From Haliea sp. E1-2-M8 (lineage in GTDB: Bacteria > Pseudomonadota > Gammaproteobacteria > Pseudomonadales > Halieaceae), in contig NZ_JAUTDR010000002.1 in the NCBI RefSeq assembly GCF_030649675.1, positions 194,254 to 258,253 on the forward strand: a stretch of 64,000 nucleotides of DNA, given 5' to 3'. The notes under the pieces were generated by a model. The model did no database searches and was not told the DNA's origin. It saw nothing but the letters and a program-made list of their open reading frames with translations. The stretch's first letter is position 1. Each line of letters starts with the position of its first letter. The translations under genes were made by a program, and so were the position numbers. Shown one piece after another: positions 1 through 64,000 of this stretch.

Positions 1-1871
1 GCCGCCAGGGTGTTGGCGATCATCCGGTCGATATTGTCTTCCAGAATCGACAGCGGCACCGGGCCGTGCTTCAGCACTTCATCGTGGAAGGCGCGGATAT
101 CAAACTGCGCACCCAGTTCAGTCCGGGCGCGCTCCCGCAGCTCCATGATCTTCAGCTTGCCAATCAGGTAGGCGGTTGCCTGCCCGGGCATGGCGATATA
201 GCGCTCGATGGCCTTGGTGGCGTCGTTGCGTGAGTTGGGCGTGTTCTCGACCAGATAGTCGATCGCCTGCTCCCGGGTCCAGCGCTTGCTGTGCAGGCCG
301 GTATCCACCACCAGGCGGCAGGCGCGCCACAGCTCCATGGCCAGGCGACCGAAGTCAGACCACTCGTCGGAGTACATGTCCATATCCTTGGCCAGCTCCT
401 CGGTGTACAGCCCCCAACCTTCGGTGAAGGCGGTAAAACTGGCGTAGCGCTGGAACTCCGGCAGACCTTCCAGCTCGATGGAGATCGCCCGCTGCATGTG
501 GTGGCCGGGAAGCCCCTCGTGGTAGGCCAGGGCCTCCAGCTGGTAGGTGGGCATGCTGCTCATGTCATACAGGTTGGCATAGTAGATGCCGGGGCGGGAG
601 CCGTCCGCAGGTGGTGCGTTGTAGAACGCCTTGCCGGCCGAGCGCTCGCGGAAGGATTCCACGCGCTTCACGATCATATCCGCCTCCGGCAACAGCCCAA
701 ACTGCTCCGGCAGGCGCAGACGCATGGCGTCAATGGCCGCGGTGGCATCGGCGAGGTAAGCGGCACGGCCCTCATCGGTGTTGGGGTAGTAGAACTGGGG
801 ATCCGTGCGCATGAATTCGAAGAATCCGGCCAGGTCGCCCTCGAACTCCACCGCTTCCATGATTGCGCGCATGGCACCATGGATACGCTCCACCTCCCGC
901 AGGCCGATGTTGTGGATCTCATCCGCCGTCAGGTCCGTGGTGGTAAACCAGCGCAGGCGCTCGGCGTAGAAGGCATCGCCATCTGCAAATTTCCAGACGC
1001 CATCGGCCCCGGCCGCCTGTTCTGCCTGTTCCTCAATGGCCGCAATCAGGCGCTCGTAGGCGGGCTCCACGACCTCGAGCAGCGCCTCGCGGGCCTCTGC
1101 CAGCAGCCGGTCACGGGTGTCGGCGTCTATATCCAGAGCCGCGACCTTGTCCCCGAAGTCCTTCCACAGGGTGGAGTCCTCTCCCTCGGCAACGAAGGGC
1201 ACACCACTGATGACATTGCGCGCCGACTCCAGCATCTGCGGGTACTGCCAGTCCGCCAGCAGCAGATCTTTCTCGGCGCGGATCTCCATTTGCTCAATCA
1301 CCTGGTCGAACCAGGAGCCAATGTTATTGAGGCGGCCGATATAGGCCTCGGCATCGGCGAGATCGCTTACCCGGTGGATATTGACCAGGTTGCTGGCAGC
1401 CTGGGTGTGGGGGCCGCGGAACTGGTGGATCACAAACTGGTGGTGGCGGAACTCATCGCTGGCGATGCGCCGCTCCAGGTCGAGCTGGTACAGGTCGTAG
1501 GATAGCTGGTCTGCCGGTGCCAGCACCGCGCGGTCAAACTCCGCCAGTTGCTGCAGGCGGGCCTCGTTGATTTTGCGGGTCTCGTCCTGGAACTCCTCGG
1601 CAACCGGGTCCCACTGATCGTGGTTCAGCTTGATGCCGCGAGAACTGGCGGTATAGGGATACCGCGCCATGTCCACGGCATAGTTTTCCTCCAGGAAGGT
1701 GCGGAAGGCGGCGGTGACCGCGCTATCGGCCACGGCCTGGCTAACAGTCTCGGTGGCTTCGGCGGCGCTGGGCCCCGGCTGGTCGGCGGGGGCCTCATCC
1801 CGGGAGCAGGCGGCAAGTGTGGTGGCGAGCGCGAGGGGCAACAGAGCCAACTTATATTTGGTTAATGACAT
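1..1871 (-). CDS. DUF885 family lipoprotein (partial, C-terminus outside window)
   Basis: Putative zinc-type peptidase-like protein of the DUF885 family; the precise reaction is not established. The frame opens at ATG 1871 behind a GAGGT ribosome site 5 nt upstream and runs off the left edge of the window, so the last residues are missing. The N-terminus is a lipoprotein signal with lipobox TTLAAC, followed by an acidic linker, so the protein is probably anchored in an envelope membrane and faces the periplasm. The family hallmark HEGLPGHHMQ is present about two thirds along, followed by a FTEGWGLYTEEL segment, which together resemble the HExxH plus downstream Glu zinc site of gluzincins. It is transcribed divergently from imuB. 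The family call is strong; enzymatic activity is inferred from the motif only. Confidence 0.9.
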   Translation of the reverse strand, partial: MSLTKYKLALLPLALATTLAACSRDEAPADQPGPSAAEATETVSQAVADSAVTAAFRTFLEENYAVDMARYPYTASSRGIKLNHDQWDPVAEEFQDETRKINEARLQQLAEFDRAVLAPADQLSYDLYQLDLERRIASDEFRHHQFVIHQFRGPHTQAASNLVNIHRVSDLADAEAYIGRLNNIGSWFDQVIEQMEIRAEKDLLLADWQYPQMLESARNVISGVPFVAEGEDSTLWKDFGDKVAALDIDADTRDRLLAEAREALLEVVEPAYERLIAAIEEQAEQAAGADGVWKFADGDAFYAERLRWFTTTDLTADEIHNIGLREVERIHGAMRAIMEAVEFEGDLAGFFEFMRTDPQFYYPNTDEGRAAYLADATAAIDAMRLRLPEQFGLLPEADMIVKRVESFRERSAGKAFYNAPPADGSRPGIYYANLYDMSSMPTYQLEALAYHEGLPGHHMQRAISIELEGLPEFQRYASFTAFTEGWGLYTEELAKDMDMYSDEWSDFGRLAMELWRACRLVVDTGLHSKRWTREQAIDYLVENTPNSRNDATKAIERYIAMPGQATAYLIGKLKIMELRERARTELGAQFDIRAFHDEVLKHGPVPLSILEDNIDRMIANTLA

Positions 1872-2014
1872 TTTTACCTCATTTGGCGACATTTCGTATC
1901 ATTTGGCCATTTTTTATAGCCGAACTGGCTGGCATGATGACGTATTTTGGTCTCGATTGCCAGTTGTGGTCGGTACCGCGCGGGCAGCGCTGGACAACGG
2001 CGACCCGACCTCTG

Positions 2015-2036
2015 ATACTGTACATATGCACAGTAT
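2015..2036. promoter_or_regulatory. LexA (SOS) box upstream of imuB
   Basis: A perfect CTGT-N8-ACAG operator inside a longer palindrome, ATACTGT-N8-ACAGTAT. This matches the gammaproteobacterial LexA consensus in every invariant position. It lies 54 nt before the imuB start and about 145 nt from the divergent DUF885 lipoprotein start, so it most likely controls imuB. Confidence 0.9.
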
Positions 2037-2090
2037 TCATGCCAGGCTGGGGAAAATGCCCGCCGCCAATAACCGGCCCGGGTGCGGGCC

Positions 2091-3515
2091 GTGAGCCTCT
2101 GGCTGTGCCTGCGATTTCCGCAGCTGCCCCTGCAGTGCCAGACACTGAGCGAGGCGCAGCCCATGGTGGTACTGGCCCGGCAACGGGTGCTGCGGGCCAA
2201 TGATTGCGCTGCCAGTCTCGGCATTCTCGAGGGTATGGCGGCAGCCACCGTGCGCGCCCTCGCGGGCAGCGAGCCACTACAATTGCTGGCGCGAGACCAG
2301 GAAGCCGAGCAGCATTGCCTGCAACAGCTGTGCTGCTGGGCCTATGGCATCACCCCCACCCTGTATCCCTGGCGCGGCGATTGCCTGCAACTGGAAGTCG
2401 GTGGCTGCCTGGCCCTGTTCCGCAGCCTGGAGAACCTGCTGCAAACCGTGCATTGCGGCATTCAGCTGCGCGGCTACCGGGTTGAGGCAGGCCTGGCACC
2501 CACCCCCAAGGCAGCGTGGCTGCTGTCCTTCGGCACCCAGGAGCTGGCTGCCGGCGGCGCGGATGGCTGGCAGGAGCAGCTCAACTCCCTGCCGCTGACC
2601 CTGCTGGATGACTTCCCCAGGGAGGTTGCCGCCCTGCGCCGGGCCGGTCTGCAGCGGCTGGGAGACATACTGGCACTGCCCGAATCCGCTCTCGGGCGAC
2701 GCTGCGGCAAACCCCTGGTCCATTGGCTGCGACAGATGCTGGGACGGGAAACTGACCTGCAACCGGATTATCACCCCCCGGCCCACTTCAGTGATCAGCA
2801 CTGGTTTGGCTATGAAGTCAAAACAACCGCGGAATTGCTGCCCGCCGTGCAGCAACTGCTGCAGGCCCTGTGCGGGTTCCTGCGCCAGGCCCAACTGCAG
2901 GCGGAGGAGATCGAGTGGCAGCTGATAGCGGTTGACCGTCAGGTCCAGTGCCTGCAAGTGCGCAGTAGCAGCCGTCACAGCGACTGGGAGAACTGGTACC
3001 AGCTCACCCGGCTGCAGCTGGATCGCCTGCAACTGCGTACGGGCATTGAAGGTCTGGCGCTGGAGTGCCGCCAGCTACTGACGGGGCGCAGCGCCAGCAT
3101 CGACCTGTTCAGCCCCCACAACCAGCGCGAACCCATGCAGGCGCTGCTGGACCGCCTGCGCAACCGCCTGGGCCTGCAGGCCATCCTCACTATCGGCTGC
3201 CGGGATGAGCATCTGCCGGAGCTGGCCCTGCATGTCGGCAGCGAAGCCGCCGCGGCCCTACCCGCAGGTCAACCCTGTGCCCGGCGCCCGTTCTGGCTGT
3301 TACCGGAACCACAGCCGATTCACCGGGAGCAGGGGCAACTGCACTGGCAGGGCCTGCTGCAACTGGTCGGCGGGCCAGAGCGTATCGAAGACAACTGGTG
3401 GCAGGAACCGGTCAGCCGCGACTACTACATCGCCCGGGGCTCCAGGGGGCAGTATTACTGGCTGTTCCACGACCGCCTGCGGCGGCAGTGGTATATCCAC
3501 GGCCTGTTTGCCTGA
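2091..3515 (+). CDS. imuB: ImuB-type Y-family DNA polymerase-like protein
   Basis: Catalytically degenerate Y-family polymerase homologue of the DNA-damage mutasome, which in other bacteria works with ImuA and DnaE2 and the beta clamp in translesion synthesis. The start is taken as GTG 2091 because ImuB proteins typically begin with an (M)xLWLCLRFP-type segment, and the protein reads VSLWLCLRFPQLPLQ from there; an ATG at 2082 is the alternative. The palm region shows LQLEVGGCLALF where active Y-polymerases carry catalytic acidic residues, as in ImuB. A SIDLF segment near residue 345 could be a clamp-binding motif. A LexA box lies upstream. No imuA precedes it and no dnaE2 follows, so this is an isolated imuB in this window. 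Length (474 aa) is normal for the family. Confidence 0.88.
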   Translation: MSLWLCLRFPQLPLQCQTLSEAQPMVVLARQRVLRANDCAASLGILEGMAAATVRALAGSEPLQLLARDQEAEQHCLQQLCCWAYGITPTLYPWRGDCLQLEVGGCLALFRSLENLLQTVHCGIQLRGYRVEAGLAPTPKAAWLLSFGTQELAAGGADGWQEQLNSLPLTLLDDFPREVAALRRAGLQRLGDILALPESALGRRCGKPLVHWLRQMLGRETDLQPDYHPPAHFSDQHWFGYEVKTTAELLPAVQQLLQALCGFLRQAQLQAEEIEWQLIAVDRQVQCLQVRSSSRHSDWENWYQLTRLQLDRLQLRTGIEGLALECRQLLTGRSASIDLFSPHNQREPMQALLDRLRNRLGLQAILTIGCRDEHLPELALHVGSEAAAALPAGQPCARRPFWLLPEPQPIHREQGQLHWQGLLQLVGGPERIEDNWWQEPVSRDYYIARGSRGQYYWLFHDRLRRQWYIHGLFA

Positions 3516-3559
3516 GCTGGAGCCGGCGTCTCGGGGAGCGGCCACCCCTTTACACTACT

Positions 3560-3577
3560 ATTGTGAACTTATTGTGA
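3560..3577 (+). promoter_or_regulatory. Direct repeat of ATTGTGA, 11-bp spacing
   Basis: Two copies of ATTGTGA start 11 bp apart (3560 and 3571) in the 195-nt gap between imuB and the small periplasmic gene at 3711. An 11-bp phased direct repeat is the usual arrangement of OmpR/PhoB-family response-regulator sites. Function is not demonstrated; chance occurrence is possible. Confidence 0.3.
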
Positions 3578-3710
3578 CAGTTACATTGCAGCGATAGATT
3601 AATTGCTGCAGATGGCCCTATGATGGCTACAGTCCAGGGCAGAGCTCCGCATACCGGGTTGCCTGACCCTGGAACACAAGCGTCGCGAGACGCCAGACCG
3701 GAGGTGTACC

Positions 3711-4043
3711 ATGAAGACGATAACGAGAGCACTGATACTGGCCACCCTGCCCCTGTTCGCCGCTGGCGCCTGGGCAGAAGTAACCCAGGACTGCATCCTG
3801 GAGGGCACGGTGGACAAGAAAAAAGCCGAGCAGATGGGCAGCGATGTCTATGTCGCCTTCCACTCGGCAAACCGCGCGGAAAAAGGCAGCGAGTGCAAGC
3901 TGAACCGCCGCAACCGGGTCGAGTTCAAGGCACCCAAGAATGCCATGATCGAAAACGCGCCGGACGGTGCCAGGGTCAAGTATCGCTACACAGAAGAGGA
4001 TAACCAGGCTGGCGAATGGAAGCTGATGGGCGTCTCCATGTAG
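3711..4043 (+). CDS. Small periplasmic protein of unknown function
   Basis: I do not recognise a family. The 110-residue product starts at ATG 3711 behind a strong GGAGGT site. It has a clear Sec signal peptide (MKTITRALILATLPLFAAGAWA, cleavage expected after AWA), leaving a mature domain of about 88 residues. That domain is rich in Lys, Glu and Asn and has two cysteines (DC near residue 27 and EC near residue 63) that could form a disulfide. It probably acts in the periplasm. It is followed on the opposite strand by the lipocalin gene and appears monocistronic. A tandem ATTGTGA repeat lies about 135 nt upstream. Confidence 0.75.
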   Translation: MKTITRALILATLPLFAAGAWAEVTQDCILEGTVDKKKAEQMGSDVYVAFHSANRAEKGSECKLNRRNRVEFKAPKNAMIENAPDGARVKYRYTEEDNQAGEWKLMGVSM

Positions 4044-4104
4044 GCACGCCTGCCTGGCGGAATACAGCCTCTACCCGGGCAAGGAGCCAGGGCCGGCGCC
4101 CTCG

Positions 4105-4638
4105 CTATGGTGCGAGGTTCCGGCTCTGGTCGACAAACAGCAACTCGTCCACCGCAAACCCCAACTCGCCAGCCCGCCGCACAAAGCGCTGCTGTAGTTC
4201 GGCGCTGACCTCTGGTGTGCGTGCCAGCAGCCACAGATAGCTGTTGTTGAAGCCGGATACAAAGGCGTAGTCATAGTTCTCCTGGTCCAGCTCGAACACC
4301 ACATACGAGGCATAGAACGGCCCGAAAAAGGACACTTTGAGGTGGCCAGTGGTATCGTCGCCCACAAACCTGGCCACGCCTTCCGCCTCGGACCACTCGG
4401 ATTTCTTCGCGCTATAGCCGCGGTTCAACACCCGCACACTGCCGTCATCATTCAGACTGTAGGTGGCGGTAACGCCATCGAGACCGCGCTCGAATACATG
4501 GTCGAGCCGGGCGATTTCGTACCAGGTACCCAGGTAGCGCTGGGCATCGAAATTCCCCACCGGCTCCACCCCCGGCGGGGTGCCCAGACAGCCGCCCAGC
4601 AGCAGCAAAACGCCGAGCCCGAGTGCGCGCACGGCCAC
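4105..4638 (-). CDS. blc: Bacterial lipocalin (Blc-like outer-membrane lipoprotein)
   Basis: Lipocalin that binds hydrophobic ligands such as lysophospholipids or fatty acids at the outer membrane. The signal carries lipobox LLGGC. Family motifs follow in order: the GTWYEIARLDHVFERG segment (structurally conserved region 1, G-x-W), then FGPFYASYVV and the YDYAFVSGFNNSYLWLLARTP segment typical of Blc. The start is uncertain: GTG 4638 gives a compact signal peptide, while TTG 4653 in the same frame overlaps the upstream ferritin-like gene by 14 nt. Either way it is translationally linked to that gene. Length and motifs are normal for Blc. Confidence 0.9.
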   Translation of the reverse strand: MAVRALGLGVLLLLGGCLGTPPGVEPVGNFDAQRYLGTWYEIARLDHVFERGLDGVTATYSLNDDGSVRVLNRGYSAKKSEWSEAEGVARFVGDDTTGHLKVSFFGPFYASYVVFELDQENYDYAFVSGFNNSYLWLLARTPEVSAELQQRFVRRAGELGFAVDELLFVDQSRNLAP

Positions 4639-4639
4639 G

Positions 4640-4927
4640 TTACTCGTGCGCAATGGTCTTGTCGGTGAACAGGTAGTCCTTCAGTTCTCCGTCGAGAACC
4701 GGATCGCGACGCCGAATCCACTCCAGCACCATGGCCGCGTGTTCCTTTTCCTCGTCACGGTTATGGCGGAGAATAGCCCTCAGCTCCGGATCCTTGCAGG
4801 CGTCCATACGCTGGTTGTACCAGTCCACAGCCTCCAGCTCTTCCATCAGGGAAACAATGGCGCGGTGCATGTCGCGGGTTTCGTCGCTGAGTTCAGCAAC
4901 GGGCTCGTGGTAACCTTCGTTCGACAT
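4640..4927 (-). CDS. EncFtn-like encapsulated-ferritin family protein, no targeting peptide
   Basis: Short ferritin-like protein matching the encapsulated ferritin family of Rhodospirillum rubrum. The MEELEAVDWY and HNRDEEKEHA segments align with that protein without gaps. The residues equivalent to its iron-binding Glu31, Glu32, Glu34, Trp38, Tyr39, Glu62 and His65 are all present here as E29, E30, E32, W36, Y37, E60 and H63. The family assembles as dimers of two-helix subunits that form a ferroxidase centre. This copy ends at residue 95 with KTIAHE, so it lacks the C-terminal SLGIGSL-type encapsulin-targeting tail, and no encapsulin shell gene lies next to it. GGAAGG ribosome site before ATG 4927. 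Cotranscribed with blc. Confidence 0.88.
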   Translation of the reverse strand: MSNEGYHEPVAELSDETRDMHRAIVSLMEELEAVDWYNQRMDACKDPELRAILRHNRDEEKEHAAMVLEWIRRRDPVLDGELKDYLFTDKTIAHE

Positions 4928-5005
4928 AAATACCTTCCTGTGCAGCTTCAGTAATCCATTCCGTGTTCTAGTGTAGCGGCTTCGCCAATATTGACCAATC
5001 CCATC

Positions 5006-6196
5006 TCAAACATTCAACACAACACCAACGGCGGCAAAACCCGCCACCAGGGCAAGAATCGGAGGCCGCCAGCGGAACAGAAGAAACCAGCCCGCAACTG
5101 CCAGAACCGCATCCAGCCAGCCATTGATCGCCGCCAGCGCCACAGGGTTGACCCAGGCTGCCAGCAACAGGCCCACGACCGACGCATTGACGCCGGCCAC
5201 CAGGCCCATGACCCGGGGCCTAGCCGCCAGTGCCTCCCAGGCCGACTGCAGGGCCAGCACCAGCAGGAAGCCGGGCAGGAAAATGCCGGCAGTAGCCAGC
5301 AGGGCGCCACTGAAGGGGGCCGCCGGCAGCAGGTCGGCGCCGAGAAATGCTGCCAGAGAAAACATCGGCCCGGGCATCGCCTGGGCGGCGGCATAGCCCA
5401 GCAGGAAACGGTCTTCGCTGACCGCATCCCCCAGATGTTGCTGCAACAGGGGCAGCACTACATGGCCACCACCAAAGACCATGCTCCCGCTGCTGTAGAA
5501 CTGGCTGAACAGGCGCCAGACCGGGTCTCCGCAGGCATAGAGTGGCAGCCCGACGAACAGCAGGGTGAACAGACCCAGAGGCAGCCAGCGAATACCGGTT
5601 CTGGCTTGCGCTTGCGACGCCGCGCCCGTGTCGAGCCGGGGCAGAAGAACCAAGCCCGCCAGCGCAGCCAGCAGCAGGGCAACATACTGCGCCCAGGGCG
5701 CAGCTGCGAGCAGCAACAAGGCCGCGGTCAACACAGCAATGGCTGTGGTGACAGCGTCACGGCAGAAGGACAGCGCCATGGTGCGCACTGCTTCCGCCAC
5801 CACCACCACCGCCAGCAACTTGAGACCGCGTACCAGGCCTTCGAGCCCGCCGCTGCCAGCAACCTGCGCCGACAGCACCGCGACGGCGAACATCAGCAGA
5901 AAGGATGGCAGGGTAAAGCCGAGGAAGGCGGCCACGGCGCCGGGCAGCCCCGCACGGCGGTAGCCGATGGCAAAGCCGACCTGGCTGGAACTGGGGCCCG
6001 GCAGGAACTGGCTCAGGGCAACCAGGCGGGCATAGGCTGCGTCATCCAGCCAGCGCAAGCGCTGGACAAAAGCCTGCTGGAAGTAGCCGATATGGGCAGC
6101 GGGGCCGCCAAAGCTGACACAACCCAGCAGCAGGAAACGCCAGAAGACCTCCACAAAACCCGGCACAGAGAGCCTGTTCTCACGGCCGCGTGACAT
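5006..6196 (-). CDS. chrA: ChrA-family chromate efflux transporter
   Basis: Inner-membrane transporter of the CHR family, which exports chromate in resistant bacteria; many chromosomal homologues have no tested substrate. The protein from ATG 6196 is 396 aa, the usual two-domain length. The N-terminal repeat begins with FVEVFWRFLLLGCVSFGGPAAHIG and continues with LSQFLPGPSSSQVGFAIGYR; the second repeat has FYSSGSMVFGGGHVVLPLL and AMPGPMF, which are the duplicated FGGP/PGP and GGGHVVLP hallmarks. About ten hydrophobic segments are visible. The frame stays open upstream to 6394, but that stretch runs beneath the thioesterase end and lacks CHR features. No chrB regulator is adjacent. Confidence 0.92.
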   Translation of the reverse strand: MSRGRENRLSVPGFVEVFWRFLLLGCVSFGGPAAHIGYFQQAFVQRLRWLDDAAYARLVALSQFLPGPSSSQVGFAIGYRRAGLPGAVAAFLGFTLPSFLLMFAVAVLSAQVAGSGGLEGLVRGLKLLAVVVVAEAVRTMALSFCRDAVTTAIAVLTAALLLLAAAPWAQYVALLLAALAGLVLLPRLDTGAASQAQARTGIRWLPLGLFTLLFVGLPLYACGDPVWRLFSQFYSSGSMVFGGGHVVLPLLQQHLGDAVSEDRFLLGYAAAQAMPGPMFSLAAFLGADLLPAAPFSGALLATAGIFLPGFLLVLALQSAWEALAARPRVMGLVAGVNASVVGLLLAAWVNPVALAAINGWLDAVLAVAGWFLLFRWRPPILALVAGFAAVGVVLNV

Positions 6197-6276
6197 CAGG
6201 GCCTGAGGAATACATAGAGGCCAGAGCCCATGGTATCGCGCACCCAGCGCACATAATCGTCCCGCAACTCCCGAAA

Positions 6277-6648
6277 TCAGCGCCGGATGATGGCGTAGTT
6301 GCCGTTGGCCTGGGCCACCAGCTGGTTGTCGCACAACAGCCGCGCGTCCAGGTTGGCGACCGAGCGTCCACGATTGAGCAAGGTCGTCTCGCACACCACG
6401 GTGCCTGCCAAAACCGGCCGGAAGTAGTTCATCTTGATCTCAATGGTAGCGCAGGATTGGCCCTCCTCCAGCGTCGGATACAGCGCCGCACCCATACCGG
6501 TGTCCGCCAGCGCGTACAGGACGGCACCGTGAACCACGGCATGCGGGTTGTGGTGCAGGTCCGCCTCCACTTCGATCTGGCATTTACTATAGCCGTGCTC
6601 CTGGCGGAGCATCTGCAATTTCATATGGTCGGCAAAGGGATGATGCAC
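6277..6648 (-). CDS. PaaI-like hotdog-fold thioesterase
   Basis: Acyl-CoA thioesterase-like protein with a single hotdog domain (123 aa). The catalytic-region segment HNPHAVVHGAVLYALADTGMG is the PaaI/YbgC-type HGG-like motif, with HGA in place of HGG. It is followed by a beta-rich half with KMNYFRPV, typical for the family. The start is GTG 6648, supported by GGAG 8 nt upstream. Likely cytoplasmic. It precedes chrA on the same strand with an 80-nt gap. The substrate cannot be read from the sequence. Confidence 0.85.
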   Translation of the reverse strand: MHHPFADHMKLQMLRQEHGYSKCQIEVEADLHHNPHAVVHGAVLYALADTGMGAALYPTLEEGQSCATIEIKMNYFRPVLAGTVVCETTLLNRGRSVANLDARLLCDNQLVAQANGNYAIIRR

Positions 6649-6720
6649 GGGAGACTCCTGTCGAAATATTGAGACGTCATGCTAAAGTAGCCGGAGATAA
6701 TAATACGAGAGGCAGAATCA

Positions 6721-7202
6721 TGCGCTACCTGAAAATCAGCCTGGCCGCCTTTGCCGCATTCTTCTGCCTGATGTATGGCCTGCAGAACCTGGCGAACCTG
6801 GACGCAGCCTATGGCTTTGTCGCCCTGATGGCGGGCATGGAGGGCCACGCAGCCTACCCGGACCACCTGGGTCCAGCGGTACAGGCGCCGTCACTGATCT
6901 GGACCATGCTGGCGGTAATTATTGCCCTGGAATTTGCAGCGGGTGTATTGGCGGCCAAGGGGGCCTTCGACCTGTGGTCGGTACGCAACGCCAGTGCTAC
7001 CGAATTCAATGCCCGCAAGCGCTTCGCCCTGCTGGGAACCGGGCTGGCGGTAGCCCTGTGGTTCGGAATCTTCTCGGCTATTGGCGGCGCCTACTTCCAG
7101 ATGTGGCAGACCGAGGCAGGCAGCGGCGCTCTTGAGGGGGCCTTCTGGTACTCCATGCAAAATGGGCTGGTTTGGCTGATGCTGCGGGCGGACGACAACT
7201 GA
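6721..7202 (+). CDS. DUF2165 family small integral membrane protein
   Basis: Predicted small integral membrane protein of the DUF2165 family, function unknown. ATG 6721 has GAGAGG 7 nt upstream; a longer in-frame start at 6669 lacks one. There are four likely membrane helices: residues about 5-25, 57-80, 102-125 and 135-155. The N-terminal YGLQNLANLDAAYGFVALMAGME segment and the C-terminal WYSMQNGLVWLML helix are typical of the family. It sits between two minus-strand genes and seems to be monocistronic. Confidence 0.78.
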
Positions 7203-7220
7203 CGCGGATACCGCAGCAAA

Positions 7221-8300
7221 TCATGCGCTGGCGAACAGATCGCCCTGGGCCCCTGGCGGCCGGAACCGGCTGCAATCGAGTTCATCGTAGCGCCGCGCAT
7301 TCAAGCCCAGGCGCTTGCTGGCCTGTTGAAAGCGCCGGGCCAGAAGTTGCGCGAACACGCCTTCGCCGCGCATGCGTTGGCCGAAGCGGGCGTCGTAATC
7401 TGCCCCGCCGCGGCACTGGCGAATCAGGCTCATGACCTTGGCCGCCCGTTGCGGGTAGTGCGCCTGTAACCAGTCCTCGAACAGAGGCGCCACTTCAAGT
7501 GGCAGGCGCAGCAGCATCCAGTTGGCCATGACCGCGCCGGCATCGCGGGACTTCTGCAGGATCTCCTCCAGCTCCCGGTCGTTGAGACCGGGGATCATCG
7601 GTGACGCCAGCACCCCTACCGGGATACCGGCCGCGCTCAATTCGCGGATAATCCGCAGCCGCGCAGCGGGCGATGCTGTGCGCGGCTCCAGGCTGCGCTT
7701 GAGATCGTCATCCAGCGTCGTCACGCTGATGAACACATGCAATAGCCGGTCGCGGGCCATGTCAGCCAGCAATGCCGTATCCCGGAGGATCAGCGCGCTT
7801 TTGGTGACGATAGTCACCGGGTGGCGGCTGTCATGGAGCAATTCCAGCAGCGCCCGGGTAGTGCCGCGGCTGGCTTCCAGCGGCTGATAGCAGTCGGTGT
7901 TGCCGGACAGATTGATAGGGCTGCACTGATACGCGGGCTTGCACAACTCCGCCTGCAGCCGTTCGACGAGGCCGGTGCGGGCAATCAGGCGGGTTTCGAA
8001 ATCCAGGCCCGGGGAAAGGTCCCAAAAGGCGTGGCTCGGCCGCGCATAACAGTAGATGCAGCCGTGCTCACAACCCCGGTAGGGGTTGATGGAGCGGTCG
8101 AAGCCCAGATCCGGCGAGCTGTTCCAGCTGAGCGCACTTTTCGCGGGCTCATCCCTGACTTGCGTGGCAATGCGCTCTGGTGCCTCATCCCGCCACCAGC
8201 CATCATCCACGGTTTCACTGACCACCGGGGCGAAGCGATTGTGGGGATCAAAGGTAGCGCCACGCCCGCGGCGGGTTTGGGACGGCTGCCGAATGGCCAA
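7221..8300 (-). CDS. PA0069-family radical SAM protein (SPL-like)
   Basis: Radical S-adenosylmethionine enzyme related to spore photoproduct lyase and to Pseudomonas PA0069; its substrate is unknown to me. The CxxxCxxC cluster motif is CEHGCIYC near residue 79, inside the family signature NPYRGCEHGCIYCYARPSHAFWD. SAM-domain strands such as ITIVTKSALILRD follow. The start is TTG 8300: an in-frame TGA lies 12 nt upstream, no other start is available, and a GAGG site lies 7 nt before it. A LexA box sits only 13 nt upstream, so expression should rise with DNA damage; from memory, PA0069 belongs to the LexA regulon of Pseudomonas aeruginosa. 359 aa, the normal size. Confidence 0.9.
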   Translation of the reverse strand: MAIRQPSQTRRGRGATFDPHNRFAPVVSETVDDGWWRDEAPERIATQVRDEPAKSALSWNSSPDLGFDRSINPYRGCEHGCIYCYARPSHAFWDLSPGLDFETRLIARTGLVERLQAELCKPAYQCSPINLSGNTDCYQPLEASRGTTRALLELLHDSRHPVTIVTKSALILRDTALLADMARDRLLHVFISVTTLDDDLKRSLEPRTASPAARLRIIRELSAAGIPVGVLASPMIPGLNDRELEEILQKSRDAGAVMANWMLLRLPLEVAPLFEDWLQAHYPQRAAKVMSLIRQCRGGADYDARFGQRMRGEGVFAQLLARRFQQASKRLGLNARRYDELDCSRFRPPGAQGDLFASA

Positions 8301-8312
8301 GAGCGCACCTCA

Positions 8313-8334
8313 ATACTGTGATTTTGCACAGTAT
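8313..8334. promoter_or_regulatory. LexA (SOS) box upstream of the PA0069-family gene
   Basis: ATACTGT-N8-ACAGTAT, again a perfect CTGT-N8-ACAG core with extended symmetry. It sits in the 57-nt gap between the start of the radical SAM gene (8300) and the end of the DUF1622 gene (8358). Given orientation, only the radical SAM gene can be its direct target. Confidence 0.92.
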
Positions 8335-8357
8335 AGTGCCGCAACCGGAAAATTCAA

Positions 8358-8735
8358 TTACCGCCCGTCGGGGCGGGCACTGCCGGCCGAATCATTCGCT
8401 GCCTGCTGCCAGGGCCAGCGGCCCTCGATTTCCAGGTGCAGGATCATGCTGAGGAAGGTGCGTATGAGGATAATAAGGCCCAGCACCGCCACATTCTCCC
8501 AGGTCGCGGCGACAACGATCGTCTGCATGATGTCGCCGGCGATCAGGAATTCCAGGCCCAGGATAATCGAGCGGCCCAGTTGCCGGCGAAAAATCTGATA
8601 AGCCACCCCCTCCGGCACCTTGTTGAAGTGGCGCATGAACACCACCGAGGAATAGCCTGCTCCAACCAGCATAACCAGCACGCCAACTGCCTCGGTACCG
8701 AGGGCGAGCAGGGAAATGACTTCGGTAAACTCCAT
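8358..8735 (-). CDS. DUF1622 family membrane protein
   Basis: Small inner-membrane protein of the DUF1622 family with no known activity. Three hydrophobic helices are visible at residues about 5-35, 55-75 and 80-100. Family features are the FRRQLGRSIILGLEFLIAGD segment and IRTFLSMILHLEIEGRWPW before a short polar tail. ATG 8735; the ribosome site is weak. It is the last gene of a long minus-strand run and is separated from the next gene by the LexA-controlled promoter. Confidence 0.82.
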   Translation of the reverse strand: MEFTEVISLLALGTEAVGVLVMLVGAGYSSVVFMRHFNKVPEGVAYQIFRRQLGRSIILGLEFLIAGDIMQTIVVAATWENVAVLGLIILIRTFLSMILHLEIEGRWPWQQAANDSAGSARPDGR

Positions 8736-8786
8736 ACTGCATCCATCCGCGAATAGTGGGCCGGCGCCAGCCCGGTTGCACCCTTG

Positions 8787-9245
8787 TCAGTCGAGATTGT
8801 CGCCAGGCGTCTCCGCCGGGTCTGCCGGATCCTGTTCGCCACGCTCCCAGGCGAGAAAGCGCTCCAGATCCTGGTTCAGGGTGCGCAGGGTCCAGGCCAG
8901 TATGGCCGCATCGTCCAGCAGCCCGAGGCCGAGGATAAAGTCCGGCACCAGATCCACCGGCATTACAAAGTACACCACCGCCGCCACGAGAATCAGCAGT
9001 GAACGCCAGGAGATATCCCGGTAGGAGCCCCTGGCGTAGGCGCCCACCAGACGCAGAGCGTCCTTGAGCGGTTTGATGATGGCCGCCAGCGGCCCGCTGC
9101 GGGCCTCCGCCTTGCGCCCCGCGGCAGCCGCCAGCGATTTCAACTTCTCCGGTTCCTCGATATATTCCCTGGCGCGGTTGGTAGCCCGGGCATAGGCCCT
9201 GCTGGCACGGACCCGGGTGGAGCGCTGTGGCTCCTGCTCAGGCAC
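8787..9245 (-). CDS. YkvA/DUF1232 family membrane protein
   Basis: YkvA-type protein of unknown role. The DUF1232 core is visible at about residues 80-115: a hydrophobic helix (LLILVAAVVYFVMPVDLVPD) leading into the family signature MPVDLVPDFILGLGLLDDAAIL. The N-terminal half is basic and helical. GTG 9245 is chosen as start because it has GGAG 8 nt upstream and overlaps the end of the GST gene by 8 nt; a longer reading to 9296 would lie inside that gene. The acidic C-terminus (EQDPADPAETPGD) is probably disordered. Confidence 0.82.
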   Translation of the reverse strand: MPEQEPQRSTRVRASRAYARATNRAREYIEEPEKLKSLAAAAGRKAEARSGPLAAIIKPLKDALRLVGAYARGSYRDISWRSLLILVAAVVYFVMPVDLVPDFILGLGLLDDAAILAWTLRTLNQDLERFLAWERGEQDPADPAETPGDNLD

Positions 9246-10167
9246 GGTCCTGCTCCGCTGTGTGCAGGGAATACCCCTGCCTGGGAAAATGCACATGCAC
9301 CGTTCCCAGCCCGCTTTCGTCGCGCGCCAGGATCCAGCTGTGCTCAGTGGCGCCGGCCAGGGTCCCGGCTGCTGGCACCTGCCCGTAGTCCGAGGGCGCG
9401 ATCGTTACCCGCTGGCCGATACAGGGGTCCGCCTGGTCCGCCGACGCAATCGGCCGCGGCTCGGCGCCGGCGGCCGCCTCCAGCGCCTGCTGCGGCGCGA
9501 TCTCGCTGCGCACACCTTCGCCAAAAGCGGCGATGCGATCCATCCAAGCCAGCGTATTGGGAAAAGCATCGACCAACGGTGATTCACCCAGATCGCGAAT
9601 AAACCAGAGCCCGTGATAAGTGGAAAAGTCCGCGTGAGTCGGGGCCTCGCCGAACAGGAAATCCTGCTCCAGGCGCGCCTCCACCTGCGCCAGGTGCGCC
9701 AGCACCAGAGGCCGGGCTTCCTTGACGCCGGCAATCTTCACCGCCGCCTTGCGGCTCATGCCAATGCGATCCAGCATGAAACGGCCCATGTCCAGCAGGG
9801 ACATGAACTCCCGTGCCTTGCGGCGCATCGCCGGGGTGCCGGCCGCCAGGACACAGGGAAAAAACATGTCCAGGTCCGCCCGGCCCGCCCAGACCTGAGC
9901 CTCGGCGTCAAGATTTTCCAGCGCCAGCTGGGGCTTGTTGACCAGCGCGGCAATCTCGGCCGCGATCGTGCGGCTGTCGCAGAATACGTCGGCGCCGATC
10001 TGGGCCACCGGGATCTTGCGATAGCCACCCGCAAGCTGCGCCAGGACCGGTCGCGGCGGCATCTCGCGGGTAATTGCGGACTGCCAGGTCAAGCCCGCAT
10101 AGCCCAGCATGCTGCGGATTTTCCGGCCGAACGGCGATAGGGCGTAATGGTGCAGAATCAGGTCCAT
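9238..10167 (-). CDS. Glutathione S-transferase family protein with C-terminal extension
   Basis: Thioredoxin-fold GST-like protein. The N-terminal domain begins LILHHYALSPFGRKIRSMLGYAGL, the segment that carries the glutathione-site residue (Ser or Cys) in most classes, here SPFGRK. YRKIPVAQIG contains the cis-Pro, and CDSRTIAAEI is the glutathione-contacting D/ES loop shifted to DS. The all-helical C-domain ends near residue 220 (FIRDLGESPLVDAFPNTLAWMDR). About 85 further residues form a beta-rich extension (ADPCIGQRVTIAPSDYGQVPAAG and so on) not part of a standard GST. ATG 10167 is used rather than the TTG before it. Cytoplasmic; substrate unknown. Confidence 0.85.
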   Translation of the reverse strand: MDLILHHYALSPFGRKIRSMLGYAGLTWQSAITREMPPRPVLAQLAGGYRKIPVAQIGADVFCDSRTIAAEIAALVNKPQLALENLDAEAQVWAGRADLDMFFPCVLAAGTPAMRRKAREFMSLLDMGRFMLDRIGMSRKAAVKIAGVKEARPLVLAHLAQVEARLEQDFLFGEAPTHADFSTYHGLWFIRDLGESPLVDAFPNTLAWMDRIAAFGEGVRSEIAPQQALEAAAGAEPRPIASADQADPCIGQRVTIAPSDYGQVPAAGTLAGATEHSWILARDESGLGTVHVHFPRQGYSLHTAEQDRA

Positions 10168-10191
10168 CAATGCGGGCTCTGTCAGGGAATG

Positions 10192-10695
10192 TCAGTAGGG
10201 TACACGGTCCGGCCTGCCCAGGTATTGCTGCAGGACAGCGAAAGCCTCCTCCCCCAGCACCTGGGTCTGGCCGACGTCGCGCTGCTCCTGGGGTAACGCC
10301 AGCTGTTGATAAAAGCGTTGATCGTCAAAGCCGCAGATCTCCGCCGCGTGAATGGAGAAGCCGTAGAAAACGTGTCCGATACGCGCCCAGTAAATGGCGC
10401 CCAGACACATCGGGCAGGGCTCTCCGCTGGTGTAGATATGGCAACCCTGCAAATCGAAACTGCCGGCACGATCGCAGGCATCGCGGATTGCCATGATTTC
10501 ACCGTGGGCAGTGGGATCATTGCTGGCGATAACCTGATTCCAGCCCTCGCCGACAATGGCGCCATCGCGCACGATTACCGCGCCGAACGGCCCGCCCTCG
10601 CCGGTTTCAGCGGCCCGACGGCCAAGCTCTATGGCGCGGCGCATGCAGTGCTCCGCCAGCGCGGCGTCGACGTGCCCCGTTTCCATCCTTGTCAT
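10192..10695 (-). CDS. Nucleoside deaminase (guanine deaminase-like, CDA fold)
   Basis: Zinc-dependent deaminase of the cytidine-deaminase fold. With ATG 10695 as start the zinc ligands are H64 and E66 of AHGE and C94/C97 of PCPMC, followed by LGAIYWARI. GGPFGAVIV lies earlier. The C-terminal FGFDDQ-like segment (ICGFDDQRFYQQL) is closest to GuaD-type guanine deaminases, which convert guanine to xanthine, although adenine or cytosine specificity cannot be excluded. A TTG at 10728, right after the aldolase stop, is an alternative start. Cotranscribed with the aldolase gene. Confidence 0.85.
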   Translation of the reverse strand: MTRMETGHVDAALAEHCMRRAIELGRRAAETGEGGPFGAVIVRDGAIVGEGWNQVIASNDPTAHGEIMAIRDACDRAGSFDLQGCHIYTSGEPCPMCLGAIYWARIGHVFYGFSIHAAEICGFDDQRFYQQLALPQEQRDVGQTQVLGEEAFAVLQQYLGRPDRVPY

Positions 10696-10730
10696 CACCG
10701 TATCCAAAGTTCTGTGTACCCCGGTCAAAC

Positions 10731-11753
10731 TCAGGGTGCTCCTTCCAGCGACCGGGCATACTTGCCGTCGCGCGCCAGGCCGTTGAGCTCGCAGCGCCTG
10801 AGTAGTATGCGCTGGGCGGCGGCCAGATTATCTTCCCGCCCCCGCCAGGCGGCCAGGACCGGCGCCTGCAATGCCCGCCCAAACGAAAAACTGATCTGCC
10901 AGGGCCAGGGACCCATCGCATTCATGGCGTTGAGATGGTCCGTGGCGTCTTCCGCACTCTGCCCGCCGGACAGAAACACCAGCCCCGGGACAGCTGCGGG
11001 CACGTGGCGGCTCATGCAGCGCAGGGTGGCATTGGCCACCTCCTGCACCGGGGCTTGCCGCTCGCATTTCAGACCGGCAATCACCATGTTCGGCTTCAGC
11101 AGCATACCTTCGAGGAACACGCCGTGGGCATCCAGTTCGATGAACACCGCCTCCAACACCCTGGAGGTAAGCTCTTCGCAACGCTCGATGGTATGGGCGC
11201 CATCCATCAGCACCTCCGGCTCCACGATTGGAACAATCCCCAGTTCCTGACACAGTGCCGCGTAGCGCGCCAGTGCGTGGGTGTTGGCCCGAATACCGCA
11301 GGCACTCGGCACATCGCGCTCATCGCTATCAAGCACAGCGCGCCACTTGGCGAACTTCGCTCCCAACTCACGGTACTCGAGCAGGCGCTCGCGCAGCCCG
11401 TCCAGACCCTCGGTAATCCGCTCGCCAGGGTGCAAGGCCAGCGCTACGGCCCCCTTGTCCACCTTGATCCCGGGCAAGATGCCGCGACTCGACAGCAACT
11501 CGGCAAAGGGTGTGCCGTCCCGGGTGGTCTGGCGCAAGGTTTCCTCAAAGAGAATAACACCACCGATGTAACGTTCGATGCCATCAGTAGTGAACAGGAT
11601 TTCGCGATAGCGGCGGCGGTTTTCCTCTGTCGCTTCGACCTTGACCGACTCGAAGCGCTTCCTGATCGTGCGCCCGCTTTCGTCCGCCGCCAACACACCT
11701 TTTTGCCTGGCGACGATGGCTTTCGCCACGGAACCCAGCTGTTGCCTGTTCAT
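10731..11753 (-). CDS. Class I fructose-bisphosphate aldolase
   Basis: Catalyses reversible cleavage of fructose 1,6-bisphosphate to dihydroxyacetone phosphate and glyceraldehyde 3-phosphate through a Schiff base. Landmarks are GVLAADESGRTI near residue 20, FAKWRAV with the conserved Lys in the middle, EPEVLMDGAH, and LLKPNMV carrying the Schiff-base lysine, then FLSGGQSAEDAT for phosphate binding. 340 aa, typical of the eukaryote-like class I enzyme also found in many Gammaproteobacteria. ATG 11753 has GGAGG about 6 nt upstream. Cytoplasmic; glycolysis or gluconeogenesis. The upstream DUF3147 gene lies 70 nt away on the same strand. Confidence 0.95.
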   Translation of the reverse strand: MNRQQLGSVAKAIVARQKGVLAADESGRTIRKRFESVKVEATEENRRRYREILFTTDGIERYIGGVILFEETLRQTTRDGTPFAELLSSRGILPGIKVDKGAVALALHPGERITEGLDGLRERLLEYRELGAKFAKWRAVLDSDERDVPSACGIRANTHALARYAALCQELGIVPIVEPEVLMDGAHTIERCEELTSRVLEAVFIELDAHGVFLEGMLLKPNMVIAGLKCERQAPVQEVANATLRCMSRHVPAAVPGLVFLSGGQSAEDATDHLNAMNAMGPWPWQISFSFGRALQAPVLAAWRGREDNLAAAQRILLRRCELNGLARDGKYARSLEGAP

Positions 11754-11823
11754 CAACGACCTCCTTCCAGCACCGGCCTGCCAGAGCGAGCCGGCCGCCG
11801 GCTAACCGCCCGGAGCCAGCCAA

Positions 11824-12174
11824 CTACAGCTTCACACCAAGGTAGCCCAATATCAACACCATGAGGTAATAGCAAACAACTGTCAGTGCGATGGCAGTAC
11901 CCAGGGCCGGGTAAAATCCCAGCCCCCTGCCCAACAACACAGGCAGGGTCACAAACAGAGCCAGTGACGGCAATACGAGCCAGAATATGCTGGACGCGAG
12001 CGCGCTCACAGCGGCCGTATCCCTGGTTTCGGCATACAGCCAGATCATCGCCAGTACCGACACGAGGGGAATGGACGCCAGAATCGCACCAACCAGCGAG
12101 CTGCGCTTGGCGATCTCGGAGATCAACACAATCAGTGCTGTCGTGATGATGATTTTGCTGATGTAGTAGGTCAT
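11824..12174 (-). CDS. DUF3147 family membrane protein
   Basis: Short four-helix membrane protein (116 aa) of the DUF3147 family. The opening MTYYISKIIITTALIVLISEIAKRSS, then SIPLVSVLAMIWLYAETRDTA and the last two hydrophobic helices are characteristic. Function unknown. ATG 12174. It lies between the phosphodiesterase-EEP gene (62 nt upstream) and the aldolase gene. Confidence 0.85.
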   Translation of the reverse strand: MTYYISKIIITTALIVLISEIAKRSSLVGAILASIPLVSVLAMIWLYAETRDTAAVSALASSIFWLVLPSLALFVTLPVLLGRGLGFYPALGTAIALTVVCYYLMVLILGYLGVKL

Positions 12175-12236
12175 GCAACATCCGCTCCATTGGCGCAGAG
12201 ACTATACCTCAGTGTCGATGAAATGGTCCTGCATGC

Positions 12237-14750
12237 CTAGGTCCTGCGCCCCTGTCCAGAAAAACGTATCTCCGCGAGCAGGGGGAGATGATCGGAAGCC
12301 GCCCGCGCGAGTGCCGATGCGGGAACTTCGATTCCCGTAACCTCAAGTTCGGCGCTGACAAAAATGTGATCAATGCGCACCGCGGGAAAACGGCCGGAGA
12401 ACGTACCCCGGGGCTGCCCCGGGGCCTGCGCCTGTGCATCCACCAGGCGCCCTGAAATTTGCCGACACACCGGCGATGAGGGCAGGGCATTGAAATCTCC
12501 GCAAAGAATCACCGGGCCAAGGCACTGTTCATGTGCCAGCCATTCATTGCCCAACAATGCCTGCACCTGCGCCATCCGCTCGCGAGGGTGCAAGCCCAGG
12601 TGGGTATTGATGAACTGAACCTCGACACCGTCCAGCTCCAGCGCCACCCAGAGCGCCCCGCGAGGCTCCAGCGAAGCCCTGTCGGCCAGCCCCGGCAGGG
12701 CGCCGGCCTTGATCAGGCGCTGGGGCAGATGTGTCAGAATGGCGTCCCCATAGAGCTCCTCTTCCAAGTGTAGCGCGGGATGAAAGTGAAATTCCATTTC
12801 CAGATAGCGTGCGATCAAATGTGCCTGATCCATGCCATCTGTGCGCGAACGCCCGACGTCCAGTTCCTGCAGCGCGACCACATCCGGTCTGCCGCGGGCA
12901 ATCACCCGCGCGATTCGCTCGACATCCAGTTTGCCGTCCATGCCCACACAGCTGTGTACGTTGTAGGTCATCACTCGAAGTGTATCCGTACGGGCACTGC
13001 TGCTCGGCCTGGGAACCGGGGCGGCTCCCCGCTCCGCCCGACCCAGGTAGCGCAAGGCGGCGTTGCGCAGCTCTCTGGGGCGCAGATAGTTTCTGTCGCG
13101 CTGCGGCAGCGGGGTGTCGATCGGTAGCAGCGCAAAGCCGTTGGTCTCAGCGGGCATCGCACCACCGTGGGCGCCATTCTCCGCAGCGAAGCTCACGGGC
13201 TCCAGCCCCTGACGCCAGCCCAGCAACACCAGATCTCCGGCGTCGGGATGCTGGCACATGTGCACAAGATCTTCTGCAATGGAGGGCAGAAAGGGGTGCT
13301 GCGTCCCGAACAGGGCGCCTTCGTCACCGGGCAGGCGGAAGTCTCCGGTAGCTGTGTGCGCGCGTAGCTGGCCTGGAGCTTGGACAGTGATCACGACCGG
13401 AACCCTGCAGGTCTTTGCCAGCGTATGTGCGATACGGTCGCGCTCGGCCTTGCTGACCTCGGACGGCGCATAGACATGGGCGATGGGCCCGAGCGCAGCG
13501 ACCATGGGATGAGGCTCCTCATGCTCGCCCCCATCTAGCCCCATCACGGCGAAAAGACGCTGTATCCGTGTGCCCCCAAGCAAGCGAACGCGCTGGGTCT
13601 GTTCGCCGGCCACCCCGTCGATGTGTGTTCGCAGCGGCGCGCCGCTGCTGGTTGCGAACGCGGCGGATACCGCCTCTGCCAGGGTGGAGCCCTGCAGCTC
13701 TGCATAAGGGCGCACCAGCGCCTGCCCGTGATCGGAATAAACCCAGATCTCGTACTGCCGCCACGGCGCATGAGCGGCCGCTCGCCACAACCGGGCAACC
13801 GCATCATCAATTCCTTTGAGGGTCCAGTGGGCAAACAGTGATTCGGGGCCGCGGCGGTGCGCCTGTTCATCGTAGCCGAGCAGATTCATATGAATAACCG
13901 GCAGGCCACGGCTGATATCGATCTTGCCGCCGATCACGCAAAGCTCCCGCAGGAGGATAGAAATACCCACTCTGGTGGGAATGAACTTCAGTTCCGCCAG
14001 TAAACCGTGGCCTCTGACCAGGCCCTGCCCGAAGTCACGCAGTGCCAGAGCCAGTTCCAAAAGCAACAGGACCCCGACCCGGGCAAAACTGTAGAAGTTG
14101 GCCAGTAGAAAGGCCATCATCACCAGGGGATTGGCGGCGCGCAGCGTCGACCCCCACCCCATCGAGGATGCGCAGAAGTGGGATTCCGCGGCCCCGCCCG
14201 TATAGTTGTTGGAATAGGCGCTGCCACCCCTGAGCAGTGCCTCACCGCCTTCAGCGGCCAGCCGGGCCTCGACCTGCGCGGCCACTTCGGGTTCATACAT
14301 GCGGACAATTGCGGACGAAGTCCGGTCCCGGTAGGAGAATGCCGGCACGGCAGCCGCCACGCCGTAAAAAAGTTCAGCCTGAACCGCCGGAGTTGTGGAC
14401 GGCAAACCGGAGTAATGGGCATGCACCCGATAGTGCTCGCGCCTGAGCAAGCGCCTGAGGAATGGCATTTCGCCGCGCTCCAGCGCGCGCTCAAACTGTT
14501 GCTGCGAGAGTCCGTCGATTTGAATCATGACCAGGCCCGGCCGGGTTGCCGGACCTGCGGAATCGGGCAGACGCAGCAGGCGTGCCAGCCAGACACTGCG
14601 ACTGAAACTGCGTCGAAGGCGGCGGTACAGGCTTTCCAGGCGACCTAGCACAGTGGGCAGGCCCCGACCGGTACGCGCGCGCCATGCCAGGCCAGCATCG
14701 GTGTTAGCGCTCCCCGACCGACAACATCCCGGCGTCGAGTGACGCTTCAC
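12237..14750 (-). CDS. Alkaline-phosphatase-superfamily phosphodiesterase fused to an EEP nuclease/phosphatase domain
   Basis: Two hydrolase domains in one 837-aa chain. Residues about 70-520 are type I phosphodiesterase/alkaline-phosphatase-like: metal-binding Asp79 in IQIDGL, the nucleophile region PSTTPA (Thr119/Thr120), MNLLGYDEQAH and VYSDHGQ. A hydrophobic stretch near residues 207-240 may be a membrane or lipid contact. Residues about 590-837 form an endonuclease/exonuclease/phosphatase domain with all catalytic blocks: MTYNVHS, LQELD, NTHLG, CGDFNALP, RIDHIF and SDHLPL. The EEP fold covers DNases, sphingomyelinases and inositol phosphatases, so the substrate is open. Start GTG 14750 overlaps the glycosyltransferase by 47 nt; GTG 14651 is possible. 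Last gene of a coupled five-gene unit. Confidence 0.85.
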   Translation of the reverse strand: MKRHSTPGCCRSGSANTDAGLAWRARTGRGLPTVLGRLESLYRRLRRSFSRSVWLARLLRLPDSAGPATRPGLVMIQIDGLSQQQFERALERGEMPFLRRLLRREHYRVHAHYSGLPSTTPAVQAELFYGVAAAVPAFSYRDRTSSAIVRMYEPEVAAQVEARLAAEGGEALLRGGSAYSNNYTGGAAESHFCASSMGWGSTLRAANPLVMMAFLLANFYSFARVGVLLLLELALALRDFGQGLVRGHGLLAELKFIPTRVGISILLRELCVIGGKIDISRGLPVIHMNLLGYDEQAHRRGPESLFAHWTLKGIDDAVARLWRAAAHAPWRQYEIWVYSDHGQALVRPYAELQGSTLAEAVSAAFATSSGAPLRTHIDGVAGEQTQRVRLLGGTRIQRLFAVMGLDGGEHEEPHPMVAALGPIAHVYAPSEVSKAERDRIAHTLAKTCRVPVVITVQAPGQLRAHTATGDFRLPGDEGALFGTQHPFLPSIAEDLVHMCQHPDAGDLVLLGWRQGLEPVSFAAENGAHGGAMPAETNGFALLPIDTPLPQRDRNYLRPRELRNAALRYLGRAERGAAPVPRPSSSARTDTLRVMTYNVHSCVGMDGKLDVERIARVIARGRPDVVALQELDVGRSRTDGMDQAHLIARYLEMEFHFHPALHLEEELYGDAILTHLPQRLIKAGALPGLADRASLEPRGALWVALELDGVEVQFINTHLGLHPRERMAQVQALLGNEWLAHEQCLGPVILCGDFNALPSSPVCRQISGRLVDAQAQAPGQPRGTFSGRFPAVRIDHIFVSAELEVTGIEVPASALARAASDHLPLLAEIRFSGQGRRT

Positions 14751-15990
14751 TCGCGCTGGCGAGACTCTTCAGGAGATCCCACTCCGTCTTGAGGAAATTC
14801 ACCATGTCGTCCCAGCCGCTCTCCAGCCCCGGTGTCTGTCTGCCGATATGGGTCTGGAGGCTGGCATAGCAGGTGAGTGCCCTGTCCGCCGTCCGCGGCA
14901 TGGAAAAGGTATCGGCCGTGTCCCGCGCCGCCTGCTGCAGTTCACGCAGCTTCTCTCCTCCCAACTCAGCAACCCACTGCAGCGCAGCGGCGAACTGGAT
15001 CGGCGAAGCGCCCGCCAGCAAGCGCCCGTTGCCGCCGTCCCTCACCACTTCGCGGGCGCCAGGCGCGTCCAGCGCCACCACAGGTAACCCGGCGGCCATG
15101 GCTTCGGTGAGCACCATGCCCTGAGTTTCGCTGGTGGACGCAAAGGCAAAGACGTCCATGGCATGCAGGGCGTCTGCCAGCGCCGGCTGCCCCAGAATAC
15201 CGGCGACATGCAGGTGTGCACCCAGCTGCTCCCTCTCAAAGATCGCGCGCAACTCGGCCTCGGCGGGCCCTCGTCCAACCAGCAGGAAATGCGCGTGGGG
15301 ATTGGCAGCAATAAAATTGACCAATGCCCGGGCAAGAAACTCCAGATTCTTCTCGGGTGCCAGCCGTCCCATGTGCCCAACAACGAAGGCCTCCGGGGGA
15401 ATATCGAACTGACGACGAAACCCATGCCGGTCGCCGCGGGCGAAGCGTTCCGGGAATACCCCGGTGGGTACGACCGTGACCGGGCGGGTGACGCCCCGCT
15501 GCTGTATCAGAGTCCGAATGCTGTCGCTGGGGGCAAACACATGATCGCACAGGTTAGCGTAGCGCGTTGCCAGCTCAATGGCAAAGCGTCGCATGGCGGG
15601 CGAGTCGCCGCGCAGGTAGTGGGTGTATTGTTCGTAGAGCGTATGGTGAGTGAATACAATCGGCAGGCGCCGGTGTCGCGCCAGACGCAGGGCGGTAAAC
15701 CCGAGCAGGAACGGGTGCTGGGAGTGCACGATGTCGGGCTGGAACGCATCGATGTCCAGGCCGAGACCTGCCTGCATCGGCAGAGCCACCGAGAAATCAC
15801 TGTCGTTGAAGTGCTGGATCGCAGGGACCCGCAGCACATCGGTTTCAGTCTGCGGCCTGTCGGGATATTCTGGCGCCAGGATCAACACCTGGTGCCCGCG
15901 CTTGCGATACTCCGCGCTGAAGGCTTCCACCGAACGCGCCACGCCGCCGACATGGGGGGTAAAGGTGTTGGTGACCAGGAGGATGTTCAC
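14704..15990 (-). CDS. GT4-family glycosyltransferase
   Basis: Retaining GT-B glycosyltransferase of family GT4. The N-terminal Rossmann domain opens NILLVTNTFTPHVGGVARSVEAF with the GG loop, followed by PDIVHSQHPFLLG. The C-terminal donor domain has VVGHMGRLAPEKNLEFLARAL, LLVGRGP, and the E-x7-E motif in STSETQGMVLTEAMAAGLPVV. The arrangement resembles the transferases that glycosylate membrane lipids (for example SqdX or PimB-like), but the acceptor is not determinable. The last 40 residues are an acidic helical tail. GTG 15990 overlaps the upstream stop as GTGA. Probably membrane-associated in the cytoplasm. Confidence 0.9.
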   Translation of the reverse strand: MNILLVTNTFTPHVGGVARSVEAFSAEYRKRGHQVLILAPEYPDRPQTETDVLRVPAIQHFNDSDFSVALPMQAGLGLDIDAFQPDIVHSQHPFLLGFTALRLARHRRLPIVFTHHTLYEQYTHYLRGDSPAMRRFAIELATRYANLCDHVFAPSDSIRTLIQQRGVTRPVTVVPTGVFPERFARGDRHGFRRQFDIPPEAFVVGHMGRLAPEKNLEFLARALVNFIAANPHAHFLLVGRGPAEAELRAIFEREQLGAHLHVAGILGQPALADALHAMDVFAFASTSETQGMVLTEAMAAGLPVVALDAPGAREVVRDGGNGRLLAGASPIQFAAALQWVAELGGEKLRELQQAARDTADTFSMPRTADRALTCYASLQTHIGRQTPGLESGWDDMVNFLKTEWDLLKSLASASEASLDAGMLSVGER

Positions 15991-18242
15991 GCATCTGCCC
16001 CCGGTTCCCGGGCGAGCACGACTTCAGTGGTGCCGTCCACCGCCTGCTGGGGCTGACAACCCGGCAGACGCACTTCGATCGGCGGTGCGCCCCGGTGCCA
16101 GTGCGCCTGCCAGGAGACACACGGTGCACCATCGCCGCTCGGCATGATGGTTATGGAGAGGCGACCAAAGGCCGTCGGGGCGGGGCCAAACCGTATTGGC
16201 GCCTCCTGCGCCAGCCAGCGCTGCGGAACCCCCGCACAGAGGATGAGGCCTGAGCCTTCCTCGCGGACAAAGCAGTTGCGGATCATAAGCAACCATTCCG
16301 CGGCTGCCCAGACGTGGTGGCCATCTCCCATGCAGCCACCTCCGGTGCGGGGATGGATAGCCTCCGGCCATTGGCCCGTGGTCGAGGCCAGGGCCGCTAC
16401 CGTGTCCATAAGGTCGAGATAACGGGGATCTCCGGCGCGCAGCAGGATCTGGGCAACGTGCAGGGTCAGGTAGGCGTTGAGGCCGGAATGGATCATGTCC
16501 TGATAGAAGGCGCCGGCAACGAAACAGTGGTCGAGCAGGAACTCGACGCAATCGAGCAGGCGCGGGTCCCGTGCCGCGCAGAGTTGGGTCGGATAACCGA
16601 ACGCCACAGAACCGATGGCGCCGGCATCCAGGCGGCGGTGAGGAGACGCGGGCATGGCAGGGCGGCCCAGTCGTTGCGCGCATTGCGCCAGACTCCGCTC
16701 CACCGCGCGCGCAAAATCATCGGCGCCCTGCGCAAACTTCTTGCTGTGGGCGGGATCGTCATTCTTGAGCAAAGCCGCAGCAGAGCGCAGACCCGCCACA
16801 CCCCAGAAGTCATCCCAGTAATAGTAGTCGTTCGGCCCCAGATGCTCCGCGCTGAAGCCGGCGGGCAGCAGCCCGGCGTGCGGAGCGTCGAGATCATCCG
16901 CCAGGCGCTTGCGCAGGATCCAGTCGGCACCACGGATTACGGGCCGTACCCAGTCCGGCGACAGGGTGCGCCCGGTCATGCTGTGGAAGCGCTCAACGAT
17001 CCACAGCACCTGGCCATTGGAGTCCCACTCACCATCCTGGGAACGGAAGTAACCCTGGGCAGTCTGCCGCTGCGGAAATTGCCACAGCGCCCGCTCGGCG
17101 CGACCAGTCAAGCCGGCACACAGAAGAGCATGGATCATGAAGGCGGCATCGCGAAACCAGAACCGCTTGTAGGTAAACGGCCCGGGGTAGACATCTTTCG
17201 GCGAATGCAAAATCAGAGACATGATCGCCGCATCGTAGAGAAACTGGTAGTGCGGGTCTGGACAGCTGAACTTGCAGCGATCCTCGTGCCCCGAGCGCCA
17301 GGCATCCGCGGCGAGCGGCCTGGAGCCGCTGGCGGGCAGGGTTATTGTCGCCGTGATTGCCGTTTCTTCGCCGGCCTTTACCGGAAACAGCGCTGCCGCG
17401 GTTATCATACCCACATCGCAGCGCCCCTCGCTCTGATCATCCAGATCATCCAGATGTATGTAAACGTCCCCGGCGCGGTAATTGGATACATGGTGACGGC
17501 TGGCGGCCGCGCTGAATTCGACCCTGTGGTCCTCGTCGACAATCCAGGCGCTGCGATCGCTGGTCAGCCTGACCTCGTGCACGAAGCTGATGCCCTCCGG
17601 ATTGTAGGGGCGCAGCGCCAGTACCAGCCAGGCGTCGCTGTCGCTGCGCGCCTGCGCTTGCAGCTCGCATACCGCCGACCCCGATTCAAGCCGTACCCAG
17701 GCCCGGTTACGGAGGCTGCCACCGGACATGGCAGTTTCGGTAACGACGCAGACACCATTCTGCATCTCCTGGGTCTGGCGGGCATCGAGACTGCGCGACG
17801 GTAACAGACAGCGGCCATCCGCAGTCTGCAGCCAGCAGTCCAGGGACCAGCCGTCATAGAGGGGGGTCAGCAGGCCGCGTGGATCCACGATCGGCAGTTC
17901 AGCGCAATCCGGATAACCAATCGCGGTCCAGTTCCTGTGCGTGAGGTTGATGTGGGTAATGGAAAATGCGCGCGGAATGAACGACACATCACGCGGGTCA
18001 AACTGGCGCTCAATCCAGTAGGGCCAGACCCAGTCCAGGTTGTGCTGGATCACGCGGCTGTTGATCAGGCCGCGGGCGTGGAATACCACACCGGCCCGCA
18101 GCAATTCGATCGGTTCGGCCACCTCGGATGGCTGCGCAAAGCCGTGCAACTTTGCCAGCAATGCTACGGGATCCAGAAACCCCGTACTGCGCGCCACCCG
18201 CCGTACTATATAGCGCCAGGGCAACCACCGCAGCCAGGTCAC
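15987..18242 (-). CDS. Six-hairpin glycosidase-like protein (GH15/debranching-type)
   Basis: Large (751 aa) protein with an N-terminal beta-rich region (about residues 60-330) and a C-terminal alpha/alpha-barrel resembling glucoamylase or glycogen-debranching hydrolases. The barrel is seen from YQFLYDAAIMSLILHSPKDVYPGPFTYKRFWFRDAAFMIHAL onward. KRFWFRDAAFM is the usual FW.RD-type substrate-site motif, followed by DGEWDSNGQVLWIVERF and YYYWDDFWGVAG. No signal peptide is obvious, but the start MTWLRWLPWRYIVRR is amphipathic and could bind membrane. GTG 18242 overlaps the stop of the VTT gene as GTGA; the frame is open further upstream but only inside that gene. Activity is inferred by fold, with no substrate evidence. 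Confidence 0.8.
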   Translation of the reverse strand: MTWLRWLPWRYIVRRVARSTGFLDPVALLAKLHGFAQPSEVAEPIELLRAGVVFHARGLINSRVIQHNLDWVWPYWIERQFDPRDVSFIPRAFSITHINLTHRNWTAIGYPDCAELPIVDPRGLLTPLYDGWSLDCWLQTADGRCLLPSRSLDARQTQEMQNGVCVVTETAMSGGSLRNRAWVRLESGSAVCELQAQARSDSDAWLVLALRPYNPEGISFVHEVRLTSDRSAWIVDEDHRVEFSAAASRHHVSNYRAGDVYIHLDDLDDQSEGRCDVGMITAAALFPVKAGEETAITATITLPASGSRPLAADAWRSGHEDRCKFSCPDPHYQFLYDAAIMSLILHSPKDVYPGPFTYKRFWFRDAAFMIHALLCAGLTGRAERALWQFPQRQTAQGYFRSQDGEWDSNGQVLWIVERFHSMTGRTLSPDWVRPVIRGADWILRKRLADDLDAPHAGLLPAGFSAEHLGPNDYYYWDDFWGVAGLRSAAALLKNDDPAHSKKFAQGADDFARAVERSLAQCAQRLGRPAMPASPHRRLDAGAIGSVAFGYPTQLCAARDPRLLDCVEFLLDHCFVAGAFYQDMIHSGLNAYLTLHVAQILLRAGDPRYLDLMDTVAALASTTGQWPEAIHPRTGGGCMGDGHHVWAAAEWLLMIRNCFVREEGSGLILCAGVPQRWLAQEAPIRFGPAPTAFGRLSITIMPSGDGAPCVSWQAHWHRGAPPIEVRLPGCQPQQAVDGTTEVVLAREPGADA

Positions 18243-18973
18243 GGCAGATCCTCCGCAATGACTCCCGCGTCCTCGTAGCGATACAGGGCGCGGCGCGCCA
18301 GCCGGGTAACCCATACCACAGCAATCGCGGTGGCGATGAAACCGCCGGCGTACAGAGTCCATTCCAGCGGTGAGCGGCCAACGTTGCGCACGCCCAGGGT
18401 TGTGACATCGGCCGCGATCGAACCCAGATATACGCTGTGCAGGGAGAACGGAATGAAACCCAGCAACGAGCCCACAGTATATCCACGCAGGGGCACCGAG
18501 GTCAGCCCGAAAAAATAGTTGGATACCTTGCTGGGGAAAAACGGGATCAACCGTGTCAACAGGACAATCTTCCAGCCATCGTGAGTCAGTTCCTCACTCA
18601 GCATATGCAAACGCGCCCGGGCCGTGATAAACCGCCGGGCGCGAGCCCCGAACAGGTAGCGAGCAACCAGAAAAGCCAGTATTGCACCAAGTGTGGTTCC
18701 CACCACAACGTACAGGGTACCCTTTGCGACCCCAAACACGAATCCGGCGCCAGTGGTCAACAGCACCCCGGGGAGGAGCAGCACAACCGCCGTCGCCATC
18801 AGCAGAATGAACCAGACGGCAGCCCAGGCGCCCTGTGACTCGAACCACAGCAGCAGGCTGGCGATCTGCTTGTGGATGTCAAAATAGACCAGGAGGGCGA
18901 GCACCCCGGCGACGAACGTGATACTCGCCGCCATTCCCCAAAGTGGTGAGCGCTCGCTTCCCTTTTTACCCAT
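18239..18973 (-). CDS. TVP38/TMEM64-family membrane protein (VTT/DedA-like)
   Basis: Integral membrane protein with a VTT (SNARE-associated) domain. DedA and VTT relatives include undecaprenyl-phosphate translocases and phospholipid scramblases, though TVP38 members are mostly uncharacterised. Motifs are LLLPGVLLTTGAGFVFGVAKGTLYVVVGTTLGAILAFL-type glycine-rich re-entrant segment (residues about 68-100), the R-x-IPF-P-x-K stretch LLTRLIPFFPSKVSNYFFGLT, and SLLGFIPFSLHSVYLGS. Six hydrophobic segments. ATG 18973 begins 3 nt after the stop of the cytochrome gene, indicating one transcript. Confidence 0.9.
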   Translation of the reverse strand: MGKKGSERSPLWGMAASITFVAGVLALLVYFDIHKQIASLLLWFESQGAWAAVWFILLMATAVVLLLPGVLLTTGAGFVFGVAKGTLYVVVGTTLGAILAFLVARYLFGARARRFITARARLHMLSEELTHDGWKIVLLTRLIPFFPSKVSNYFFGLTSVPLRGYTVGSLLGFIPFSLHSVYLGSIAADVTTLGVRNVGRSPLEWTLYAGGFIATAIAVVWVTRLARRALYRYEDAGVIAEDLP

Positions 18974-18976
18974 GAG

Positions 18977-21346
18977 TTATGTCTGGCATCCTTTACTCAG
19001 ACTGTTCAGCCACTCCCGTACCAGCTCCACTGCCTCATCGTGGATAATGCTGCGCCCGATCTCGGGCATGCGCACATCCGGGTCGTTGGAATCCATGCGG
19101 AACACGGTGATGGAGGCGTCCGCATCGCCGGGCACAAAGTCAAACTGCAGCCCCCCCGAACCGGCGCCGGCGGCTACCGGCGGCTTGCAGATACCGTAGG
19201 TGGAATCCACCTCGCGCCAGAACTCCAGGAACATGCCCGAGTTGCTGGCGAAGCCGCCGGGGCTATGACAGTGCGCACAGTTGATATCCAGGTAGGCCTT
19301 GGTACGCTCCTGCAGCGGCTGCGCGAGGTCCTCCCAGTCCGGCGCCCTGTCGACGACCGCGAGATTCCTGGGCAGGCCAGCCAGGCCCCCCAGCTGGGCC
19401 ATGTAGGTCAGCTGGTTATGGCTCTTGCCTGCATAGCTGTTGTCGCGATTCAGGAACCGCGCCTTGGGCCCGATCGGCAGGTTCACCGTTTCCTGGTTGA
19501 CGCCGCTGCCGGTCTCGGCGCGGGTGACGCCATGGCAGGTCTTGCAGCTATTGGCGTCGGGGATAACATACTCGGTACTGCGGGTCATGCCGTCGCTGTG
19601 GATCCACTGCAGGGTTCGACGGCCGCCGGCGACGGTCAGATCCGCGCCGCTGCTATCTTCGCGCCAGATGTAGGGCAGCGTCGCCCAGCCCTGACGACGG
19701 TGGATCAACAGGCGGGTCTCGATGATGATCTCACCCGCTCCCGGATTGAGGAAATCGTTGGGCATGGTGAAAGTCTTGGCGATGATCGTTCCCACCGGGA
19801 AGTCGAATACATCGCGCGTAGCATAGGCTGCCTGCAGCCCTTCGGGGAGAAAGATAAAGCGGTATTTCTCCGCGTAGTCGGTAAACAGCTCGCTGGTCAG
19901 GTCGTACAGGATACCGCCGTTGGCGTCACCGCGCGGATCCAGCGCATCCGCAAACAGGTTGTATCCCGCCAGTTCGCGACAGCTAACCTCCACGGCGCCG
20001 AAATTGGCCTCGTTAGCGGCGGGGGTGCAGAGCTCGGCGATCTCGGCTTCGGTCGGTGGCCGCTCGCCCTCGGCAATCGCCTCGGGTGTATCCAGCACAA
20101 CCTCTGCCAGAGAGGCGTGGGCACAGGCGAAGAAGGCGGGATCTGCACTGGCGCCGCCGCCACCGGGCTGGAACAGCACGCCCCGCCGCACGGCTTCGGC
20201 CTCCGCTATACAGATGCGATCGGGATCTGCGAAGGCGCCCTGCCCTTCCCCCAGGCCGTCGTAGACGATCTCCGGCAGGCCACCGTGTCCGGTGAACAGG
20301 CCGGCGATATCGGCGACCAGGCCCTGCGGGTCAGTTGCGTTGTCGCTGTATTGGTTGTCGTGCACATGGATGCGCCGCGGGTCGGGGTCGTAGTTGGCAT
20401 CCTCGGTGGTCAGCCCACTGATCGCGTAACTGACGATGGCGATAGCCAGCGACTGATTGCCTTCGATACGGTTGCCGAACACCTCGATATCATCGAAGGC
20501 CATGGCAAGAATACCGGTGCCGGCAGGCACGATAGCGACGATATTCCCCTCCGGCGCGAAGTTGGGGGTGTTGTTGTTGCGAATGGTGTTGTCGTAGATT
20601 CGCGCGCGCTCTCCGTCCAGCGCCAGGTTGGGCAGGTCGAACACCAGAATGCCGCCGGTGTTGTTCTCGGCGATGTTCTCGTAGACATCCGAGTTGGTGG
20701 AGTTTTCGATTTCGATGCCCGCGACATTCAGGGATACCCGGTTGCGGCGCACGATGATCTTGTCCGACTGGCCCACATAAATACCGGCGTCACTGGCGCC
20801 GATGACCACGCTGTCCTCGATCAATACGTTCCGGGTCTGCACCGGGTACAGGCCGTAGGCACCGTTGCTGGCACAGGGGCCACAGGTCCACTCCACCCGC
20901 AGCGACTTCATGGTGACGCCGTTGGAAAACTTGAACTTGACGCCATCGGCGGGCGGATCAATGAGCGCAAATTTCTCCAGCACCACGTTGTTGCTGGTAA
21001 CCAGAATGCTCTCACCGCCTGACACCTGTGCCGCGAAATTGAGCACGGTCTGCTCGGGCCCCTGTCCACGCACAGTGACGTTGTCGACATCCAGGGAGAG
21101 GGCGCCATCCAGTTCAAACTCGCCCGCGGGAAGCTCGATGGTCTGCCCGGGCTCGGCGTTGATGAACGCCTCAAGCAAGCGCCTCTGGAAGTCTTCTCCG
21201 GGCTCCACTACCACCAGGTTGGGATCCACCTCCTCCGGCTGCACCGGCGGCGGCTCCGGCGTCGCCTGTCGGTCGCTGCTTTCGGAGCAGGCCAGAAGCC
21301 CAAGCGCCAGCAGGAGAGCAAGCAAGCCTTTAACTGGATAGCCCAT
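18977..21346 (-). CDS. Parallel beta-helix lipoprotein fused to SO2930-type diheme cytochrome c
   Basis: Envelope lipoprotein (789 aa; lipobox LGLLAC). Residues about 45-420 are a parallel right-handed beta-helix: repeated short strands such as VTMKSLRVEW, NVLIEDSVVIGASDAGIYVG, KIIVRRNRVSLNVAGIEIEN and SDVYENIAENNTGGILVF. Residues about 500-789 match the SO2930/HNE_0200-type domain with two c-type heme sites, CKTCH at 601-605 and CAHCH at 690-694. In other bacteria these two parts are commonly neighbouring genes; here they are one reading frame. Start ATG 21346 has AAGGG 8 nt upstream; ATG 21352 is the alternative. First gene of the coupled minus-strand unit. A redox or polysaccharide-binding role is inference. 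Confidence 0.85.
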   Translation of the reverse strand: MGYPVKGLLALLLALGLLACSESSDRQATPEPPPVQPEEVDPNLVVVEPGEDFQRRLLEAFINAEPGQTIELPAGEFELDGALSLDVDNVTVRGQGPEQTVLNFAAQVSGGESILVTSNNVVLEKFALIDPPADGVKFKFSNGVTMKSLRVEWTCGPCASNGAYGLYPVQTRNVLIEDSVVIGASDAGIYVGQSDKIIVRRNRVSLNVAGIEIENSTNSDVYENIAENNTGGILVFDLPNLALDGERARIYDNTIRNNNTPNFAPEGNIVAIVPAGTGILAMAFDDIEVFGNRIEGNQSLAIAIVSYAISGLTTEDANYDPDPRRIHVHDNQYSDNATDPQGLVADIAGLFTGHGGLPEIVYDGLGEGQGAFADPDRICIAEAEAVRRGVLFQPGGGGASADPAFFACAHASLAEVVLDTPEAIAEGERPPTEAEIAELCTPAANEANFGAVEVSCRELAGYNLFADALDPRGDANGGILYDLTSELFTDYAEKYRFIFLPEGLQAAYATRDVFDFPVGTIIAKTFTMPNDFLNPGAGEIIIETRLLIHRRQGWATLPYIWREDSSGADLTVAGGRRTLQWIHSDGMTRSTEYVIPDANSCKTCHGVTRAETGSGVNQETVNLPIGPKARFLNRDNSYAGKSHNQLTYMAQLGGLAGLPRNLAVVDRAPDWEDLAQPLQERTKAYLDINCAHCHSPGGFASNSGMFLEFWREVDSTYGICKPPVAAGAGSGGLQFDFVPGDADASITVFRMDSNDPDVRMPEIGRSIIHDEAVELVREWLNSLSKGCQT

Positions 21347-21469
21347 CCGCATACCCTTTATTATGCTGTGTCTGATATAGACTAGTCCGTAATAAGGTAT
21401 TCGGCACATTTTTTTACGCGCCCGGTAGTGTCTGACAAGTTCTGGCCCTGACCCGAGAGGAAGTGATCC

Positions 21470-22447
21470 ATGCCCTGCTCCACAACCCTGCCCTGCAGCC
21501 GCTTCTTGCCCGCCCTGCTGCTCATGCTCACACTCACCGCTTGCGGCCGGCAGGAGGCGCCAACCCGGCCCGCTGCGGAGGCCGCTGCGGATGCACCGCG
21601 CATTGCCCTGGTGATGAAGTCGTTGGCCAACGAGTTTTTCACCAGCATGGCAGACGGCGCACGGGCCCACCAGGCCGCCAACCCGGGCCAGTACGAGCTG
21701 ATTGTCAACGGCATCCGCAATGAAAGCGACCTGGCGCAGCAGGTGGCGCTGGTCGAGCAGATGATGGCCACCGGGGTAGACGCCATCGTGATAGCGCCGG
21801 CAGACTCCAGGGGCCTGCTGCCGGTTGCCCGCCGTGCCGTTGCCCAGGGCATTGTGGTGGTCAATATCGACAACCGCTTTGACCGGGATGTCCTCGCCGA
21901 AATGGGAGTGGAGATTCCGTTTGTGGGGCCGGACAACCGCGAGGGCGCGCGCAAGGTGGGCGAGGTACTGGCGGCAGAGCTTGCATCCGGCGACCAGGTC
22001 GCCATCATCGGCGGCATTCCCGGGGCATTCAACGCCCAGCAGCGTCAGGCCGGATTCGAAGATGCCATGCGCAGCGCTGACATCGAGGTGGTTTCCATTC
22101 AGGCAGCGGACTGGGAGCAGGCGCGCGCGGCGACAGTTGCCAGCGCCATTCTCGGCGAACACCCCGGGCTCAGGGCCCTGCTCTGCGCCAACGACAGCAT
22201 GGCACTGGGAGCCGTCGCCGCCGTGCGCCAGGCCGGTCGCGCCGACGAGGTACTGGTGGTTGGCTTCGACAACATCTCTGCCGCAAACACCCTGGTGCAG
22301 TCTGGCGCCATGCTTGCCACTGCCGACCAGTACGGCGACCAGCTGGCAGTCTTTGGCATTGAGTATGCGCTGGAAATTCTGGCAACCGGCCAGGCCCCGC
22401 AGGACCGCAACACTGCGGTCGACGTTGTCGTCGCCAGCGCCCGCTAG
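21470..22447 (+). CDS. Sugar ABC transporter substrate-binding lipoprotein (RbsB-like)
   Basis: Periplasmic binding protein of the ribose/galactose class (peripla_BP_4). The lipobox LTLTAC near residue 25 makes it a lipoprotein, whereas E. coli RbsB is soluble. The binding core begins PRIALVMKSLANEFFTSMADGARAHQ, then VDAIVIAPADSRGLLPVARRA, VVNIDNRFD, PFVGPDN and LRALLCANDSMALGAVAAV, all typical positions. AGGAAG precedes ATG 21470. First gene of a four-gene unit. The sugar is unknown: no kinase, isomerase or regulator gene lies nearby. Confidence 0.93.
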   Translation: MPCSTTLPCSRFLPALLLMLTLTACGRQEAPTRPAAEAAADAPRIALVMKSLANEFFTSMADGARAHQAANPGQYELIVNGIRNESDLAQQVALVEQMMATGVDAIVIAPADSRGLLPVARRAVAQGIVVVNIDNRFDRDVLAEMGVEIPFVGPDNREGARKVGEVLAAELASGDQVAIIGGIPGAFNAQQRQAGFEDAMRSADIEVVSIQAADWEQARAATVASAILGEHPGLRALLCANDSMALGAVAAVRQAGRADEVLVVGFDNISAANTLVQSGAMLATADQYGDQLAVFGIEYALEILATGQAPQDRNTAVDVVVASAR

Positions 22448-22457
22448 CGAGCCAGTG

Positions 22458-24044
22458 GTGAGCGCAGACACCAGCCCCCTGCTGCAGACAAGGGGACTGG
22501 ACAAGCAGTTCGCGGCACCGGTACTCCGGGGCGTCGACTTCAGTCTGCATCGAGGCGAGATCCATGCGCTGATGGGCAGCAACGGTGCCGGCAAGAGCAC
22601 CCTGTGCAATATCATCGCCGGAATTCACCAACCTTCCAGCGGCAGTCTGCTGCTGGAGGGGAGCCCCTACCGTCCCGCCTCAATCCGCGACGCCGAGGCC
22701 GCCGGCGTGCGCATGGTGATGCAGGAATTGAACCTGTTCCCCAATCTGAGCATTGCCGAAAACCTGTGTTTCAACCAGCTCGGCAACCGGTTTGGCTGCA
22801 TCAGCCGGAGAACGCTGAAAACCAATGCCCGCACCGCCCTGGCACGGCTCAAACTCGACGATCTGGACCCCGACCTGCCGGTCTCGGCGCTCGGGGTCGG
22901 CAAACAGCAGTTGGTGGAAATTGCCCGGGTGCTGGCGCAGCCAGTCAAGCTGCTGATCCTCGACGAGCCCACCGCCGCCCTCACTGACCCCCAGATCGAC
23001 CAGCTGTTCCTGCAGCTGGACGCCCTGCGTCACTCCGGCGTCGGCATCGTTTACATCTCCCATCGCATGAGTGAAATCCAGCGGGTTGCGGACCGGGTCT
23101 CGGTACTGCGGGACGGAGTGCTGGTGGCTACCGAAACTGCCAGCAACATGCACGTTGACCGCCTGGTTCACCTGATGGCGGGTCCGGCCATGATGCAGAT
23201 ACCGGCGTCCGGCGCCGCACCCGCACCCGCAAACCAGCGCGCCCCGGAGCCCGCTGGGGAGGTGGCCCTGCGCGTGGAGGGCTTCGGACGGGAGCGCGCC
23301 TTTAGCGATATCAGCCTGGAGGTACACCGCGGCGAGGTGCTGGGCATCGGCGGCCTGATCGGCGCCGGACGCACCGAACTGCTGCGCGCCCTGTTCGGCG
23401 CCGATGTGGCGGACTGCGGCTGGCTGCACCTGGCCGCCGATGGGTTCAGCCGCAGACACCGGTTCAAGACCCCCGCGGAGGCCATTGCGGCAGGTATCGG
23501 CCTCGTGGTGGAGGATCGCAAGGCACAGGGACTGCTGCTGGACAAATCCATCGCCATGAATATCAGCCTGGGCAGGTTGCCGCAGTTGCACAATCGCCTG
23601 GGCGTGGTCGATGACGAGGCCATAACCCGCCACAGTGAGCTGCTCTGTGACCAACTCGAAGTCAAGCGCGACAGTATCGCCCAGGCGGTCAGGCAGCTTA
23701 GCGGCGGCAACCAGCAGAAGGTGCTGATCGCGCGCTGGCTGCTGCAGGATCTGGACGTAGTGCTGTTCGACGAGCCCGGCAGAGGGGTGGATGCACGCTC
23801 GAAACTGCGCATCCAGCAGCTGATCCGGGAGCTGGCCGCACGCGGCAAGGCAATAGTGGTAGTAAGCAGTGAGACCGAGGAACTGCTGGCCCTGTCAGAC
23901 CGGGTGCTTGTGCTGTCCAACGGCCGCCTGGCAGGGGAGTTTGACGCCCGGACGGTTACCGAAGAGACCCTGCTGGCCGCCAGCTTCCGCCACTATGCCC
24001 AGCCCGGGCAGAACCCCGCCCCCGGCACGGAGACCGGCACATGA
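22458..24044 (+). CDS. Sugar ABC transporter ATP-binding protein (RbsA-like, duplicated)
   Basis: Two ABC ATPase modules in one chain (528 aa). Module 1 has Walker A GSNGAGKST, VSALGVGKQQLVEIARVLA as signature region and Walker B LLILDEPTAALT. Module 2 has the degenerate Walker A GLIGAGRTE that is normal for RbsA/XylG proteins, signature RQLSGGNQQKVLIARWL and Walker B VVLFDEPGRGVD. Energises uptake together with the permease at 24041. Start GTG 22458 (or GTG 22455) lies 10 nt after the rbsB-like stop. A Pro/Ala-rich linker (SGAAPAPANQRAPEPAGE) joins the halves. Confidence 0.93.
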   Translation: MSADTSPLLQTRGLDKQFAAPVLRGVDFSLHRGEIHALMGSNGAGKSTLCNIIAGIHQPSSGSLLLEGSPYRPASIRDAEAAGVRMVMQELNLFPNLSIAENLCFNQLGNRFGCISRRTLKTNARTALARLKLDDLDPDLPVSALGVGKQQLVEIARVLAQPVKLLILDEPTAALTDPQIDQLFLQLDALRHSGVGIVYISHRMSEIQRVADRVSVLRDGVLVATETASNMHVDRLVHLMAGPAMMQIPASGAAPAPANQRAPEPAGEVALRVEGFGRERAFSDISLEVHRGEVLGIGGLIGAGRTELLRALFGADVADCGWLHLAADGFSRRHRFKTPAEAIAAGIGLVVEDRKAQGLLLDKSIAMNISLGRLPQLHNRLGVVDDEAITRHSELLCDQLEVKRDSIAQAVRQLSGGNQQKVLIARWLLQDLDVVLFDEPGRGVDARSKLRIQQLIRELAARGKAIVVVSSETEELLALSDRVLVLSNGRLAGEFDARTVTEETLLAASFRHYAQPGQNPAPGTETGT

Positions 24045-25036
24045 GTCGCAGTATCCTGGCGGGTATTCGCCTGCCCTGGAATTCCCTCGGGCTGGTCGCG
24101 GTACTGGTACTGTTGGTGCTGTTTTTCAGCAACCAGAGTGAGTACTTCTTTTCCGCGGTAACCTTCCGCACCCTGGCCAACCAGATCCCGACCCTCACCG
24201 TAATCGCGGTGGGCATGACCTATGTGCTGCTGATCGCCGGCATCGACCTGTCCGTGGGCTCGGTCATGGCGCTGTGCGCCGCGGTCATGGGAGTGCTGAT
24301 GGCCGATGCCGGCTGGCCACTGCTGCCGGCCATTGCCGCCAGCCTGCTCACCGGGCTGGCCTGCGGCAGTGCCAGCGGCCTGGTCAGCGCGCGCTGGGCC
24401 ATCCCCTCCTTCGTGGTCACCCTGGGCATGCTGGAAATCGCCCGCGGTGGCGCCTACCTGGTGACCGACTCCCAGACCCGGTATCTGGGCGCCAGCGTCG
24501 GGCGGATTGGCGAGCCGCTGGCGGGGCTGGGGGTGTCGCCAGCGCTGCTGGCCGCGCTGGCGGTCGTCGCCGTGGCCCAGTTTGTGCTGGTGCGCACGGT
24601 GTTCGGACGTTACATGGTTGCCATCGGCAGCAACGAGGAGGCGGCCCGTCTCTCGGGCCTCAATACCGTGCGCTGGAAAGCGCTGGTATTTGCGCTGGCC
24701 GGACTACTGGCAGCCCTGGGCGGGGTGTTCCAACTGGGTTACCTGCAGACCGCGGACCCCAACGCGGGCATCGGCCTGGAGCTGTCCGCCATTGCCGCGG
24801 TGGTCATCGGTGGCACCAGTCTGTCGGGCGGAAGGGGCTCGGTGGTCAACACCTTTCTCGGAGTCCTGATCATCGCCGTAATGCAGACCGGGTTGGCGCA
24901 ACTGGGCATCTCCGAGCCCGGCAAGCGCATTATTACCGGCGTGGTGATAGTAGCGGCGGTGCTGTTTGACCAGTATCGTGAGCCCCTCGCCCGCCGTTTC
25001 TCCCGGTGGCGACTATCGTCAGGAGCAAGGGAATGA
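24041..25036 (+). CDS. Sugar ABC transporter permease (RbsC-like)
   Basis: Inner-membrane permease of the BPD_transp_2 class, 331 aa with about 9-10 hydrophobic helices. Landmarks are GMTYVLLIAGIDLSVGSVMAL, WAIPSFVVTLGMLEIARGGAYLVT, GRYMVAIGSNEEAARLSGLN (the ATPase-contacting loop) and IAAVVIGGTSLSGGRGSVVNTFLGVLI. ATG 24041 overlaps the ATPase stop (ATGA), and its own stop overlaps the antiporter start, so the four genes are translationally coupled. Confidence 0.93.
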   Translation: MSRSILAGIRLPWNSLGLVAVLVLLVLFFSNQSEYFFSAVTFRTLANQIPTLTVIAVGMTYVLLIAGIDLSVGSVMALCAAVMGVLMADAGWPLLPAIAASLLTGLACGSASGLVSARWAIPSFVVTLGMLEIARGGAYLVTDSQTRYLGASVGRIGEPLAGLGVSPALLAALAVVAVAQFVLVRTVFGRYMVAIGSNEEAARLSGLNTVRWKALVFALAGLLAALGGVFQLGYLQTADPNAGIGLELSAIAAVVIGGTSLSGGRGSVVNTFLGVLIIAVMQTGLAQLGISEPGKRIITGVVIVAAVLFDQYREPLARRFSRWRLSSGARE

Positions 25037-25998
25037 TCGCAGTGGCGGCCGTTATCGTCGGCCTGGTAATTCTGGTGTGGAGCGCGGATCGGTTTGTAAC
25101 GGGAGCGGCAGCGACCGCCTGGCACTTTCAGGTTCCACCGCTGTTGATCGGCATGGTGATCATCGGGTTTGGTACCTCGGCACCGGAAATGGTGGTTTCG
25201 GCCATGGCCGCCTCCCAGGGCAACCCCGGCCTGGCGCTGGGGAATGCCTACGGGTCGAATATCACCAATATTGCGCTGATTCTGGGCATCACCGCCCTGA
25301 TCAGCCCACTGCTGGTGCACTCGCAGATTCTGCGCAAGGAACTACCGATCCTGCTGGCGGTTACCGCCCTGGCGGCCTGGCAGCTGGTGGACGGCACCGT
25401 CTCCCGGCTGGAAGCGTTCGTGCTGCTCGGGGTATTCGCAGCATTGATCACCTGGACCATCCGCGAGGGCATGAGCGGCAAGGCCGACCAGCTCGGCACT
25501 GAAGTAAGCGAGGACCTGGACGCCGTCGCCCACATGCCGCTGCGCCGCGCCCTGCTGTGGCTGGCGGTGGGGCTGATCGCCCTGATTGCCGCCTCGCGGC
25601 TGCTGGTCTGGGGCGCCATCGACATTGCGGTGGGCCTCGGGATCAGCGACCTGGTTATCGGCCTGACCGTTGTCGCCATCGGCACCTCGCTGCCGGAGCT
25701 GGCCTCCTCGGTCATCGCCGCGCGCAAGGGCGAAAACGACATCGCCCTCGGCAATATCATCGGCTCCAACCTGTTCAACACACTGGCGGTTGTGGGCATC
25801 GCCGGCGGCATCAATGCGATCACCGTGCCCCCGGAAGTTCTCACCCGGGACGTGGCCGTGATGGCGGGACTAGCGGCGCTGTTATGCGTGCTGGGCTACC
25901 GCCGCAATGGACCGGGACGCATCAACCGCCTGGAGGGCGGGGTGCTGCTGCTCTGCTTCGGCGCCTACACCGCCTGGCTGTTAACGACCAGCCTCTGA
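25033..25998 (+). CDS. CaCA-family calcium/sodium antiporter (YrbG-like)
   Basis: Inner-membrane cation:cation antiporter, 321 aa with ten hydrophobic helices in two inverted halves. Both alpha repeats are present: VIIGFGTSAPEMVVSAMAA with GNAYGSNITNIALILG, and VVAIGTSLPELASSVIAA with GNIIGSNLFNTLAVVG. The acidic residue in each GTSxPE is the ion ligand. The loop between them is acidic (EVSEDLDAVAH). ATG 25033 overlaps the permease stop as ATGA and has AGGAGCAAGG upstream. Such tight coupling with a sugar importer is unusual. Its 3' end overlaps the convergent GGDEF-EAL gene by 18 nt. Confidence 0.93.
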   Translation: MIAVAAVIVGLVILVWSADRFVTGAAATAWHFQVPPLLIGMVIIGFGTSAPEMVVSAMAASQGNPGLALGNAYGSNITNIALILGITALISPLLVHSQILRKELPILLAVTALAAWQLVDGTVSRLEAFVLLGVFAALITWTIREGMSGKADQLGTEVSEDLDAVAHMPLRRALLWLAVGLIALIAASRLLVWGAIDIAVGLGISDLVIGLTVVAIGTSLPELASSVIAARKGENDIALGNIIGSNLFNTLAVVGIAGGINAITVPPEVLTRDVAVMAGLAALLCVLGYRRNGPGRINRLEGGVLLLCFGAYTAWLLTTSL

Positions 25999-28900
25999 CG
26001 CACCCCGCCCACGGGCGAGCTTTTCCAGCTCCCCGGGGGGCAGTGGCTTGCTGAAATAGTAGCCCTGGTATTCATTACAGCCGTGCTGCTGCAGGAATTG
26101 CCACTGTTCCAGGGTCTCTACGCCTTCCGCCACGGTCCCGAAGCCGAGCCCCCTGGCGATGCCGATGATCGCCAGTACTATCGCCTGGTCCTCGGGGTCG
26201 TCGGCGAGCCCATCGACGAAACTCTTGTCGATTTTCAGCTTCTGTACCGGATAGCGCTTGAGGTAGCTCAGGGACGAATAACCGGTACCGAAATCATCTA
26301 TGGAAAGAACCACACCGCGACCATGAAGATCGCTCAGGGTCGCCAGGGTCTTGCCGGAATTCTCCATCGCGATACGCTCGGTCAGCTCCAGATCCAGCAT
26401 GTGGGGGGGCAGGTCGTATTCAGCCAGCAGGCCACACACCATCTCGGTAAAGTCGTCACGGTACATCTGCACCGCGGACAGGTTGACCGCGACTGACAAC
26501 ACCGGCAGCCCCGCCGCTCGCCAGCTGGCCTGCTGGGCAATGGCCGTGCGCAACACCCAGTTGCCGATCTCCAGAATCAGGCCGCTCTCTTCGGCAATGG
26601 GAATAAAGCGCGCCGGCGAAATATAGCCGATCTCGGGGTGCTGCCAGCGCAGCAGCGCTTCGACACCGGTAATCTCGTCGGTTGCAAAACTGACCTGGGG
26701 TTGGTAGTGCAGGCTCAGGCCCTGGTTGGCCAGGGCATCCCGCAATTCACTTTCTATCAGCAGGGTTTCGTTGGCACGCGCCCGCATCTCCTCCACAAAC
26801 AGGCTGTAGGTGTTGCGCCCGGCGCGTTTGGCCCGGGACAGTGCCGCATCCGCGGACTGGCTGAGCTGGTCCAGATCCCGACCATGGCCAGGGAAGCAGG
26901 CCACGCCGATACTGGCGGTGAGATTGAGACGGTGCCTGCCGGCCTGCAGCGGCTCTGCCACCAGTTCCAGCAAGCGCTCCGCCATTGCCACCGCCTGCTC
27001 CGCATCGGTGTTGGGCAACAGCAGGAAAAACTCGTCACCACCCGAACGACAGAGGGTCGCCTCCAGGCTCAGCTCTGCAGTCAGACGTTTGGACAGCTCT
27101 TTCAATACCGTATCGCCGACCGCCAGGCCCAGGGAATCGTTAATGATCTGGAACCGGTCGACGTCGATATACAGCAGCGCAACCTCGCCGCCCCCCGCCC
27201 GCGCCGCGTTCAGGGCAATTCTGGCCTTTTCCCGCAGCAGCTCCCGGTTGGGCAGGCCGGTGAGAGAATCGTAATTGCTCAGGACACGAATACGCTCGCG
27301 ATTGTCGTGGTGCTCGGTAATGTCGGTGGAAATACCACAGAGCGCGTAGATCTTGCCCTCCGCATCCCGTAGGGGAATCTTGACCGACCAGAAGATAACG
27401 GTCTTGCCGTTAAAGACGGTATCGACTTCTTCCTGCTCCTCCGCCTGGCCGGAATTCAGCACCTTGTTGTCGTACTCCCGAACCCGTGCCAGGGTGCGCT
27501 CATCGAAGAATTTGTCGTCGCCAAAACCGATCACCTCCTGCCGCTCGACACCCCAGAGATCCAGCACCTGCTGGTTCACGAACAGGTACTTGCCATCGAG
27601 ATCCTTGAGGTAGATGCAGGCGCCGACATTCTCCAGGATCGTCGACAACAGGGCTTCGCTTTCCCTTACCGCCTTCTGGAATTTTGTCCGCTGCGCCTCG
27701 CGGTCAAAGTTGTCCAGAGCAAAGCTGATGTCGGTGGCCATCTCCCGCAGCAGGTTGATGGCGTCCTCATCAAACGCATCCGGCCTGTGATGGTAAACAT
27801 TGAGCACCGCGAACTGCCTGCCGCCGCGTTGGATCGGGAACGCCGCCGCCGACCGCCAGCCATATTTACGGGCGCGCTCTTGCCAGGGCCGGGTCAGGGC
27901 CGACTCCAAGTAGTCATTGACAATCACCGGACGGTTCTCGCGCACGGCGGTCCCGGTGGGTCCGCTGCTGTCCGGGTGTTCAAGGCGGGCCGAGAGCACC
28001 AGGCTATCCAGGTAGTCACATCCCTCGCCGGCACTGGCAGCCCTGGTAATCAGCCCGCTGGCGGTATCAACCCGGCCCACCCAGGCCATTTTCATGCCGC
28101 CAAATTCAACCGCCATGCGGCACACCAGGGGCATCAGCTCTTGCTCACTGTCCATCCTGACGATAGCCTGGTTCACTTCGCTCAGGGCGTGATAGAGATT
28201 ACTCAGGCGCGCCGCCCGCTGTTCACTGCGATCGCGGCCCCGGGCCAGTACCAGCACCAGCAGCGCCAGGGCAAAGCTGGCAGAGCCGCCAGCCAAAAGC
28301 ACCAACAGCGACTGTCCGGGAACGACGGTAGCCGCCCGGTACTCCGGGGTTGTGCTCAGCAACAGGGCCCAGCTGCGGGTACCCACGGTCAGGGTTTGCC
28401 GCCGCTGCAGTTCACCGGCCTGCAGCCGCTCCGCATGAGATACGGCGTCAGTGGTAAACAGCGTATTGGCCGGGTCAGCCGGATCCCCATCGTAGATATC
28501 CAGGTCGATAGACCAGTTGATCTCATTCCGTAAGCCAGCCATCAGGTCCGCTACCCGGAAGGGGATATCGACAAAACCGACAATCTGTTCGCGCCTGGTG
28601 GCCACGGTATCCGGGGTACTTCCCGCGGCGTAAACCGGCAGGTACATGACAAATGACGGTGACGGCGCGCGCAATGTGTCCTGCACCAGCCCAATTGGGC
28701 GGGTAATAACGATTTCGCCGCTGTCCCTGGCGCGTTCAGCTGCTTCCCGCGCCCGCGGCACCTGGTAAATATCCAGTCCTATTGCCGCCAGATTGTCTCC
28801 AGCCAGCGGCTCCATGAAGATGATAGGAGCGAGTACGTCGCCCTCAGTGCCGGGATGGATAGAGTAATTAACCGGCAACTGGGAGCGGACTCTGGCCTCG

Positions 28901-29262
28901 TGAGCCGCCAACTGCTCGCGCCGCACCAGCTCCACCCAGGCGACACCCTGCAGGCCGGCGACATCCGAGGTTGCGTGCAGCGCCCGGGTATAGGCCAGAA
29001 ACTCGTGATACTCGACTTCCCGGGACCCCTGGAAAAAACCCTGCAGGCCGCGCATGACCACGGCGTAGGTATTCAGCTGGCGCTCAATGACGGCGACCAG
29101 GCGATCCGTCTCCGCCAGGAAGGCACTCTCGACCAGGGAGCGTTCACGCTCGCGGCTGTGATCCCAGACCAGCATGCTGGCAGCGACACCCACCGCCAGC
29201 ACAAGCATAGCCAGAAGACCTGGCAGAACGCCGGCATAGCGATGCCTGTACCCTGCATCCAT
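25981..29262 (-). CDS. CHASE-GAF-PAS-GGDEF-EAL cyclic-di-GMP signalling protein
   Basis: Membrane sensor and cyclic-di-GMP turnover enzyme (1093 aa). Order: TM1 at 11-33, periplasmic CHASE domain about 75-300 (YHEFLAYTRALHA, PIIFMEPLAGDN), TM2 about 317-340, GAF about 360-520, PAS about 535-650, GGDEF about 660-820, EAL about 840-1080. The GGDEF motif is intact (RSGGDEFF), but the RxxD inhibitory site is absent. EAL residues are intact (EALLRWQHP, DDFGTGYSS, KIDKSFV, EGVE), so phosphodiesterase activity is likely. The start is uncertain: ATG 29262 places a short tail before TM1; upstream in-frame ATGs exist at 29313 and 29361. No dedicated partner gene adjoins. Confidence 0.9.
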   Translation of the reverse strand: MDAGYRHRYAGVLPGLLAMLVLAVGVAASMLVWDHSRERERSLVESAFLAETDRLVAVIERQLNTYAVVMRGLQGFFQGSREVEYHEFLAYTRALHATSDVAGLQGVAWVELVRREQLAAHEARVRSQLPVNYSIHPGTEGDVLAPIIFMEPLAGDNLAAIGLDIYQVPRAREAAERARDSGEIVITRPIGLVQDTLRAPSPSFVMYLPVYAAGSTPDTVATRREQIVGFVDIPFRVADLMAGLRNEINWSIDLDIYDGDPADPANTLFTTDAVSHAERLQAGELQRRQTLTVGTRSWALLLSTTPEYRAATVVPGQSLLVLLAGGSASFALALLVLVLARGRDRSEQRAARLSNLYHALSEVNQAIVRMDSEQELMPLVCRMAVEFGGMKMAWVGRVDTASGLITRAASAGEGCDYLDSLVLSARLEHPDSSGPTGTAVRENRPVIVNDYLESALTRPWQERARKYGWRSAAAFPIQRGGRQFAVLNVYHHRPDAFDEDAINLLREMATDISFALDNFDREAQRTKFQKAVRESEALLSTILENVGACIYLKDLDGKYLFVNQQVLDLWGVERQEVIGFGDDKFFDERTLARVREYDNKVLNSGQAEEQEEVDTVFNGKTVIFWSVKIPLRDAEGKIYALCGISTDITEHHDNRERIRVLSNYDSLTGLPNRELLREKARIALNAARAGGGEVALLYIDVDRFQIINDSLGLAVGDTVLKELSKRLTAELSLEATLCRSGGDEFFLLLPNTDAEQAVAMAERLLELVAEPLQAGRHRLNLTASIGVACFPGHGRDLDQLSQSADAALSRAKRAGRNTYSLFVEEMRARANETLLIESELRDALANQGLSLHYQPQVSFATDEITGVEALLRWQHPEIGYISPARFIPIAEESGLILEIGNWVLRTAIAQQASWRAAGLPVLSVAVNLSAVQMYRDDFTEMVCGLLAEYDLPPHMLDLELTERIAMENSGKTLATLSDLHGRGVVLSIDDFGTGYSSLSYLKRYPVQKLKIDKSFVDGLADDPEDQAIVLAIIGIARGLGFGTVAEGVETLEQWQFLQQHGCNEYQGYYFSKPLPPGELEKLARGRGASEAGR

Positions 29263-29521
29263 GGCTGTAACCGCCTCGCTGATAGCGATTCCAAACAGAT
29301 CGCTGCGAGCCATGTTAAGCACGCGACGAGCGGTTTGGCAATGACCAGCCGATATGGACATGACCCGCGCCCGGGATGATCCGACCCGCACGGAATCTCA
29401 GCCCTGGCCGACACGCCGCAACATAACGTAATTTTTACTGCAAGCAGGGCTTGACGAGGGAGGCGCAAGAAAAGTTAAACTGCGGTTGCGGAATTCTTTA
29501 AGCATACTTTATCCGCGTAGT

Positions 29522-29538
29522 CCAACACGACGTGTTGG
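29522..29538. promoter_or_regulatory. 17-bp palindrome in the TonB-receptor leader
   Basis: CCAACACG-A-CGTGTTGG, perfect 8-bp arms around one base, 56 nt before the receptor ATG at 29595. The 332-nt gap (29263-29594) also holds a possible sigma70 promoter just upstream (TTGCGG near 29486 and TACTTT at 29505-29510), which would put the palindrome just after the start of transcription, an operator-like position. No terminator-type T run follows it. Otherwise I see no gene in this gap. Confidence 0.5.
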
Positions 29539-29594
29539 GACGGTGACCAGGCGGCCCGCAGGGGCGCGCACAATAACGATTACGGAGCCTTACC

Positions 29595-32024
29595 ATGCCG
29601 AAGAACATTCGCACTCCAATAGCAGCAGCATTAATCGCCGCCACAACGTTCCCGGTGTGGTCAGTGGCACAGGCCCAGACCCTCGCCCTGGAAGAGGTGG
29701 TCGTCACCGCCCAGCGGCGCGAAACAATGCTCCAGGAGACCCCGATCGCGGTCACCGCGTTCAGTGCCGAGAAAATCGCGGACCTGGGCATCCATGACAT
29801 TTCCGACATCGGCAGCATCGCGCCCAACACCAATATCCAGAAGCAGCCGTCCTCGAATTCCAACATGTCCATCTATATCCGCGGCGTGGGCAGCGGCGAA
29901 ACCTCGCTCATGGTAGACCCCAAGACCAGCTTCTATCTGGACGGGGTCTACATGAGCAAGACCGTAGGCTCGGTCTTCGACATCGTGGACCTGCAGTCCA
30001 TCGAAGTCCTGCGCGGTCCACAGGGCACCCTGTTCGGCCGCAACAGCACCGGGGGTGCGGTCAACGTCACCACCGTCAAGCCCACGGGCGAACTGGGCGG
30101 CAAGCTTGAAGCCAGCGTCGGCAACGACGGCTATCGCCGTCTCTCCGGCTCGGTGGATCTGCCAAAAATGGCCGACATGCTGTCGCTGAAGCTGTCAGCG
30201 GCGAAAATGGAGTATGACGGCTGGGCCACCAACGACTGGCCCGGCGGTGAAGAGGAACTGGGCAGTGAAGACAATACTTCCTACCGGCTGGCGCTGCGCC
30301 TGGAGCCCACCGATAACCTGATCGTTGACTACGTCTTCGACAGGACCGATAACCGCGGCGTTCCCACGCCGTTTCAGATCTCCAAGGTGAAGGACAGCAT
30401 CTACAACGGCTTTACCGAGACACCCTTCCCCTACACCTTTCTCGGGGGCGAGCTCTACCAGCAGATGGCCGCCACCGTCGGCAACCCGAATGACCGTCGC
30501 GAGCAGTACACCCTGGACGGCGTCAGCGACGAGTACCTGGAGGTGGACGGACACAATCTGACGGTCTCCTGGGAGCTGGAACCGTTCATGATCAAGTACA
30601 TCTACGCCAACCGGAAGACCGATTCCGGCTACGAATCAACAGACCTGGACGGCGGTGCCTACACCGCGCGCGACCTGTTCTACGGCGGCGGCCAGTCCAT
30701 CCCGACCCAGGGCTTCCAGGCCGGAATTCCCGAGGGCTGGATCGATCTGGAGACACATGAATTGCAGCTCATCGGCGATGCCATGAACGACCGCCTGCAG
30801 TATACCGTCGGCCTCTACTACTATGAAGAGGATATCTATCAGGACAACCCGCAGACGTTTGCCCTGCCGATCCAGTTCCTGCTGGGCAGCCCGCTGGCCG
30901 GCGCCTTTATCGGTGCCGGCTTCTGCAACGATTTCGGCACCGGCCCGGTCTGCCAGGGCACTCAGCGTCTGCCGCTGCCGTTCCCCTTCCCGGGGGCGGA
31001 TCCGAACATGAACGGCTTGGTAGACTTCATCTATGGCCAGACCACGGAATCCAGCGCGGTATACGGGCAGGCGACCTATTCCCTGACCGACGACCTGGAC
31101 CTCACCGCCGGCCTGCGCTACACCGAGGACAAGCGCGACGGATTCCTGTTCAACGAGACCCTGGGCCACAGCAGCATCGACGACCGGCTGACCAACAGCG
31201 ACAAGTGGGATGACCTGAGCTACCTGCTCACCCTGAACTACGCCGTGTCCCCGGATATGAATGTCTACCTGTCCCATTCCACTGGCTATAACGGCGGCGG
31301 CTTCAACTCCCGGGCCTCCACCGTAACCGCCTGGGAAGAGGCCTACGATGAGGAACAGCTGGATTCCTATGAGCTGGGGATCAAGTCCGACTGGCTGAAC
31401 CAGCGTTTGCGGCTGAACGCTGCCCTGTTCTACAACGACTATCAGGACATGCAGATTGCGGTGTTCGAGGCCGGCAGCGGTGGCGCGTCCAGCCGGATTA
31501 CCAACGCCGGGGCCTCAACCTACCAGGGCTTTGAGCTGGAAGCCGTCGCCCTGCTGAGCGAGAACATCACCCTGGACCTGACCTACGGCTACCTGGATGC
31601 GGAGTTCGACGAGTACAACGCCCGCAACCCGGTCACCAATGAAATCGAAAACATTGCCGATATCACTACGGTAACCCGCGCCCCGGAGAACACCGGCGCC
31701 CTGGGCCTGCAGTACAGCCTGCCCAACACCGGTATCGGCGCCTTCAGCGCGCGGGTGGACGTCAGCTACACCGACAGCATGACGTTCCACCCTTTCCTCA
31801 ACCAGTTTGATTCATCAGACGCCCGCACGGTAACCAACGCGCGCCTCACACTGGATGAGCTTTCCGTGGGTGGCGATGGCGAGCTGCGCCTGTCGGCCTG
31901 GGTCAAGAACCTGACCGACGAGGAGTACCGGGAGTGGGGTATCGACTTCGGCACCCTGGGCTATGCCGGCAACACCTGGAACCAGCCGCGCACCTTCGGC
32001 TTCGACGTGATCTACCAGTTCTAG
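29595..32024 (+). CDS. TonB-dependent receptor
   Basis: Outer-membrane TonB-dependent receptor, 809 aa with a Sec signal ending near AQA (residue 28). A TonB-box-like segment LEEVVVTAQRR follows, then the plug domain (PIAVTAFSAEKIADLGIHDISDI; IRGVG; DGVYMSK; IEVLRGPQGTLFGRNSTGGAVNV) and a 22-strand barrel ending in aromatic Phe (DVIYQF). The barrel is of the type common in sphingomonads and marine Gammaproteobacteria that take up complex organic substrates. ATG 29595 follows GGAG. PhoX lies downstream on the same strand but is separated by repeats and a terminator, so co-regulation is not implied. Confidence 0.95.
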   Translation: MPKNIRTPIAAALIAATTFPVWSVAQAQTLALEEVVVTAQRRETMLQETPIAVTAFSAEKIADLGIHDISDIGSIAPNTNIQKQPSSNSNMSIYIRGVGSGETSLMVDPKTSFYLDGVYMSKTVGSVFDIVDLQSIEVLRGPQGTLFGRNSTGGAVNVTTVKPTGELGGKLEASVGNDGYRRLSGSVDLPKMADMLSLKLSAAKMEYDGWATNDWPGGEEELGSEDNTSYRLALRLEPTDNLIVDYVFDRTDNRGVPTPFQISKVKDSIYNGFTETPFPYTFLGGELYQQMAATVGNPNDRREQYTLDGVSDEYLEVDGHNLTVSWELEPFMIKYIYANRKTDSGYESTDLDGGAYTARDLFYGGGQSIPTQGFQAGIPEGWIDLETHELQLIGDAMNDRLQYTVGLYYYEEDIYQDNPQTFALPIQFLLGSPLAGAFIGAGFCNDFGTGPVCQGTQRLPLPFPFPGADPNMNGLVDFIYGQTTESSAVYGQATYSLTDDLDLTAGLRYTEDKRDGFLFNETLGHSSIDDRLTNSDKWDDLSYLLTLNYAVSPDMNVYLSHSTGYNGGGFNSRASTVTAWEEAYDEEQLDSYELGIKSDWLNQRLRLNAALFYNDYQDMQIAVFEAGSGGASSRITNAGASTYQGFELEAVALLSENITLDLTYGYLDAEFDEYNARNPVTNEIENIADITTVTRAPENTGALGLQYSLPNTGIGAFSARVDVSYTDSMTFHPFLNQFDSSDARTVTNARLTLDELSVGGDGELRLSAWVKNLTDEEYREWGIDFGTLGYAGNTWNQPRTFGFDVIYQF

Positions 32025-32063
32025 CCGGGGGCGCCTAGCCGGGGGCGCCTAGCCGGGGGCGCC
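32022..32063 (+). repeat. Three tandem 14-bp repeats starting at the receptor stop codon
   Basis: The unit TAGCCGGGGGCGCC occurs three times without change, and the first copy contains the TAG stop of the TonB receptor. A fourth partial TAGC follows. It looks like recent slippage-type expansion. No function assigned. Confidence 0.9.
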
Positions 32064-32072
32064 TAGCTGAAA

Positions 32073-32113
32073 ATGGGGTCAGGTCCCTTTTGAAAAAAGA
32101 GACCTGACCCCAT
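32073..32113. repeat. Inverted repeat with ATGGGGTCAGGTC arms
   Basis: Perfect 13-bp arms (32073-32085 and 32101-32113) flank a loop whose CTTTT/AAAAG bases can pair further, giving a long hairpin. Sequences of this GGGGTCAGGTC type resemble dispersed palindromes found between genes in many Proteobacteria, some tied to REP-associated transposases; that link here is inference. Only one copy is visible in the window. Confidence 0.7.
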
Positions 32114-32117
32114 GGGG

Positions 32118-32143
32118 GGGCCAGCCTCGCGCTGGCCCTTTTT
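32118..32143 (+). terminator. Rho-independent terminator after the TonB receptor
   Basis: Stem GGCCAGC / GCTGGCC with loop CTCGC, followed by CTTTTT. It ends the receptor transcript. The remaining 208 nt to the PhoX start contain no gene that I can support and must hold the PhoX promoter; I found no convincing Pho box. Confidence 0.8.
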
Positions 32144-32351
32144 CGTCCTGCACCTCCCCTGCGCCCACGCTCCACCCAAAACAAAAAGTTCTTCGTTCTG
32201 ACACAGATCCGCCACAGCGCTGCAATACACCACCCCTAAGCTCGAATAGCAGTGGACCCGCTGGCATGGCGGGCCGCTGAGCGCACGGCAGGCAAAGGAA
32301 CGAGCCGCGGACCGTGCTCGACTTCCAATCCAATAGCGCAGGATACACACC

Positions 32352-34223
32352 ATGGATCACGACGAAGGCAGCAGCAATCCCTCCAGCAACCGCACATTCC
32401 AGGAAGTCCTTACCGGCTACGCCTCCCGCCGGCAGGTCATGAAAGGTGGCCTGACCCTGGCCGCCGGTACATTCTTTGGCAGCTCCCTGGCGATGGCAGC
32501 CAGGGGCGGCAAGCCGGGCCCCAATGGCCCGGTGGGTCAGGATCGGAAAAACGGACTGATCAATTTCACCCCGGTCCCGGTCGCCGAGGGCACAGGTCCG
32601 ATGCCAACCATTTCCGCGGACTACGACTATCAGGTTCTGATTCCCTGGGGTACCTCTCTCAAAAACGGGGTGCCCGATTACGTGGGGGACCCCGATACGC
32701 GCCCCACCGCATCCGAGCAGGCCCAACAGGTGGGCATCGGCCACGACGGGATGTGGTTCTTCCCCTTCCGCAGCAGCAATACACGCGGCCTTTTGGCGCT
32801 TAACCATGAATACGGCGGCAACTCCCACGTCCTGGGCAAGTCCGCCCCCGGCGACATCGAGGACGTCAAGACTTCCCAGCACGCCCACGGTATCTCCGTA
32901 GTCGAGATCCGCAAAAGCGGCGACAAGTGGGATCTGGTCAAGAATAGCGAGTACAACCGCCGGGTTCACGGCAATACGCCGGTGACATTCAGTGGTCCGG
33001 TTGCCAACAGCCCGCTGATCTATCCCGAAAATAACGCCAAGGGCACCCTCAACAACTGCGCCAGTGGCTACACCCCCTGGGGCACCTACCTCACCTGCGA
33101 GGAAAACTTCAACGGCTATTTCAACGATGCCACCGGTGGTTGGATCCCCACGGATGAACAGGAACGCTACGGCTTCCGCTCTACTGGCTTTGGCTACGGT
33201 TGGGGCAACTTTGATGAGAGGTTCAATCTTGGCCGGGAGGGGGGTGACGAAAGCGCCTACCACAACGAGGAAAACCGCTTCGGCTGGGTTGTTGAGGTCG
33301 ATCCCTTCGACCCGGATGCCACGCCGGTCAAGCGCACAGCCCTGGGCCGCTTCAAGCACGAGGGCGTTGCGATCGTGGAGGGTCGCGGCGGCCGCATAGT
33401 CGGCTACATGGGCGACGATGAGCGCTTCGACTATATCTACAAGTTTGTCTCCGAGAGCAACTGGAAATCCATGCGCGCCCAGGGCATGAGCCCGCTGGAT
33501 CACGGCACCCTGTACGCGGCGAAGTTCAATGAGGACGGCAGCGGCGAGTGGCTGGAACTCAGCATGAACAACCCAGCAGTTGCGCCGCATTTTAGTTCCG
33601 AGGCCGAGCTGCTGACCTACGCCCGCATCGCTGCCGACAAGGCAGGCGCCACCCCCATGGACCGCCCCGAGTGGACTACAGTAGCCCCGAATGGCGACGT
33701 CTACTGCGCTCTTACCAATAACAGTCAGCGGACCGAGGCCAGCCCCGGCAACCCGCTGGTACCCAACGCCGATGGCCACATCATCCGTTGGCACGACAGC
33801 AACCAACACACCGGCCTGAGCTTTACCTGGGATATCTTCATCATCGCCAAAGATACCCACGATGAGGGCGACGAGCGCACTTTCTCCGACCCCGACGGTC
33901 TCTGGATTGACCCCGACGGTCGCATCTTTATCCAGACAGACGGCGGCCAGAAGAAGGGCCTCAACAACCAGATGGTTGTCGCCAGCACCTACGACAGCGG
34001 CCCGGACATGGACGTGCGGCGTATGTTCAGCGGCGTGACCGGTGATGAAATCACCGGTATCGCCATCACCCCGGACCGGCGCACCATGTTTATCAACACT
34101 CAGCATCCCGGCAACGGCAGTCCCACACTGACCAACTTCCCGGTGGAATTTGACGGCAAGACCATCCCCCGCGACTGCACCATCGTAATCACCCGCAAGG
34201 ACGGCGGCATTATCGGTTCCTGA
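32352..34223 (+). CDS. phoX: PhoX-family alkaline phosphatase (Tat-exported)
   Basis: Phosphomonoesterase of the PhoX (DUF839) family, a calcium/iron enzyme exported through the Tat pathway and common in marine bacteria under phosphate limitation. The N-terminus has a long n-region and twin-arginine motif SRRQVMKGG at about residues 26-34, then a hydrophobic stretch ending SLAMAA. Family motifs include LALNHEYGGNSHVLG, HAHGISVVEI, NNCASGYTPWGTYLTCEENFNGYF, RFKHEGVAIV, YMGDDERFDYIYKFVS and DPDGLWIDPDGRIFIQTDGGQ. 623 aa, normal. AGGA precedes ATG 32352. A strong terminator follows. Confidence 0.95.
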   Translation: MDHDEGSSNPSSNRTFQEVLTGYASRRQVMKGGLTLAAGTFFGSSLAMAARGGKPGPNGPVGQDRKNGLINFTPVPVAEGTGPMPTISADYDYQVLIPWGTSLKNGVPDYVGDPDTRPTASEQAQQVGIGHDGMWFFPFRSSNTRGLLALNHEYGGNSHVLGKSAPGDIEDVKTSQHAHGISVVEIRKSGDKWDLVKNSEYNRRVHGNTPVTFSGPVANSPLIYPENNAKGTLNNCASGYTPWGTYLTCEENFNGYFNDATGGWIPTDEQERYGFRSTGFGYGWGNFDERFNLGREGGDESAYHNEENRFGWVVEVDPFDPDATPVKRTALGRFKHEGVAIVEGRGGRIVGYMGDDERFDYIYKFVSESNWKSMRAQGMSPLDHGTLYAAKFNEDGSGEWLELSMNNPAVAPHFSSEAELLTYARIAADKAGATPMDRPEWTTVAPNGDVYCALTNNSQRTEASPGNPLVPNADGHIIRWHDSNQHTGLSFTWDIFIIAKDTHDEGDERTFSDPDGLWIDPDGRIFIQTDGGQKKGLNNQMVVASTYDSGPDMDVRRMFSGVTGDEITGIAITPDRRTMFINTQHPGNGSPTLTNFPVEFDGKTIPRDCTIVITRKDGGIIGS

Positions 34224-34243
34224 GCGCTAGTAACCGACACCGT

Positions 34244-34278
34244 AACCCCGCTACCGGCAGCCGGTAGCGGGGTTTTTT
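34244..34278 (+). terminator. Rho-independent terminator after phoX
   Basis: A 14-bp GC-rich stem (AACCCCGCTACCGG / CCGGTAGCGGGGTT) around loop CAG, followed by TTTTTT at 34273-34278. It overlaps the stop codon of the convergent aminopeptidase gene; read on the minus strand it has no T tract, so it serves phoX. Confidence 0.95.
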
Positions 34279-36661
34279 ATTGCGCCAGGCGCTGGGCTCG
34301 CAGGGGCAGGTCCAGCGCCTGCAAAATCTTCATCCGCAATTGGCCGTTGTAGTCAGGCCGCTTTGCCAGAAAAGCCCGCACCGTGGCCACCGCCTCCGCC
34401 GAATCGTGGTTTTCCAGCGTGGCGTGCAGCCAGCCCGAAGGAAAGAAGATATCCCCGGTCACCTGGATTTCCTGCAGCAATTCCAGGCTTGGCTGGATAT
34501 AGCGTACCGAGTGGGCGGTGCGAGACGGATGATGCAGATAACCCAGGGCATCCAGTACCCAGTTCTCGGTCGCCCTGTTGGCCGGGTCCGCCAGGCCGGC
34601 GAAGAAGCGATCGCGGACAGCGGTATCAGATGCCAGGGCCGGCGTCAGAAAGGCCAATCGCCGCCGGCTGTCGGGATTTTCCGTCTGCGCCAGCTGCGCG
34701 CTGACGATGGCAGCAGACTGCTCCGGCAGGCGCAGGGCGAGCCGCTCGGCAAGCTGGATACGGTCGTTTTCCGACAGCTGCAGCCCGGGCACGGACTCCT
34801 CGCCCCGCCAGATGGCCAACAGGCGCTGCAGCGAATCCGGCTGCGCAGCGAGCAGGGACAGATTGTCGTACAACAATCTTGTCCGCCCGGGCTCATCGCT
34901 GGCGGCGATGCCCGCCCACAGGGTAGCCTCCAGACGCGGCTGCAGCCGCTCTCGGACTGCGTCCGGCAACAGTGTCTGTTGCAGGCGGCTGAGCTGGGAC
35001 AGGGCGGTGGCAAGCAGCAGCTGGTTGGTCTCCCCCGCCACGATACCCAGCAGCGCATCGCCGTAGGCCTCGGCATTGATGTCCGCCCCGATTAGCACGC
35101 CCTCGTACAGGTCCAGCAACAGTCGACCCCGGTCCACCAGCGCCAGGTCCGCCCAGCCGTCGAGTTCTGCCAGCCGCGCCGGCCGCGGGCCGTAGAACAG
35201 CTCCGGATCCTCCACCTGCAGGGAACGGCCGGGGAAGCCGCTGTCGTGGACCCAGACCTCGCTCCATTTCTGCAGGTCCACCTCGGTCAATGGATCCAGA
35301 ATCTCTACCAGTGCGGGCCAGGTGGCGTTGCCATAGGCATAGCGGGTGAGATAATCCCGCATACCACGGCGGAACAGCTCCTCTCCCAGCATCCGCTCCA
35401 GCTGCCGCATCATGATCGGCGCCTTGTTGTAGATAATGGGCCCGTACATCTGCCCGGCTTCGTTCAGGTTGCCGAGCTGCTGGCGGATTGGGTTCGCCCC
35501 CTCCGAGCGATCCACCGCATAGGCGGCGGGGTAGTGGCGCAGCAGGAAGTTCAGTTCGTGGTCGATGTCCGGAAATCCGGGGTTTACCATTTTCGCCGCC
35601 ATGAAGTTGGCGAACACTTCCTTGGTCCAGACATCGTTGAACCAGCGCATGGTGACCAGGTTGCCAAACCACATGTGGGCGACTTCGTGCGCGATCAGGC
35701 TGGCCCGGCCCAGCAGTTCCTCATCGGTGGGATTCTCGTCCAGCAGCAGCAACTCGGCCCGGTACTGGATGGCGCCGACATGCTCCATGCCGCCGTACTG
35801 GAAAGCGGGGATCAGCGCGAAATCCAGCTTGGCAAAGGGGTAGGCAATGCCGGTGTAGTCTTCCAGCCAGGCAACGGCCGCCCGGTGCTGGGCAAAGATG
35901 GCGTCCAGATTGCGGGCGAGCTTGGCCGGGTCCGTCTCCCGATGCAGGAGGGTCATGCTGCGCTCGCCCCAGGGCTGCTGCTCAACCTGAAAGCGCCCGG
36001 CCACAAAGGAAAACAGGTAGGAGCTTATCGGCTCGGTGACCGCAAACCGGTGCAGGGTTGCCTCCGCACCCGGCTCCGCGGCCAGCAGCGGGCCGTTGGT
36101 CAGCGCCTGCCAGCCCGCGGGCAGCTTGAGGTTGAGCTCCCAGGTCGCCTTCAGGTCGGGCTGGTCGAACAGCGGGAAGGCGGTGCGGGCGCGGTCCGGC
36201 ACGAACAGGGTATAGAGATAGTCCGGGTTGCGGTTGAGGGCGCTGTCGCCGGCGACAAAAGCGATTGCCACTGTGTTGCTGCCGGCGCGCAGGGATGCCG
36301 CCGGCAGCAGGATGTGCTCGCGCTCTGGCACCGCTGCCAGCGCGCTACCGTTGATTACCAGTTTTTGCACGGCCCCGGGCCCGGCGCGGAAATCGAGCTG
36401 CAGGGGAGTAGCGGCATCCGCGAGCGTGAAGCGAATCTCCGCCTCACCGCGAATCGGCTGCGACTGCTCCGCGGGAACAGCAAAGAACAGCCTGTAGTGC
36501 AGCCCCGACAGCCGCGCGGCACGCTCCTCGGCCAGTGCCAGCGACACCCCCGGCTCTACCGGTATTCCGTCCACCCGCCCACAGGCCCCCAACAATCCAA
36601 GCAACACTCCAGACAGCACTGTAAACCACACTCTACACAACAAGCCCAACCATTCGCGCAT
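34277..36661 (-). CDS. M1-family aminopeptidase lipoprotein
   Basis: Zinc aminopeptidase of family M1 (PepN/ERAP-like), 794 aa. Lipobox LLGAC at about residue 27 indicates periplasmic or outer-membrane anchoring, unlike cytosolic PepN. The exopeptidase motif is GGMEH at 290-294 in place of GAMEN. The zinc site is HEVAH at 325-329 with Glu348 (HExxH-x18-E), followed by VWTKEVFANFMAAKM. The C-terminal ERAP1-like helical domain covers about residues 490-790. ATG 36661 has GGAGG upstream. It is divergent from an oligopeptide ABC importer, which suggests periplasmic trimming of peptides for uptake. Confidence 0.95.
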   Translation of the reverse strand: MREWLGLLCRVWFTVLSGVLLGLLGACGRVDGIPVEPGVSLALAEERAARLSGLHYRLFFAVPAEQSQPIRGEAEIRFTLADAATPLQLDFRAGPGAVQKLVINGSALAAVPEREHILLPAASLRAGSNTVAIAFVAGDSALNRNPDYLYTLFVPDRARTAFPLFDQPDLKATWELNLKLPAGWQALTNGPLLAAEPGAEATLHRFAVTEPISSYLFSFVAGRFQVEQQPWGERSMTLLHRETDPAKLARNLDAIFAQHRAAVAWLEDYTGIAYPFAKLDFALIPAFQYGGMEHVGAIQYRAELLLLDENPTDEELLGRASLIAHEVAHMWFGNLVTMRWFNDVWTKEVFANFMAAKMVNPGFPDIDHELNFLLRHYPAAYAVDRSEGANPIRQQLGNLNEAGQMYGPIIYNKAPIMMRQLERMLGEELFRRGMRDYLTRYAYGNATWPALVEILDPLTEVDLQKWSEVWVHDSGFPGRSLQVEDPELFYGPRPARLAELDGWADLALVDRGRLLLDLYEGVLIGADINAEAYGDALLGIVAGETNQLLLATALSQLSRLQQTLLPDAVRERLQPRLEATLWAGIAASDEPGRTRLLYDNLSLLAAQPDSLQRLLAIWRGEESVPGLQLSENDRIQLAERLALRLPEQSAAIVSAQLAQTENPDSRRRLAFLTPALASDTAVRDRFFAGLADPANRATENWVLDALGYLHHPSRTAHSVRYIQPSLELLQEIQVTGDIFFPSGWLHATLENHDSAEAVATVRAFLAKRPDYNGQLRMKILQALDLPLRAQRLAQ

Positions 36662-36784
36662 CAACCGTCCTCCCGGCCCACACTATACGCCGCCCCTGCG
36701 TTTTCGCGAGCGCAACGGGCCCATTAACCGCCGGTGTATTTACTGTTAACATTGCCGCCCCTACCGCTGAACGGACCACCCAGC

Positions 36785-38956
36785 ATGCTGCCTCGACTGG
36801 CCGCCCGGACCCGGGCCGCCGCCCTGCTATGCGGCTCCCTGCTCCTCGTTGCCTGCACAGACGGGCCCTGGAACAACCCCAATCCGCCCACGCCCGAAGG
36901 CCTGGTGACCTACCAGTCGATGATATCGCCGGCACCGCCGAAACACCTGGATCCGGCCATTTCCTATGCCTCGGACGAATCGCTGATCCTGATGCAGATT
37001 TACGAGCCCCCCATGGGCTACCACTTCCTCAAACGCCCCTATGAGCTGATTCCCCTCGGCGTCGAGGATTTCCCCCGGATTACCTACCTGAACGCGAGCG
37101 GGGAGGAAATCGACCCGGACCAGGAAGAAGTGGCGTTTTCCCGCTACCGGCTGACCGTGCGAGCAGACGCTCGCTACCAGCCCCATCCCGCTTTTGCGGT
37201 CGATGAAGCGGGAGCCCCCCGCTATGTCTTCAGCGAGCCGGAGCAAGGATCCCGCTTCACCCAGATCAGCGACTTCCCTCACACCGGCTCCCGCGCGGTC
37301 CGCGCCAACGACTACGTCTACGCGATCAAGCGCCTGGCCGACCCGTTCAACGGCTCGCCCATGCTCGGCTTTATGGCTCAATATATTGTCGGAATGGAGG
37401 AATTCTCGGACCAGTTGCAGGACATCCAGCGAGACGGCTGGCTCGATCTTGACCAGTTCCCGATGCTGGGGCTGGAGGTCATCGACGAGCGCACTTTCGA
37501 CATTACCATCAAGGGCCGCTACCCGCAGTTCAGCTACTGGCTGGCGATGCACTTCTTTTCTCCCATTCCCCCGGAGGTGGACCGTTTTTTCCGCAACCCG
37601 GGGTTTATCAACCGCAACCTGACCCTGGACTGGTGGCCGGTGGGCAGCGGTCCGTTCATGATGGTGAAGAATGACCCCAACAGCGAAATCGTACTCGAGC
37701 GGAATCCCAATTTTCGCGAAGACTACTACCCCAGCGAGGGCGCACCGGGCGACGCCGAGCAGGGCCTGCTGGATGACGCCGGCAAGCGCCTGCCTCTGGT
37801 GGACCGGGCGGTCTTCCGGCTGGAAAAGGAAGTCCTCTCCCTGTGGACCAAATTCCTGCAAGGCTACTACGACCGTTCCGGGGAAAACCACGGCAACACC
37901 AACCGGGTTTTCGACCAGGCCTTCGTGGTCGGCCCCGACGGCGTAGAGCTGAGTGCGGAGATGGCGGACCGCAATATCAGCGTGTCACCCGATGTAAAAC
38001 CGGCCCTCTACTACTATGGCTTCAATATGCGCGACCCGGTAGTGGGCGGCTACAGCGAGGAGAAGCGCAAGCTGCGCCGGGCGCTGCAGATCGCCTTTGA
38101 CACCGAGGAGTATCTGAACATTTTCTACAAGGGTAACGGTATCGCCGCCCATACGCCGATCCCGCCCGGCATTCCGGGCTTCGTCGACGGCGAGGCGGGT
38201 ATCAACCCCTACGTCTACGACTGGGTGGACGGTGGACCAAAGCGCAAATCGATAGAGCACGCTCAGCAGCTGCTGGTGGAAGCCGGCTACCCCAACGGCC
38301 GCGATGCCCGCACCGGCGAGCCGCTGAAGATTTTCATCGATGTGCAGAGCCAGGCCATCTCCAATACCAGCATGAACTGGATCGACCGCGCCTTCGCCCG
38401 TATCGGGGTGCAGGTAGAGTATCGGCCGGCGGACTGGAACCGGACCCGGGAAAAACTGCTCACCGGCAACACCCAGATCTACTCCCACGGCTGGTTGGCA
38501 GACTACCCCGACCCGGAGAACTTCCTGTTCCTGCTATTCGGCCCGGAGAGCCCGCTGCTCTGCAAATGCGACGGCGCCAACAACTCCAACTATGAGTCGG
38601 AGGAGTACGATGCGCTGTTCCGCGCCATGCGAGTGCTGCCCCCCGGCGCCGAGCGGGAAACCATTGTCGCCAGAATGGTGGACCTGTTCCGGGAGGACGC
38701 AGTGTGGCTGTTCGCCTACTACCCCAAGGATATTTACCTGAACAACAGCTGGGTGCACAACAACAAACGCCACGGTATCTCCAAGAGCACGCTCAAGTAC
38801 GTACGCATCGACGAAACGCTGCGCGAACAAAAGCGTGCGCAGTGGAACCAGCCGGTGACCTGGCCGCTGTACGCGGGAGCGGTGCTGCTGATCGCCTTGC
38901 TGCTACCGGGAATAATCGCCTACCGCCGCCGCCTTCAGGCAACTGCGCGCCAATAA
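36785..38956 (+). CDS. Oligopeptide ABC transporter substrate-binding lipoprotein with C-terminal membrane helix
   Basis: SBP_bac_5 family protein (723 aa), the periplasmic receptor of a peptide importer. The signal has lipobox SLLLVAC. Core features: PPKHLDPAISYASDES, ANDYVYAIKRLADPFNGSP, WPVGSGPFMMVKND, ALYYYGFNMRDPVVGG and SHGWLADYPDPENFLFLLFGP. Unusually it ends with a hydrophobic helix (WPLYAGAVLLIALLLPGIIAYRRR, about residues 694-717) followed by arginines, so it may be tethered to the inner membrane at both ends. It is longer than OppA (about 540 aa). ATG 36785 is preferred over GTG 36734, which would add a second hydrophobic stretch. First gene of the four-gene importer. Confidence 0.92.
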   Translation: MLPRLAARTRAAALLCGSLLLVACTDGPWNNPNPPTPEGLVTYQSMISPAPPKHLDPAISYASDESLILMQIYEPPMGYHFLKRPYELIPLGVEDFPRITYLNASGEEIDPDQEEVAFSRYRLTVRADARYQPHPAFAVDEAGAPRYVFSEPEQGSRFTQISDFPHTGSRAVRANDYVYAIKRLADPFNGSPMLGFMAQYIVGMEEFSDQLQDIQRDGWLDLDQFPMLGLEVIDERTFDITIKGRYPQFSYWLAMHFFSPIPPEVDRFFRNPGFINRNLTLDWWPVGSGPFMMVKNDPNSEIVLERNPNFREDYYPSEGAPGDAEQGLLDDAGKRLPLVDRAVFRLEKEVLSLWTKFLQGYYDRSGENHGNTNRVFDQAFVVGPDGVELSAEMADRNISVSPDVKPALYYYGFNMRDPVVGGYSEEKRKLRRALQIAFDTEEYLNIFYKGNGIAAHTPIPPGIPGFVDGEAGINPYVYDWVDGGPKRKSIEHAQQLLVEAGYPNGRDARTGEPLKIFIDVQSQAISNTSMNWIDRAFARIGVQVEYRPADWNRTREKLLTGNTQIYSHGWLADYPDPENFLFLLFGPESPLLCKCDGANNSNYESEEYDALFRAMRVLPPGAERETIVARMVDLFREDAVWLFAYYPKDIYLNNSWVHNNKRHGISKSTLKYVRIDETLREQKRAQWNQPVTWPLYAGAVLLIALLLPGIIAYRRRLQATARQ

Positions 38957-38968
38957 CAGGACCCCCCT

Positions 38969-39946
38969 ATGTTTGCCTACATCGTTCGCCGGCTGCTTTA
39001 CGCCATTCCCATCCTGATTGGCGTCAACCTGCTGACATTCACCCTGTTCTTCGTGGTCAACTCGCCGGACGATATGGCCGCGTCCCAGCTCGGCGACAAA
39101 TACGTCACTCCCGAAGCCATCGAGAACTGGAAGCAGAAGAATGGCTACGACAAGCCGCTGTTCCTGAACCCCGATGTCGCCGGGCTCGCGCGCCTGACCG
39201 ACACCATCTTCTTCGACAAGTCCGTGCGCCTGTTCGCCTTTGACTTCGGCCGCTCGGAGAGTGGCCGCGACATCACCACCGATGTCGCTTCCCGCATGTG
39301 GCCCAGCCTGGCGGTGGCGCTGCCCACTTTTCTGGTGGGCATCGGCGTGAACATCTGCGTAGCGCTGATGGTGGTGATGTTCCACGGCACCCGGCTGGAT
39401 CGAGGCGCCGTGTTCCTGTTCGTGGCGCTGATGTCGATTTCCTACCTGTTCTACATCATTGGCGGCCAGTTCCTGGTGGCCAAGACCTGGCGCCTGGTGC
39501 CCATTTCCGGCTTCCATGCCGAGGGCCAGGTGTGGAAGTTCCTGATCCTGCCGGTGCTGGTGGGGGTGGTCGCCGGTATCGGCGCCGGCGCGCGCTGGTA
39601 CCGCACCCTGTTCCTGGAGGAAGCCAACCAGGACTACGTCCGCACCGCCCGCGCCAAGGGCTGCAGCGAGCTCACTATCCTGTTCCGGCACATCCTGCCC
39701 AACGCCCTGATTCCGATCCTGACCGGGGTCGTGGTGCTGATCCCCTCCCTGTTCATGGGCAGTCTGCTGATTGAATCGTTCTTCGGCATTCCCGGCCTGG
39801 GCAGCTACATGCTGGATGCGATCAATTCCCAGGACTTTGCCATCGTTCGCAGCATGGTCTTTATCGGCTCCATTCTCTACATCCTCGGCCTGCTGCTGAC
39901 CGATATTTCCTACACCTGGGCTGATCCCCGGGTGCGGCTGTCCTGA
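38969..39946 (+). CDS. Oligopeptide ABC transporter permease (DppB/YejB-like)
   Basis: Inner-membrane permease (325 aa). It starts with the family's FAYIVRRLLYAIPILIGVNLLTF segment. The cytoplasmic EAA loop is DYVRTARAKGCSELTILFRHILPNALIPI, and ESFFGIPGLGSYMLDAINSQDF near the end is also typical. About six helices. AGGA lies 8 nt before ATG 38969, 12 nt after the binding-protein stop. Confidence 0.94.
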   Translation: MFAYIVRRLLYAIPILIGVNLLTFTLFFVVNSPDDMAASQLGDKYVTPEAIENWKQKNGYDKPLFLNPDVAGLARLTDTIFFDKSVRLFAFDFGRSESGRDITTDVASRMWPSLAVALPTFLVGIGVNICVALMVVMFHGTRLDRGAVFLFVALMSISYLFYIIGGQFLVAKTWRLVPISGFHAEGQVWKFLILPVLVGVVAGIGAGARWYRTLFLEEANQDYVRTARAKGCSELTILFRHILPNALIPILTGVVVLIPSLFMGSLLIESFFGIPGLGSYMLDAINSQDFAIVRSMVFIGSILYILGLLLTDISYTWADPRVRLS

Positions 39947-39958
39947 GGCCTGTTGCTG

Positions 39959-41329
39959 ATGAAACCCGTTGTTCTCTGGTCCGACGCCCTGATCTATCTG
40001 CTGGTGATCGCCCTGGCCTTCTTCTTCTACCGGCTGCGCAAGGACCCGCAGACCCGTGAGCGCTGGGCGGAAGTGTTCAGCTCCAGGCTGGGCATGGTCG
40101 CCTTCACGGTCATAGCTGCCTATATCATGGTCGCCCTGCTGGATTCCCTGCACTTTCGCCGCGCGCTGGAAAACCCGGAAGGTGTTGCAGTGGAGGAGGT
40201 GTTCTATGACAACAAGGTCACCAGCGTCTTTGACCTGCTGACCGGAGGCATGGGGGAGCGTTTCGAGCGCACCTATTCGGCGCCCTTTGCCCTGATCTCT
40301 TTTGAAAAGGAAAACCTCAAGGACGCGGCCGGCAAGGACATCCGCGATTACCCGCCCCTGCGCCATGCCGGCCAGCATCTGGCCGACCCGTCCCAGCGCG
40401 GCGCGGATGTGCTGGGCAAGACCTTCACCGCACTGTTCTGGGGCCTGCTGCTGTCGGCACTGTTGATAGGGCCCCAGTGGCTGCTGCTGCGCCGCAGCCG
40501 CTACCCCTGGCACGCCTCCTGGCTGACTCAGGGCAGCATTATCTGCAGCGGCGTCTGGATGGTCAGCCTGAGCCGCTACTACCACATCCTCGGCACCGAC
40601 CTGGGCGGCACCGATGTGCTCTACCAGTCGCTCAAGGGTATTCGCACCGGGGTACTGCTGGGCACCCTCGCGACCCTGATCATGCTGCCGATCGCGGTAA
40701 CGCTCGGCGTCATGGCGGGTTACTTCAAGGGCTGGGTGGATGACGTGGTGCAGTACCTGTATACAACCCTGAGTTCCATCCCCGGCATCCTGTTGATTGC
40801 CGCCTCGGTGCTGCTGTTCCAGGTTTACATCGACCTCAACCCGGATTTCTTCGCCGTCGGCATGGAGAAGGCGGACGCCAAGTTCATCGCCCTGTGCTTC
40901 ATCCTCGGGGTCACCAGCTGGTCCACCCTGTGCCGTCTGATCCGGGCGGAAACCCTGAAAATCAGCCAGCTCGGCTACGTGCAGGCGGCCCACGCCTTCG
41001 GCGTCAGCCACACCCGCATCCTGGCGCGGCATGTGCTGCCCAACGTGGTGCACATCATCCTCATCACCTTCGTCCTGGAGTTCAGCGCCCTGGTACTGGC
41101 AGAGGCGGTGCTGTCCTATATCGGCGTCGGCGTGGATCCGTCCATGGGCAGCTGGGGCAACATGATCAACGGCGCCCGCTCCGAGCTGTCGCGGGAACCG
41201 GCTGTCTGGTGGACCCTGACCGGCGCCTTTTTCTTCATGTTCGCGCTGGTACTGGCCGCCAACCTGTTTTCCGACCTGGTCCGTGACGCCTTCGATCCCC
41301 GCACCAGCCTGCGGAGGGTGGAAGCATGA
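39959..41329 (+). CDS. Oligopeptide ABC transporter permease (DppC/YejE-like, enlarged)
   Basis: Second permease, 456 aa, well above the roughly 300 aa usual for DppC. After the first helices an inserted region (about residues 65-150: FRRALENPEGVAVEEVFYDNKVTS onward) precedes the standard GTDLGGTDVLYQSLKGIRTGVLLG core. The EAA loop GYVQAAHAFGVSHTRILARHVLPNVV and VLSYIGVGVDPSMGSWGNMINGAR are conserved. ATG 39959 is used; TTG 39953 is the alternative. Its stop overlaps the ATPase start (ATGA). Confidence 0.92.
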   Translation: MKPVVLWSDALIYLLVIALAFFFYRLRKDPQTRERWAEVFSSRLGMVAFTVIAAYIMVALLDSLHFRRALENPEGVAVEEVFYDNKVTSVFDLLTGGMGERFERTYSAPFALISFEKENLKDAAGKDIRDYPPLRHAGQHLADPSQRGADVLGKTFTALFWGLLLSALLIGPQWLLLRRSRYPWHASWLTQGSIICSGVWMVSLSRYYHILGTDLGGTDVLYQSLKGIRTGVLLGTLATLIMLPIAVTLGVMAGYFKGWVDDVVQYLYTTLSSIPGILLIAASVLLFQVYIDLNPDFFAVGMEKADAKFIALCFILGVTSWSTLCRLIRAETLKISQLGYVQAAHAFGVSHTRILARHVLPNVVHIILITFVLEFSALVLAEAVLSYIGVGVDPSMGSWGNMINGARSELSREPAVWWTLTGAFFFMFALVLAANLFSDLVRDAFDPRTSLRRVEA

Positions 41330-42951
41330 ACGCCCCGAAACAGCAGCAGACGGCCGGTAGCATCTGTATGCGGGTCTCCGACCTGACCGTGGTCCTGGCA
41401 GAGAGCGGCGAGCCTATCGTCAAGGGTGTCAGTTTTGAACTCAGGGCGGGCCACATTTTTGCCCTGGTCGGCGAGTCCGGCAGCGGCAAGTCGGTAACCT
41501 CGCTGGCCGCCATGCGGCTGCTGCCCGACGCCCTGAAAATCAGCGCCGGCAGTGTCGATGTGGAAGGCGCGGACCTGTTCGCCCTGTCCGAGGCGCGGAT
41601 GCAGGAGATACGTGGCCGCAAGGTCGCGATGATCTTCCAGAATGCGATGAGTGCCCTGAATCCGGTGCAAACCGTGGGCAACCAGGTAGCCGAAACACTG
41701 AAGCTGCATACGCCGCTGCGGGGTGCTGCCCTGCGTAACCGCGTTATCCAGCTGTTTACTGAAGTCGGCATCCCCGACCCGGACCAGCGTTTCGGTTTTT
41801 TCCCGCACCAACTCTCAGGCGGCCAGCAGCAGCGGGTGATGATTGCCATGGCCCTGGCCTGCGAACCGGATGTCTTGATTGCCGACGAGCCCACCACTGC
41901 GCTCGATGTCACCATCCAGCTACAGGTGCTGAACCTGATCCGCGAGCTGACCCGCACCCGCCAACTCGCGGTATTGCTGATCACCCACGATATGGGCGTG
42001 GTCAGGAACACCGCCGATGAAGTGGCGGTGATGTATCGCGGTGAGTTGATCGAACGCGCCAGCGTCGATCAGTTCTTCCACGATCCGCAGCAGGCCTACA
42101 GCCGCAAGCTGATCGATGCGCTGCCTGACCTCGAGCACTTCCGCGCCGCCGCAGCGGAAGAACCGCTGCTGGTGCTGAAGGACGTCAAGGTACACTTCCC
42201 CATCCGCAAGGGCTTGCTGCAGCGTACCGTCGACTATACCAGGGCCGTAGACGGCGTCTCCCTGGCGATTGGCCGCGGCGAGACCTTCGCCCTCGTAGGC
42301 GAGTCAGGCAGCGGCAAATCCACTCTGGGCCGCGCGATTCTCAATCTGGAAGAGATTGCCGGCGGCGAAATCCTGTTCCGGGGCGAACCCATACAGGGCA
42401 TCGGCCGCAGCGCCATGCTGCCCTATCGCAAGCAGATTCAGGTGATTTTCCAGAACCCTTTCTCCTCCATGAACCCGCGCATGACCGTCGGCGACATCAT
42501 CGCCGAGGGCATGATCAGCCTCGGCCTGGCGCTGACGGAGGACGCGCGCAACGCCCGCATCCATGAACTGCTGGCACGGGTACAACTGGGAGCCGAACAT
42601 GCCCGCCGCTATCCGCACGAATTCTCCGGCGGTCAACTACAGCGGATTGCGATAGCACGCGCCCTGGCGGTAGATCCGGAGTTGATCATCTGCGATGAAC
42701 CGACCAGTGCCCTGGATGTGTCGATTCGTGCCGAGGTGCTGGAACTGCTGGCGGAATTGCAGCGGGAGTTCGGGGTATCCTACCTGTTTATCACCCACGA
42801 CCTGTCCATCGTGCCGACCCTTGCGCACAAGGTTGGCGTCATGCAGCTGGGGAAACTGATGGAACAGGGTACTGCGGAGCAGATCCTGACCGCTCCGCAA
42901 CACCCCTATACCCAGGCCCTGCTGGCCGCAGTGCCCAGGCTGGAGGACTGA
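41326..42951 (+). CDS. Oligopeptide ABC transporter ATP-binding protein, fused DppD-DppF (YejF-like)
   Basis: Two complete ATPase modules in one chain (541 aa), as in YejF or GsiA. Each has Walker A GESGSGKS, signature ([30 protein letters not shown]) and Walker B ([24 protein letters not shown]). ATG 41326 overlaps the permease stop. The stop codon abuts the stop of the convergent gdhA gene. It drives peptide uptake with the two permeases upstream. Confidence 0.95.
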
Positions 42952-44310
42952 CTACATCACACCGTAGGCAATCATTGCCGAGGCGACCTTGTTGAAACCG
43001 GCAACATTGGCGCCCTTGAAGTAGTCGACATGGCCGTCGGCAGCGGTGCCAAACTCGACGCACTGGTCATGAATGCCGCGGATGATCTTGTGCAGATGAT
43101 CATCCACCTCGTCGCGGCTCCACTGCAGGCGCAGGCTGTTCTGGCTCATCTCCAGTCCCGACACCGCCACGCCGCCGGCATTGGCCGCCTTCGACGGCGA
43201 GTGCAGCAGCTCCTTCTTGCCCTGGATGACCTTGATAGCCTCCGGCGTCGTGGGCATATTGGCCCCTTCGGCGATGGCCCTGCAGCCGTTCTTGATCAGC
43301 TTCTCGGCATCGGACTTGTCAATCTCATTCTGGGTTGCGCAGGGGAAGGCAAGTTCGCAGGGCACGTTCCAGGGCCGCTCGCCCTCGAAGTACTCGCCGC
43401 CAAACTCCCGCACATATTCCTCGATCCGGCCCCGGCGCTTGTTTTTCAGCTCCATGATCCACATCAGCTTGTCGTGGGTGATCCCGCTCGGGTCGTGGAT
43501 AAAGCCCGCAGAATCGGACAGGGTAATCACCTTGGCACCCAGCTCGATCAGCTTCTCCGCGCAGTAGGTGGCGACATTGCCCGAGCCAGAGACCGCGCAG
43601 CTGCGGCCCTCAATGCTCTCCTTGTGGTGCGCCAGCATCTCTTCCATCATGTATACGCAGCCGTAGCCGGTAGCCTCGGGGCGAATGCGGCTGCCGCCAA
43701 ATTCCAGCGCCTTGCCGGTCAGCACGCCTTCAAAGCGATTCATCAGGCGCTTGTACTGGCCGAACATATAGCCGACCTCGCGGGCGCCTACGCCGATGTC
43801 ACCGGCGGGCACGTCGGTATCGGGACCGATGTGCTTGCTGAGCTCGGTCATGAAAGCCTGGCAGAAGCGCATGACCTCGCGGTCGCTTTTGCCCTTGGGA
43901 TTGAAGTCCGCACCGCCCTTGCCACCGCCCATGGGCAGGCCGGTAAGACTGTTCTTGAACACCTGCTCAAAGGCGAGGAACTTCAGTACCGACTGATTGA
44001 CTGTGGGGTGAAAACGGATGCCGCCCTTGTAGGGGCCGATGGCATTGTTCTGCTGCACGCGGAAACCGCGATTGACCCTGACATTGCCGTCATCGTCCTC
44101 CCACACCACGCGGAAAGTAACAATGCGGTCGGGTTCGGTCATCCGCTCCAGAATCATCAGGTCCTTGTAGATAGGCTTGTCGGCAATGTAGGGGATGATG
44201 TCCATCGCCACCTCCTGCACTGCCTGCAGGAATTCCGGCTCCCCCGGATTGCGACGCTCGACCCCCGCCAGGAAACTGTTGAGGTCATCTGCCTGGTGTG
44301 TACTCACCAT
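42952..44310 (-). CDS. gdhA: NADP-type glutamate dehydrogenase
   Basis: Hexameric glutamate dehydrogenase, which interconverts 2-oxoglutarate plus ammonium and glutamate; the length (452 aa) and sequence fit the small NADP-dependent biosynthetic class. Landmarks are YKGGIRFHPTVNQSVLKFLAFEQVFKNSL with the substrate lysines, LPMGGGKGGADFNPKGKSD with the catalytic Lys, PAGDIGVGAREVGYMFGQYKR, and the Rossmann motif AVSGSGNVATYCAEKL. ATG 44310 behind AAGGAGA. The 101-nt upstream gap must hold its promoter; I see no distinct operator there. Confidence 0.97.
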   Translation of the reverse strand: MVSTHQADDLNSFLAGVERRNPGEPEFLQAVQEVAMDIIPYIADKPIYKDLMILERMTEPDRIVTFRVVWEDDDGNVRVNRGFRVQQNNAIGPYKGGIRFHPTVNQSVLKFLAFEQVFKNSLTGLPMGGGKGGADFNPKGKSDREVMRFCQAFMTELSKHIGPDTDVPAGDIGVGAREVGYMFGQYKRLMNRFEGVLTGKALEFGGSRIRPEATGYGCVYMMEEMLAHHKESIEGRSCAVSGSGNVATYCAEKLIELGAKVITLSDSAGFIHDPSGITHDKLMWIMELKNKRRGRIEEYVREFGGEYFEGERPWNVPCELAFPCATQNEIDKSDAEKLIKNGCRAIAEGANMPTTPEAIKVIQGKKELLHSPSKAANAGGVAVSGLEMSQNSLRLQWSRDEVDDHLHKIIRGIHDQCVEFGTAADGHVDYFKGANVAGFNKVASAMIAYGVM

Positions 44311-44411
44311 TGTTTTTCTCCTTGTTGGTGCTGCAGTCCCGTCGATGCCGATCCCGGCCTCCGCTGTCAGCCAGACACAGCTTAGACCTGCGCAGTGTCG
44401 ACGTCCAATAC

Positions 44412-45083
44412 CTAGCGCGGAGGGTCGACGCGGTGGCCGGTGGACTGATTGACCCGGAACCAGCCCGCGATGGAGTAGCGGTCGCGGGTGGCCGGCAATA
44501 CCTCGTGTGGAAACTCCTCGCTCAGGAACAGGGCCATGGTACCCAGGCCGGGCAACACCTTGAGACTGGAGCCTGTGTCATCCCCGTGGTACAGCACCAG
44601 TTCGCCCCCATCCGCCAGTTGCCAGTCCGGATTCAGGTAGACCACCAGGGAAAGGACGCGATTGGCCTCCCCGCGAAAGGCATCCAGATGCTTGCGGTAG
44701 AAGTCACCGGGGCGGTAGTGGGCAAAATGGCTCTCGAAGGAAAACAGTCCCAACAGCAGCTCGCGATTGAGAAAGCGCTGCAGCCTGGCCGCCCAATCGA
44801 GCCAGGCGCGCCCGGCCGCGGACTCACCGTTGATCCAGCAAACCTCGTCGGTACGCACGAAGTCATTCAGGGTGTGGGCTTCCTGGCGGCCCACCCCGGC
44901 GCGGGTAAAACGCCCGGCATTCATCTCTGCGAGGTGAGCCTGCAGCACACCCGCCAGGGAGCCAGGCAGGGCCTTGGGGCAGACCGTGAATCCACGCTCG
45001 CGCAGATCGCGGGCAATGCGCGCAAACAGCAGCTCGTCGCCAGCGGCAAGCTCCGCGGCCGTCAGCTCGACCAGAGCGCTCAT
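44412..45083 (-). CDS. 2-oxoglutarate/Fe(II)-dependent dioxygenase
   Basis: Fe(II)/2OG oxygenase of the prolyl-4-hydroxylase-like fold, 223 aa. Iron ligands are H132 and D134 (KHLDAF) and H193 (FPHEV); R202 (DRYSIAGWFR) should bind 2-oxoglutarate. The family closest to it acts on proteins or free amino acids, but no substrate can be named. ATG 45083 overlaps the stop of the RimK-like gene (ATGA), so the two products are made together. Cytoplasmic. Confidence 0.88.
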   Translation of the reverse strand: MSALVELTAAELAAGDELLFARIARDLRERGFTVCPKALPGSLAGVLQAHLAEMNAGRFTRAGVGRQEAHTLNDFVRTDEVCWINGESAAGRAWLDWAARLQRFLNRELLLGLFSFESHFAHYRPGDFYRKHLDAFRGEANRVLSLVVYLNPDWQLADGGELVLYHGDDTGSSLKVLPGLGTMALFLSEEFPHEVLPATRDRYSIAGWFRVNQSTGHRVDPPR

Positions 45084-46534
45084 CGGCCGCGCTGCTCCAG
45101 GCGTTGGTAAAACTCCGCCATGATCAGCATATACAGTTCCTTGCCCAGGTAGGCGTCCTCTACCCGATGCTCGATGCTCGGGTTGTCGTTGACCTCCATG
45201 ACGTAAACCTGCTGGCCCTTTTGCTTGATATCGACGCCGTAGAGACCCTTGCCGACCACCTTGCAGGCTTTCAGGGCCGCGTCCAGTACCACTTTCGGTA
45301 CTTCGAACGTGGGCAGGGTTTCAAAGCCGCCGGTGGCAAAGCGCTTGGCGCCGTGGTTATAGATCTGCCAATGGTCACGGGCCATGTGGTAGCGGCAGGC
45401 GTAGATCGCACGCCCCGCCAGCACACCGACCCGCCAGTCGAAATCCGTGTACATGAACTCCTGCACCAGCACCAGCGCCGTGTCACTCAGCAGCTCCCGC
45501 AGCCGGGATGTCAGCTCGTCACGATTGGCAACCTTGTAGATACCCTTGGAGAACGAGCCCTCGGGCATTTTCAGCACGCAGGGATAGCTGAACTGGGCCT
45601 CTATCTCGTCCAGCTCTGGTTCGGAAACCCCAATCACTGTGCGGGTTTTCAGCGAAGGCACCCGGTGGTAGCTGAAGGCGTCGTGCAGGAACACCTTGTT
45701 GCAGCAGCGCAGAATGGAGGTGGAATCGTCGATCACCACCAGGCCTTCCCGCTCGGCCTTGCGCGCCAGGCGGTAGGTGTGGTGGTCAATGGCCGTGGTT
45801 TCGCGGATAAACAGCGCATCGTATTGCGCAATCTGCGAGGCCTGCGCGGCAGTAATCGTCTCCGCCTGCATGCCGACCTTGGCAGCGGCCTTGATGAAGC
45901 GTTTGATCGCCTCGGCGTCGCTGGGCGGAATGGCCTCGTCGGGATTCACCAGGATCGCCAGGTCCCAGCGCAGCTGCTTGCGCGAGCCGGAGCTGCGCCA
46001 AACCTTCTCGGTGAACATTTGCAGCCGCTGCTGGAACAGGTCGCGCTCGCGTTCGGCCAGGCGGTTGTAACCGTGGCGACGCACGCTCAGCTGCAGGCCG
46101 CCAGCGTCCAGGGAGAGACTGAAGCAGAGGATCGGGGCGGGATAGCGCTCGAACAGGCGCCGCACCGGCTGCCGCAGGCGCTCATCCTCGGTCCAGCCGA
46201 AGTAAGCCAGAAATTCCCGCTCCTCTCCCTCCTGCAGCGGGTTGGGCGCGAATGCCGCCAGGTTGGTTTCGTCGTCCGGCCCCAGGGCGAGGTCCCGCAG
46301 GTCGTTGATGGTGCTGATGCTGGGCAGAACCTTGTGCTGGCGCGCCTCCGCCAGCAGCGAGCAGTAGTAGCCGCGGCTCAGGTAGTACTCGGTATCGCAG
46401 AGATTGATCAGCCGGGTCTTGGGCTCGTTGCGCTTGGGAAAATCCACCAGGTAGCGCTCGAAGGATATGACCTCAAGCGTATCGCTGGCCAGCCGCGCAT
46501 CTTCCTCATCGACGACAATAATGGTCTTGTGCAT
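45080..46534 (-). CDS. RimK-family ATP-grasp ligase with RLAN N-terminal domain
   Basis: ATP-grasp carboxylate-amine ligase, 484 aa. The first 200 residues form the RLAN-type N-terminal domain (VDFPKRNEPKTRLINLCDTEYYLSRGYYCSLLAEARQHKVLPS). The RimK-like ATP-grasp core follows: FIRETTAIDHHTYRLA, DDSTSILRCCNKVFLHDAF, YPCVLKMPEGSFSKGIYKV (ATP-binding lysine and Gly loop), LVQEFMYTDFDWRVGVL, and the metal site VMEVNDNPSIEHRVEDAYLG. RimK relatives add glutamate to proteins or small molecules. The acceptor is unknown. Coupled to the 2OG oxygenase downstream. Confidence 0.92.
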   Translation of the reverse strand: MHKTIIVVDEEDARLASDTLEVISFERYLVDFPKRNEPKTRLINLCDTEYYLSRGYYCSLLAEARQHKVLPSISTINDLRDLALGPDDETNLAAFAPNPLQEGEEREFLAYFGWTEDERLRQPVRRLFERYPAPILCFSLSLDAGGLQLSVRRHGYNRLAERERDLFQQRLQMFTEKVWRSSGSRKQLRWDLAILVNPDEAIPPSDAEAIKRFIKAAAKVGMQAETITAAQASQIAQYDALFIRETTAIDHHTYRLARKAEREGLVVIDDSTSILRCCNKVFLHDAFSYHRVPSLKTRTVIGVSEPELDEIEAQFSYPCVLKMPEGSFSKGIYKVANRDELTSRLRELLSDTALVLVQEFMYTDFDWRVGVLAGRAIYACRYHMARDHWQIYNHGAKRFATGGFETLPTFEVPKVVLDAALKACKVVGKGLYGVDIKQKGQQVYVMEVNDNPSIEHRVEDAYLGKELYMLIMAEFYQRLEQRGR

Positions 46535-46545
46535 ACCGCCCCCTG

Positions 46546-47655
46546 TCAGGCCAGAGTCGCAAGGTCTTCCTTGCGGAACGCTTTCATCTGCGGCAGCGCG
46601 TTCGACCGCAGCAGCTCCACCCAGTCCGGGTTGGCCAGCAGCGCGCGCCCCACGGCCACCAGGTCGAATTCACCGGCCTGCAGCCGCTGCAGCAGCTCAT
46701 CCAGGCTGGCCGGATCCGCCTCGCGGAAGGTGGAATCCCCGGGTTCCGGGATGAAGTCGACATCGAGGCCGACACTGCCCACGGTGATGGTCGGTTTACC
46801 GGTAAGCTTTTTCGTCCAGCCTGCGAGATTCAATGCAGAGCCCGCAAACTCCGGCTCCCAGAAGCGGCGGGTCGAGCAGTGGAAAATGTCCACCCCCGCC
46901 GCACTCAGTGGCGCCAGGAAAGCTTCCAGTTCCTCCGGCGTCTGCGCCAGGCGCGCGCTGAAATCCTGCTGCTTCCACTGCGAGAACCGGAAAATTACTG
47001 GAAAGTCGGGGCCGACCGCCCCCCGTACCGCGGCAATGATTTCCACCGCGAAACGGCCGCGATTGGCCATTGAGCCACCGTAGGCATCCTCACGCTGGTT
47101 GGTGCCCTCCCAGAAGAACTGGTCAATCAGGTAGCCGTGAGCCCCGTGCAGCTCCAGCGCATCGAAACCGCAGGCGCGGGCATCCGCCGCCGCCCGGGCA
47201 AAGGCGGCGACCACGTCGTCAATGTCCTGTTGACTCATGACATGGCGGTTCATTTTCCCCGGCACGATCATCCCGGAAGGTGTATAGCCGGGCACATCGC
47301 CTTCCGGCGGCACCCCGGCCCGGCGCATGCCACCGACGTGCCACAGTTGCGGGGCAATCTTGCCGCCCTCGGCGTGCACGGCCTCGGCCACCCGGCGCCA
47401 GCCGGCAAGCCGTTCTTCACCGTGAAAATAGGGCACGTCCGGGTAGCCGCTGGCGGCGATGTGCCCGACGCAGGTGCCCTCGGTGATAATCAGCCCGGTC
47501 CCCCCCGCCGCGCGCCGCCGGTAATATTCCACCACGTTTTCCCCCGGCACATTACCGGGGGAGAAATTGCGGGTCATCGGCGCCATGACAACGCGGTTGG
47601 GCAAGCTGAGATTGCCCAGGACAAAGGGTTGCAGAAGGGCGTTGTCAAGACTCAT
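46546..47655 (-). CDS. NADH:flavin oxidoreductase (Old Yellow Enzyme family)
   Basis: FMN-dependent ene-reductase of the OYE family, 369 aa. Sequence landmarks: LLQPFVLGNLSLPNRVVMAPMTRN, PQLWHVGG (the His-x2-Gly position at the flavin), ALELHGAHGYLIDQFFWEGTNQRED and YGGSMANRGRF. FDLVAVGRALLANPDWV closes the barrel. ATG 47655 has CGGAG 6 nt upstream; a longer frame upstream is unsupported. Divergent from the DASH cryptochrome gene with a 124-nt shared promoter region. Confidence 0.94.
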   Translation of the reverse strand: MSLDNALLQPFVLGNLSLPNRVVMAPMTRNFSPGNVPGENVVEYYRRRAAGGTGLIITEGTCVGHIAASGYPDVPYFHGEERLAGWRRVAEAVHAEGGKIAPQLWHVGGMRRAGVPPEGDVPGYTPSGMIVPGKMNRHVMSQQDIDDVVAAFARAAADARACGFDALELHGAHGYLIDQFFWEGTNQREDAYGGSMANRGRFAVEIIAAVRGAVGPDFPVIFRFSQWKQQDFSARLAQTPEELEAFLAPLSAAGVDIFHCSTRRFWEPEFAGSALNLAGWTKKLTGKPTITVGSVGLDVDFIPEPGDSTFREADPASLDELLQRLQAGEFDLVAVGRALLANPDWVELLRSNALPQMKAFRKEDLATLA

Positions 47656-47779
47656 GGGGCTCCGGGGAATTGGCACGCTGATGCGCGGCAGCGTATACCA
47701 GCTCTTGTCTTCGCGCCAGCATGGCGATCTGGCGGGCTCGCCCCTGCGTACCCCCTGCACATTCCACTACAATGACCCC

Positions 47780-49114
47780 ATGCGCGAACTCTACTGGCTA
47801 CAACAGGATCTGCGGCTACAGGACAACCCGGGGCTACTGGGCCACGCGGCAGCGTCGGAGTTGCTGATCGTTTATATCTCGCAGGAGCCCCGTCCCTGGT
47901 GCAACCTCAGGGGCGTCGGAGCACAGCGCAGCCGCATGCAGCTGGAGCACCTGCTGGAATTGCGCCAGGAGCTGCAGGCCCTGGGCCAGGATTTGTTGTT
48001 CCTCGAAGGCCACCCCGAGCAACTGCTACCGGCACTGGCCAGGCAATGGCGAATCGAGCGGGTCGGCACCAGCCGCTGCCCCGGGGACTACGAGACGCGG
48101 CAACTGGATGCACTGCGCGAGCGCCTGCCGGTGCCCCTGCAGGTTCACGGCGGCAACACCCTGTTCCAGCGCCAGATGCTGCCCTTTGCCCTGGAGGACC
48201 TGCCCGCCCAGTTCACTGCATTTCGGCGCGCGGTCGAGCACCTGGCCCTGGCTGAGCCACTACCGGCACCAGCGAGGTTGCCGCCGCCTCCCGCGGGCGT
48301 CGCCTTCCCACCGCTGCCGGCTGCGGACAACGCACCGCATCCCTCACTGCCCCTGCGCGGCGGCAGCCGGGCAGGCCATCGACGGCTGCAGCAGTTTACC
48401 TTTGGCGAGGAAGGCGTCGCCGAATACAAGCTGACCCGCAACTGCCTCGACCCCTTGAGCGGCTCCAGCACCCTGTCGCCCTGGCTGGCCAGTGGTGCGC
48501 TGTCAGCACGGGAAATCGCGCATACCCTTGCCGCCTTCGAGCAACAGCGGCTGCGCAACGAATCCACCGAGTGGCTCTACTTCGAATTGCTGTGGCGGGA
48601 GTACTTTCACTGGCGGGCACTGCTGGATGGCTCGCGCCTGTTTCGCTTCCGCGGCCTGGGCAACGGCCGCAAACACCGTTTCTGCACTTTTGATCCGCGG
48701 GCCTTCGCCCGCTGGTGCCAGGGCGATACCGACTACCCCCTGGTCAACGCCCTGCAGCGCCAGTTGCTGGCCACAGGCTGGATGAGCAATCGCGGCCGCC
48801 AGATCAGCGCCAGCTGCCTGATTCACGAGCTGGGACTGGACTGGCGCTATGGTGCCGCCTTTTTCGAAAAGCACCTGATCGACTACGACGTGGGCAGTAA
48901 CTACGGCAACTGGCAATACATCGCCGGCGTGGGCTGCGACCCGCGCGGGGGACGCAGATTCAACCTGGAGAAGCAGGCCGCGGAACACGACCCGGACGGC
49001 ACCTTTACCGCCAAGTGGGGCGGCAATCGCCCACCCCAGCCGCTTTACGTCACTGATGCCGCGGACTGGCCCCTGCCAGCAACAACGCCAGACTGCGATC
49101 CGCCCAGTCGGTAA
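47780..49114 (+). CDS. DASH-family cryptochrome/photolyase
   Basis: FAD photoreceptor or single-stranded-DNA photolyase of the cryptochrome-DASH class, 444 aa. Rossmann antenna domain starts RELYWLQQDLRLQDNPGLL. The FAD domain contains EYKLTRNCLDPLSGSSTLSPWLASGALS and ELLWREYFHWRAL. DASH-type C-terminal landmarks are WMSNRGRQISASCLIHELGLDWRYGAAFFEKHLIDYDVGSNYGNWQYIAGVG and the FNLEKQAAEHDPDG segment. A Pro-rich linker lies near residues 165-200. The start ATG 47780 matches the family N-terminus; the frame is open further upstream without homology. The last 65 nt overlap the convergent photolyase-like gene. Confidence 0.95.
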   Translation: MRELYWLQQDLRLQDNPGLLGHAAASELLIVYISQEPRPWCNLRGVGAQRSRMQLEHLLELRQELQALGQDLLFLEGHPEQLLPALARQWRIERVGTSRCPGDYETRQLDALRERLPVPLQVHGGNTLFQRQMLPFALEDLPAQFTAFRRAVEHLALAEPLPAPARLPPPPAGVAFPPLPAADNAPHPSLPLRGGSRAGHRRLQQFTFGEEGVAEYKLTRNCLDPLSGSSTLSPWLASGALSAREIAHTLAAFEQQRLRNESTEWLYFELLWREYFHWRALLDGSRLFRFRGLGNGRKHRFCTFDPRAFARWCQGDTDYPLVNALQRQLLATGWMSNRGRQISASCLIHELGLDWRYGAAFFEKHLIDYDVGSNYGNWQYIAGVGCDPRGGRRFNLEKQAAEHDPDGTFTAKWGGNRPPQPLYVTDAADWPLPATTPDCDPPSR

Positions 49115-50600
49115 TTGCCTTGCGCTCCGCCGGCGCGCGCTTGCGCCAGTTGGCGGTAATCAGGCCCATGCGGGGATTGGCCGCCAGATAATCCAGGTGG
49201 CGATCAATGAAACGCCAGTACAGCGCATTGAAGGGGCAGGCCCCTTCCCCGGTCATCTTTGCCGGACTGTACTGACATTCCTTGCAGTGATTGCCCTGGC
49301 GCTGGATGTACTTGCCGCTGGCGGCGTAGGGCTTGCTGGCAATCAGCCCGTTATCCGCGTGCAACGCCATGCCCAGAGTGTTCGGCAACTCGACCCACTC
49401 GAAGGCATCCACGTAGACCGCCAGATACCAGTCACAGACCGCTTCCACATCCAGCCCCGCCAGCAGGGCAAAATTGCCGATCACCATCAGGCGCTGGATA
49501 TGGTGGGCATAGCCGAGATCCAGGGTCTGACGCAGCGCCTGCTGCAGGCAGCGCAGCCCGGTTTCCCCGGTCCAGAAGAATTCCGGCAGCGGTTCACTGG
49601 CGGCAAAGGTATTGCGCGTCTTGTACTCCGGCATGGTCAGCCAGTAGACGCCGCGCACGTATTCGCGCCAGCCCAGGATCTGGCGAATAAAGCCCTCGGC
49701 GGCGGCGAGGCTGCAGTCACCGTCCCGGAAGGCCTGCTCCACCTGTTCACAGAGGGGCAGTGGCTCCAGCAGGCCGATATTGAGGTACATGGATATCTTG
49801 CTGTGAAACACCCAGGGCGACTCTTCCACCAGCGCGTCCTGGAAGCTGCCGAAACCGGGCAGTGCGTGGCGGCAGAACCAGTCGAATTCAAGGCGGGCCT
49901 CGGCTGCCGTGCAGGCGTAGTTGAACTGTTCAAGCTCCCCCGGGTTGTCCGGAAACGCGGCGGCGACCTCAGCCAGCACCGCCTGGGTGCAGTCGTCCTG
50001 CAGCAGCTGGCGTCGCGCGGGAATTGTCTCCTGCCCGCGCCAGCCCACACGGTTTTCCTGGTCGAAGTTCCAGCGGTCACCGGCGGGCTGGCCGTCGACT
50101 TCCAGCAAAATCCCGTGCTTGCGGCGCATGTCCCGGTAGAAGTATTCCATGCGCAGCTGCTTGCGGCCTTTTGCCCAGGCGCGGAATTCCGCATGGCTGG
50201 CGAGATAGCGGCTGTCCTCCAGCACTGCCACCGGTACCCCCAGCGCCTCCTTCCAGCCGGTCATGGCCTGTCGCAGGCGATATTCCCCGGGCTCGCAGAC
50301 CCGTACAGCGCCGCAGGGTACTTCCTCCAGCGCCTGCGCCAGCGCCGCCTGCAGAGTGGGCTGCCCGTCGCCGAAGCTGAAGTAGCGCACCTGGAAGCCC
50401 CGCTGTCGCAGCTGGTCGCGGAAATGGCGCATGGCGGAAAAAATCAGCGCGATCTTGTGCCGGTTGTGGGGCACGTAACCGGCCTCCTCCGCGACCTCCG
50501 CCAGTACCACGAGGTCGCGGCAGGGGTCGGCGGCGATAAGGGCCGGGTTGGCCAGCGACAGCTGGTCACCCAGCACCAGGATAAGCGCGGAATCAGACAT
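49050..50600 (-). CDS. FeS-containing cryptochrome/photolyase (FeS-BCP, PhrB-like)
   Basis: Member of the bacterial photolyase-related group with a [4Fe-4S] cluster, whose characterised members repair (6-4) photoproducts. 516 aa from ATG 50600. It begins SALILVLGDQLSLANPAL, then HNRHKIALIFSAMRHFRDQL, ILGWREYVRGVYWLTMPEYKTRN and HIQRLMVIGNFALLAGLDVEAVCDWYLAVYVDAFEWVELPNTLGMAL. The cluster cysteines are expected to be the one in AVCDWY and the three in HCKECQYSPAKMTGEGACPFN. Convergent with the DASH gene, sharing 65 nt at the 3' ends. Confidence 0.95.
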   Translation of the reverse strand: MSDSALILVLGDQLSLANPALIAADPCRDLVVLAEVAEEAGYVPHNRHKIALIFSAMRHFRDQLRQRGFQVRYFSFGDGQPTLQAALAQALEEVPCGAVRVCEPGEYRLRQAMTGWKEALGVPVAVLEDSRYLASHAEFRAWAKGRKQLRMEYFYRDMRRKHGILLEVDGQPAGDRWNFDQENRVGWRGQETIPARRQLLQDDCTQAVLAEVAAAFPDNPGELEQFNYACTAAEARLEFDWFCRHALPGFGSFQDALVEESPWVFHSKISMYLNIGLLEPLPLCEQVEQAFRDGDCSLAAAEGFIRQILGWREYVRGVYWLTMPEYKTRNTFAASEPLPEFFWTGETGLRCLQQALRQTLDLGYAHHIQRLMVIGNFALLAGLDVEAVCDWYLAVYVDAFEWVELPNTLGMALHADNGLIASKPYAASGKYIQRQGNHCKECQYSPAKMTGEGACPFNALYWRFIDRHLDYLAANPRMGLITANWRKRAPAERKAITDWADRSLALLLAGASPRHQ

Positions 50601-50653
50601 TGTGTTACTACGCGCCCCGGCGCGGGACAGACCACGCACCGGGGCTGGGAGGT

Positions 50654-53107
50654 TTACTCTTCCAGCAGCAGGGTCTCACCGATCTGGGCAGCAGCGATGT
50701 CCGCCTCGCAGTAGGGGAAGCGCACCCACTCCTTGTCCGCATAGAGCTCGGTCTGGTCGGCAAAGTGCGGCGAAGCCGGGTCGGTGGACTGGGAGGGCAC
50801 CAGAATCACATCCGCGATCGGGCACTCGCTGTCATCCCAGGTCACCGTCTGGATATAGGAGTTGCCGGCGCGGGGATTGACGTAACCACTCTCCGAGAGG
50901 CCCGCGCTGATGGCGCCGTAGACTCCCATGGAGCCTGAGCCGCCGTGAATCGGCACCCGCACGCCGTTGCGTTCCAGCACCTGCACTTCGCCCCAGGGTG
51001 CGTTCAGCGCGACGTTGGCATCGTCGAGCCTTGAGGTGGCAACCGCAAGGGCGTTGATGACCCGACTGTGGTTGGCGGCAACCGCGATGTCGATTCCAGC
51101 GGGGGTGTTGAGGGGATCGTCCGCATCGAAGTCCACTGCCCAGAACTCGTCGCTCTGGACAATATTCTGGAAGGAGTTGCCCAGTTCGCTGGTGATCACC
51201 TTCCAGAACTCGGTGAAGACCTGGGCTCCCATGGAGTCAACGTTGACCCTGCGGTCCCAGTTCGCCAGCACGTTACAGGCCTCCAGCACCGGCTCCGCCT
51301 CGTCGGTGGCGCAGATCGCGAGGATATCGTCCAGCACGATCTCGGCGCCGTAGACCCGGTTGGCGTACATCATATCCTTCAGGTTTTCCAGATCAAACAG
51401 GGGCTCTGGATCGAGCCCGTCCGTGGCCGCCTTGCGCTCCGCGACCATGATGTGGCCAATGCGGGTACGCAGGAACTGCTGCTGACCCTCGTAACCCAGC
51501 GGGCCCATGATCACCGGAAATCCCTCCAGCGGATTGTTGGCGTCGCTGAGCCAGTAGCTGTTGTTGCTGTTGCCCACATAGTCGGTAGTCCTCAGCTGGG
51601 GCAACTTCGAGGGGCCATAGAGATTACTGCCCGCAGGCGCCTCCGGATCTGTGCCCCATTCACAGGACGAATCGGAACCGTCCAGGGAGATGATCACGTT
51701 GGTGGTGGCTGATGCCAGCAGCGGACCGACGACGCCGTTGATGCAGCGATCGAGCTGGTCCTGGGTGACAAAGGGCACCGCCGACAGCTCGCCGTAGAAG
51801 GCATTGCCGTCGCGGTCCGCCGCCAGTTCGTGGAACACCGGGTTGCCGATGCTCTGCAGCGCTGCCACATACTCGTCGATGGACGCCGCCTGGCCCTTGT
51901 TGATCCACTGTTCAATGCCGCGGATGCCGGTCAGGATGTTGGCGTCGCGGAAGGCCAGCACGGAGCCGTTGAACATGGGCCAGCCGTCCAGCGCCGGGCT
52001 CACGCCCTTGAGGTTGACCACCGGACCGTAGTGCGACAGGTAGAACACCTGCTCCCGATCTTCCAGGGTGCCGTCCTCGCCCTTGACCTGGATGGTGACG
52101 GTCTCCGGCACTATGTCCCGCCACTCGCCGTCGTAGTCGTATTGCAGGGGGTTGTCGGGATTCAGCTTAAGCTCATAGAGACTGAAACGGTTGGCATAGG
52201 ATACGGTGTGGGTCCAGGCAACATCGCGGTTGAAGCCGATACCGATAAAGGGAAAACCCTGCAGCGCGGCGCCGGCGACGTCGTAGGTGCCGGGCAGGGT
52301 CAGGTGCGCCTGGTACCAGGCCCCGGCGCCGAACCAGGGCTGGTGGGGGTTACCCAGCAGCATGCCGCTGCCGTCCTTGGTGGCATCCCGGCCCAGGGCG
52401 AGGCCGTTGCTGCCGCGGTCCAGGTCGCGAAGCTGGGCGGCCGCCTCGGACAGGGCCGCGGCGTCCTCCTCGAGGCTGGTCGCTGAGGCGTCACCGCCGG
52501 CGTCATCGGGTCCGGTGGTGGCCAGGATCGCGCTGCGGAAAATACCCTGCTCGGAGCTGCCCCGCAGCGCTTCCCGCCGCAGGTACAGGAACAAATCGAC
52601 GCTGTCGAAGGCAAACACCCAGTCGGCGTTGCGACAGCCAAGGTCACCCTCGGGCAGGTTGTCGACCCCGGTCTCCTCCAGGTAGCGGTTCATGCCGCGG
52701 GTATAGCCCTCGGCGAGGTCGCGGGCAAACTGGGGCAGGGCGGAAACGAACTCCTCGGCGAAAGCCTCCTTGTCGCCGTTGAGGAAACGGAACAGAAAGT
52801 CCGACTCCACGCTGCCCATGTCCTCGCCCATCAGTTCCGCGGAGCGCCCGGTGGCAAACACGATTTCGCGCATGGCGACGCAGAAGTTGTCCTGGGCATA
52901 GGCGTACCCGAAGCCATAGCCAAGGCTGCCCCAGTCGTCCGCCTTGATATGGGGAATGCCGTACTCCGTGCGCCGCACTTCCGCCGAGTAGGTACTCGCG
53001 GGCTCGGGTTCAGGCTCCACCGGCGGTACAACTTGCAGGCGGTCGCTGGAGTCGCTGCAGGCAGCGAGCGCAAGACTGAGAACAAGGGTGGACAGATAGC
53101 GCCGCAT
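50654..53107 (-). CDS. Penicillin-acylase-family Ntn hydrolase (lipoprotein acylase)
   Basis: N-terminal-nucleophile amidase of the penicillin/cephalosporin/AHL acylase family, 817 aa. Lipobox LALAAC at about residue 17 suggests envelope anchoring. The chain matures by cleavage before the nucleophile, here Ser233 in RGSNGLALG; GNPHQPWFGAGAWYQAHL and FIGIGFNRDVAWTHTVS belong to the beta chain. PvdQ/QuiP-type acylases cleave acyl-homoserine lactones, but specificity cannot be told from sequence by eye. ATG 53107 behind AGAGGTAAG. Monocistronic. Confidence 0.93.
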   Translation of the reverse strand: MRRYLSTLVLSLALAACSDSSDRLQVVPPVEPEPEPASTYSAEVRRTEYGIPHIKADDWGSLGYGFGYAYAQDNFCVAMREIVFATGRSAELMGEDMGSVESDFLFRFLNGDKEAFAEEFVSALPQFARDLAEGYTRGMNRYLEETGVDNLPEGDLGCRNADWVFAFDSVDLFLYLRREALRGSSEQGIFRSAILATTGPDDAGGDASATSLEEDAAALSEAAAQLRDLDRGSNGLALGRDATKDGSGMLLGNPHQPWFGAGAWYQAHLTLPGTYDVAGAALQGFPFIGIGFNRDVAWTHTVSYANRFSLYELKLNPDNPLQYDYDGEWRDIVPETVTIQVKGEDGTLEDREQVFYLSHYGPVVNLKGVSPALDGWPMFNGSVLAFRDANILTGIRGIEQWINKGQAASIDEYVAALQSIGNPVFHELAADRDGNAFYGELSAVPFVTQDQLDRCINGVVGPLLASATTNVIISLDGSDSSCEWGTDPEAPAGSNLYGPSKLPQLRTTDYVGNSNNSYWLSDANNPLEGFPVIMGPLGYEGQQQFLRTRIGHIMVAERKAATDGLDPEPLFDLENLKDMMYANRVYGAEIVLDDILAICATDEAEPVLEACNVLANWDRRVNVDSMGAQVFTEFWKVITSELGNSFQNIVQSDEFWAVDFDADDPLNTPAGIDIAVAANHSRVINALAVATSRLDDANVALNAPWGEVQVLERNGVRVPIHGGSGSMGVYGAISAGLSESGYVNPRAGNSYIQTVTWDDSECPIADVILVPSQSTDPASPHFADQTELYADKEWVRFPYCEADIAAAQIGETLLLEE

Positions 53108-53229
53108 GACTTACCTCTTGTTATATCGACGTCAGGGAATAAGAGCATACCACTGACACAGCCTCCCGCAAATCTACCGGCATCGGCAGCGCGGACGCAA
53201 CAGGGACAGGAGACCAGACATCGCCGGCC

Positions 53230-54015
53230 TCAGGCGGGCACCAGCGCCAGCACTCGCAGCGGGCTTCCGGAGCCCTCTTCGATCTTCAGCGGAGGTGCAA
53301 CTATTACAGCACCGGTGGGCGGTAGCAGGTCCAGATTAATCATGCACTGGAGCCCGTACTTTCCCGCGCCGTGCATGTAAAAGTGACAGGGCAGTGGTGG
53401 ATCGAAGTGAAACGCCTGCCCGTGGTCCGTACCGACGCACTCGGAACCAAAGCCGATGACATCGCGCTCCTCTACCAGGAAACGCACGCAGCCTGCATCC
53501 GGTCCGGGGTGGTGGGCACCGTCCTCACGCTCGTTCTTGAAATTGTCTGGACTGACGACCTTTGCCCAGTCGGAGCGCATGAACAGCCATGCACCGGCGG
53601 GAATACGGCCGTGCTCGGCTTCCCAGTTTTCCAGGTGCCCGCGGGTAAGGATGAAATCCTGATCAGCCGCGACTTCCTTCGAGACATCCACAACGCAGAC
53701 AGGGGCAATAAAATGCTGTGGTGGAATCGTATCCACCGCATTATTCGGCAGGTCCTTGCCGCTAATCCAGTGGATTGGCGCATCGAAGTGGGTGCCGGTA
53801 TGCTCATTGAGCGTGAAGTCGTTCCAATACCAGGCCGGACCGCGCTCGTCGTAGCGTGATATTTCCTTTTTCTGGAACTGTGCAGCCTGGCCAAATTCCG
53901 GCGGCAGCTCGATCACGGGATATTCGGGAGTGAGGGTGGCAGTCAAATCCACGGTTTTGATGGTACCGCCGGCCATGCCCGCGGTCAGTGCGCCCAGAAT
54001 GGAAGGCTCAGTCAT
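53230..54015 (-). CDS. Cyclase family protein (kynurenine-formamidase-like)
   Basis: Metal-dependent hydrolase of the cyclase/KynB fold, 261 aa. The metal motif is HTGTHFDAPIHW near residues 71-82, followed by VVDVS and a C-terminal GSECVGTDHGQAFHFDPPLPCHFYMHGAGKYGLQCM. Family members hydrolyse formamides or act in degradation of small carboxylates and isatin-like compounds. AAGGAG 7 nt before ATG 54015. A 12-bp operator-like element just upstream matches one in the TonB/MaoC divergent promoter, which links this gene to that cluster. Confidence 0.9.
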   Translation of the reverse strand: MTEPSILGALTAGMAGGTIKTVDLTATLTPEYPVIELPPEFGQAAQFQKKEISRYDERGPAWYWNDFTLNEHTGTHFDAPIHWISGKDLPNNAVDTIPPQHFIAPVCVVDVSKEVAADQDFILTRGHLENWEAEHGRIPAGAWLFMRSDWAKVVSPDNFKNEREDGAHHPGPDAGCVRFLVEERDVIGFGSECVGTDHGQAFHFDPPLPCHFYMHGAGKYGLQCMINLDLLPPTGAVIVAPPLKIEEGSGSPLRVLALVPA

Positions 54016-54030
54016 AGCTTCTCTCCTTAT

Positions 54031-54047
54031 AGTTTATGTCTAAAATT
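54031..54047. promoter_or_regulatory. Operator-like element upstream of the cyclase gene
   Basis: TTTATGTCTAAA at 54033-54044 within AGTTTATGTCTAAAATT. It is identical in 11 of 12 positions to the reverse complement of the element at 58717-58728. It lies 17 nt upstream of the cyclase ATG. A shared regulator is inferred. Confidence 0.5.
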
Positions 54048-54089
54048 TCCCTGGAGTATAGTGCACAGTTTCTCCAGTAGCGGCTATCC

Positions 54090-54108
54090 TCGAGGGTTTG
54101 ACCCTCGA
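54090..54108. repeat. Hairpin between the GMC and cyclase genes
   Basis: Stem TCGAGGGT / ACCCTCGA with a 3-nt loop, downstream of the GMC stop at 54136. Read in the GMC direction no T run follows, so intrinsic termination is doubtful; it could be an RNA-stabilising 3' structure. Confidence 0.45.
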
Positions 54109-54135
54109 AGTTTTGGGTTTTTCCTCGGGGTTTGG

Positions 54136-55701
54136 TCAGGGCCAGTTGCGGAGCATCTGTTCGGCTGCGCGAAGGGCCAAAGCGTGAACAGTGAAAGTTG
54201 GGTTGACTGCGCCGGAACCGGGGAAAAGGCCGGGGCCGGCGATATAAAGATTATCAATGTCGTGACTCTGGCCGTAGCTGTTGGTCACGGACCCAGCCGG
54301 ATCCACACCCATTACCGTGCCCCCCATGATATGCATTCCAGCTTGCGGCCCGCGCCATTGCTCGCGGGCACCCGCTGCATCCAGCACTGCTTTCCCCTGC
54401 TGCACAGCATGGGCGACCAACGCAGCGCTCGGCTTGCCCTGGTTATGCACTGCACGGGCCAGCGGCACACCGAATACATCGCGTTTGCTGCTCAGTTCGA
54501 CCCTGTTTTCCCGCAGTGCAATATCCTCTGCAACGAGTGTCATCACTCCGAGGTGCTTCACCGCTCGCTGCAAAAAAGGCTTGAGCTGCGACCCATATAT
54601 GTCGGGGCGATTGTTGGCGATTCCCAGCAACCCGTTTGGCTTGACCGCATTGGCAATGATCCACTGAAAGCTGCCATAGGCATCCTTGACCGCCAGCTTG
54701 TTGTCGTAACCATCCTGGTTGATCAGCTGCCCTCCGGTTGGACCGAGAGCAGGCTGGGTTTCTGCGTCGAACAACCCGTACAGGCTGACTGTAGGGTGGG
54801 TCATCAGATAACGCCCCACCAGCCCACTGCTGTTGGCCAGTCCCCGCGGATGACGACTGTTGGCAGAGGCCAGCAGCAAGCGGGCGTTCTGGACGGTAAA
54901 TGCCGCGAGTACCACAACCTCTGCATACAGGCGATGGGCCGAACCGTCTGCCGAGCGATATTCAACACCCTCGATACGCTTCCCATCCGTACTGGTGAGT
55001 AGCCGGGTTACCGTCGCCTCGTTTCGCACCACCGCACCCGATTGCATGGCCTCGGCAAGAAATACGGTCTGGGCATTACCCAGGGCGCCGATAGGGCAAC
55101 CCGCATCACACCAGCCGTCATACAAACAGGCCGGACGACCGCGATAGGGAATCGTGTTGATCGCCAGTGGCAGGGGTGCCGTATGCATATCCAGCCGGGA
55201 AAAACCTTCAGCCAGCAGCCGCCCCTGGCCGAACACAGGTACCGGCGGCATGGGATAAGCATCACCGGGGGGGCGCCAGCGTTCCTGGATCGCATCGCCA
55301 CTGAGCCCAACAGTGCCCTGTATCCGGTCGTAGTACGGCCGTAACTCCGCATACTGCAAAGGCCAATCGAGACCTTGACCATACTGGGTAAATGTCTGGA
55401 AATCATTTTCATGAAGCCGCGGCCATACCCCGTAATGGTGCATGGTGCTACCGCCGGTGCCCCAGCCTGCATTGAAGTTGTGCCCGACCCGGTGATCACC
55501 CTCCTCTTCTACATGCGCTCCCCCCCATTTGTGTCGACGCGCCCAGAGTTGGGAGCTGACCAGATGATCGGGGGTGCGTGCCGGGCCGGCCTCCAGCAGC
55601 ACAACCTGCTTGCCCGCTGCGCTCGCCTCAGCGGCGAATACGCTACCTGCAGCCCCGCTGCCAACCACCAACAGGTCAACCTTGTCGCGCACTGTCACCA
55701 T
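54136..55701 (-). CDS. GMC-family flavin oxidoreductase
   Basis: FAD-dependent alcohol/sugar dehydrogenase subunit of the gluconate-dehydrogenase type, 521 aa. The dinucleotide site is LLVVGSGAAGSVFAAEASAAG and then LLEAGP. FNAGWGTGGSTMHHYGVWPR, PACLYDGWCDAGCPIGALGNAQ (a cysteine-rich segment typical of this subgroup) and IAGPGLFPGSGAVNPTFTVHALALRAAE contain the flavin and active-site residues. It has no signal peptide. ATG 55701 overlaps the small-subunit gene by 7 nt, and that subunit's Tat-type leader could export the pair. Substrate unknown. Confidence 0.93.
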   Translation of the reverse strand: MVTVRDKVDLLVVGSGAAGSVFAAEASAAGKQVVLLEAGPARTPDHLVSSQLWARRHKWGGAHVEEEGDHRVGHNFNAGWGTGGSTMHHYGVWPRLHENDFQTFTQYGQGLDWPLQYAELRPYYDRIQGTVGLSGDAIQERWRPPGDAYPMPPVPVFGQGRLLAEGFSRLDMHTAPLPLAINTIPYRGRPACLYDGWCDAGCPIGALGNAQTVFLAEAMQSGAVVRNEATVTRLLTSTDGKRIEGVEYRSADGSAHRLYAEVVVLAAFTVQNARLLLASANSRHPRGLANSSGLVGRYLMTHPTVSLYGLFDAETQPALGPTGGQLINQDGYDNKLAVKDAYGSFQWIIANAVKPNGLLGIANNRPDIYGSQLKPFLQRAVKHLGVMTLVAEDIALRENRVELSSKRDVFGVPLARAVHNQGKPSAALVAHAVQQGKAVLDAAGAREQWRGPQAGMHIMGGTVMGVDPAGSVTNSYGQSHDIDNLYIAGPGLFPGSGAVNPTFTVHALALRAAEQMLRNWP

Positions 55702-56249
55702 ACCTGTTCCGGCCTGATATGAGCCATATAGGGCGTATCCAGCACCGCCATGCCATCCTCTGTGCCATAGGTCACATCAATACCATCGCTACGCCAGACA
55801 AAATAGAGGAATGATGCCGGCGGGCCAGCCCAATCCTGCGTGTCATCAGTGATCAGATCGGTAATCAGTTGGTCCAGCGCGGGCGCAGGCAATTCCGCGG
55901 GGCGCTTGCCGTAACGCTCAATAGAATGCCGTGCAAGCGCCATCAGGCCACTGCGATAGAAATTCACATGGGGTTCTGCCACACCCAGATACCGAAGCAT
56001 CAGAAGACTATCCGCCGAGGGCCGCGCCAATTGGTAATCTATAAAATGCACCGCGCCAGCCCCGGCGGAACCGGGCACCAATGCTTCTATAACAGTCTCA
56101 AGGTCTGCAGCTTCTTCGGCATCCAGCACACTGAGTGGCAGCTTGCGCTGTCGCGCCTCTGCTGGTGACAGCAGCAGCGCCCCCGATACCAGCGGATACG
56201 CGAGTAGCAGTGCCTTGAGAAACCTGCGCCGCTGCTGTAACGGCTCCAT
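55695..56249 (-). CDS. Gluconate 2-dehydrogenase subunit 3 family protein
   Basis: Small partner subunit of membrane GMC dehydrogenases, 184 aa. The leader QQRRRFLKALLLAYPLVSGALLLSPAEA has a twin-arginine-like RRRFLK motif and a hydrophobic core. The body (LDAEEAADLETVIEALVPGSAGAGAVHFIDYQL) is typical of the family. GAGGG precedes ATG 56249, 5 nt after the TonB receptor stop. A cytochrome c subunit, usual third partner, is not encoded here. Confidence 0.9.
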   Translation of the reverse strand: MEPLQQRRRFLKALLLAYPLVSGALLLSPAEARQRKLPLSVLDAEEAADLETVIEALVPGSAGAGAVHFIDYQLARPSADSLLMLRYLGVAEPHVNFYRSGLMALARHSIERYGKRPAELPAPALDQLITDLITDDTQDWAGPPASFLYFVWRSDGIDVTYGTEDGMAVLDTPYMAHIRPEQVW

Positions 56250-56254
56250 CACCC

Positions 56255-58693
56255 TCAGAACTCATACCGCAAGGCAACGGAATACAGACGCGGGTCGCGA
56301 AATGCAATTTCGTTACAGCCACACAGGGACGCCAGGTCAAAACCCTGGGTGCCTGCTCTTTCATCAGTCAGGTTACGCGCAGCCAGGGTCAACTGCCACT
56401 GGCTGTCGGTGCTGCTCCAACTTACTGACGTGTTGTAGATGGTATAGCTGTCGAACTTGTCGGCATCAAAGTTGCGAAGATTGTAGAAGAACTCGTCCGA
56501 GTAAGAGAAATCCGCCTGCACCGCAAGGTTGCCACCCAGAGCGGGCCACTGATAGCGAATAAGCCCTGCGGCCTGCAATTCAGGCGCATAAGTCGGCTTG
56601 ACGTCACGTGGAGGCAGTGGCGACCCCCTGCGCAGAGGTACATCCTTCACAGTCGCATCAAACCAGGCACCGCTGAGCATGATATCCAGTCCATCCATGG
56701 GCGATGTCTGCAGCTCGAGTTCTGCGCCATAGGTGCGGGCATCGTTATTCTGCACCACCCCACCAACACCCACGAAGAGGAATGACTGGTAATCGGTGTA
56801 ATCATAGTAAAACGCCGTGCCGTTCAAACGGGTCATACCACCGGCGAAAGACTTCTTGAACCCCCCCTCATAGGACACCAGAACCTCTTCGTCGTATGGC
56901 AGGCTTTCATCCCCCCCGGCACCGAGAAATGCGCCCAACAAAGGTGCGTTAAAACTACCGGCCTTCACGCCGCGATTTATCCCGGCGTATAACAGGAGGT
57001 CATCGGTGTAACGCCAGTCCAGTTGCAGCTTGCCAGTCCAGAGTGTATCGGAACTGTCATCGGTATTGGTATACGGTGATCCGGCGCCAAAAGCGTTGGG
57101 AATGGGATCGCCCTGGTTGACGGTGAAACTGTCAAAGGAAGGGAAGATGCCAATCAAGAGGTCGAAGTCTTTCTCTTCCTGAATCAGTCGAGCGCCCGCG
57201 GTGAACGTGAGCGTCTCGGTCAAGTCGTAATCGACCTGACCGAACAGACTGTAGGAGTTGGTTTCCAGATCAGCGACCACACCTATATCCACGGGAGCGA
57301 AGGGCGGGCTGCCGGCAATACTGTTGACCGGCGCCTTCAAGCCATTGTCGGAAGTGGTATCGATATTCAGATAGAAGGCACCGGCGACCCAGCGAGTGCG
57401 CTCGGTTTCACCGTTTAACCTGAACTCCTGGGTAAAACTGGTTGCGTCAACCCCGGCATAGTTCGCGAGCTGATTTACAGGTGCGGCATCCACATCGATG
57501 AACAACAGCTTCTCGTAGTCCTTGAAGTCTGTAATTGAGGTAAATTGAACACCGCTTGACAGCTCATACTGCAGATTGACATTGATACCCCAGGTTTCCG
57601 TAAAGGCCTGGTCCTCAAACGCAAAGTCGCCGGAAAACGTAAAGTCTTCTCCGTCGGGATCAATGTACCCAAAAAAGTCACCGCCGGGAGCCAGGCGACT
57701 CGGCAAACCAATACCGGCACCGGGGAGAAAGCTGCTGCCATCGATCGCGTTGGCCCCGCCGTCCTGATCACCCTGGATGGTGAAACGAGTTTCATCAGCC
57801 GGCATGTCAATTACGTTGATGAGTTCGCCATTTTTGTCAAGTATGCCAATGGTAGGCTTGCTCTGGTAGGGGCCGCTTGACAGGTCGGACTTCGAATAGT
57901 TGAGCGACACCATGGCCTGCATTCTGTCATCGGGCTGGAACAACAGCGTACTGCGTGCGGACTTGTCTTCCTGCCCTCCCAGATCAGCGCCGGCACCGGG
58001 GCCCGGAGGGCCCAGGAAAGCACTGTCCGGATAGAGGTTTTTCAGATAACCGTCCTGATCTTTGTAACGAAAGGCCACCCTGCCCGCAACGGTGTCTGTC
58101 AGTGCTCCACCCAGTGCGCCCTCGATCACGACTTGATTGGCATTGGCCGGAGTGTCAAATTCGCCGACCTGGAAATCGATATATCCTTCAGTGCCATCAA
58201 AATTTGGTTTGTTCGATATATAGTGAACCAACCCGCCGGTAGCGTTACGGCCGAACAAGGTCCCCTGCGGGCCCTTGAGAATCTCGAGGCGCTCAATATC
58301 GTAGACCGCAAAGGTCTGGGCCTGCGCCACCGCCAGATACCCTTCATCAAGATAAGCCGCGTTGGGCGCCTCGATAATATCGTTGAAATCGTTCTGGGTT
58401 ACACCGCGAATAGAGAACTGGGTGTTCTGACCGGCAATATTCCCACTGATATGAACTCCGGGGGTAAACCCGGCAATATCGAAACTCTGCTGTACACCCA
58501 GCGCACGGGCCTGGTCACCGGTGAATACCGTTATTGAGATACCGACATCCTGCAAATTCTGTTCGCGCTTCTGTGCCGTAACAGTGACTTCTTCAAGCAG
58601 GTTCTGGGCGGCTCCGGGCATTGAGACCATCAGCGCAGCGAATAGTGATCCAAGCTTGAATTTATTATTATTGAGCATCGGTTTTTTTCGCAT
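56255..58693 (-). CDS. TonB-dependent receptor
   Basis: Outer-membrane TonB-dependent receptor of 812 aa. Signal peptide ends at about residue 30 (MPGAAQ), followed by TonB-box-like LLEEVTVTAQKREQNLQDV, the plug (ISITVFTGDQARALGVQQSFDIAGFTPGV; IRGVTQNDF; LEILKGPQGTLFGRNATGGLVHY) and a barrel ending in Phe (LYSVALRYEF). First gene of the operon with the GMC pair, so it probably imports the compound oxidised by that pair. ATG 58693 follows GAGG; ATG 58678 is possible. An inverted repeat sits 21-38 nt upstream. Confidence 0.95.
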   Translation of the reverse strand: MRKKPMLNNNKFKLGSLFAALMVSMPGAAQNLLEEVTVTAQKREQNLQDVGISITVFTGDQARALGVQQSFDIAGFTPGVHISGNIAGQNTQFSIRGVTQNDFNDIIEAPNAAYLDEGYLAVAQAQTFAVYDIERLEILKGPQGTLFGRNATGGLVHYISNKPNFDGTEGYIDFQVGEFDTPANANQVVIEGALGGALTDTVAGRVAFRYKDQDGYLKNLYPDSAFLGPPGPGAGADLGGQEDKSARSTLLFQPDDRMQAMVSLNYSKSDLSSGPYQSKPTIGILDKNGELINVIDMPADETRFTIQGDQDGGANAIDGSSFLPGAGIGLPSRLAPGGDFFGYIDPDGEDFTFSGDFAFEDQAFTETWGINVNLQYELSSGVQFTSITDFKDYEKLLFIDVDAAPVNQLANYAGVDATSFTQEFRLNGETERTRWVAGAFYLNIDTTSDNGLKAPVNSIAGSPPFAPVDIGVVADLETNSYSLFGQVDYDLTETLTFTAGARLIQEEKDFDLLIGIFPSFDSFTVNQGDPIPNAFGAGSPYTNTDDSSDTLWTGKLQLDWRYTDDLLLYAGINRGVKAGSFNAPLLGAFLGAGGDESLPYDEEVLVSYEGGFKKSFAGGMTRLNGTAFYYDYTDYQSFLFVGVGGVVQNNDARTYGAELELQTSPMDGLDIMLSGAWFDATVKDVPLRRGSPLPPRDVKPTYAPELQAAGLIRYQWPALGGNLAVQADFSYSDEFFYNLRNFDADKFDSYTIYNTSVSWSSTDSQWQLTLAARNLTDERAGTQGFDLASLCGCNEIAFRDPRLYSVALRYEF

Positions 58694-58713
58694 ACGCGGC
58701 CTCTTTCAAGTTA

Positions 58714-58731
58714 AACTTTAGACTTAAAGTG
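58714..58731. promoter_or_regulatory. Operator-like inverted repeat between the TonB receptor and MaoC genes
   Basis: ACTTTA-GACT-TAAAGT at 58715-58730, an exact 6-bp inverted repeat. Its core TTTAGACTTAAA matches the reverse complement of the element before the cyclase gene in 11 of 12 bases. It lies in the divergent promoter region and could control both directions. Confidence 0.6.
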
Positions 58732-58821
58732 TTTTCGATAATAGGTTCAATCGACGACGTTGTAAATACCCTGATTACAGAAGATTCAACAGTCCGATTA
58801 TTGCCAAGTGGGAGACAGCAG

Positions 58822-59256
58822 ATGTGGCGTTTCAATAGTTTCGAGGCCGGGCAATTAATCCAGCTGGGGAAATATCAGCTGACAGCAGAGGATATAATCG
58901 AGTTTGCGACCCGCTACGACCCACAGCCGATGCATACCGATCCAGTGGCTGCGGCACACTCACCAATGGGCGAATTGATAGCGAGCGGCTGGCACACCTG
59001 TGCCATTGCAATGCGGCTGTTGTGTGACGCTTTCATCTCGGATTCGAGCTCGGTAGCAGCTCCTGGAGTGGATAGTATTCGCTGGCTAGCACCCGTTCGA
59101 CCGGGGGACATATTGAGTGGGCAGTGCAGGATCCTGGAAACGCGTCTCAGTCAAAGCAAGCCGGATCGGGGCGTAGTAACCGCAGAAGTGTCCTTGCAAC
59201 GCCAGGACGCTGTAGAGGTATTGCGCATGAAGACTACCGCGCTCTACCTGGTGTAG
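58822..59256 (+). CDS. MaoC-family dehydratase (R-hydratase-like)
   Basis: Single-hotdog enoyl-CoA hydratase of the MaoC family, 144 aa. The catalytic motif is YDPQPMHTDPVAA, with the expected Asp-x4-His pair, followed by GELIASGWHTCAIAMRLL. SIRWLAPVRPGDILSGQC completes the hydratase pattern. ATG 58822 has GGGAGA 8 nt upstream; the frame is open further upstream across the operator, so the longer reading is rejected. Divergent from the TonB receptor operon and likely part of the same catabolic set. Confidence 0.9.
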   Translation: MWRFNSFEAGQLIQLGKYQLTAEDIIEFATRYDPQPMHTDPVAAAHSPMGELIASGWHTCAIAMRLLCDAFISDSSSVAAPGVDSIRWLAPVRPGDILSGQCRILETRLSQSKPDRGVVTAEVSLQRQDAVEVLRMKTTALYLV

Positions 59257-59371
59257 ACCATCAGACCCGGGGCTGACCTCTGAGCGAGGCCCCTGGCAGG
59301 GTGCGTGCCACAGCCGCCGAACAGGCAGCATGAACCCCGCGCTTCCTGCGAATCCGCTCAGAACGCACAGC

Positions 59372-60007
59372 TCACTCAGGCTGGTCGCTGCGGTGGGTGG
59401 CCGCGATACGCGCCGCCTGCTCATAGATCCCCGACATCAGATCAAGAGTACGAGCCGAATCGGTTAATTGCGGCACGAACTCGTGGACAGTGCCGGTGAA
59501 ATCAAGCAGCAGGTTGCGCCGAAGATCAGCATATCGCTCGGTGATCTCGAAACCCTTGGCGGTGACCCGGTAGGTAACCCCCTGTCGGTGTGAACTTTGC
59601 TTGCTCTTCTCGACCAGGCCCGCCTTGAGGAGCTTGCGTAGAGAATACTGGATGTTGGGAATGTCATCGCGATTCATCAATCGGGCAATCTCCTTGACAC
59701 CCTTGGCTCGCTCCTTCATCCGGATCACGTGCAGAAGTGCGTTGTCGCTGCCACCCACATCTATACCACTAACCGCAGCGAGGCACTCGGCCTGCCAGCG
59801 GACAAACGCCTCGTTACAGCGGATGATGGCGTACTCAAGCTCGCTGACTGCGATCTCGTGGGGCGTCTCGGCAAGATGCCAGCGCCGGTCCAGAGCGAGC
59901 CCGCCGTTCTCGTCATTGCCTACCTTGGCAATACCGGGCGCGGTGGACTCTTTCTCCTTCGACATTTTTGGCAAGCCCGGGGAGCCGGGCTTTTTGCTTC
60001 TTGGCAT
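59372..60007 (-). CDS. MarR-family winged-helix transcriptional regulator
   Basis: 211-aa regulator. A Lys/Ser/Pro-rich N-terminal tail of about 45 residues precedes an alpha-helical dimerisation region and a winged helix at about residues 105-170 (VKEIARLMNRDDIPNIQYSLRKLLKAGLVEKSKQSSHRQGVTYRVTAKG), in which the wing is followed by a long C-terminal helix. ATG 60007 behind AAGGAGGG; an upstream frame to 60118 is unsupported. Divergent from the LLM monooxygenase gene, the common arrangement for a local regulator. Confidence 0.85.
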   Translation of the reverse strand: MPRSKKPGSPGLPKMSKEKESTAPGIAKVGNDENGGLALDRRWHLAETPHEIAVSELEYAIIRCNEAFVRWQAECLAAVSGIDVGGSDNALLHVIRMKERAKGVKEIARLMNRDDIPNIQYSLRKLLKAGLVEKSKQSSHRQGVTYRVTAKGFEITERYADLRRNLLLDFTGTVHEFVPQLTDSARTLDLMSGIYEQAARIAATHRSDQPE

Positions 60008-60086
60008 AACGTCCCTCCTTCGATAAGCCGCGCTTTGCACGAATTGAAGCCACTTCACAAGTTTCTCATAGATCGGAACATCCCGG

Positions 60087-60118
60087 TTGACAATCTGGTT
60101 ATTTGTAGTTAAATACAA
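60087..60118 (+). promoter_or_regulatory. Promoter with overlapping inverted repeat upstream of the LLM gene
   Basis: A consensus -35 TTGACA at 60087-60092 is 17 nt from TAAATA at 60110-60115. The inverted repeat TTGTA-N6-TACAA (60103-60118) covers this -10, as expected for a repressor site; TTG-N-CAA geometry suits MarR proteins. The target regulator is probably the divergent MarR gene, by inference. Confidence 0.6.
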
Positions 60119-60175
60119 TTGAATTTTAATTTTAATTTCAATAACGAAATTTCACACTCCCAGGGAGAGATCGCC

Positions 60176-61282
60176 ATGAACCAAGCAGAAAACCGTATGT
60201 TCCGGAAAAACGAGTTCAAGCTCGGCACTTTTTCAGCAAACTGTTCCTCGGGCATGGCGGTCACCAAGGTGCCTGAGCGCTGGGTCAACTCCTGGGAGAA
60301 CAATGCGCGCCTGGTCCGCCAATGCGACCAGGCCGGGCTCGATTTCATGCTGCCGATCGCCCGCTGGATCGGCTACGGTGGCGAGACCAATTTTCACTAC
60401 AACGTACTGGAGACCATGGCCTGGGCCGCGGGGCTGCTTGCGATCACTGAACGGATCTCGGTGATCGCGACCATGCACACGGCGTTCAACCACCCGGTCG
60501 TGGTGGCGAAGCAGATTGCGACCATAGACCAGATTGGCGCCGGCCGCGCTGGGCTGAACATTGTCGCGGGCTGGAACCAGCCCGAGTACGATGCGATGGG
60601 TCTACAGCTAGCCGATGATCACGAGACCCGCTACGGCTATGCACAGGAGTGGTTCGATATTGTCAAAAAACTGTGGACCGAGAGCGGGGCCTTCGACTGG
60701 AATGGAAAGTATTTCCATCTCAAGGGCGTGCATTCCGACCCCAAACCGGTTTCGAACCTACCGCCCATCATCAACGCGGCGGGGTCCGCGCAGGGACGTG
60801 AGTTCGCGGTGAAAAATGCCAACTTTCTCTTCACTCCCGCGATCGACCTGGCCCGCTCCCGCGACGAGCTTGCAGAGTTGAAGGAACAGTCAAAAAACGC
60901 AGGCCGCGACCTCGATGTATTGACGTTTTCCTACGTAGTATGCCGGCCCAGCGAGAAGGAAGCCCAGGACTACCACAAGTATTACGCCGATACGAATGCG
61001 GACTGGGCCGCGGTGGACAACCTGGTAAGACTGCAGTTCGCCCACGCCCAGTCATTCCCGCACGACCTCCTGAGCCTTATCCGCGACCGCATGGCGGCGG
61101 GGCACGGCGGCTTCCCGCTGGTAGGCACACCGGAGCAGGTCGCAGACGGAATTACCGAGCTCTACGAGACCGGCTTTGGCGGCACCACCCTTGCGTTCGT
61201 GAACTACGCCGACGAGTTCCCGTATTTTGCCGAGCACGTGTTGCCCATACTGGAGAAGAGAGGCATTCGAACCGGGGCCTGA
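60176..61282 (+). CDS. LLM-class flavin-dependent monooxygenase (RutA/SsuD-like)
   Basis: Luciferase-like TIM-barrel monooxygenase, 368 aa, using reduced FMN supplied by a separate reductase. Landmarks are FKLGTFSANCSSGMAVTKVPERW, YGGETNFHYNVLETMAWAAGLLAITERISVIATMHTAFNHPVVVAKQIATIDQI, GRAGLNIVAGWNQPEYDAMG and FPLVGTPEQVADGITEL. This arrangement is closest to RutA, DmoA and SsuD-type enzymes. GGGAGAG precedes ATG 60176. The nitroreductase gene downstream could supply reduced flavin. Confidence 0.93.
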   Translation: MNQAENRMFRKNEFKLGTFSANCSSGMAVTKVPERWVNSWENNARLVRQCDQAGLDFMLPIARWIGYGGETNFHYNVLETMAWAAGLLAITERISVIATMHTAFNHPVVVAKQIATIDQIGAGRAGLNIVAGWNQPEYDAMGLQLADDHETRYGYAQEWFDIVKKLWTESGAFDWNGKYFHLKGVHSDPKPVSNLPPIINAAGSAQGREFAVKNANFLFTPAIDLARSRDELAELKEQSKNAGRDLDVLTFSYVVCRPSEKEAQDYHKYYADTNADWAAVDNLVRLQFAHAQSFPHDLLSLIRDRMAAGHGGFPLVGTPEQVADGITELYETGFGGTTLAFVNYADEFPYFAEHVLPILEKRGIRTGA

Positions 61283-61400
61283 TCAGGTATGGAGTGTTGG
61301 GGATTCCAGGTTCCTGCTATAGTCATTTGCCAGGCCGGGATCGGGAATCCGCACACTCTCTTACTTCAACTGTCAAGCCCCAATAACACAAGCGAATGTT

Positions 61401-62003
61401 ATGAAGCACAAGGACGCACAGACTCAGGCCCCCATCGACACCCAAATAAGAAAACGCTGGAGCCCCAGAGCCTTTCAGGCAGAGGCTCCCCCGCTGGACA
61501 ATCTGCTCACCATGCTTGAGGCCGCGCGCTGGGCGCCATCCTGTTTCAACGAGCAACCCTGGCGCTTTTTCCTCGGCCTGAAAGGCCTTGGGGACACCTA
61601 CAGCAAAATATTTGACTCGTTGATTGAGTTCAACCAGGAGTGGGCAAAACATGCCCCGGTTCTACTTCTCGCCGTAGCCAGGACTCACTTCTCGGCGAAT
61701 GACAAACCCAATGATCACCACGCGTATGACACTGGTGCCGCCATGTCCCTGCTCAGCCTGCAGGCGGCAGAGTTCGACATTTACGTGCACCAGATGGCCG
61801 GTTTCGACAGGGACAAGGCGAGAGAAAAGTTCGCCATACCCGAGGGTTTTCTACCACTGGCTGCAGCAGCCATCGGCTACCGGGGCGACCCGCAGATGCT
61901 GAACGAGAGACAGCAGCGAACCGAGGCGGAGAGAAGGGAACGCAAGGACTGGACAGAGACCTGTTTCGAGGGCACCTGGGACAACCCGCTTGAGCGGGGT
62001 TGA
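61401..62003 (+). CDS. Nitroreductase family protein
   Basis: FMN-binding nitroreductase-fold protein, 200 aa. Landmarks are IRKRWSPRAF near residue 17 (phosphate-binding Arg), EAARWAPSCFNEQPWRF, and the C-terminal FLPLAAAAIGYRGDP. The substrate is not evident. ATG 61401 has a weak ribosome site and lies 118 nt after the LLM gene on the same strand. Possible flavin reductase for the LLM enzyme, by inference from position only. Confidence 0.9.
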   Translation: MKHKDAQTQAPIDTQIRKRWSPRAFQAEAPPLDNLLTMLEAARWAPSCFNEQPWRFFLGLKGLGDTYSKIFDSLIEFNQEWAKHAPVLLLAVARTHFSANDKPNDHHAYDTGAAMSLLSLQAAEFDIYVHQMAGFDRDKAREKFAIPEGFLPLAAAAIGYRGDPQMLNERQQRTEAERRERKDWTETCFEGTWDNPLERG

Positions 62004-62009
62004 CCGCAT

Positions 62010-63185
62010 ATGAAGAACGCGCTTCCGCAGCGGGCCCTGCGCGCCACCCGCCTGTTCGACGGCGAACAGTGGCACAGTGACTGCGGTGTGCTGCTGGCGG
62101 GTGACTCGGTGCAGGCTCTCATCCCGGCCGCCGCGATACCCGCCGCGCTGCCTTGTGAGGATATACCCGACGGTTTTCTGGCGCCCGGCCTGGTGGACCT
62201 GCAGGTCAATGGGGGTGGCGGCCTGCTGTTCAATAACGCGCCCAGCGCCGACACCGTTCTGCACATCGCCGCCGCCCATCGCCGCTACGGGACTACCGCG
62301 CTATTGCCCACCCTGCTCAGCGATACCGCCGCGGTATTGGAGGCGGGAGTTGCAGCGGTACGTTCTGCGCGGAGTTCGGCGCAGGCGGAAGCCAGGACCG
62401 TGCTCGGTATACATATTGAAGGACCGTTCTTTGCCGATGCGCGGCGCGGTACCCACCGGGCGGATCGCCTGCGCCGGCCCTCGCAGCAGGATATCGAATG
62501 GCTGTGCAGCCTCACGGATATCCACTGCCTGACCACCCTGGCGCCGGAAGCCATGGCCCCGGGCATGATTCGCCAACTGGCCGGCGCCGGCATTACTGTC
62601 AGTGCCGGCCACAGCGCGGCCAGTTGGCAAGAGCTGCGGCAGGCGCAGCAGGAGGGCCTGCGCGGTTATACCCACCTGTTCAATGCCATGAGCCCGCTGA
62701 CCGCCAGGGAGCCGGGGGTGACCGGCGCTGCCCTCGACAGCGGCGACTGCTGGTTGAGCATCATCGCCGACGGCCACCATGTGCATCCCGCCAGCATCCG
62801 CATCGCCCAGCGCTGCGCCGGTGCCGGCAAGCTGTTTCTGGTCAGCGATGCCATGGCCACCGTCGGCAGCGGCCAACCCTGGTTCACGCTGTACGGTGAG
62901 CGCATCACGGCGCGGGACGGTCGCCTGCTCAATGCGGAGGGTGCCCTGGCGGGGAGTGCGATTGGACTGATAGACGCGGTGCGCTACTGCCACCAGGTGG
63001 TGGGACTGCCCTTGGAGGAGTGCCTGCGCATGGCTTCCCTGTACCCGGCCGCATTTATCGGCGAGCCCGAACTGGGCCGGATCGCCGCGGGCTCGCGGGC
63101 GGACCTGGTGCTGCTGGATGCGGATCTGCAGGTTAACGCCACCTGGCTCGCGGGCCAGCGCGAGGACCACGCACAGCCACAGTGA
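62010..63185 (+). CDS. nagA: N-acetylglucosamine-6-phosphate deacetylase
   Basis: Amidohydrolase that converts GlcNAc-6-phosphate to glucosamine-6-phosphate and acetate, in amino-sugar and cell-wall recycling. 391 aa. Conserved positions: APGLVDLQVNGGGGLLFNN, HIEGPFF (metal Glu), SAGHSAAS and YTHLFNAMSPL (metal His residues), ADGHHVHP and LVSDAMATVG (catalytic Asp). No nagB, nagK or nagR gene lies nearby. ATG 62010 starts 6 nt after the nitroreductase stop. Confidence 0.95.
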   Translation: MKNALPQRALRATRLFDGEQWHSDCGVLLAGDSVQALIPAAAIPAALPCEDIPDGFLAPGLVDLQVNGGGGLLFNNAPSADTVLHIAAAHRRYGTTALLPTLLSDTAAVLEAGVAAVRSARSSAQAEARTVLGIHIEGPFFADARRGTHRADRLRRPSQQDIEWLCSLTDIHCLTTLAPEAMAPGMIRQLAGAGITVSAGHSAASWQELRQAQQEGLRGYTHLFNAMSPLTAREPGVTGAALDSGDCWLSIIADGHHVHPASIRIAQRCAGAGKLFLVSDAMATVGSGQPWFTLYGERITARDGRLLNAEGALAGSAIGLIDAVRYCHQVVGLPLEECLRMASLYPAAFIGEPELGRIAAGSRADLVLLDADLQVNATWLAGQREDHAQPQ

Positions 63186-63188
63186 ACG

Positions 63189-64000
63189 TCAGGGCTTGAG
63201 CCGCTGCGCCATCAGTGCCCGCACATCCACCTTCGCCCCAAGGCGATTGGCGAGCACGAACATGCCCCCCAGCTTGCGGTGGAAATAGACCGCATGGGTG
63301 GGCGGCGCCTGCCAAAAGTCCCGGAATCCGGTCACCGACTGGCCCATTTCCATCAGTCGGGCCGGCATGTCGGAGGCGCCGAAATCGTAGGGGCCCTCCT
63401 GCCGCAGTGGCTCCAGCGCCAGCAGCAGCATGTCCAGCACCAGCTCCCGGTAGCGCGAGTCCGGTTCGCCCATGGAGTAGCCGACGCGCTCCGCCGCCCT
63501 GGCGGTGCCCTCCCGGTCGCCCGCCATCGCGGCCGCCGCCAGCTTGGCGTAGTCGCGGACGAAGGCGGCCTTGAACGGGCGGGTGGCGCCAAAATCGAGC
63601 AGCACGATTGCGCCGTCGCGCTCGCGATACTGGTAATTGGCAAAATTGGGGTCGGTCTGCACCAGCCGCAACTCGAACATTTCGGTCAACAGCAGCTCGA
63701 TCAGGGCGCTCATGACCCGGTCGCGTTCGGCGGCCGGCTGCAGGGCCAGGGTCTCGATGGACTCGCCCTCGACGTAGGTCATGCCCAGAACATTGCGCCG
63801 GGTCAGGTCTGGCAACACCTCGGGCAGGACAAAGCGCTGGTCGTGGGCGAGGGCCTTGCGAAAGCGGTTGAGATATTTGGCTTCCTTGAGATAGTCGGCC
63901 TCGTCCTTGAGCTGGGCACGGGCGTCCAGCAACAGCGGCTCCAGGTCCAGGTGCCGCGGCAGCAGCCCCGACATCCGCAGCAGGGTGGCAATGTTGTCGA
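63189..64000 (-). CDS. ABC1/UbiB-family atypical kinase (partial, N-terminus outside window)
   Basis: C-terminal part of an AarF/ABC1/UbiB-type protein-kinase-like protein; the frame stays open past position 64000, so the start is missing. The visible part begins DNIATLLRMSGLLPRHLDLEPLL, then ARAQLKDEADYLKEAKYLNRFR, VLGMTYVEGESIETL, TDPNFANYQYRERDGAIVLLDFGATRPF, where TDPNFAN and LLDFGAT correspond to the catalytic-loop Asp/Asn and DFG-like metal site. Relatives support ubiquinone synthesis; this subgroup may act elsewhere. Convergent with nagA, 3 nt between stops. Confidence 0.9.
   Translation of the reverse strand, partial: DNIATLLRMSGLLPRHLDLEPLLLDARAQLKDEADYLKEAKYLNRFRKALAHDQRFVLPEVLPDLTRRNVLGMTYVEGESIETLALQPAAERDRVMSALIELLLTEMFELRLVQTDPNFANYQYRERDGAIVLLDFGATRPFKAAFVRDYAKLAAAAMAGDREGTARAAERVGYSMGEPDSRYRELVLDMLLLALEPLRQEGPYDFGASDMPARLMEMGQSVTGFRDFWQAPPTHAVYFHRKLGGMFVLANRLGAKVDVRALMAQRLKP

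Follow-up and report, generated by a model that had tools for sequence, protein, structure and literature searches.

Do five closely packed genes of Haliea sp. E1-2-M8 form a single functional unit, and what could such a unit do? The genes lie in one row on the minus strand of the stretch of DNA analysed here (64,000 nucleotides, hereafter the window; Table 1), and a sequence-only reading had taken them to be made together, proposing as a working idea that they synthesise, flip and trim a glycolipid or a lipid-linked glycan. Its description of the locus proved accurate: the positions of the five ORFs were reproduced, as were the four junctions, which from gene 1 to gene 5 are a 3-nt gap, GTGA, GTGA and a 47-nt overlap. 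Profile searches likewise returned the domains it had named, i.e., TIGR03805 and TIGR03806 in gene 1, PF09335 in the VTT protein (E 6.5e-25), PF13439 and PF00534 in the GT4 glycosyltransferase, and PF01663 and PF03372 in the ALP::EEP fusion. A consensus scan of the five genes for internal promoters gave no clear excess over shuffled sequences (four promoter-like sites on both strands, three of them on the coding strand, vs 2.2, sd 1.4, in the shuffles).

Table 1. Genes of the locus, in window coordinates.
Gene	Product	Position	Strand	Length (aa)	Remark
1	beta-helix + diheme cytochrome lipoprotein	21346-18977	minus	789	further in-frame ATG at 21352
2	VTT protein	18973-18239	minus	244	
3	GH-like protein	18242-15987	minus	751	start is the overlapping GTG; an alternative ATG at 18362 would give a longer protein
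4	GT4	15990-14704	minus	428	
5	ALP::EEP fusion	14750-12237	minus	837	

Genes 2-5 are a recurring cassette, shared by many bacteria that are only distantly related. When species-level genomes were scanned with the GH-like protein, 353 stretches with relatives came up, the best 80 of which were kept; loci with enough flank are referred to below as testable. Among these 80 loci the full order VTT-GH-GT4-ALP-EEP is found in 34, in 71 of 77 testable loci a VTT gene is present upstream of GH at a distance of no more than 1.1 kb, and GT4 is located downstream of GH in 47 of 75. Of the 44 loci that have GT4 and a downstream flank of 5 kb or more, 39 continue with ALP and 36 with ALP plus EEP. The 4-nt overlaps recur as well (VTT>GH in 50/72 testable loci, GH>GT4 in 31/50), and the overlaps seen in the window are therefore more than chance. 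Pairwise distances of the five domains across 36 loci correlate with r of 0.88-0.96, higher for every pair than in any of 500 label permutations, in a comparison that includes neither an unlinked-gene control nor a control for shared species history.

The distribution of the cassette is patchy and its build is modular. The full-order loci are gammaproteobacterial or belong to Thiobacillus/Hydrogenophilales, with six exceptions, namely the desulfobacterial bins L027, L076, L082, L089 and L099 and the "Halobacteria" bin L090; in the Nitrospinota and Riflebacteria bins the forms are partial or rearranged. ALP::EEP stands upstream of VTT in one of these bins (L094), and in another (L031) GH and GT4 are separated by a divergent VTT gene (19% identity). 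GT4 is missing from 28 loci, which come from Marinobacter, Marinimicrobium, Saccharospirillum, an Oleiphilaceae bin and a bin named Halomonas, which groups with Marinobacter. Many of the loci are bins, in which foreign contigs are possible, and the "Halobacteria" bin groups with a gammaproteobacterial one; for this reason we rest no claim on single bins. Mis-binned contigs were considered as the sole cause of the wide distribution; isolates of four named taxa (Rheinheimera, Arsukibacterium, Thiobacillus denitrificans and Bowmanella) keep the full order.

The first gene stands apart. Its product combines, in one chain, the TIGR03805 beta-helix (392.6 bits, cut-off 141.5) and the TIGR03806 diheme cytochrome (363.2 bits, cut-off 313.3), carries two CxxCH motifs (residues 601 and 690) and begins with a lipobox-like LLAC; in passing both cut-offs as a fusion it resembles the SO2930/HNE_0200-type proteins. 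Gene 1 lies outside the recurring cassette. In none of the best 80 of the 353 GH-like loci does a gene 1 match adjoin the cassette, and its site is visible in most of them, since 69 of the 80 include 3.5 kb or more of sequence upstream of GH. The only match in these loci (30% identity, L073) is separated from GH by about 8 kb and lies on its far side. Among 115 genomes of the order, relatives of gene 1 occur in 34 and GH in 5, the two together only in the window genome and in G288, where they are on different contigs, and among 61 genomes of the family gene 1 occurs in 16 and VTT in 6. All three congeners sampled possess gene 1 (78-79% identity) and have no VTT match at E 1e-30, nor is there any VTT, GH, GT4, ALP or EEP match in the 16-kb stretches around their gene 1. 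In one of these congeners (L208) the gene that comes after gene 1 is convergent with it and, judged by eye, reads like a bacterioferritin. Conversely, VTT-GH-GT4 is present without gene 1 in G310, and G403 harbours both, on separate contigs.

A single functional unit of all five genes, with the cytochrome lipoprotein among them, is thus hardly credible, although the 3-nt gap between gene 1 and VTT in the window speaks in its favour; we reject it, as gene 1 is unlinked in relatives and absent beside the cassette in the 80 loci. Gene 1 is an incidental neighbour behind which the cassette lies, and its functional linkage with the cassette is not supported; in the window strain itself its co-transcription with the cassette is likely. 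The order which the sequence-only reading looked for in several genera is conserved for genes 2-5 and not for gene 1, and its interpretation is thus supported in part.

The modularity is also seen in whole genomes. In a sample of 274 genomes drawn evenly from the class, the window genome included, GH was found in 12 genomes bearing 11 family labels (at least 790 bits, the next match scoring 78), GT4 in 17 (at least 512 bits, next 300) and ALP::EEP in 8 (at least 1004 bits); these thresholds were fixed after the gaps had become visible, and at most 3 to 6 first-look candidates were scored per genome, so that a copy could be missed. Every one of the 12 genomes with GH and of the 8 with ALP::EEP has GT4, and 6 of the latter have GH too. 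The hypergeometric p values (2e-17 for GH with GT4, 3e-11 for ALP::EEP with GT4, 4e-8 for ALP::EEP with GH) treat genomes as independent, ignoring shared ancestry, and so overstate the case. As for the parts that stand alone, VTT-GH occurs without ALP::EEP and without GT4 (only relatives of 266-287 bits being found) in 7 of the 13 GH-bearing genomes checked, which indicates that GH does not depend everywhere on the product of this GT4. In 5 of 13 genomes the GT4 locus lacks ALP; three of them have no match elsewhere, G391 has an ALP::EEP match elsewhere covering 660 of 805 positions, and G394 has a match to the EEP half only. One locus (L131) contains GT4-ALP::EEP without GH or VTT, and four (L136-L139) contain GH-GT4 in 14-19 kb free of tblastn matches to the window VTT, ALP and EEP, a search that a divergent VTT could escape. 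Because VTT-GH, GH-GT4 and GT4-ALP::EEP also stand as sub-modules, the word "unit" has to be loosened.

Fusions and fissions of the genes add to this picture. In two genomes of one family (L132 and L133) GT4 is fused to DUF374, presumably a lipid-acyltransferase-like domain akin to lysophospholipid acyltransferases. In L026, L068 and L074 a stand-alone EEP gene is found upstream of VTT, and in L214 one lies downstream, on the other strand; in all four loci ALP has no EEP after it. The separate EEPs are 35-37% identical to that of the window, compared with 55-78% for the fused EEPs of the 80 loci, and at this identity they may not be its counterparts; all three that were scanned, of the four, pass the PGAP2IP cut-off of 27 bits (43.3, 38.3 and 27.9). 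These patterns link ALP with EEP and connect GT4 with lipid chemistry; they also show that VTT-GH and GT4-ALP::EEP are able to work apart.

What the individual proteins do can be judged to different degrees. To our knowledge, DedA/VTT proteins are widespread in bacteria and the substrates of most are not known. The VTT protein of the window, in which hydrophobic segments are present, shares its domain with UptA (undecaprenyl phosphate) and PetA (phosphatidylethanolamine); it falls far below the cut-off of the UptA NCBIfam equivalog (19.7 vs 250 bits), and a search of its profile against PDB gave nothing useful. We regard it as a putative lipid flippase or scramblase.

The GH-like protein had been guessed to be a glycosidase, and its AlphaFold2 model (mean pLDDT 79.6, pTM 0.85) does show the guessed fold, while the window protein has no match in Pfam or NCBIfam at E 0.05; PF00723 was detected in 4 of 40 relatives, with a best E of 0.019. 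According to a structure search with this model, it consists of a beta-sandwich and an (alpha/alpha)6 barrel of the GH15/GH65 kind, a fold common to inverting alpha-glycosidases. The matches include the GH65 alpha-1,2-glucosidase 7fe3 (Z 25.5, 524 aligned, rmsd 5.2), the GH15 glucoamylase 1lf6 (Z 24.2, 517 aligned, rmsd 3.3), human PGGHG and 2-O-alpha-glucosylglycerol phosphorylase (4ktr, Z 20.7); rows within one Z unit are ties, and no single family is therefore picked. In spite of the common barrel and sandwich (Z of about 20 to 25.5), the protein differs from GH15 glucoamylases and from GH65 glucosidases and phosphorylases in its sequence, only 8-15% identical and without a family-level match, and in an extra conserved N-terminal region, the approximately 100 residues of which are strongly conserved and poorly modelled. 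PDB searches with the sequence gave nothing useful, and a plasmid search returned only two distant "discoidin" proteins (24-26% identity). An alignment of 40 GH-like sequences shows no variation at D477 (in WDDFWG) and E627 (in WPEAIHP), which by analogy with GH15 motifs are candidates for the catalytic acid and base; E405 and E466, also invariant, are further possible catalytic carboxylates. The segment W362-x-R364-D365 aligns with the WSRD segment of 1lf6 in a weak profile alignment (E 0.71).

The GT4 protein has as its best NCBIfam match the alpha-monoglucosyldiacylglycerol synthase model NF049988, which covers residues 1-378 with 130 bits, far under the equivalog cut-off of 400. Both glutamates of E288-x7-E296, which we take to be the E-x7-E motif of GT4 enzymes, are invariant in an alignment of 23 sequences.

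In the ALP::EEP fusion the ALP (type I phosphodiesterase-like) domain spans about residues 70-545, with one internal hydrophobic stretch at 209-241, and the EEP phosphohydrolase domain about residues 590-832. Seven ALP residues (D79, T120, D294, H298, D340, H341 and H528), presumably serving in metal binding and as the nucleophile, are invariant in 25 sequences, and so are N597, E629, H717, D752, N754, D794, D820 and H821 of EEP, which we consider to be its active-site set (N, E, H, D-x-N, D, D-H). The model of the fusion is moderate (pLDDT 72.2, pTM 0.63), and in a fold search with the entire model the EEP domain took up the whole list; the assignment of the ALP half thus relies on its sequence, i.e., on PF01663 and on profile matches to the NPP structures 7mw8 and 2gsn (E 2e-4 to 3e-4). 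EEP superposes on 4ruw with Z 28.8 (237 aligned, rmsd 2.3), and its other structural kin comprise EEP proteins without known function, the mannosyl-6-phosphatase 4c1r (Z 25.9), the neutral sphingomyelinase 8j2f (Z 24.4) and nucleases. Since the mannosyl-6-phosphatase and nucleases are also among the closest structures, the EEP fold does not imply a lipid substrate.

Taken together, the data lead us to propose, with a probability of roughly 0.45, that genes 2-5 are an envelope-lipid cassette which makes, trims and moves a glycolipid at the cytoplasmic face of the inner membrane. The GH-like, GT4 and ALP::EEP proteins are placed in the cytoplasm because none of them has an N-terminal hydrophobic segment. 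ALP::EEP would remove the phosphate-bearing head group of a membrane lipid in two cuts, with ALP as the phosphodiesterase and EEP as a phosphomonoesterase or a second phosphodiesterase, so that diacylglycerol or some similar acceptor would remain. GT4 would then put an alpha-linked sugar on this acceptor, the GH-like enzyme could take the sugar off again, providing for turnover or editing of the glycolipid, and the VTT protein may equilibrate the lipid between the leaflets. The chemistry is coherent, as GT4 enzymes are retaining and yield alpha-glycosides, and the GH-like fold is of the inverting alpha-glycosidase kind. A lipid-type reading also gains indirect support from the GT4::DUF374 fusion and from the recurrence of EEP next to ALP or in fusion with it. 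The class of explanation offered by the sequence-only reading, in which a glycolipid or a lipid-linked glycan is synthesised, flipped and trimmed, remains in our opinion the best one.

Other uses of the same four proteins have to be weighed against the glycolipid cassette. Lipid-linked glycans are common targets of GT4 enzymes, and this speaks for a route which we nevertheless consider unlikely, namely one in which the VTT protein would recycle undecaprenyl phosphate like UptA, GT4 would extend a polyprenyl-linked saccharide, GH would trim it, and ALP::EEP would release or recycle the carrier phosphate. In its favour, characterised DedA proteins flip undecaprenyl phosphate (PMC12893004); it is disfavoured by the low score of the VTT protein with the UptA model, by the apparently cytoplasmic location of GH and ALP::EEP, and by the apparent lack of a fixed glycan-assembly partner, as clustering of the genes in 81 regions (the 80 loci and the window) revealed no family outside the four core ones in more than 24 regions. 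The presence of 2-O-alpha-glucosylglycerol phosphorylase and other GH65/GH15 enzymes among the kin of GH, and of mannosyl-6-phosphatase among those of EEP, would suit a soluble alpha-glucoside cycle serving a compatible solute or storage, where GT4 would form a (phospho)glucoside, to be dephosphorylated by EEP and hydrolysed by GH, with VTT only co-travelling. We find such a cycle quite improbable, considering that GH has no neighbour as constant as VTT, that GT4 can be fused to DUF374, and that ALP::EEP contains a hydrophobic stretch.

The PlcP-Agt systems of Agrobacterium, SAR11, Phaeobacter and Desulfovibrio also pair a phosphohydrolase with a lipid glycosyltransferase, and the cassette could be an independent counterpart of them for lipid substitution under phosphate starvation, with ALP::EEP in place of PlcP and GT4 in place of Agt. 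The PlcP family is calcineurin-like, unlike the ALP and EEP domains, and the cassette differs furthermore by its additional GH and VTT genes. PlcP plus a glycosyltransferase are reported to remodel lipids under phosphorus deficiency (PMC4796936), and glycolipids are missing in an agt mutant of phosphate-limited Desulfovibrio (PMC5193443). In contrast, no PHO box was found: across 73 upstream regions (71 from the loci and 2 from the window), scanned with the E. coli consensus only, the mean best score was 9.16 vs 8.87 in shuffles. A response to phosphate starvation is accordingly very improbable in our estimation.

Returning to the glycolipid cassette, one may tentatively go further and imagine a hitherto unnamed lipid-editing machine, in which a tandem phosphodiesterase::phosphatase, a lipid alpha-glycosyltransferase, the GH-like glycosidase and a dedicated VTT scramblase would jointly carry out a reversible exchange between phospholipid and glycolipid and set leaflet composition. 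On this reading, doubtful if conceivable, the GH-like proteins would be a new family of (alpha/alpha)6 glycosidases that cleave glycolipids in the cytosol. Where VTT-GH stands by itself, as it does in Marinobacter, the pair would then serve glycolipid turnover in partnership with a different glycosyltransferase.

No paper on the whole gene set was found in the literature covered, which leaves out most subscription journals, so that its absence from print is unproven, and a search of the polar-lipid literature was fruitless. The GH-like protein misses every Pfam and NCBIfam model, and yet relatives of it are present in 353 stretches in one scan of species-level genomes. Cultured strains of Rheinheimera, Arsukibacterium, Thiobacillus denitrificans and Marinobacter carry the genes, which makes deletion and lipidomics feasible. 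The recurring order of a VTT gene with a glycosidase, a lipid-type glycosyltransferase and a phosphohydrolase provides a direct handle on what this VTT subgroup moves.

Relatives of the cassette GT4 occur also in fusion proteins (739-764 aa; loci L187 and L186), in which an N-terminal domain is followed by a transmembrane stretch and then by the GT4. By eye, the N-terminal domain resembles a calcineurin-type phosphoesterase that has lost its metal motifs; Pfam matched the GT4 half of these two proteins only and gave no match for the calcineurin-like domain. The fusion architecture was read at these two loci, while other genomes were compared by score and open-frame length, and by both measures the GT4 relatives of the seven genomes that possess VTT-GH without the cassette GT4 match the L187/L186 type. 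As to VTT, the window genome encodes a second such protein on another contig (L001), where it shares its reading frame with a pyridine nucleotide-disulphide oxidoreductase.

Features discussed, in window coordinates unless a locus is given
Feature	Position	Strand	Remarks
Calcineurin-like::TM::GT4 protein	L187:4684-8113		window genome, another contig; adjoins LPG_synthase_TM (PF03706) gene
Calcineurin-like::TM::GT4 protein	L186:2138-5412		adjoins LPG_synthase_TM (PF03706) gene
Sugar-type ABC transporter	21470-25036	+	Peripla_BP_4, ABC_tran, BPD_transp_2
N-terminal region of GH-like protein (first ~100 codons)	18242-17940	-	very conserved, tryptophan-rich

The sugar-type ABC transporter and the cytochrome gene are divergently oriented. 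DNA matching window positions 25018-25985 sits at most ~1 kb from the cytochrome gene in three congeners, so the transporter, too, is missing from the site there. The G+C content is 0.556 at positions 56001-60000, against 0.608-0.648 in the remaining 4-kb blocks.

Five loci (L016, L017, L018, L019, and L020) encode proteins remotely related to the GH barrel, at 27-32% identity; of these, L018 combines F5/8-type C matches with weak GDE_C matches. Two Methylosinus/Methylocystis plasmid proteins, annotated as 'discoidin domain-containing', are similar. Over the first ~100 residues of the GH-like protein itself, the confidence of the AlphaFold2 model is low; this tryptophan-rich region may bind to the membrane or to a partner.
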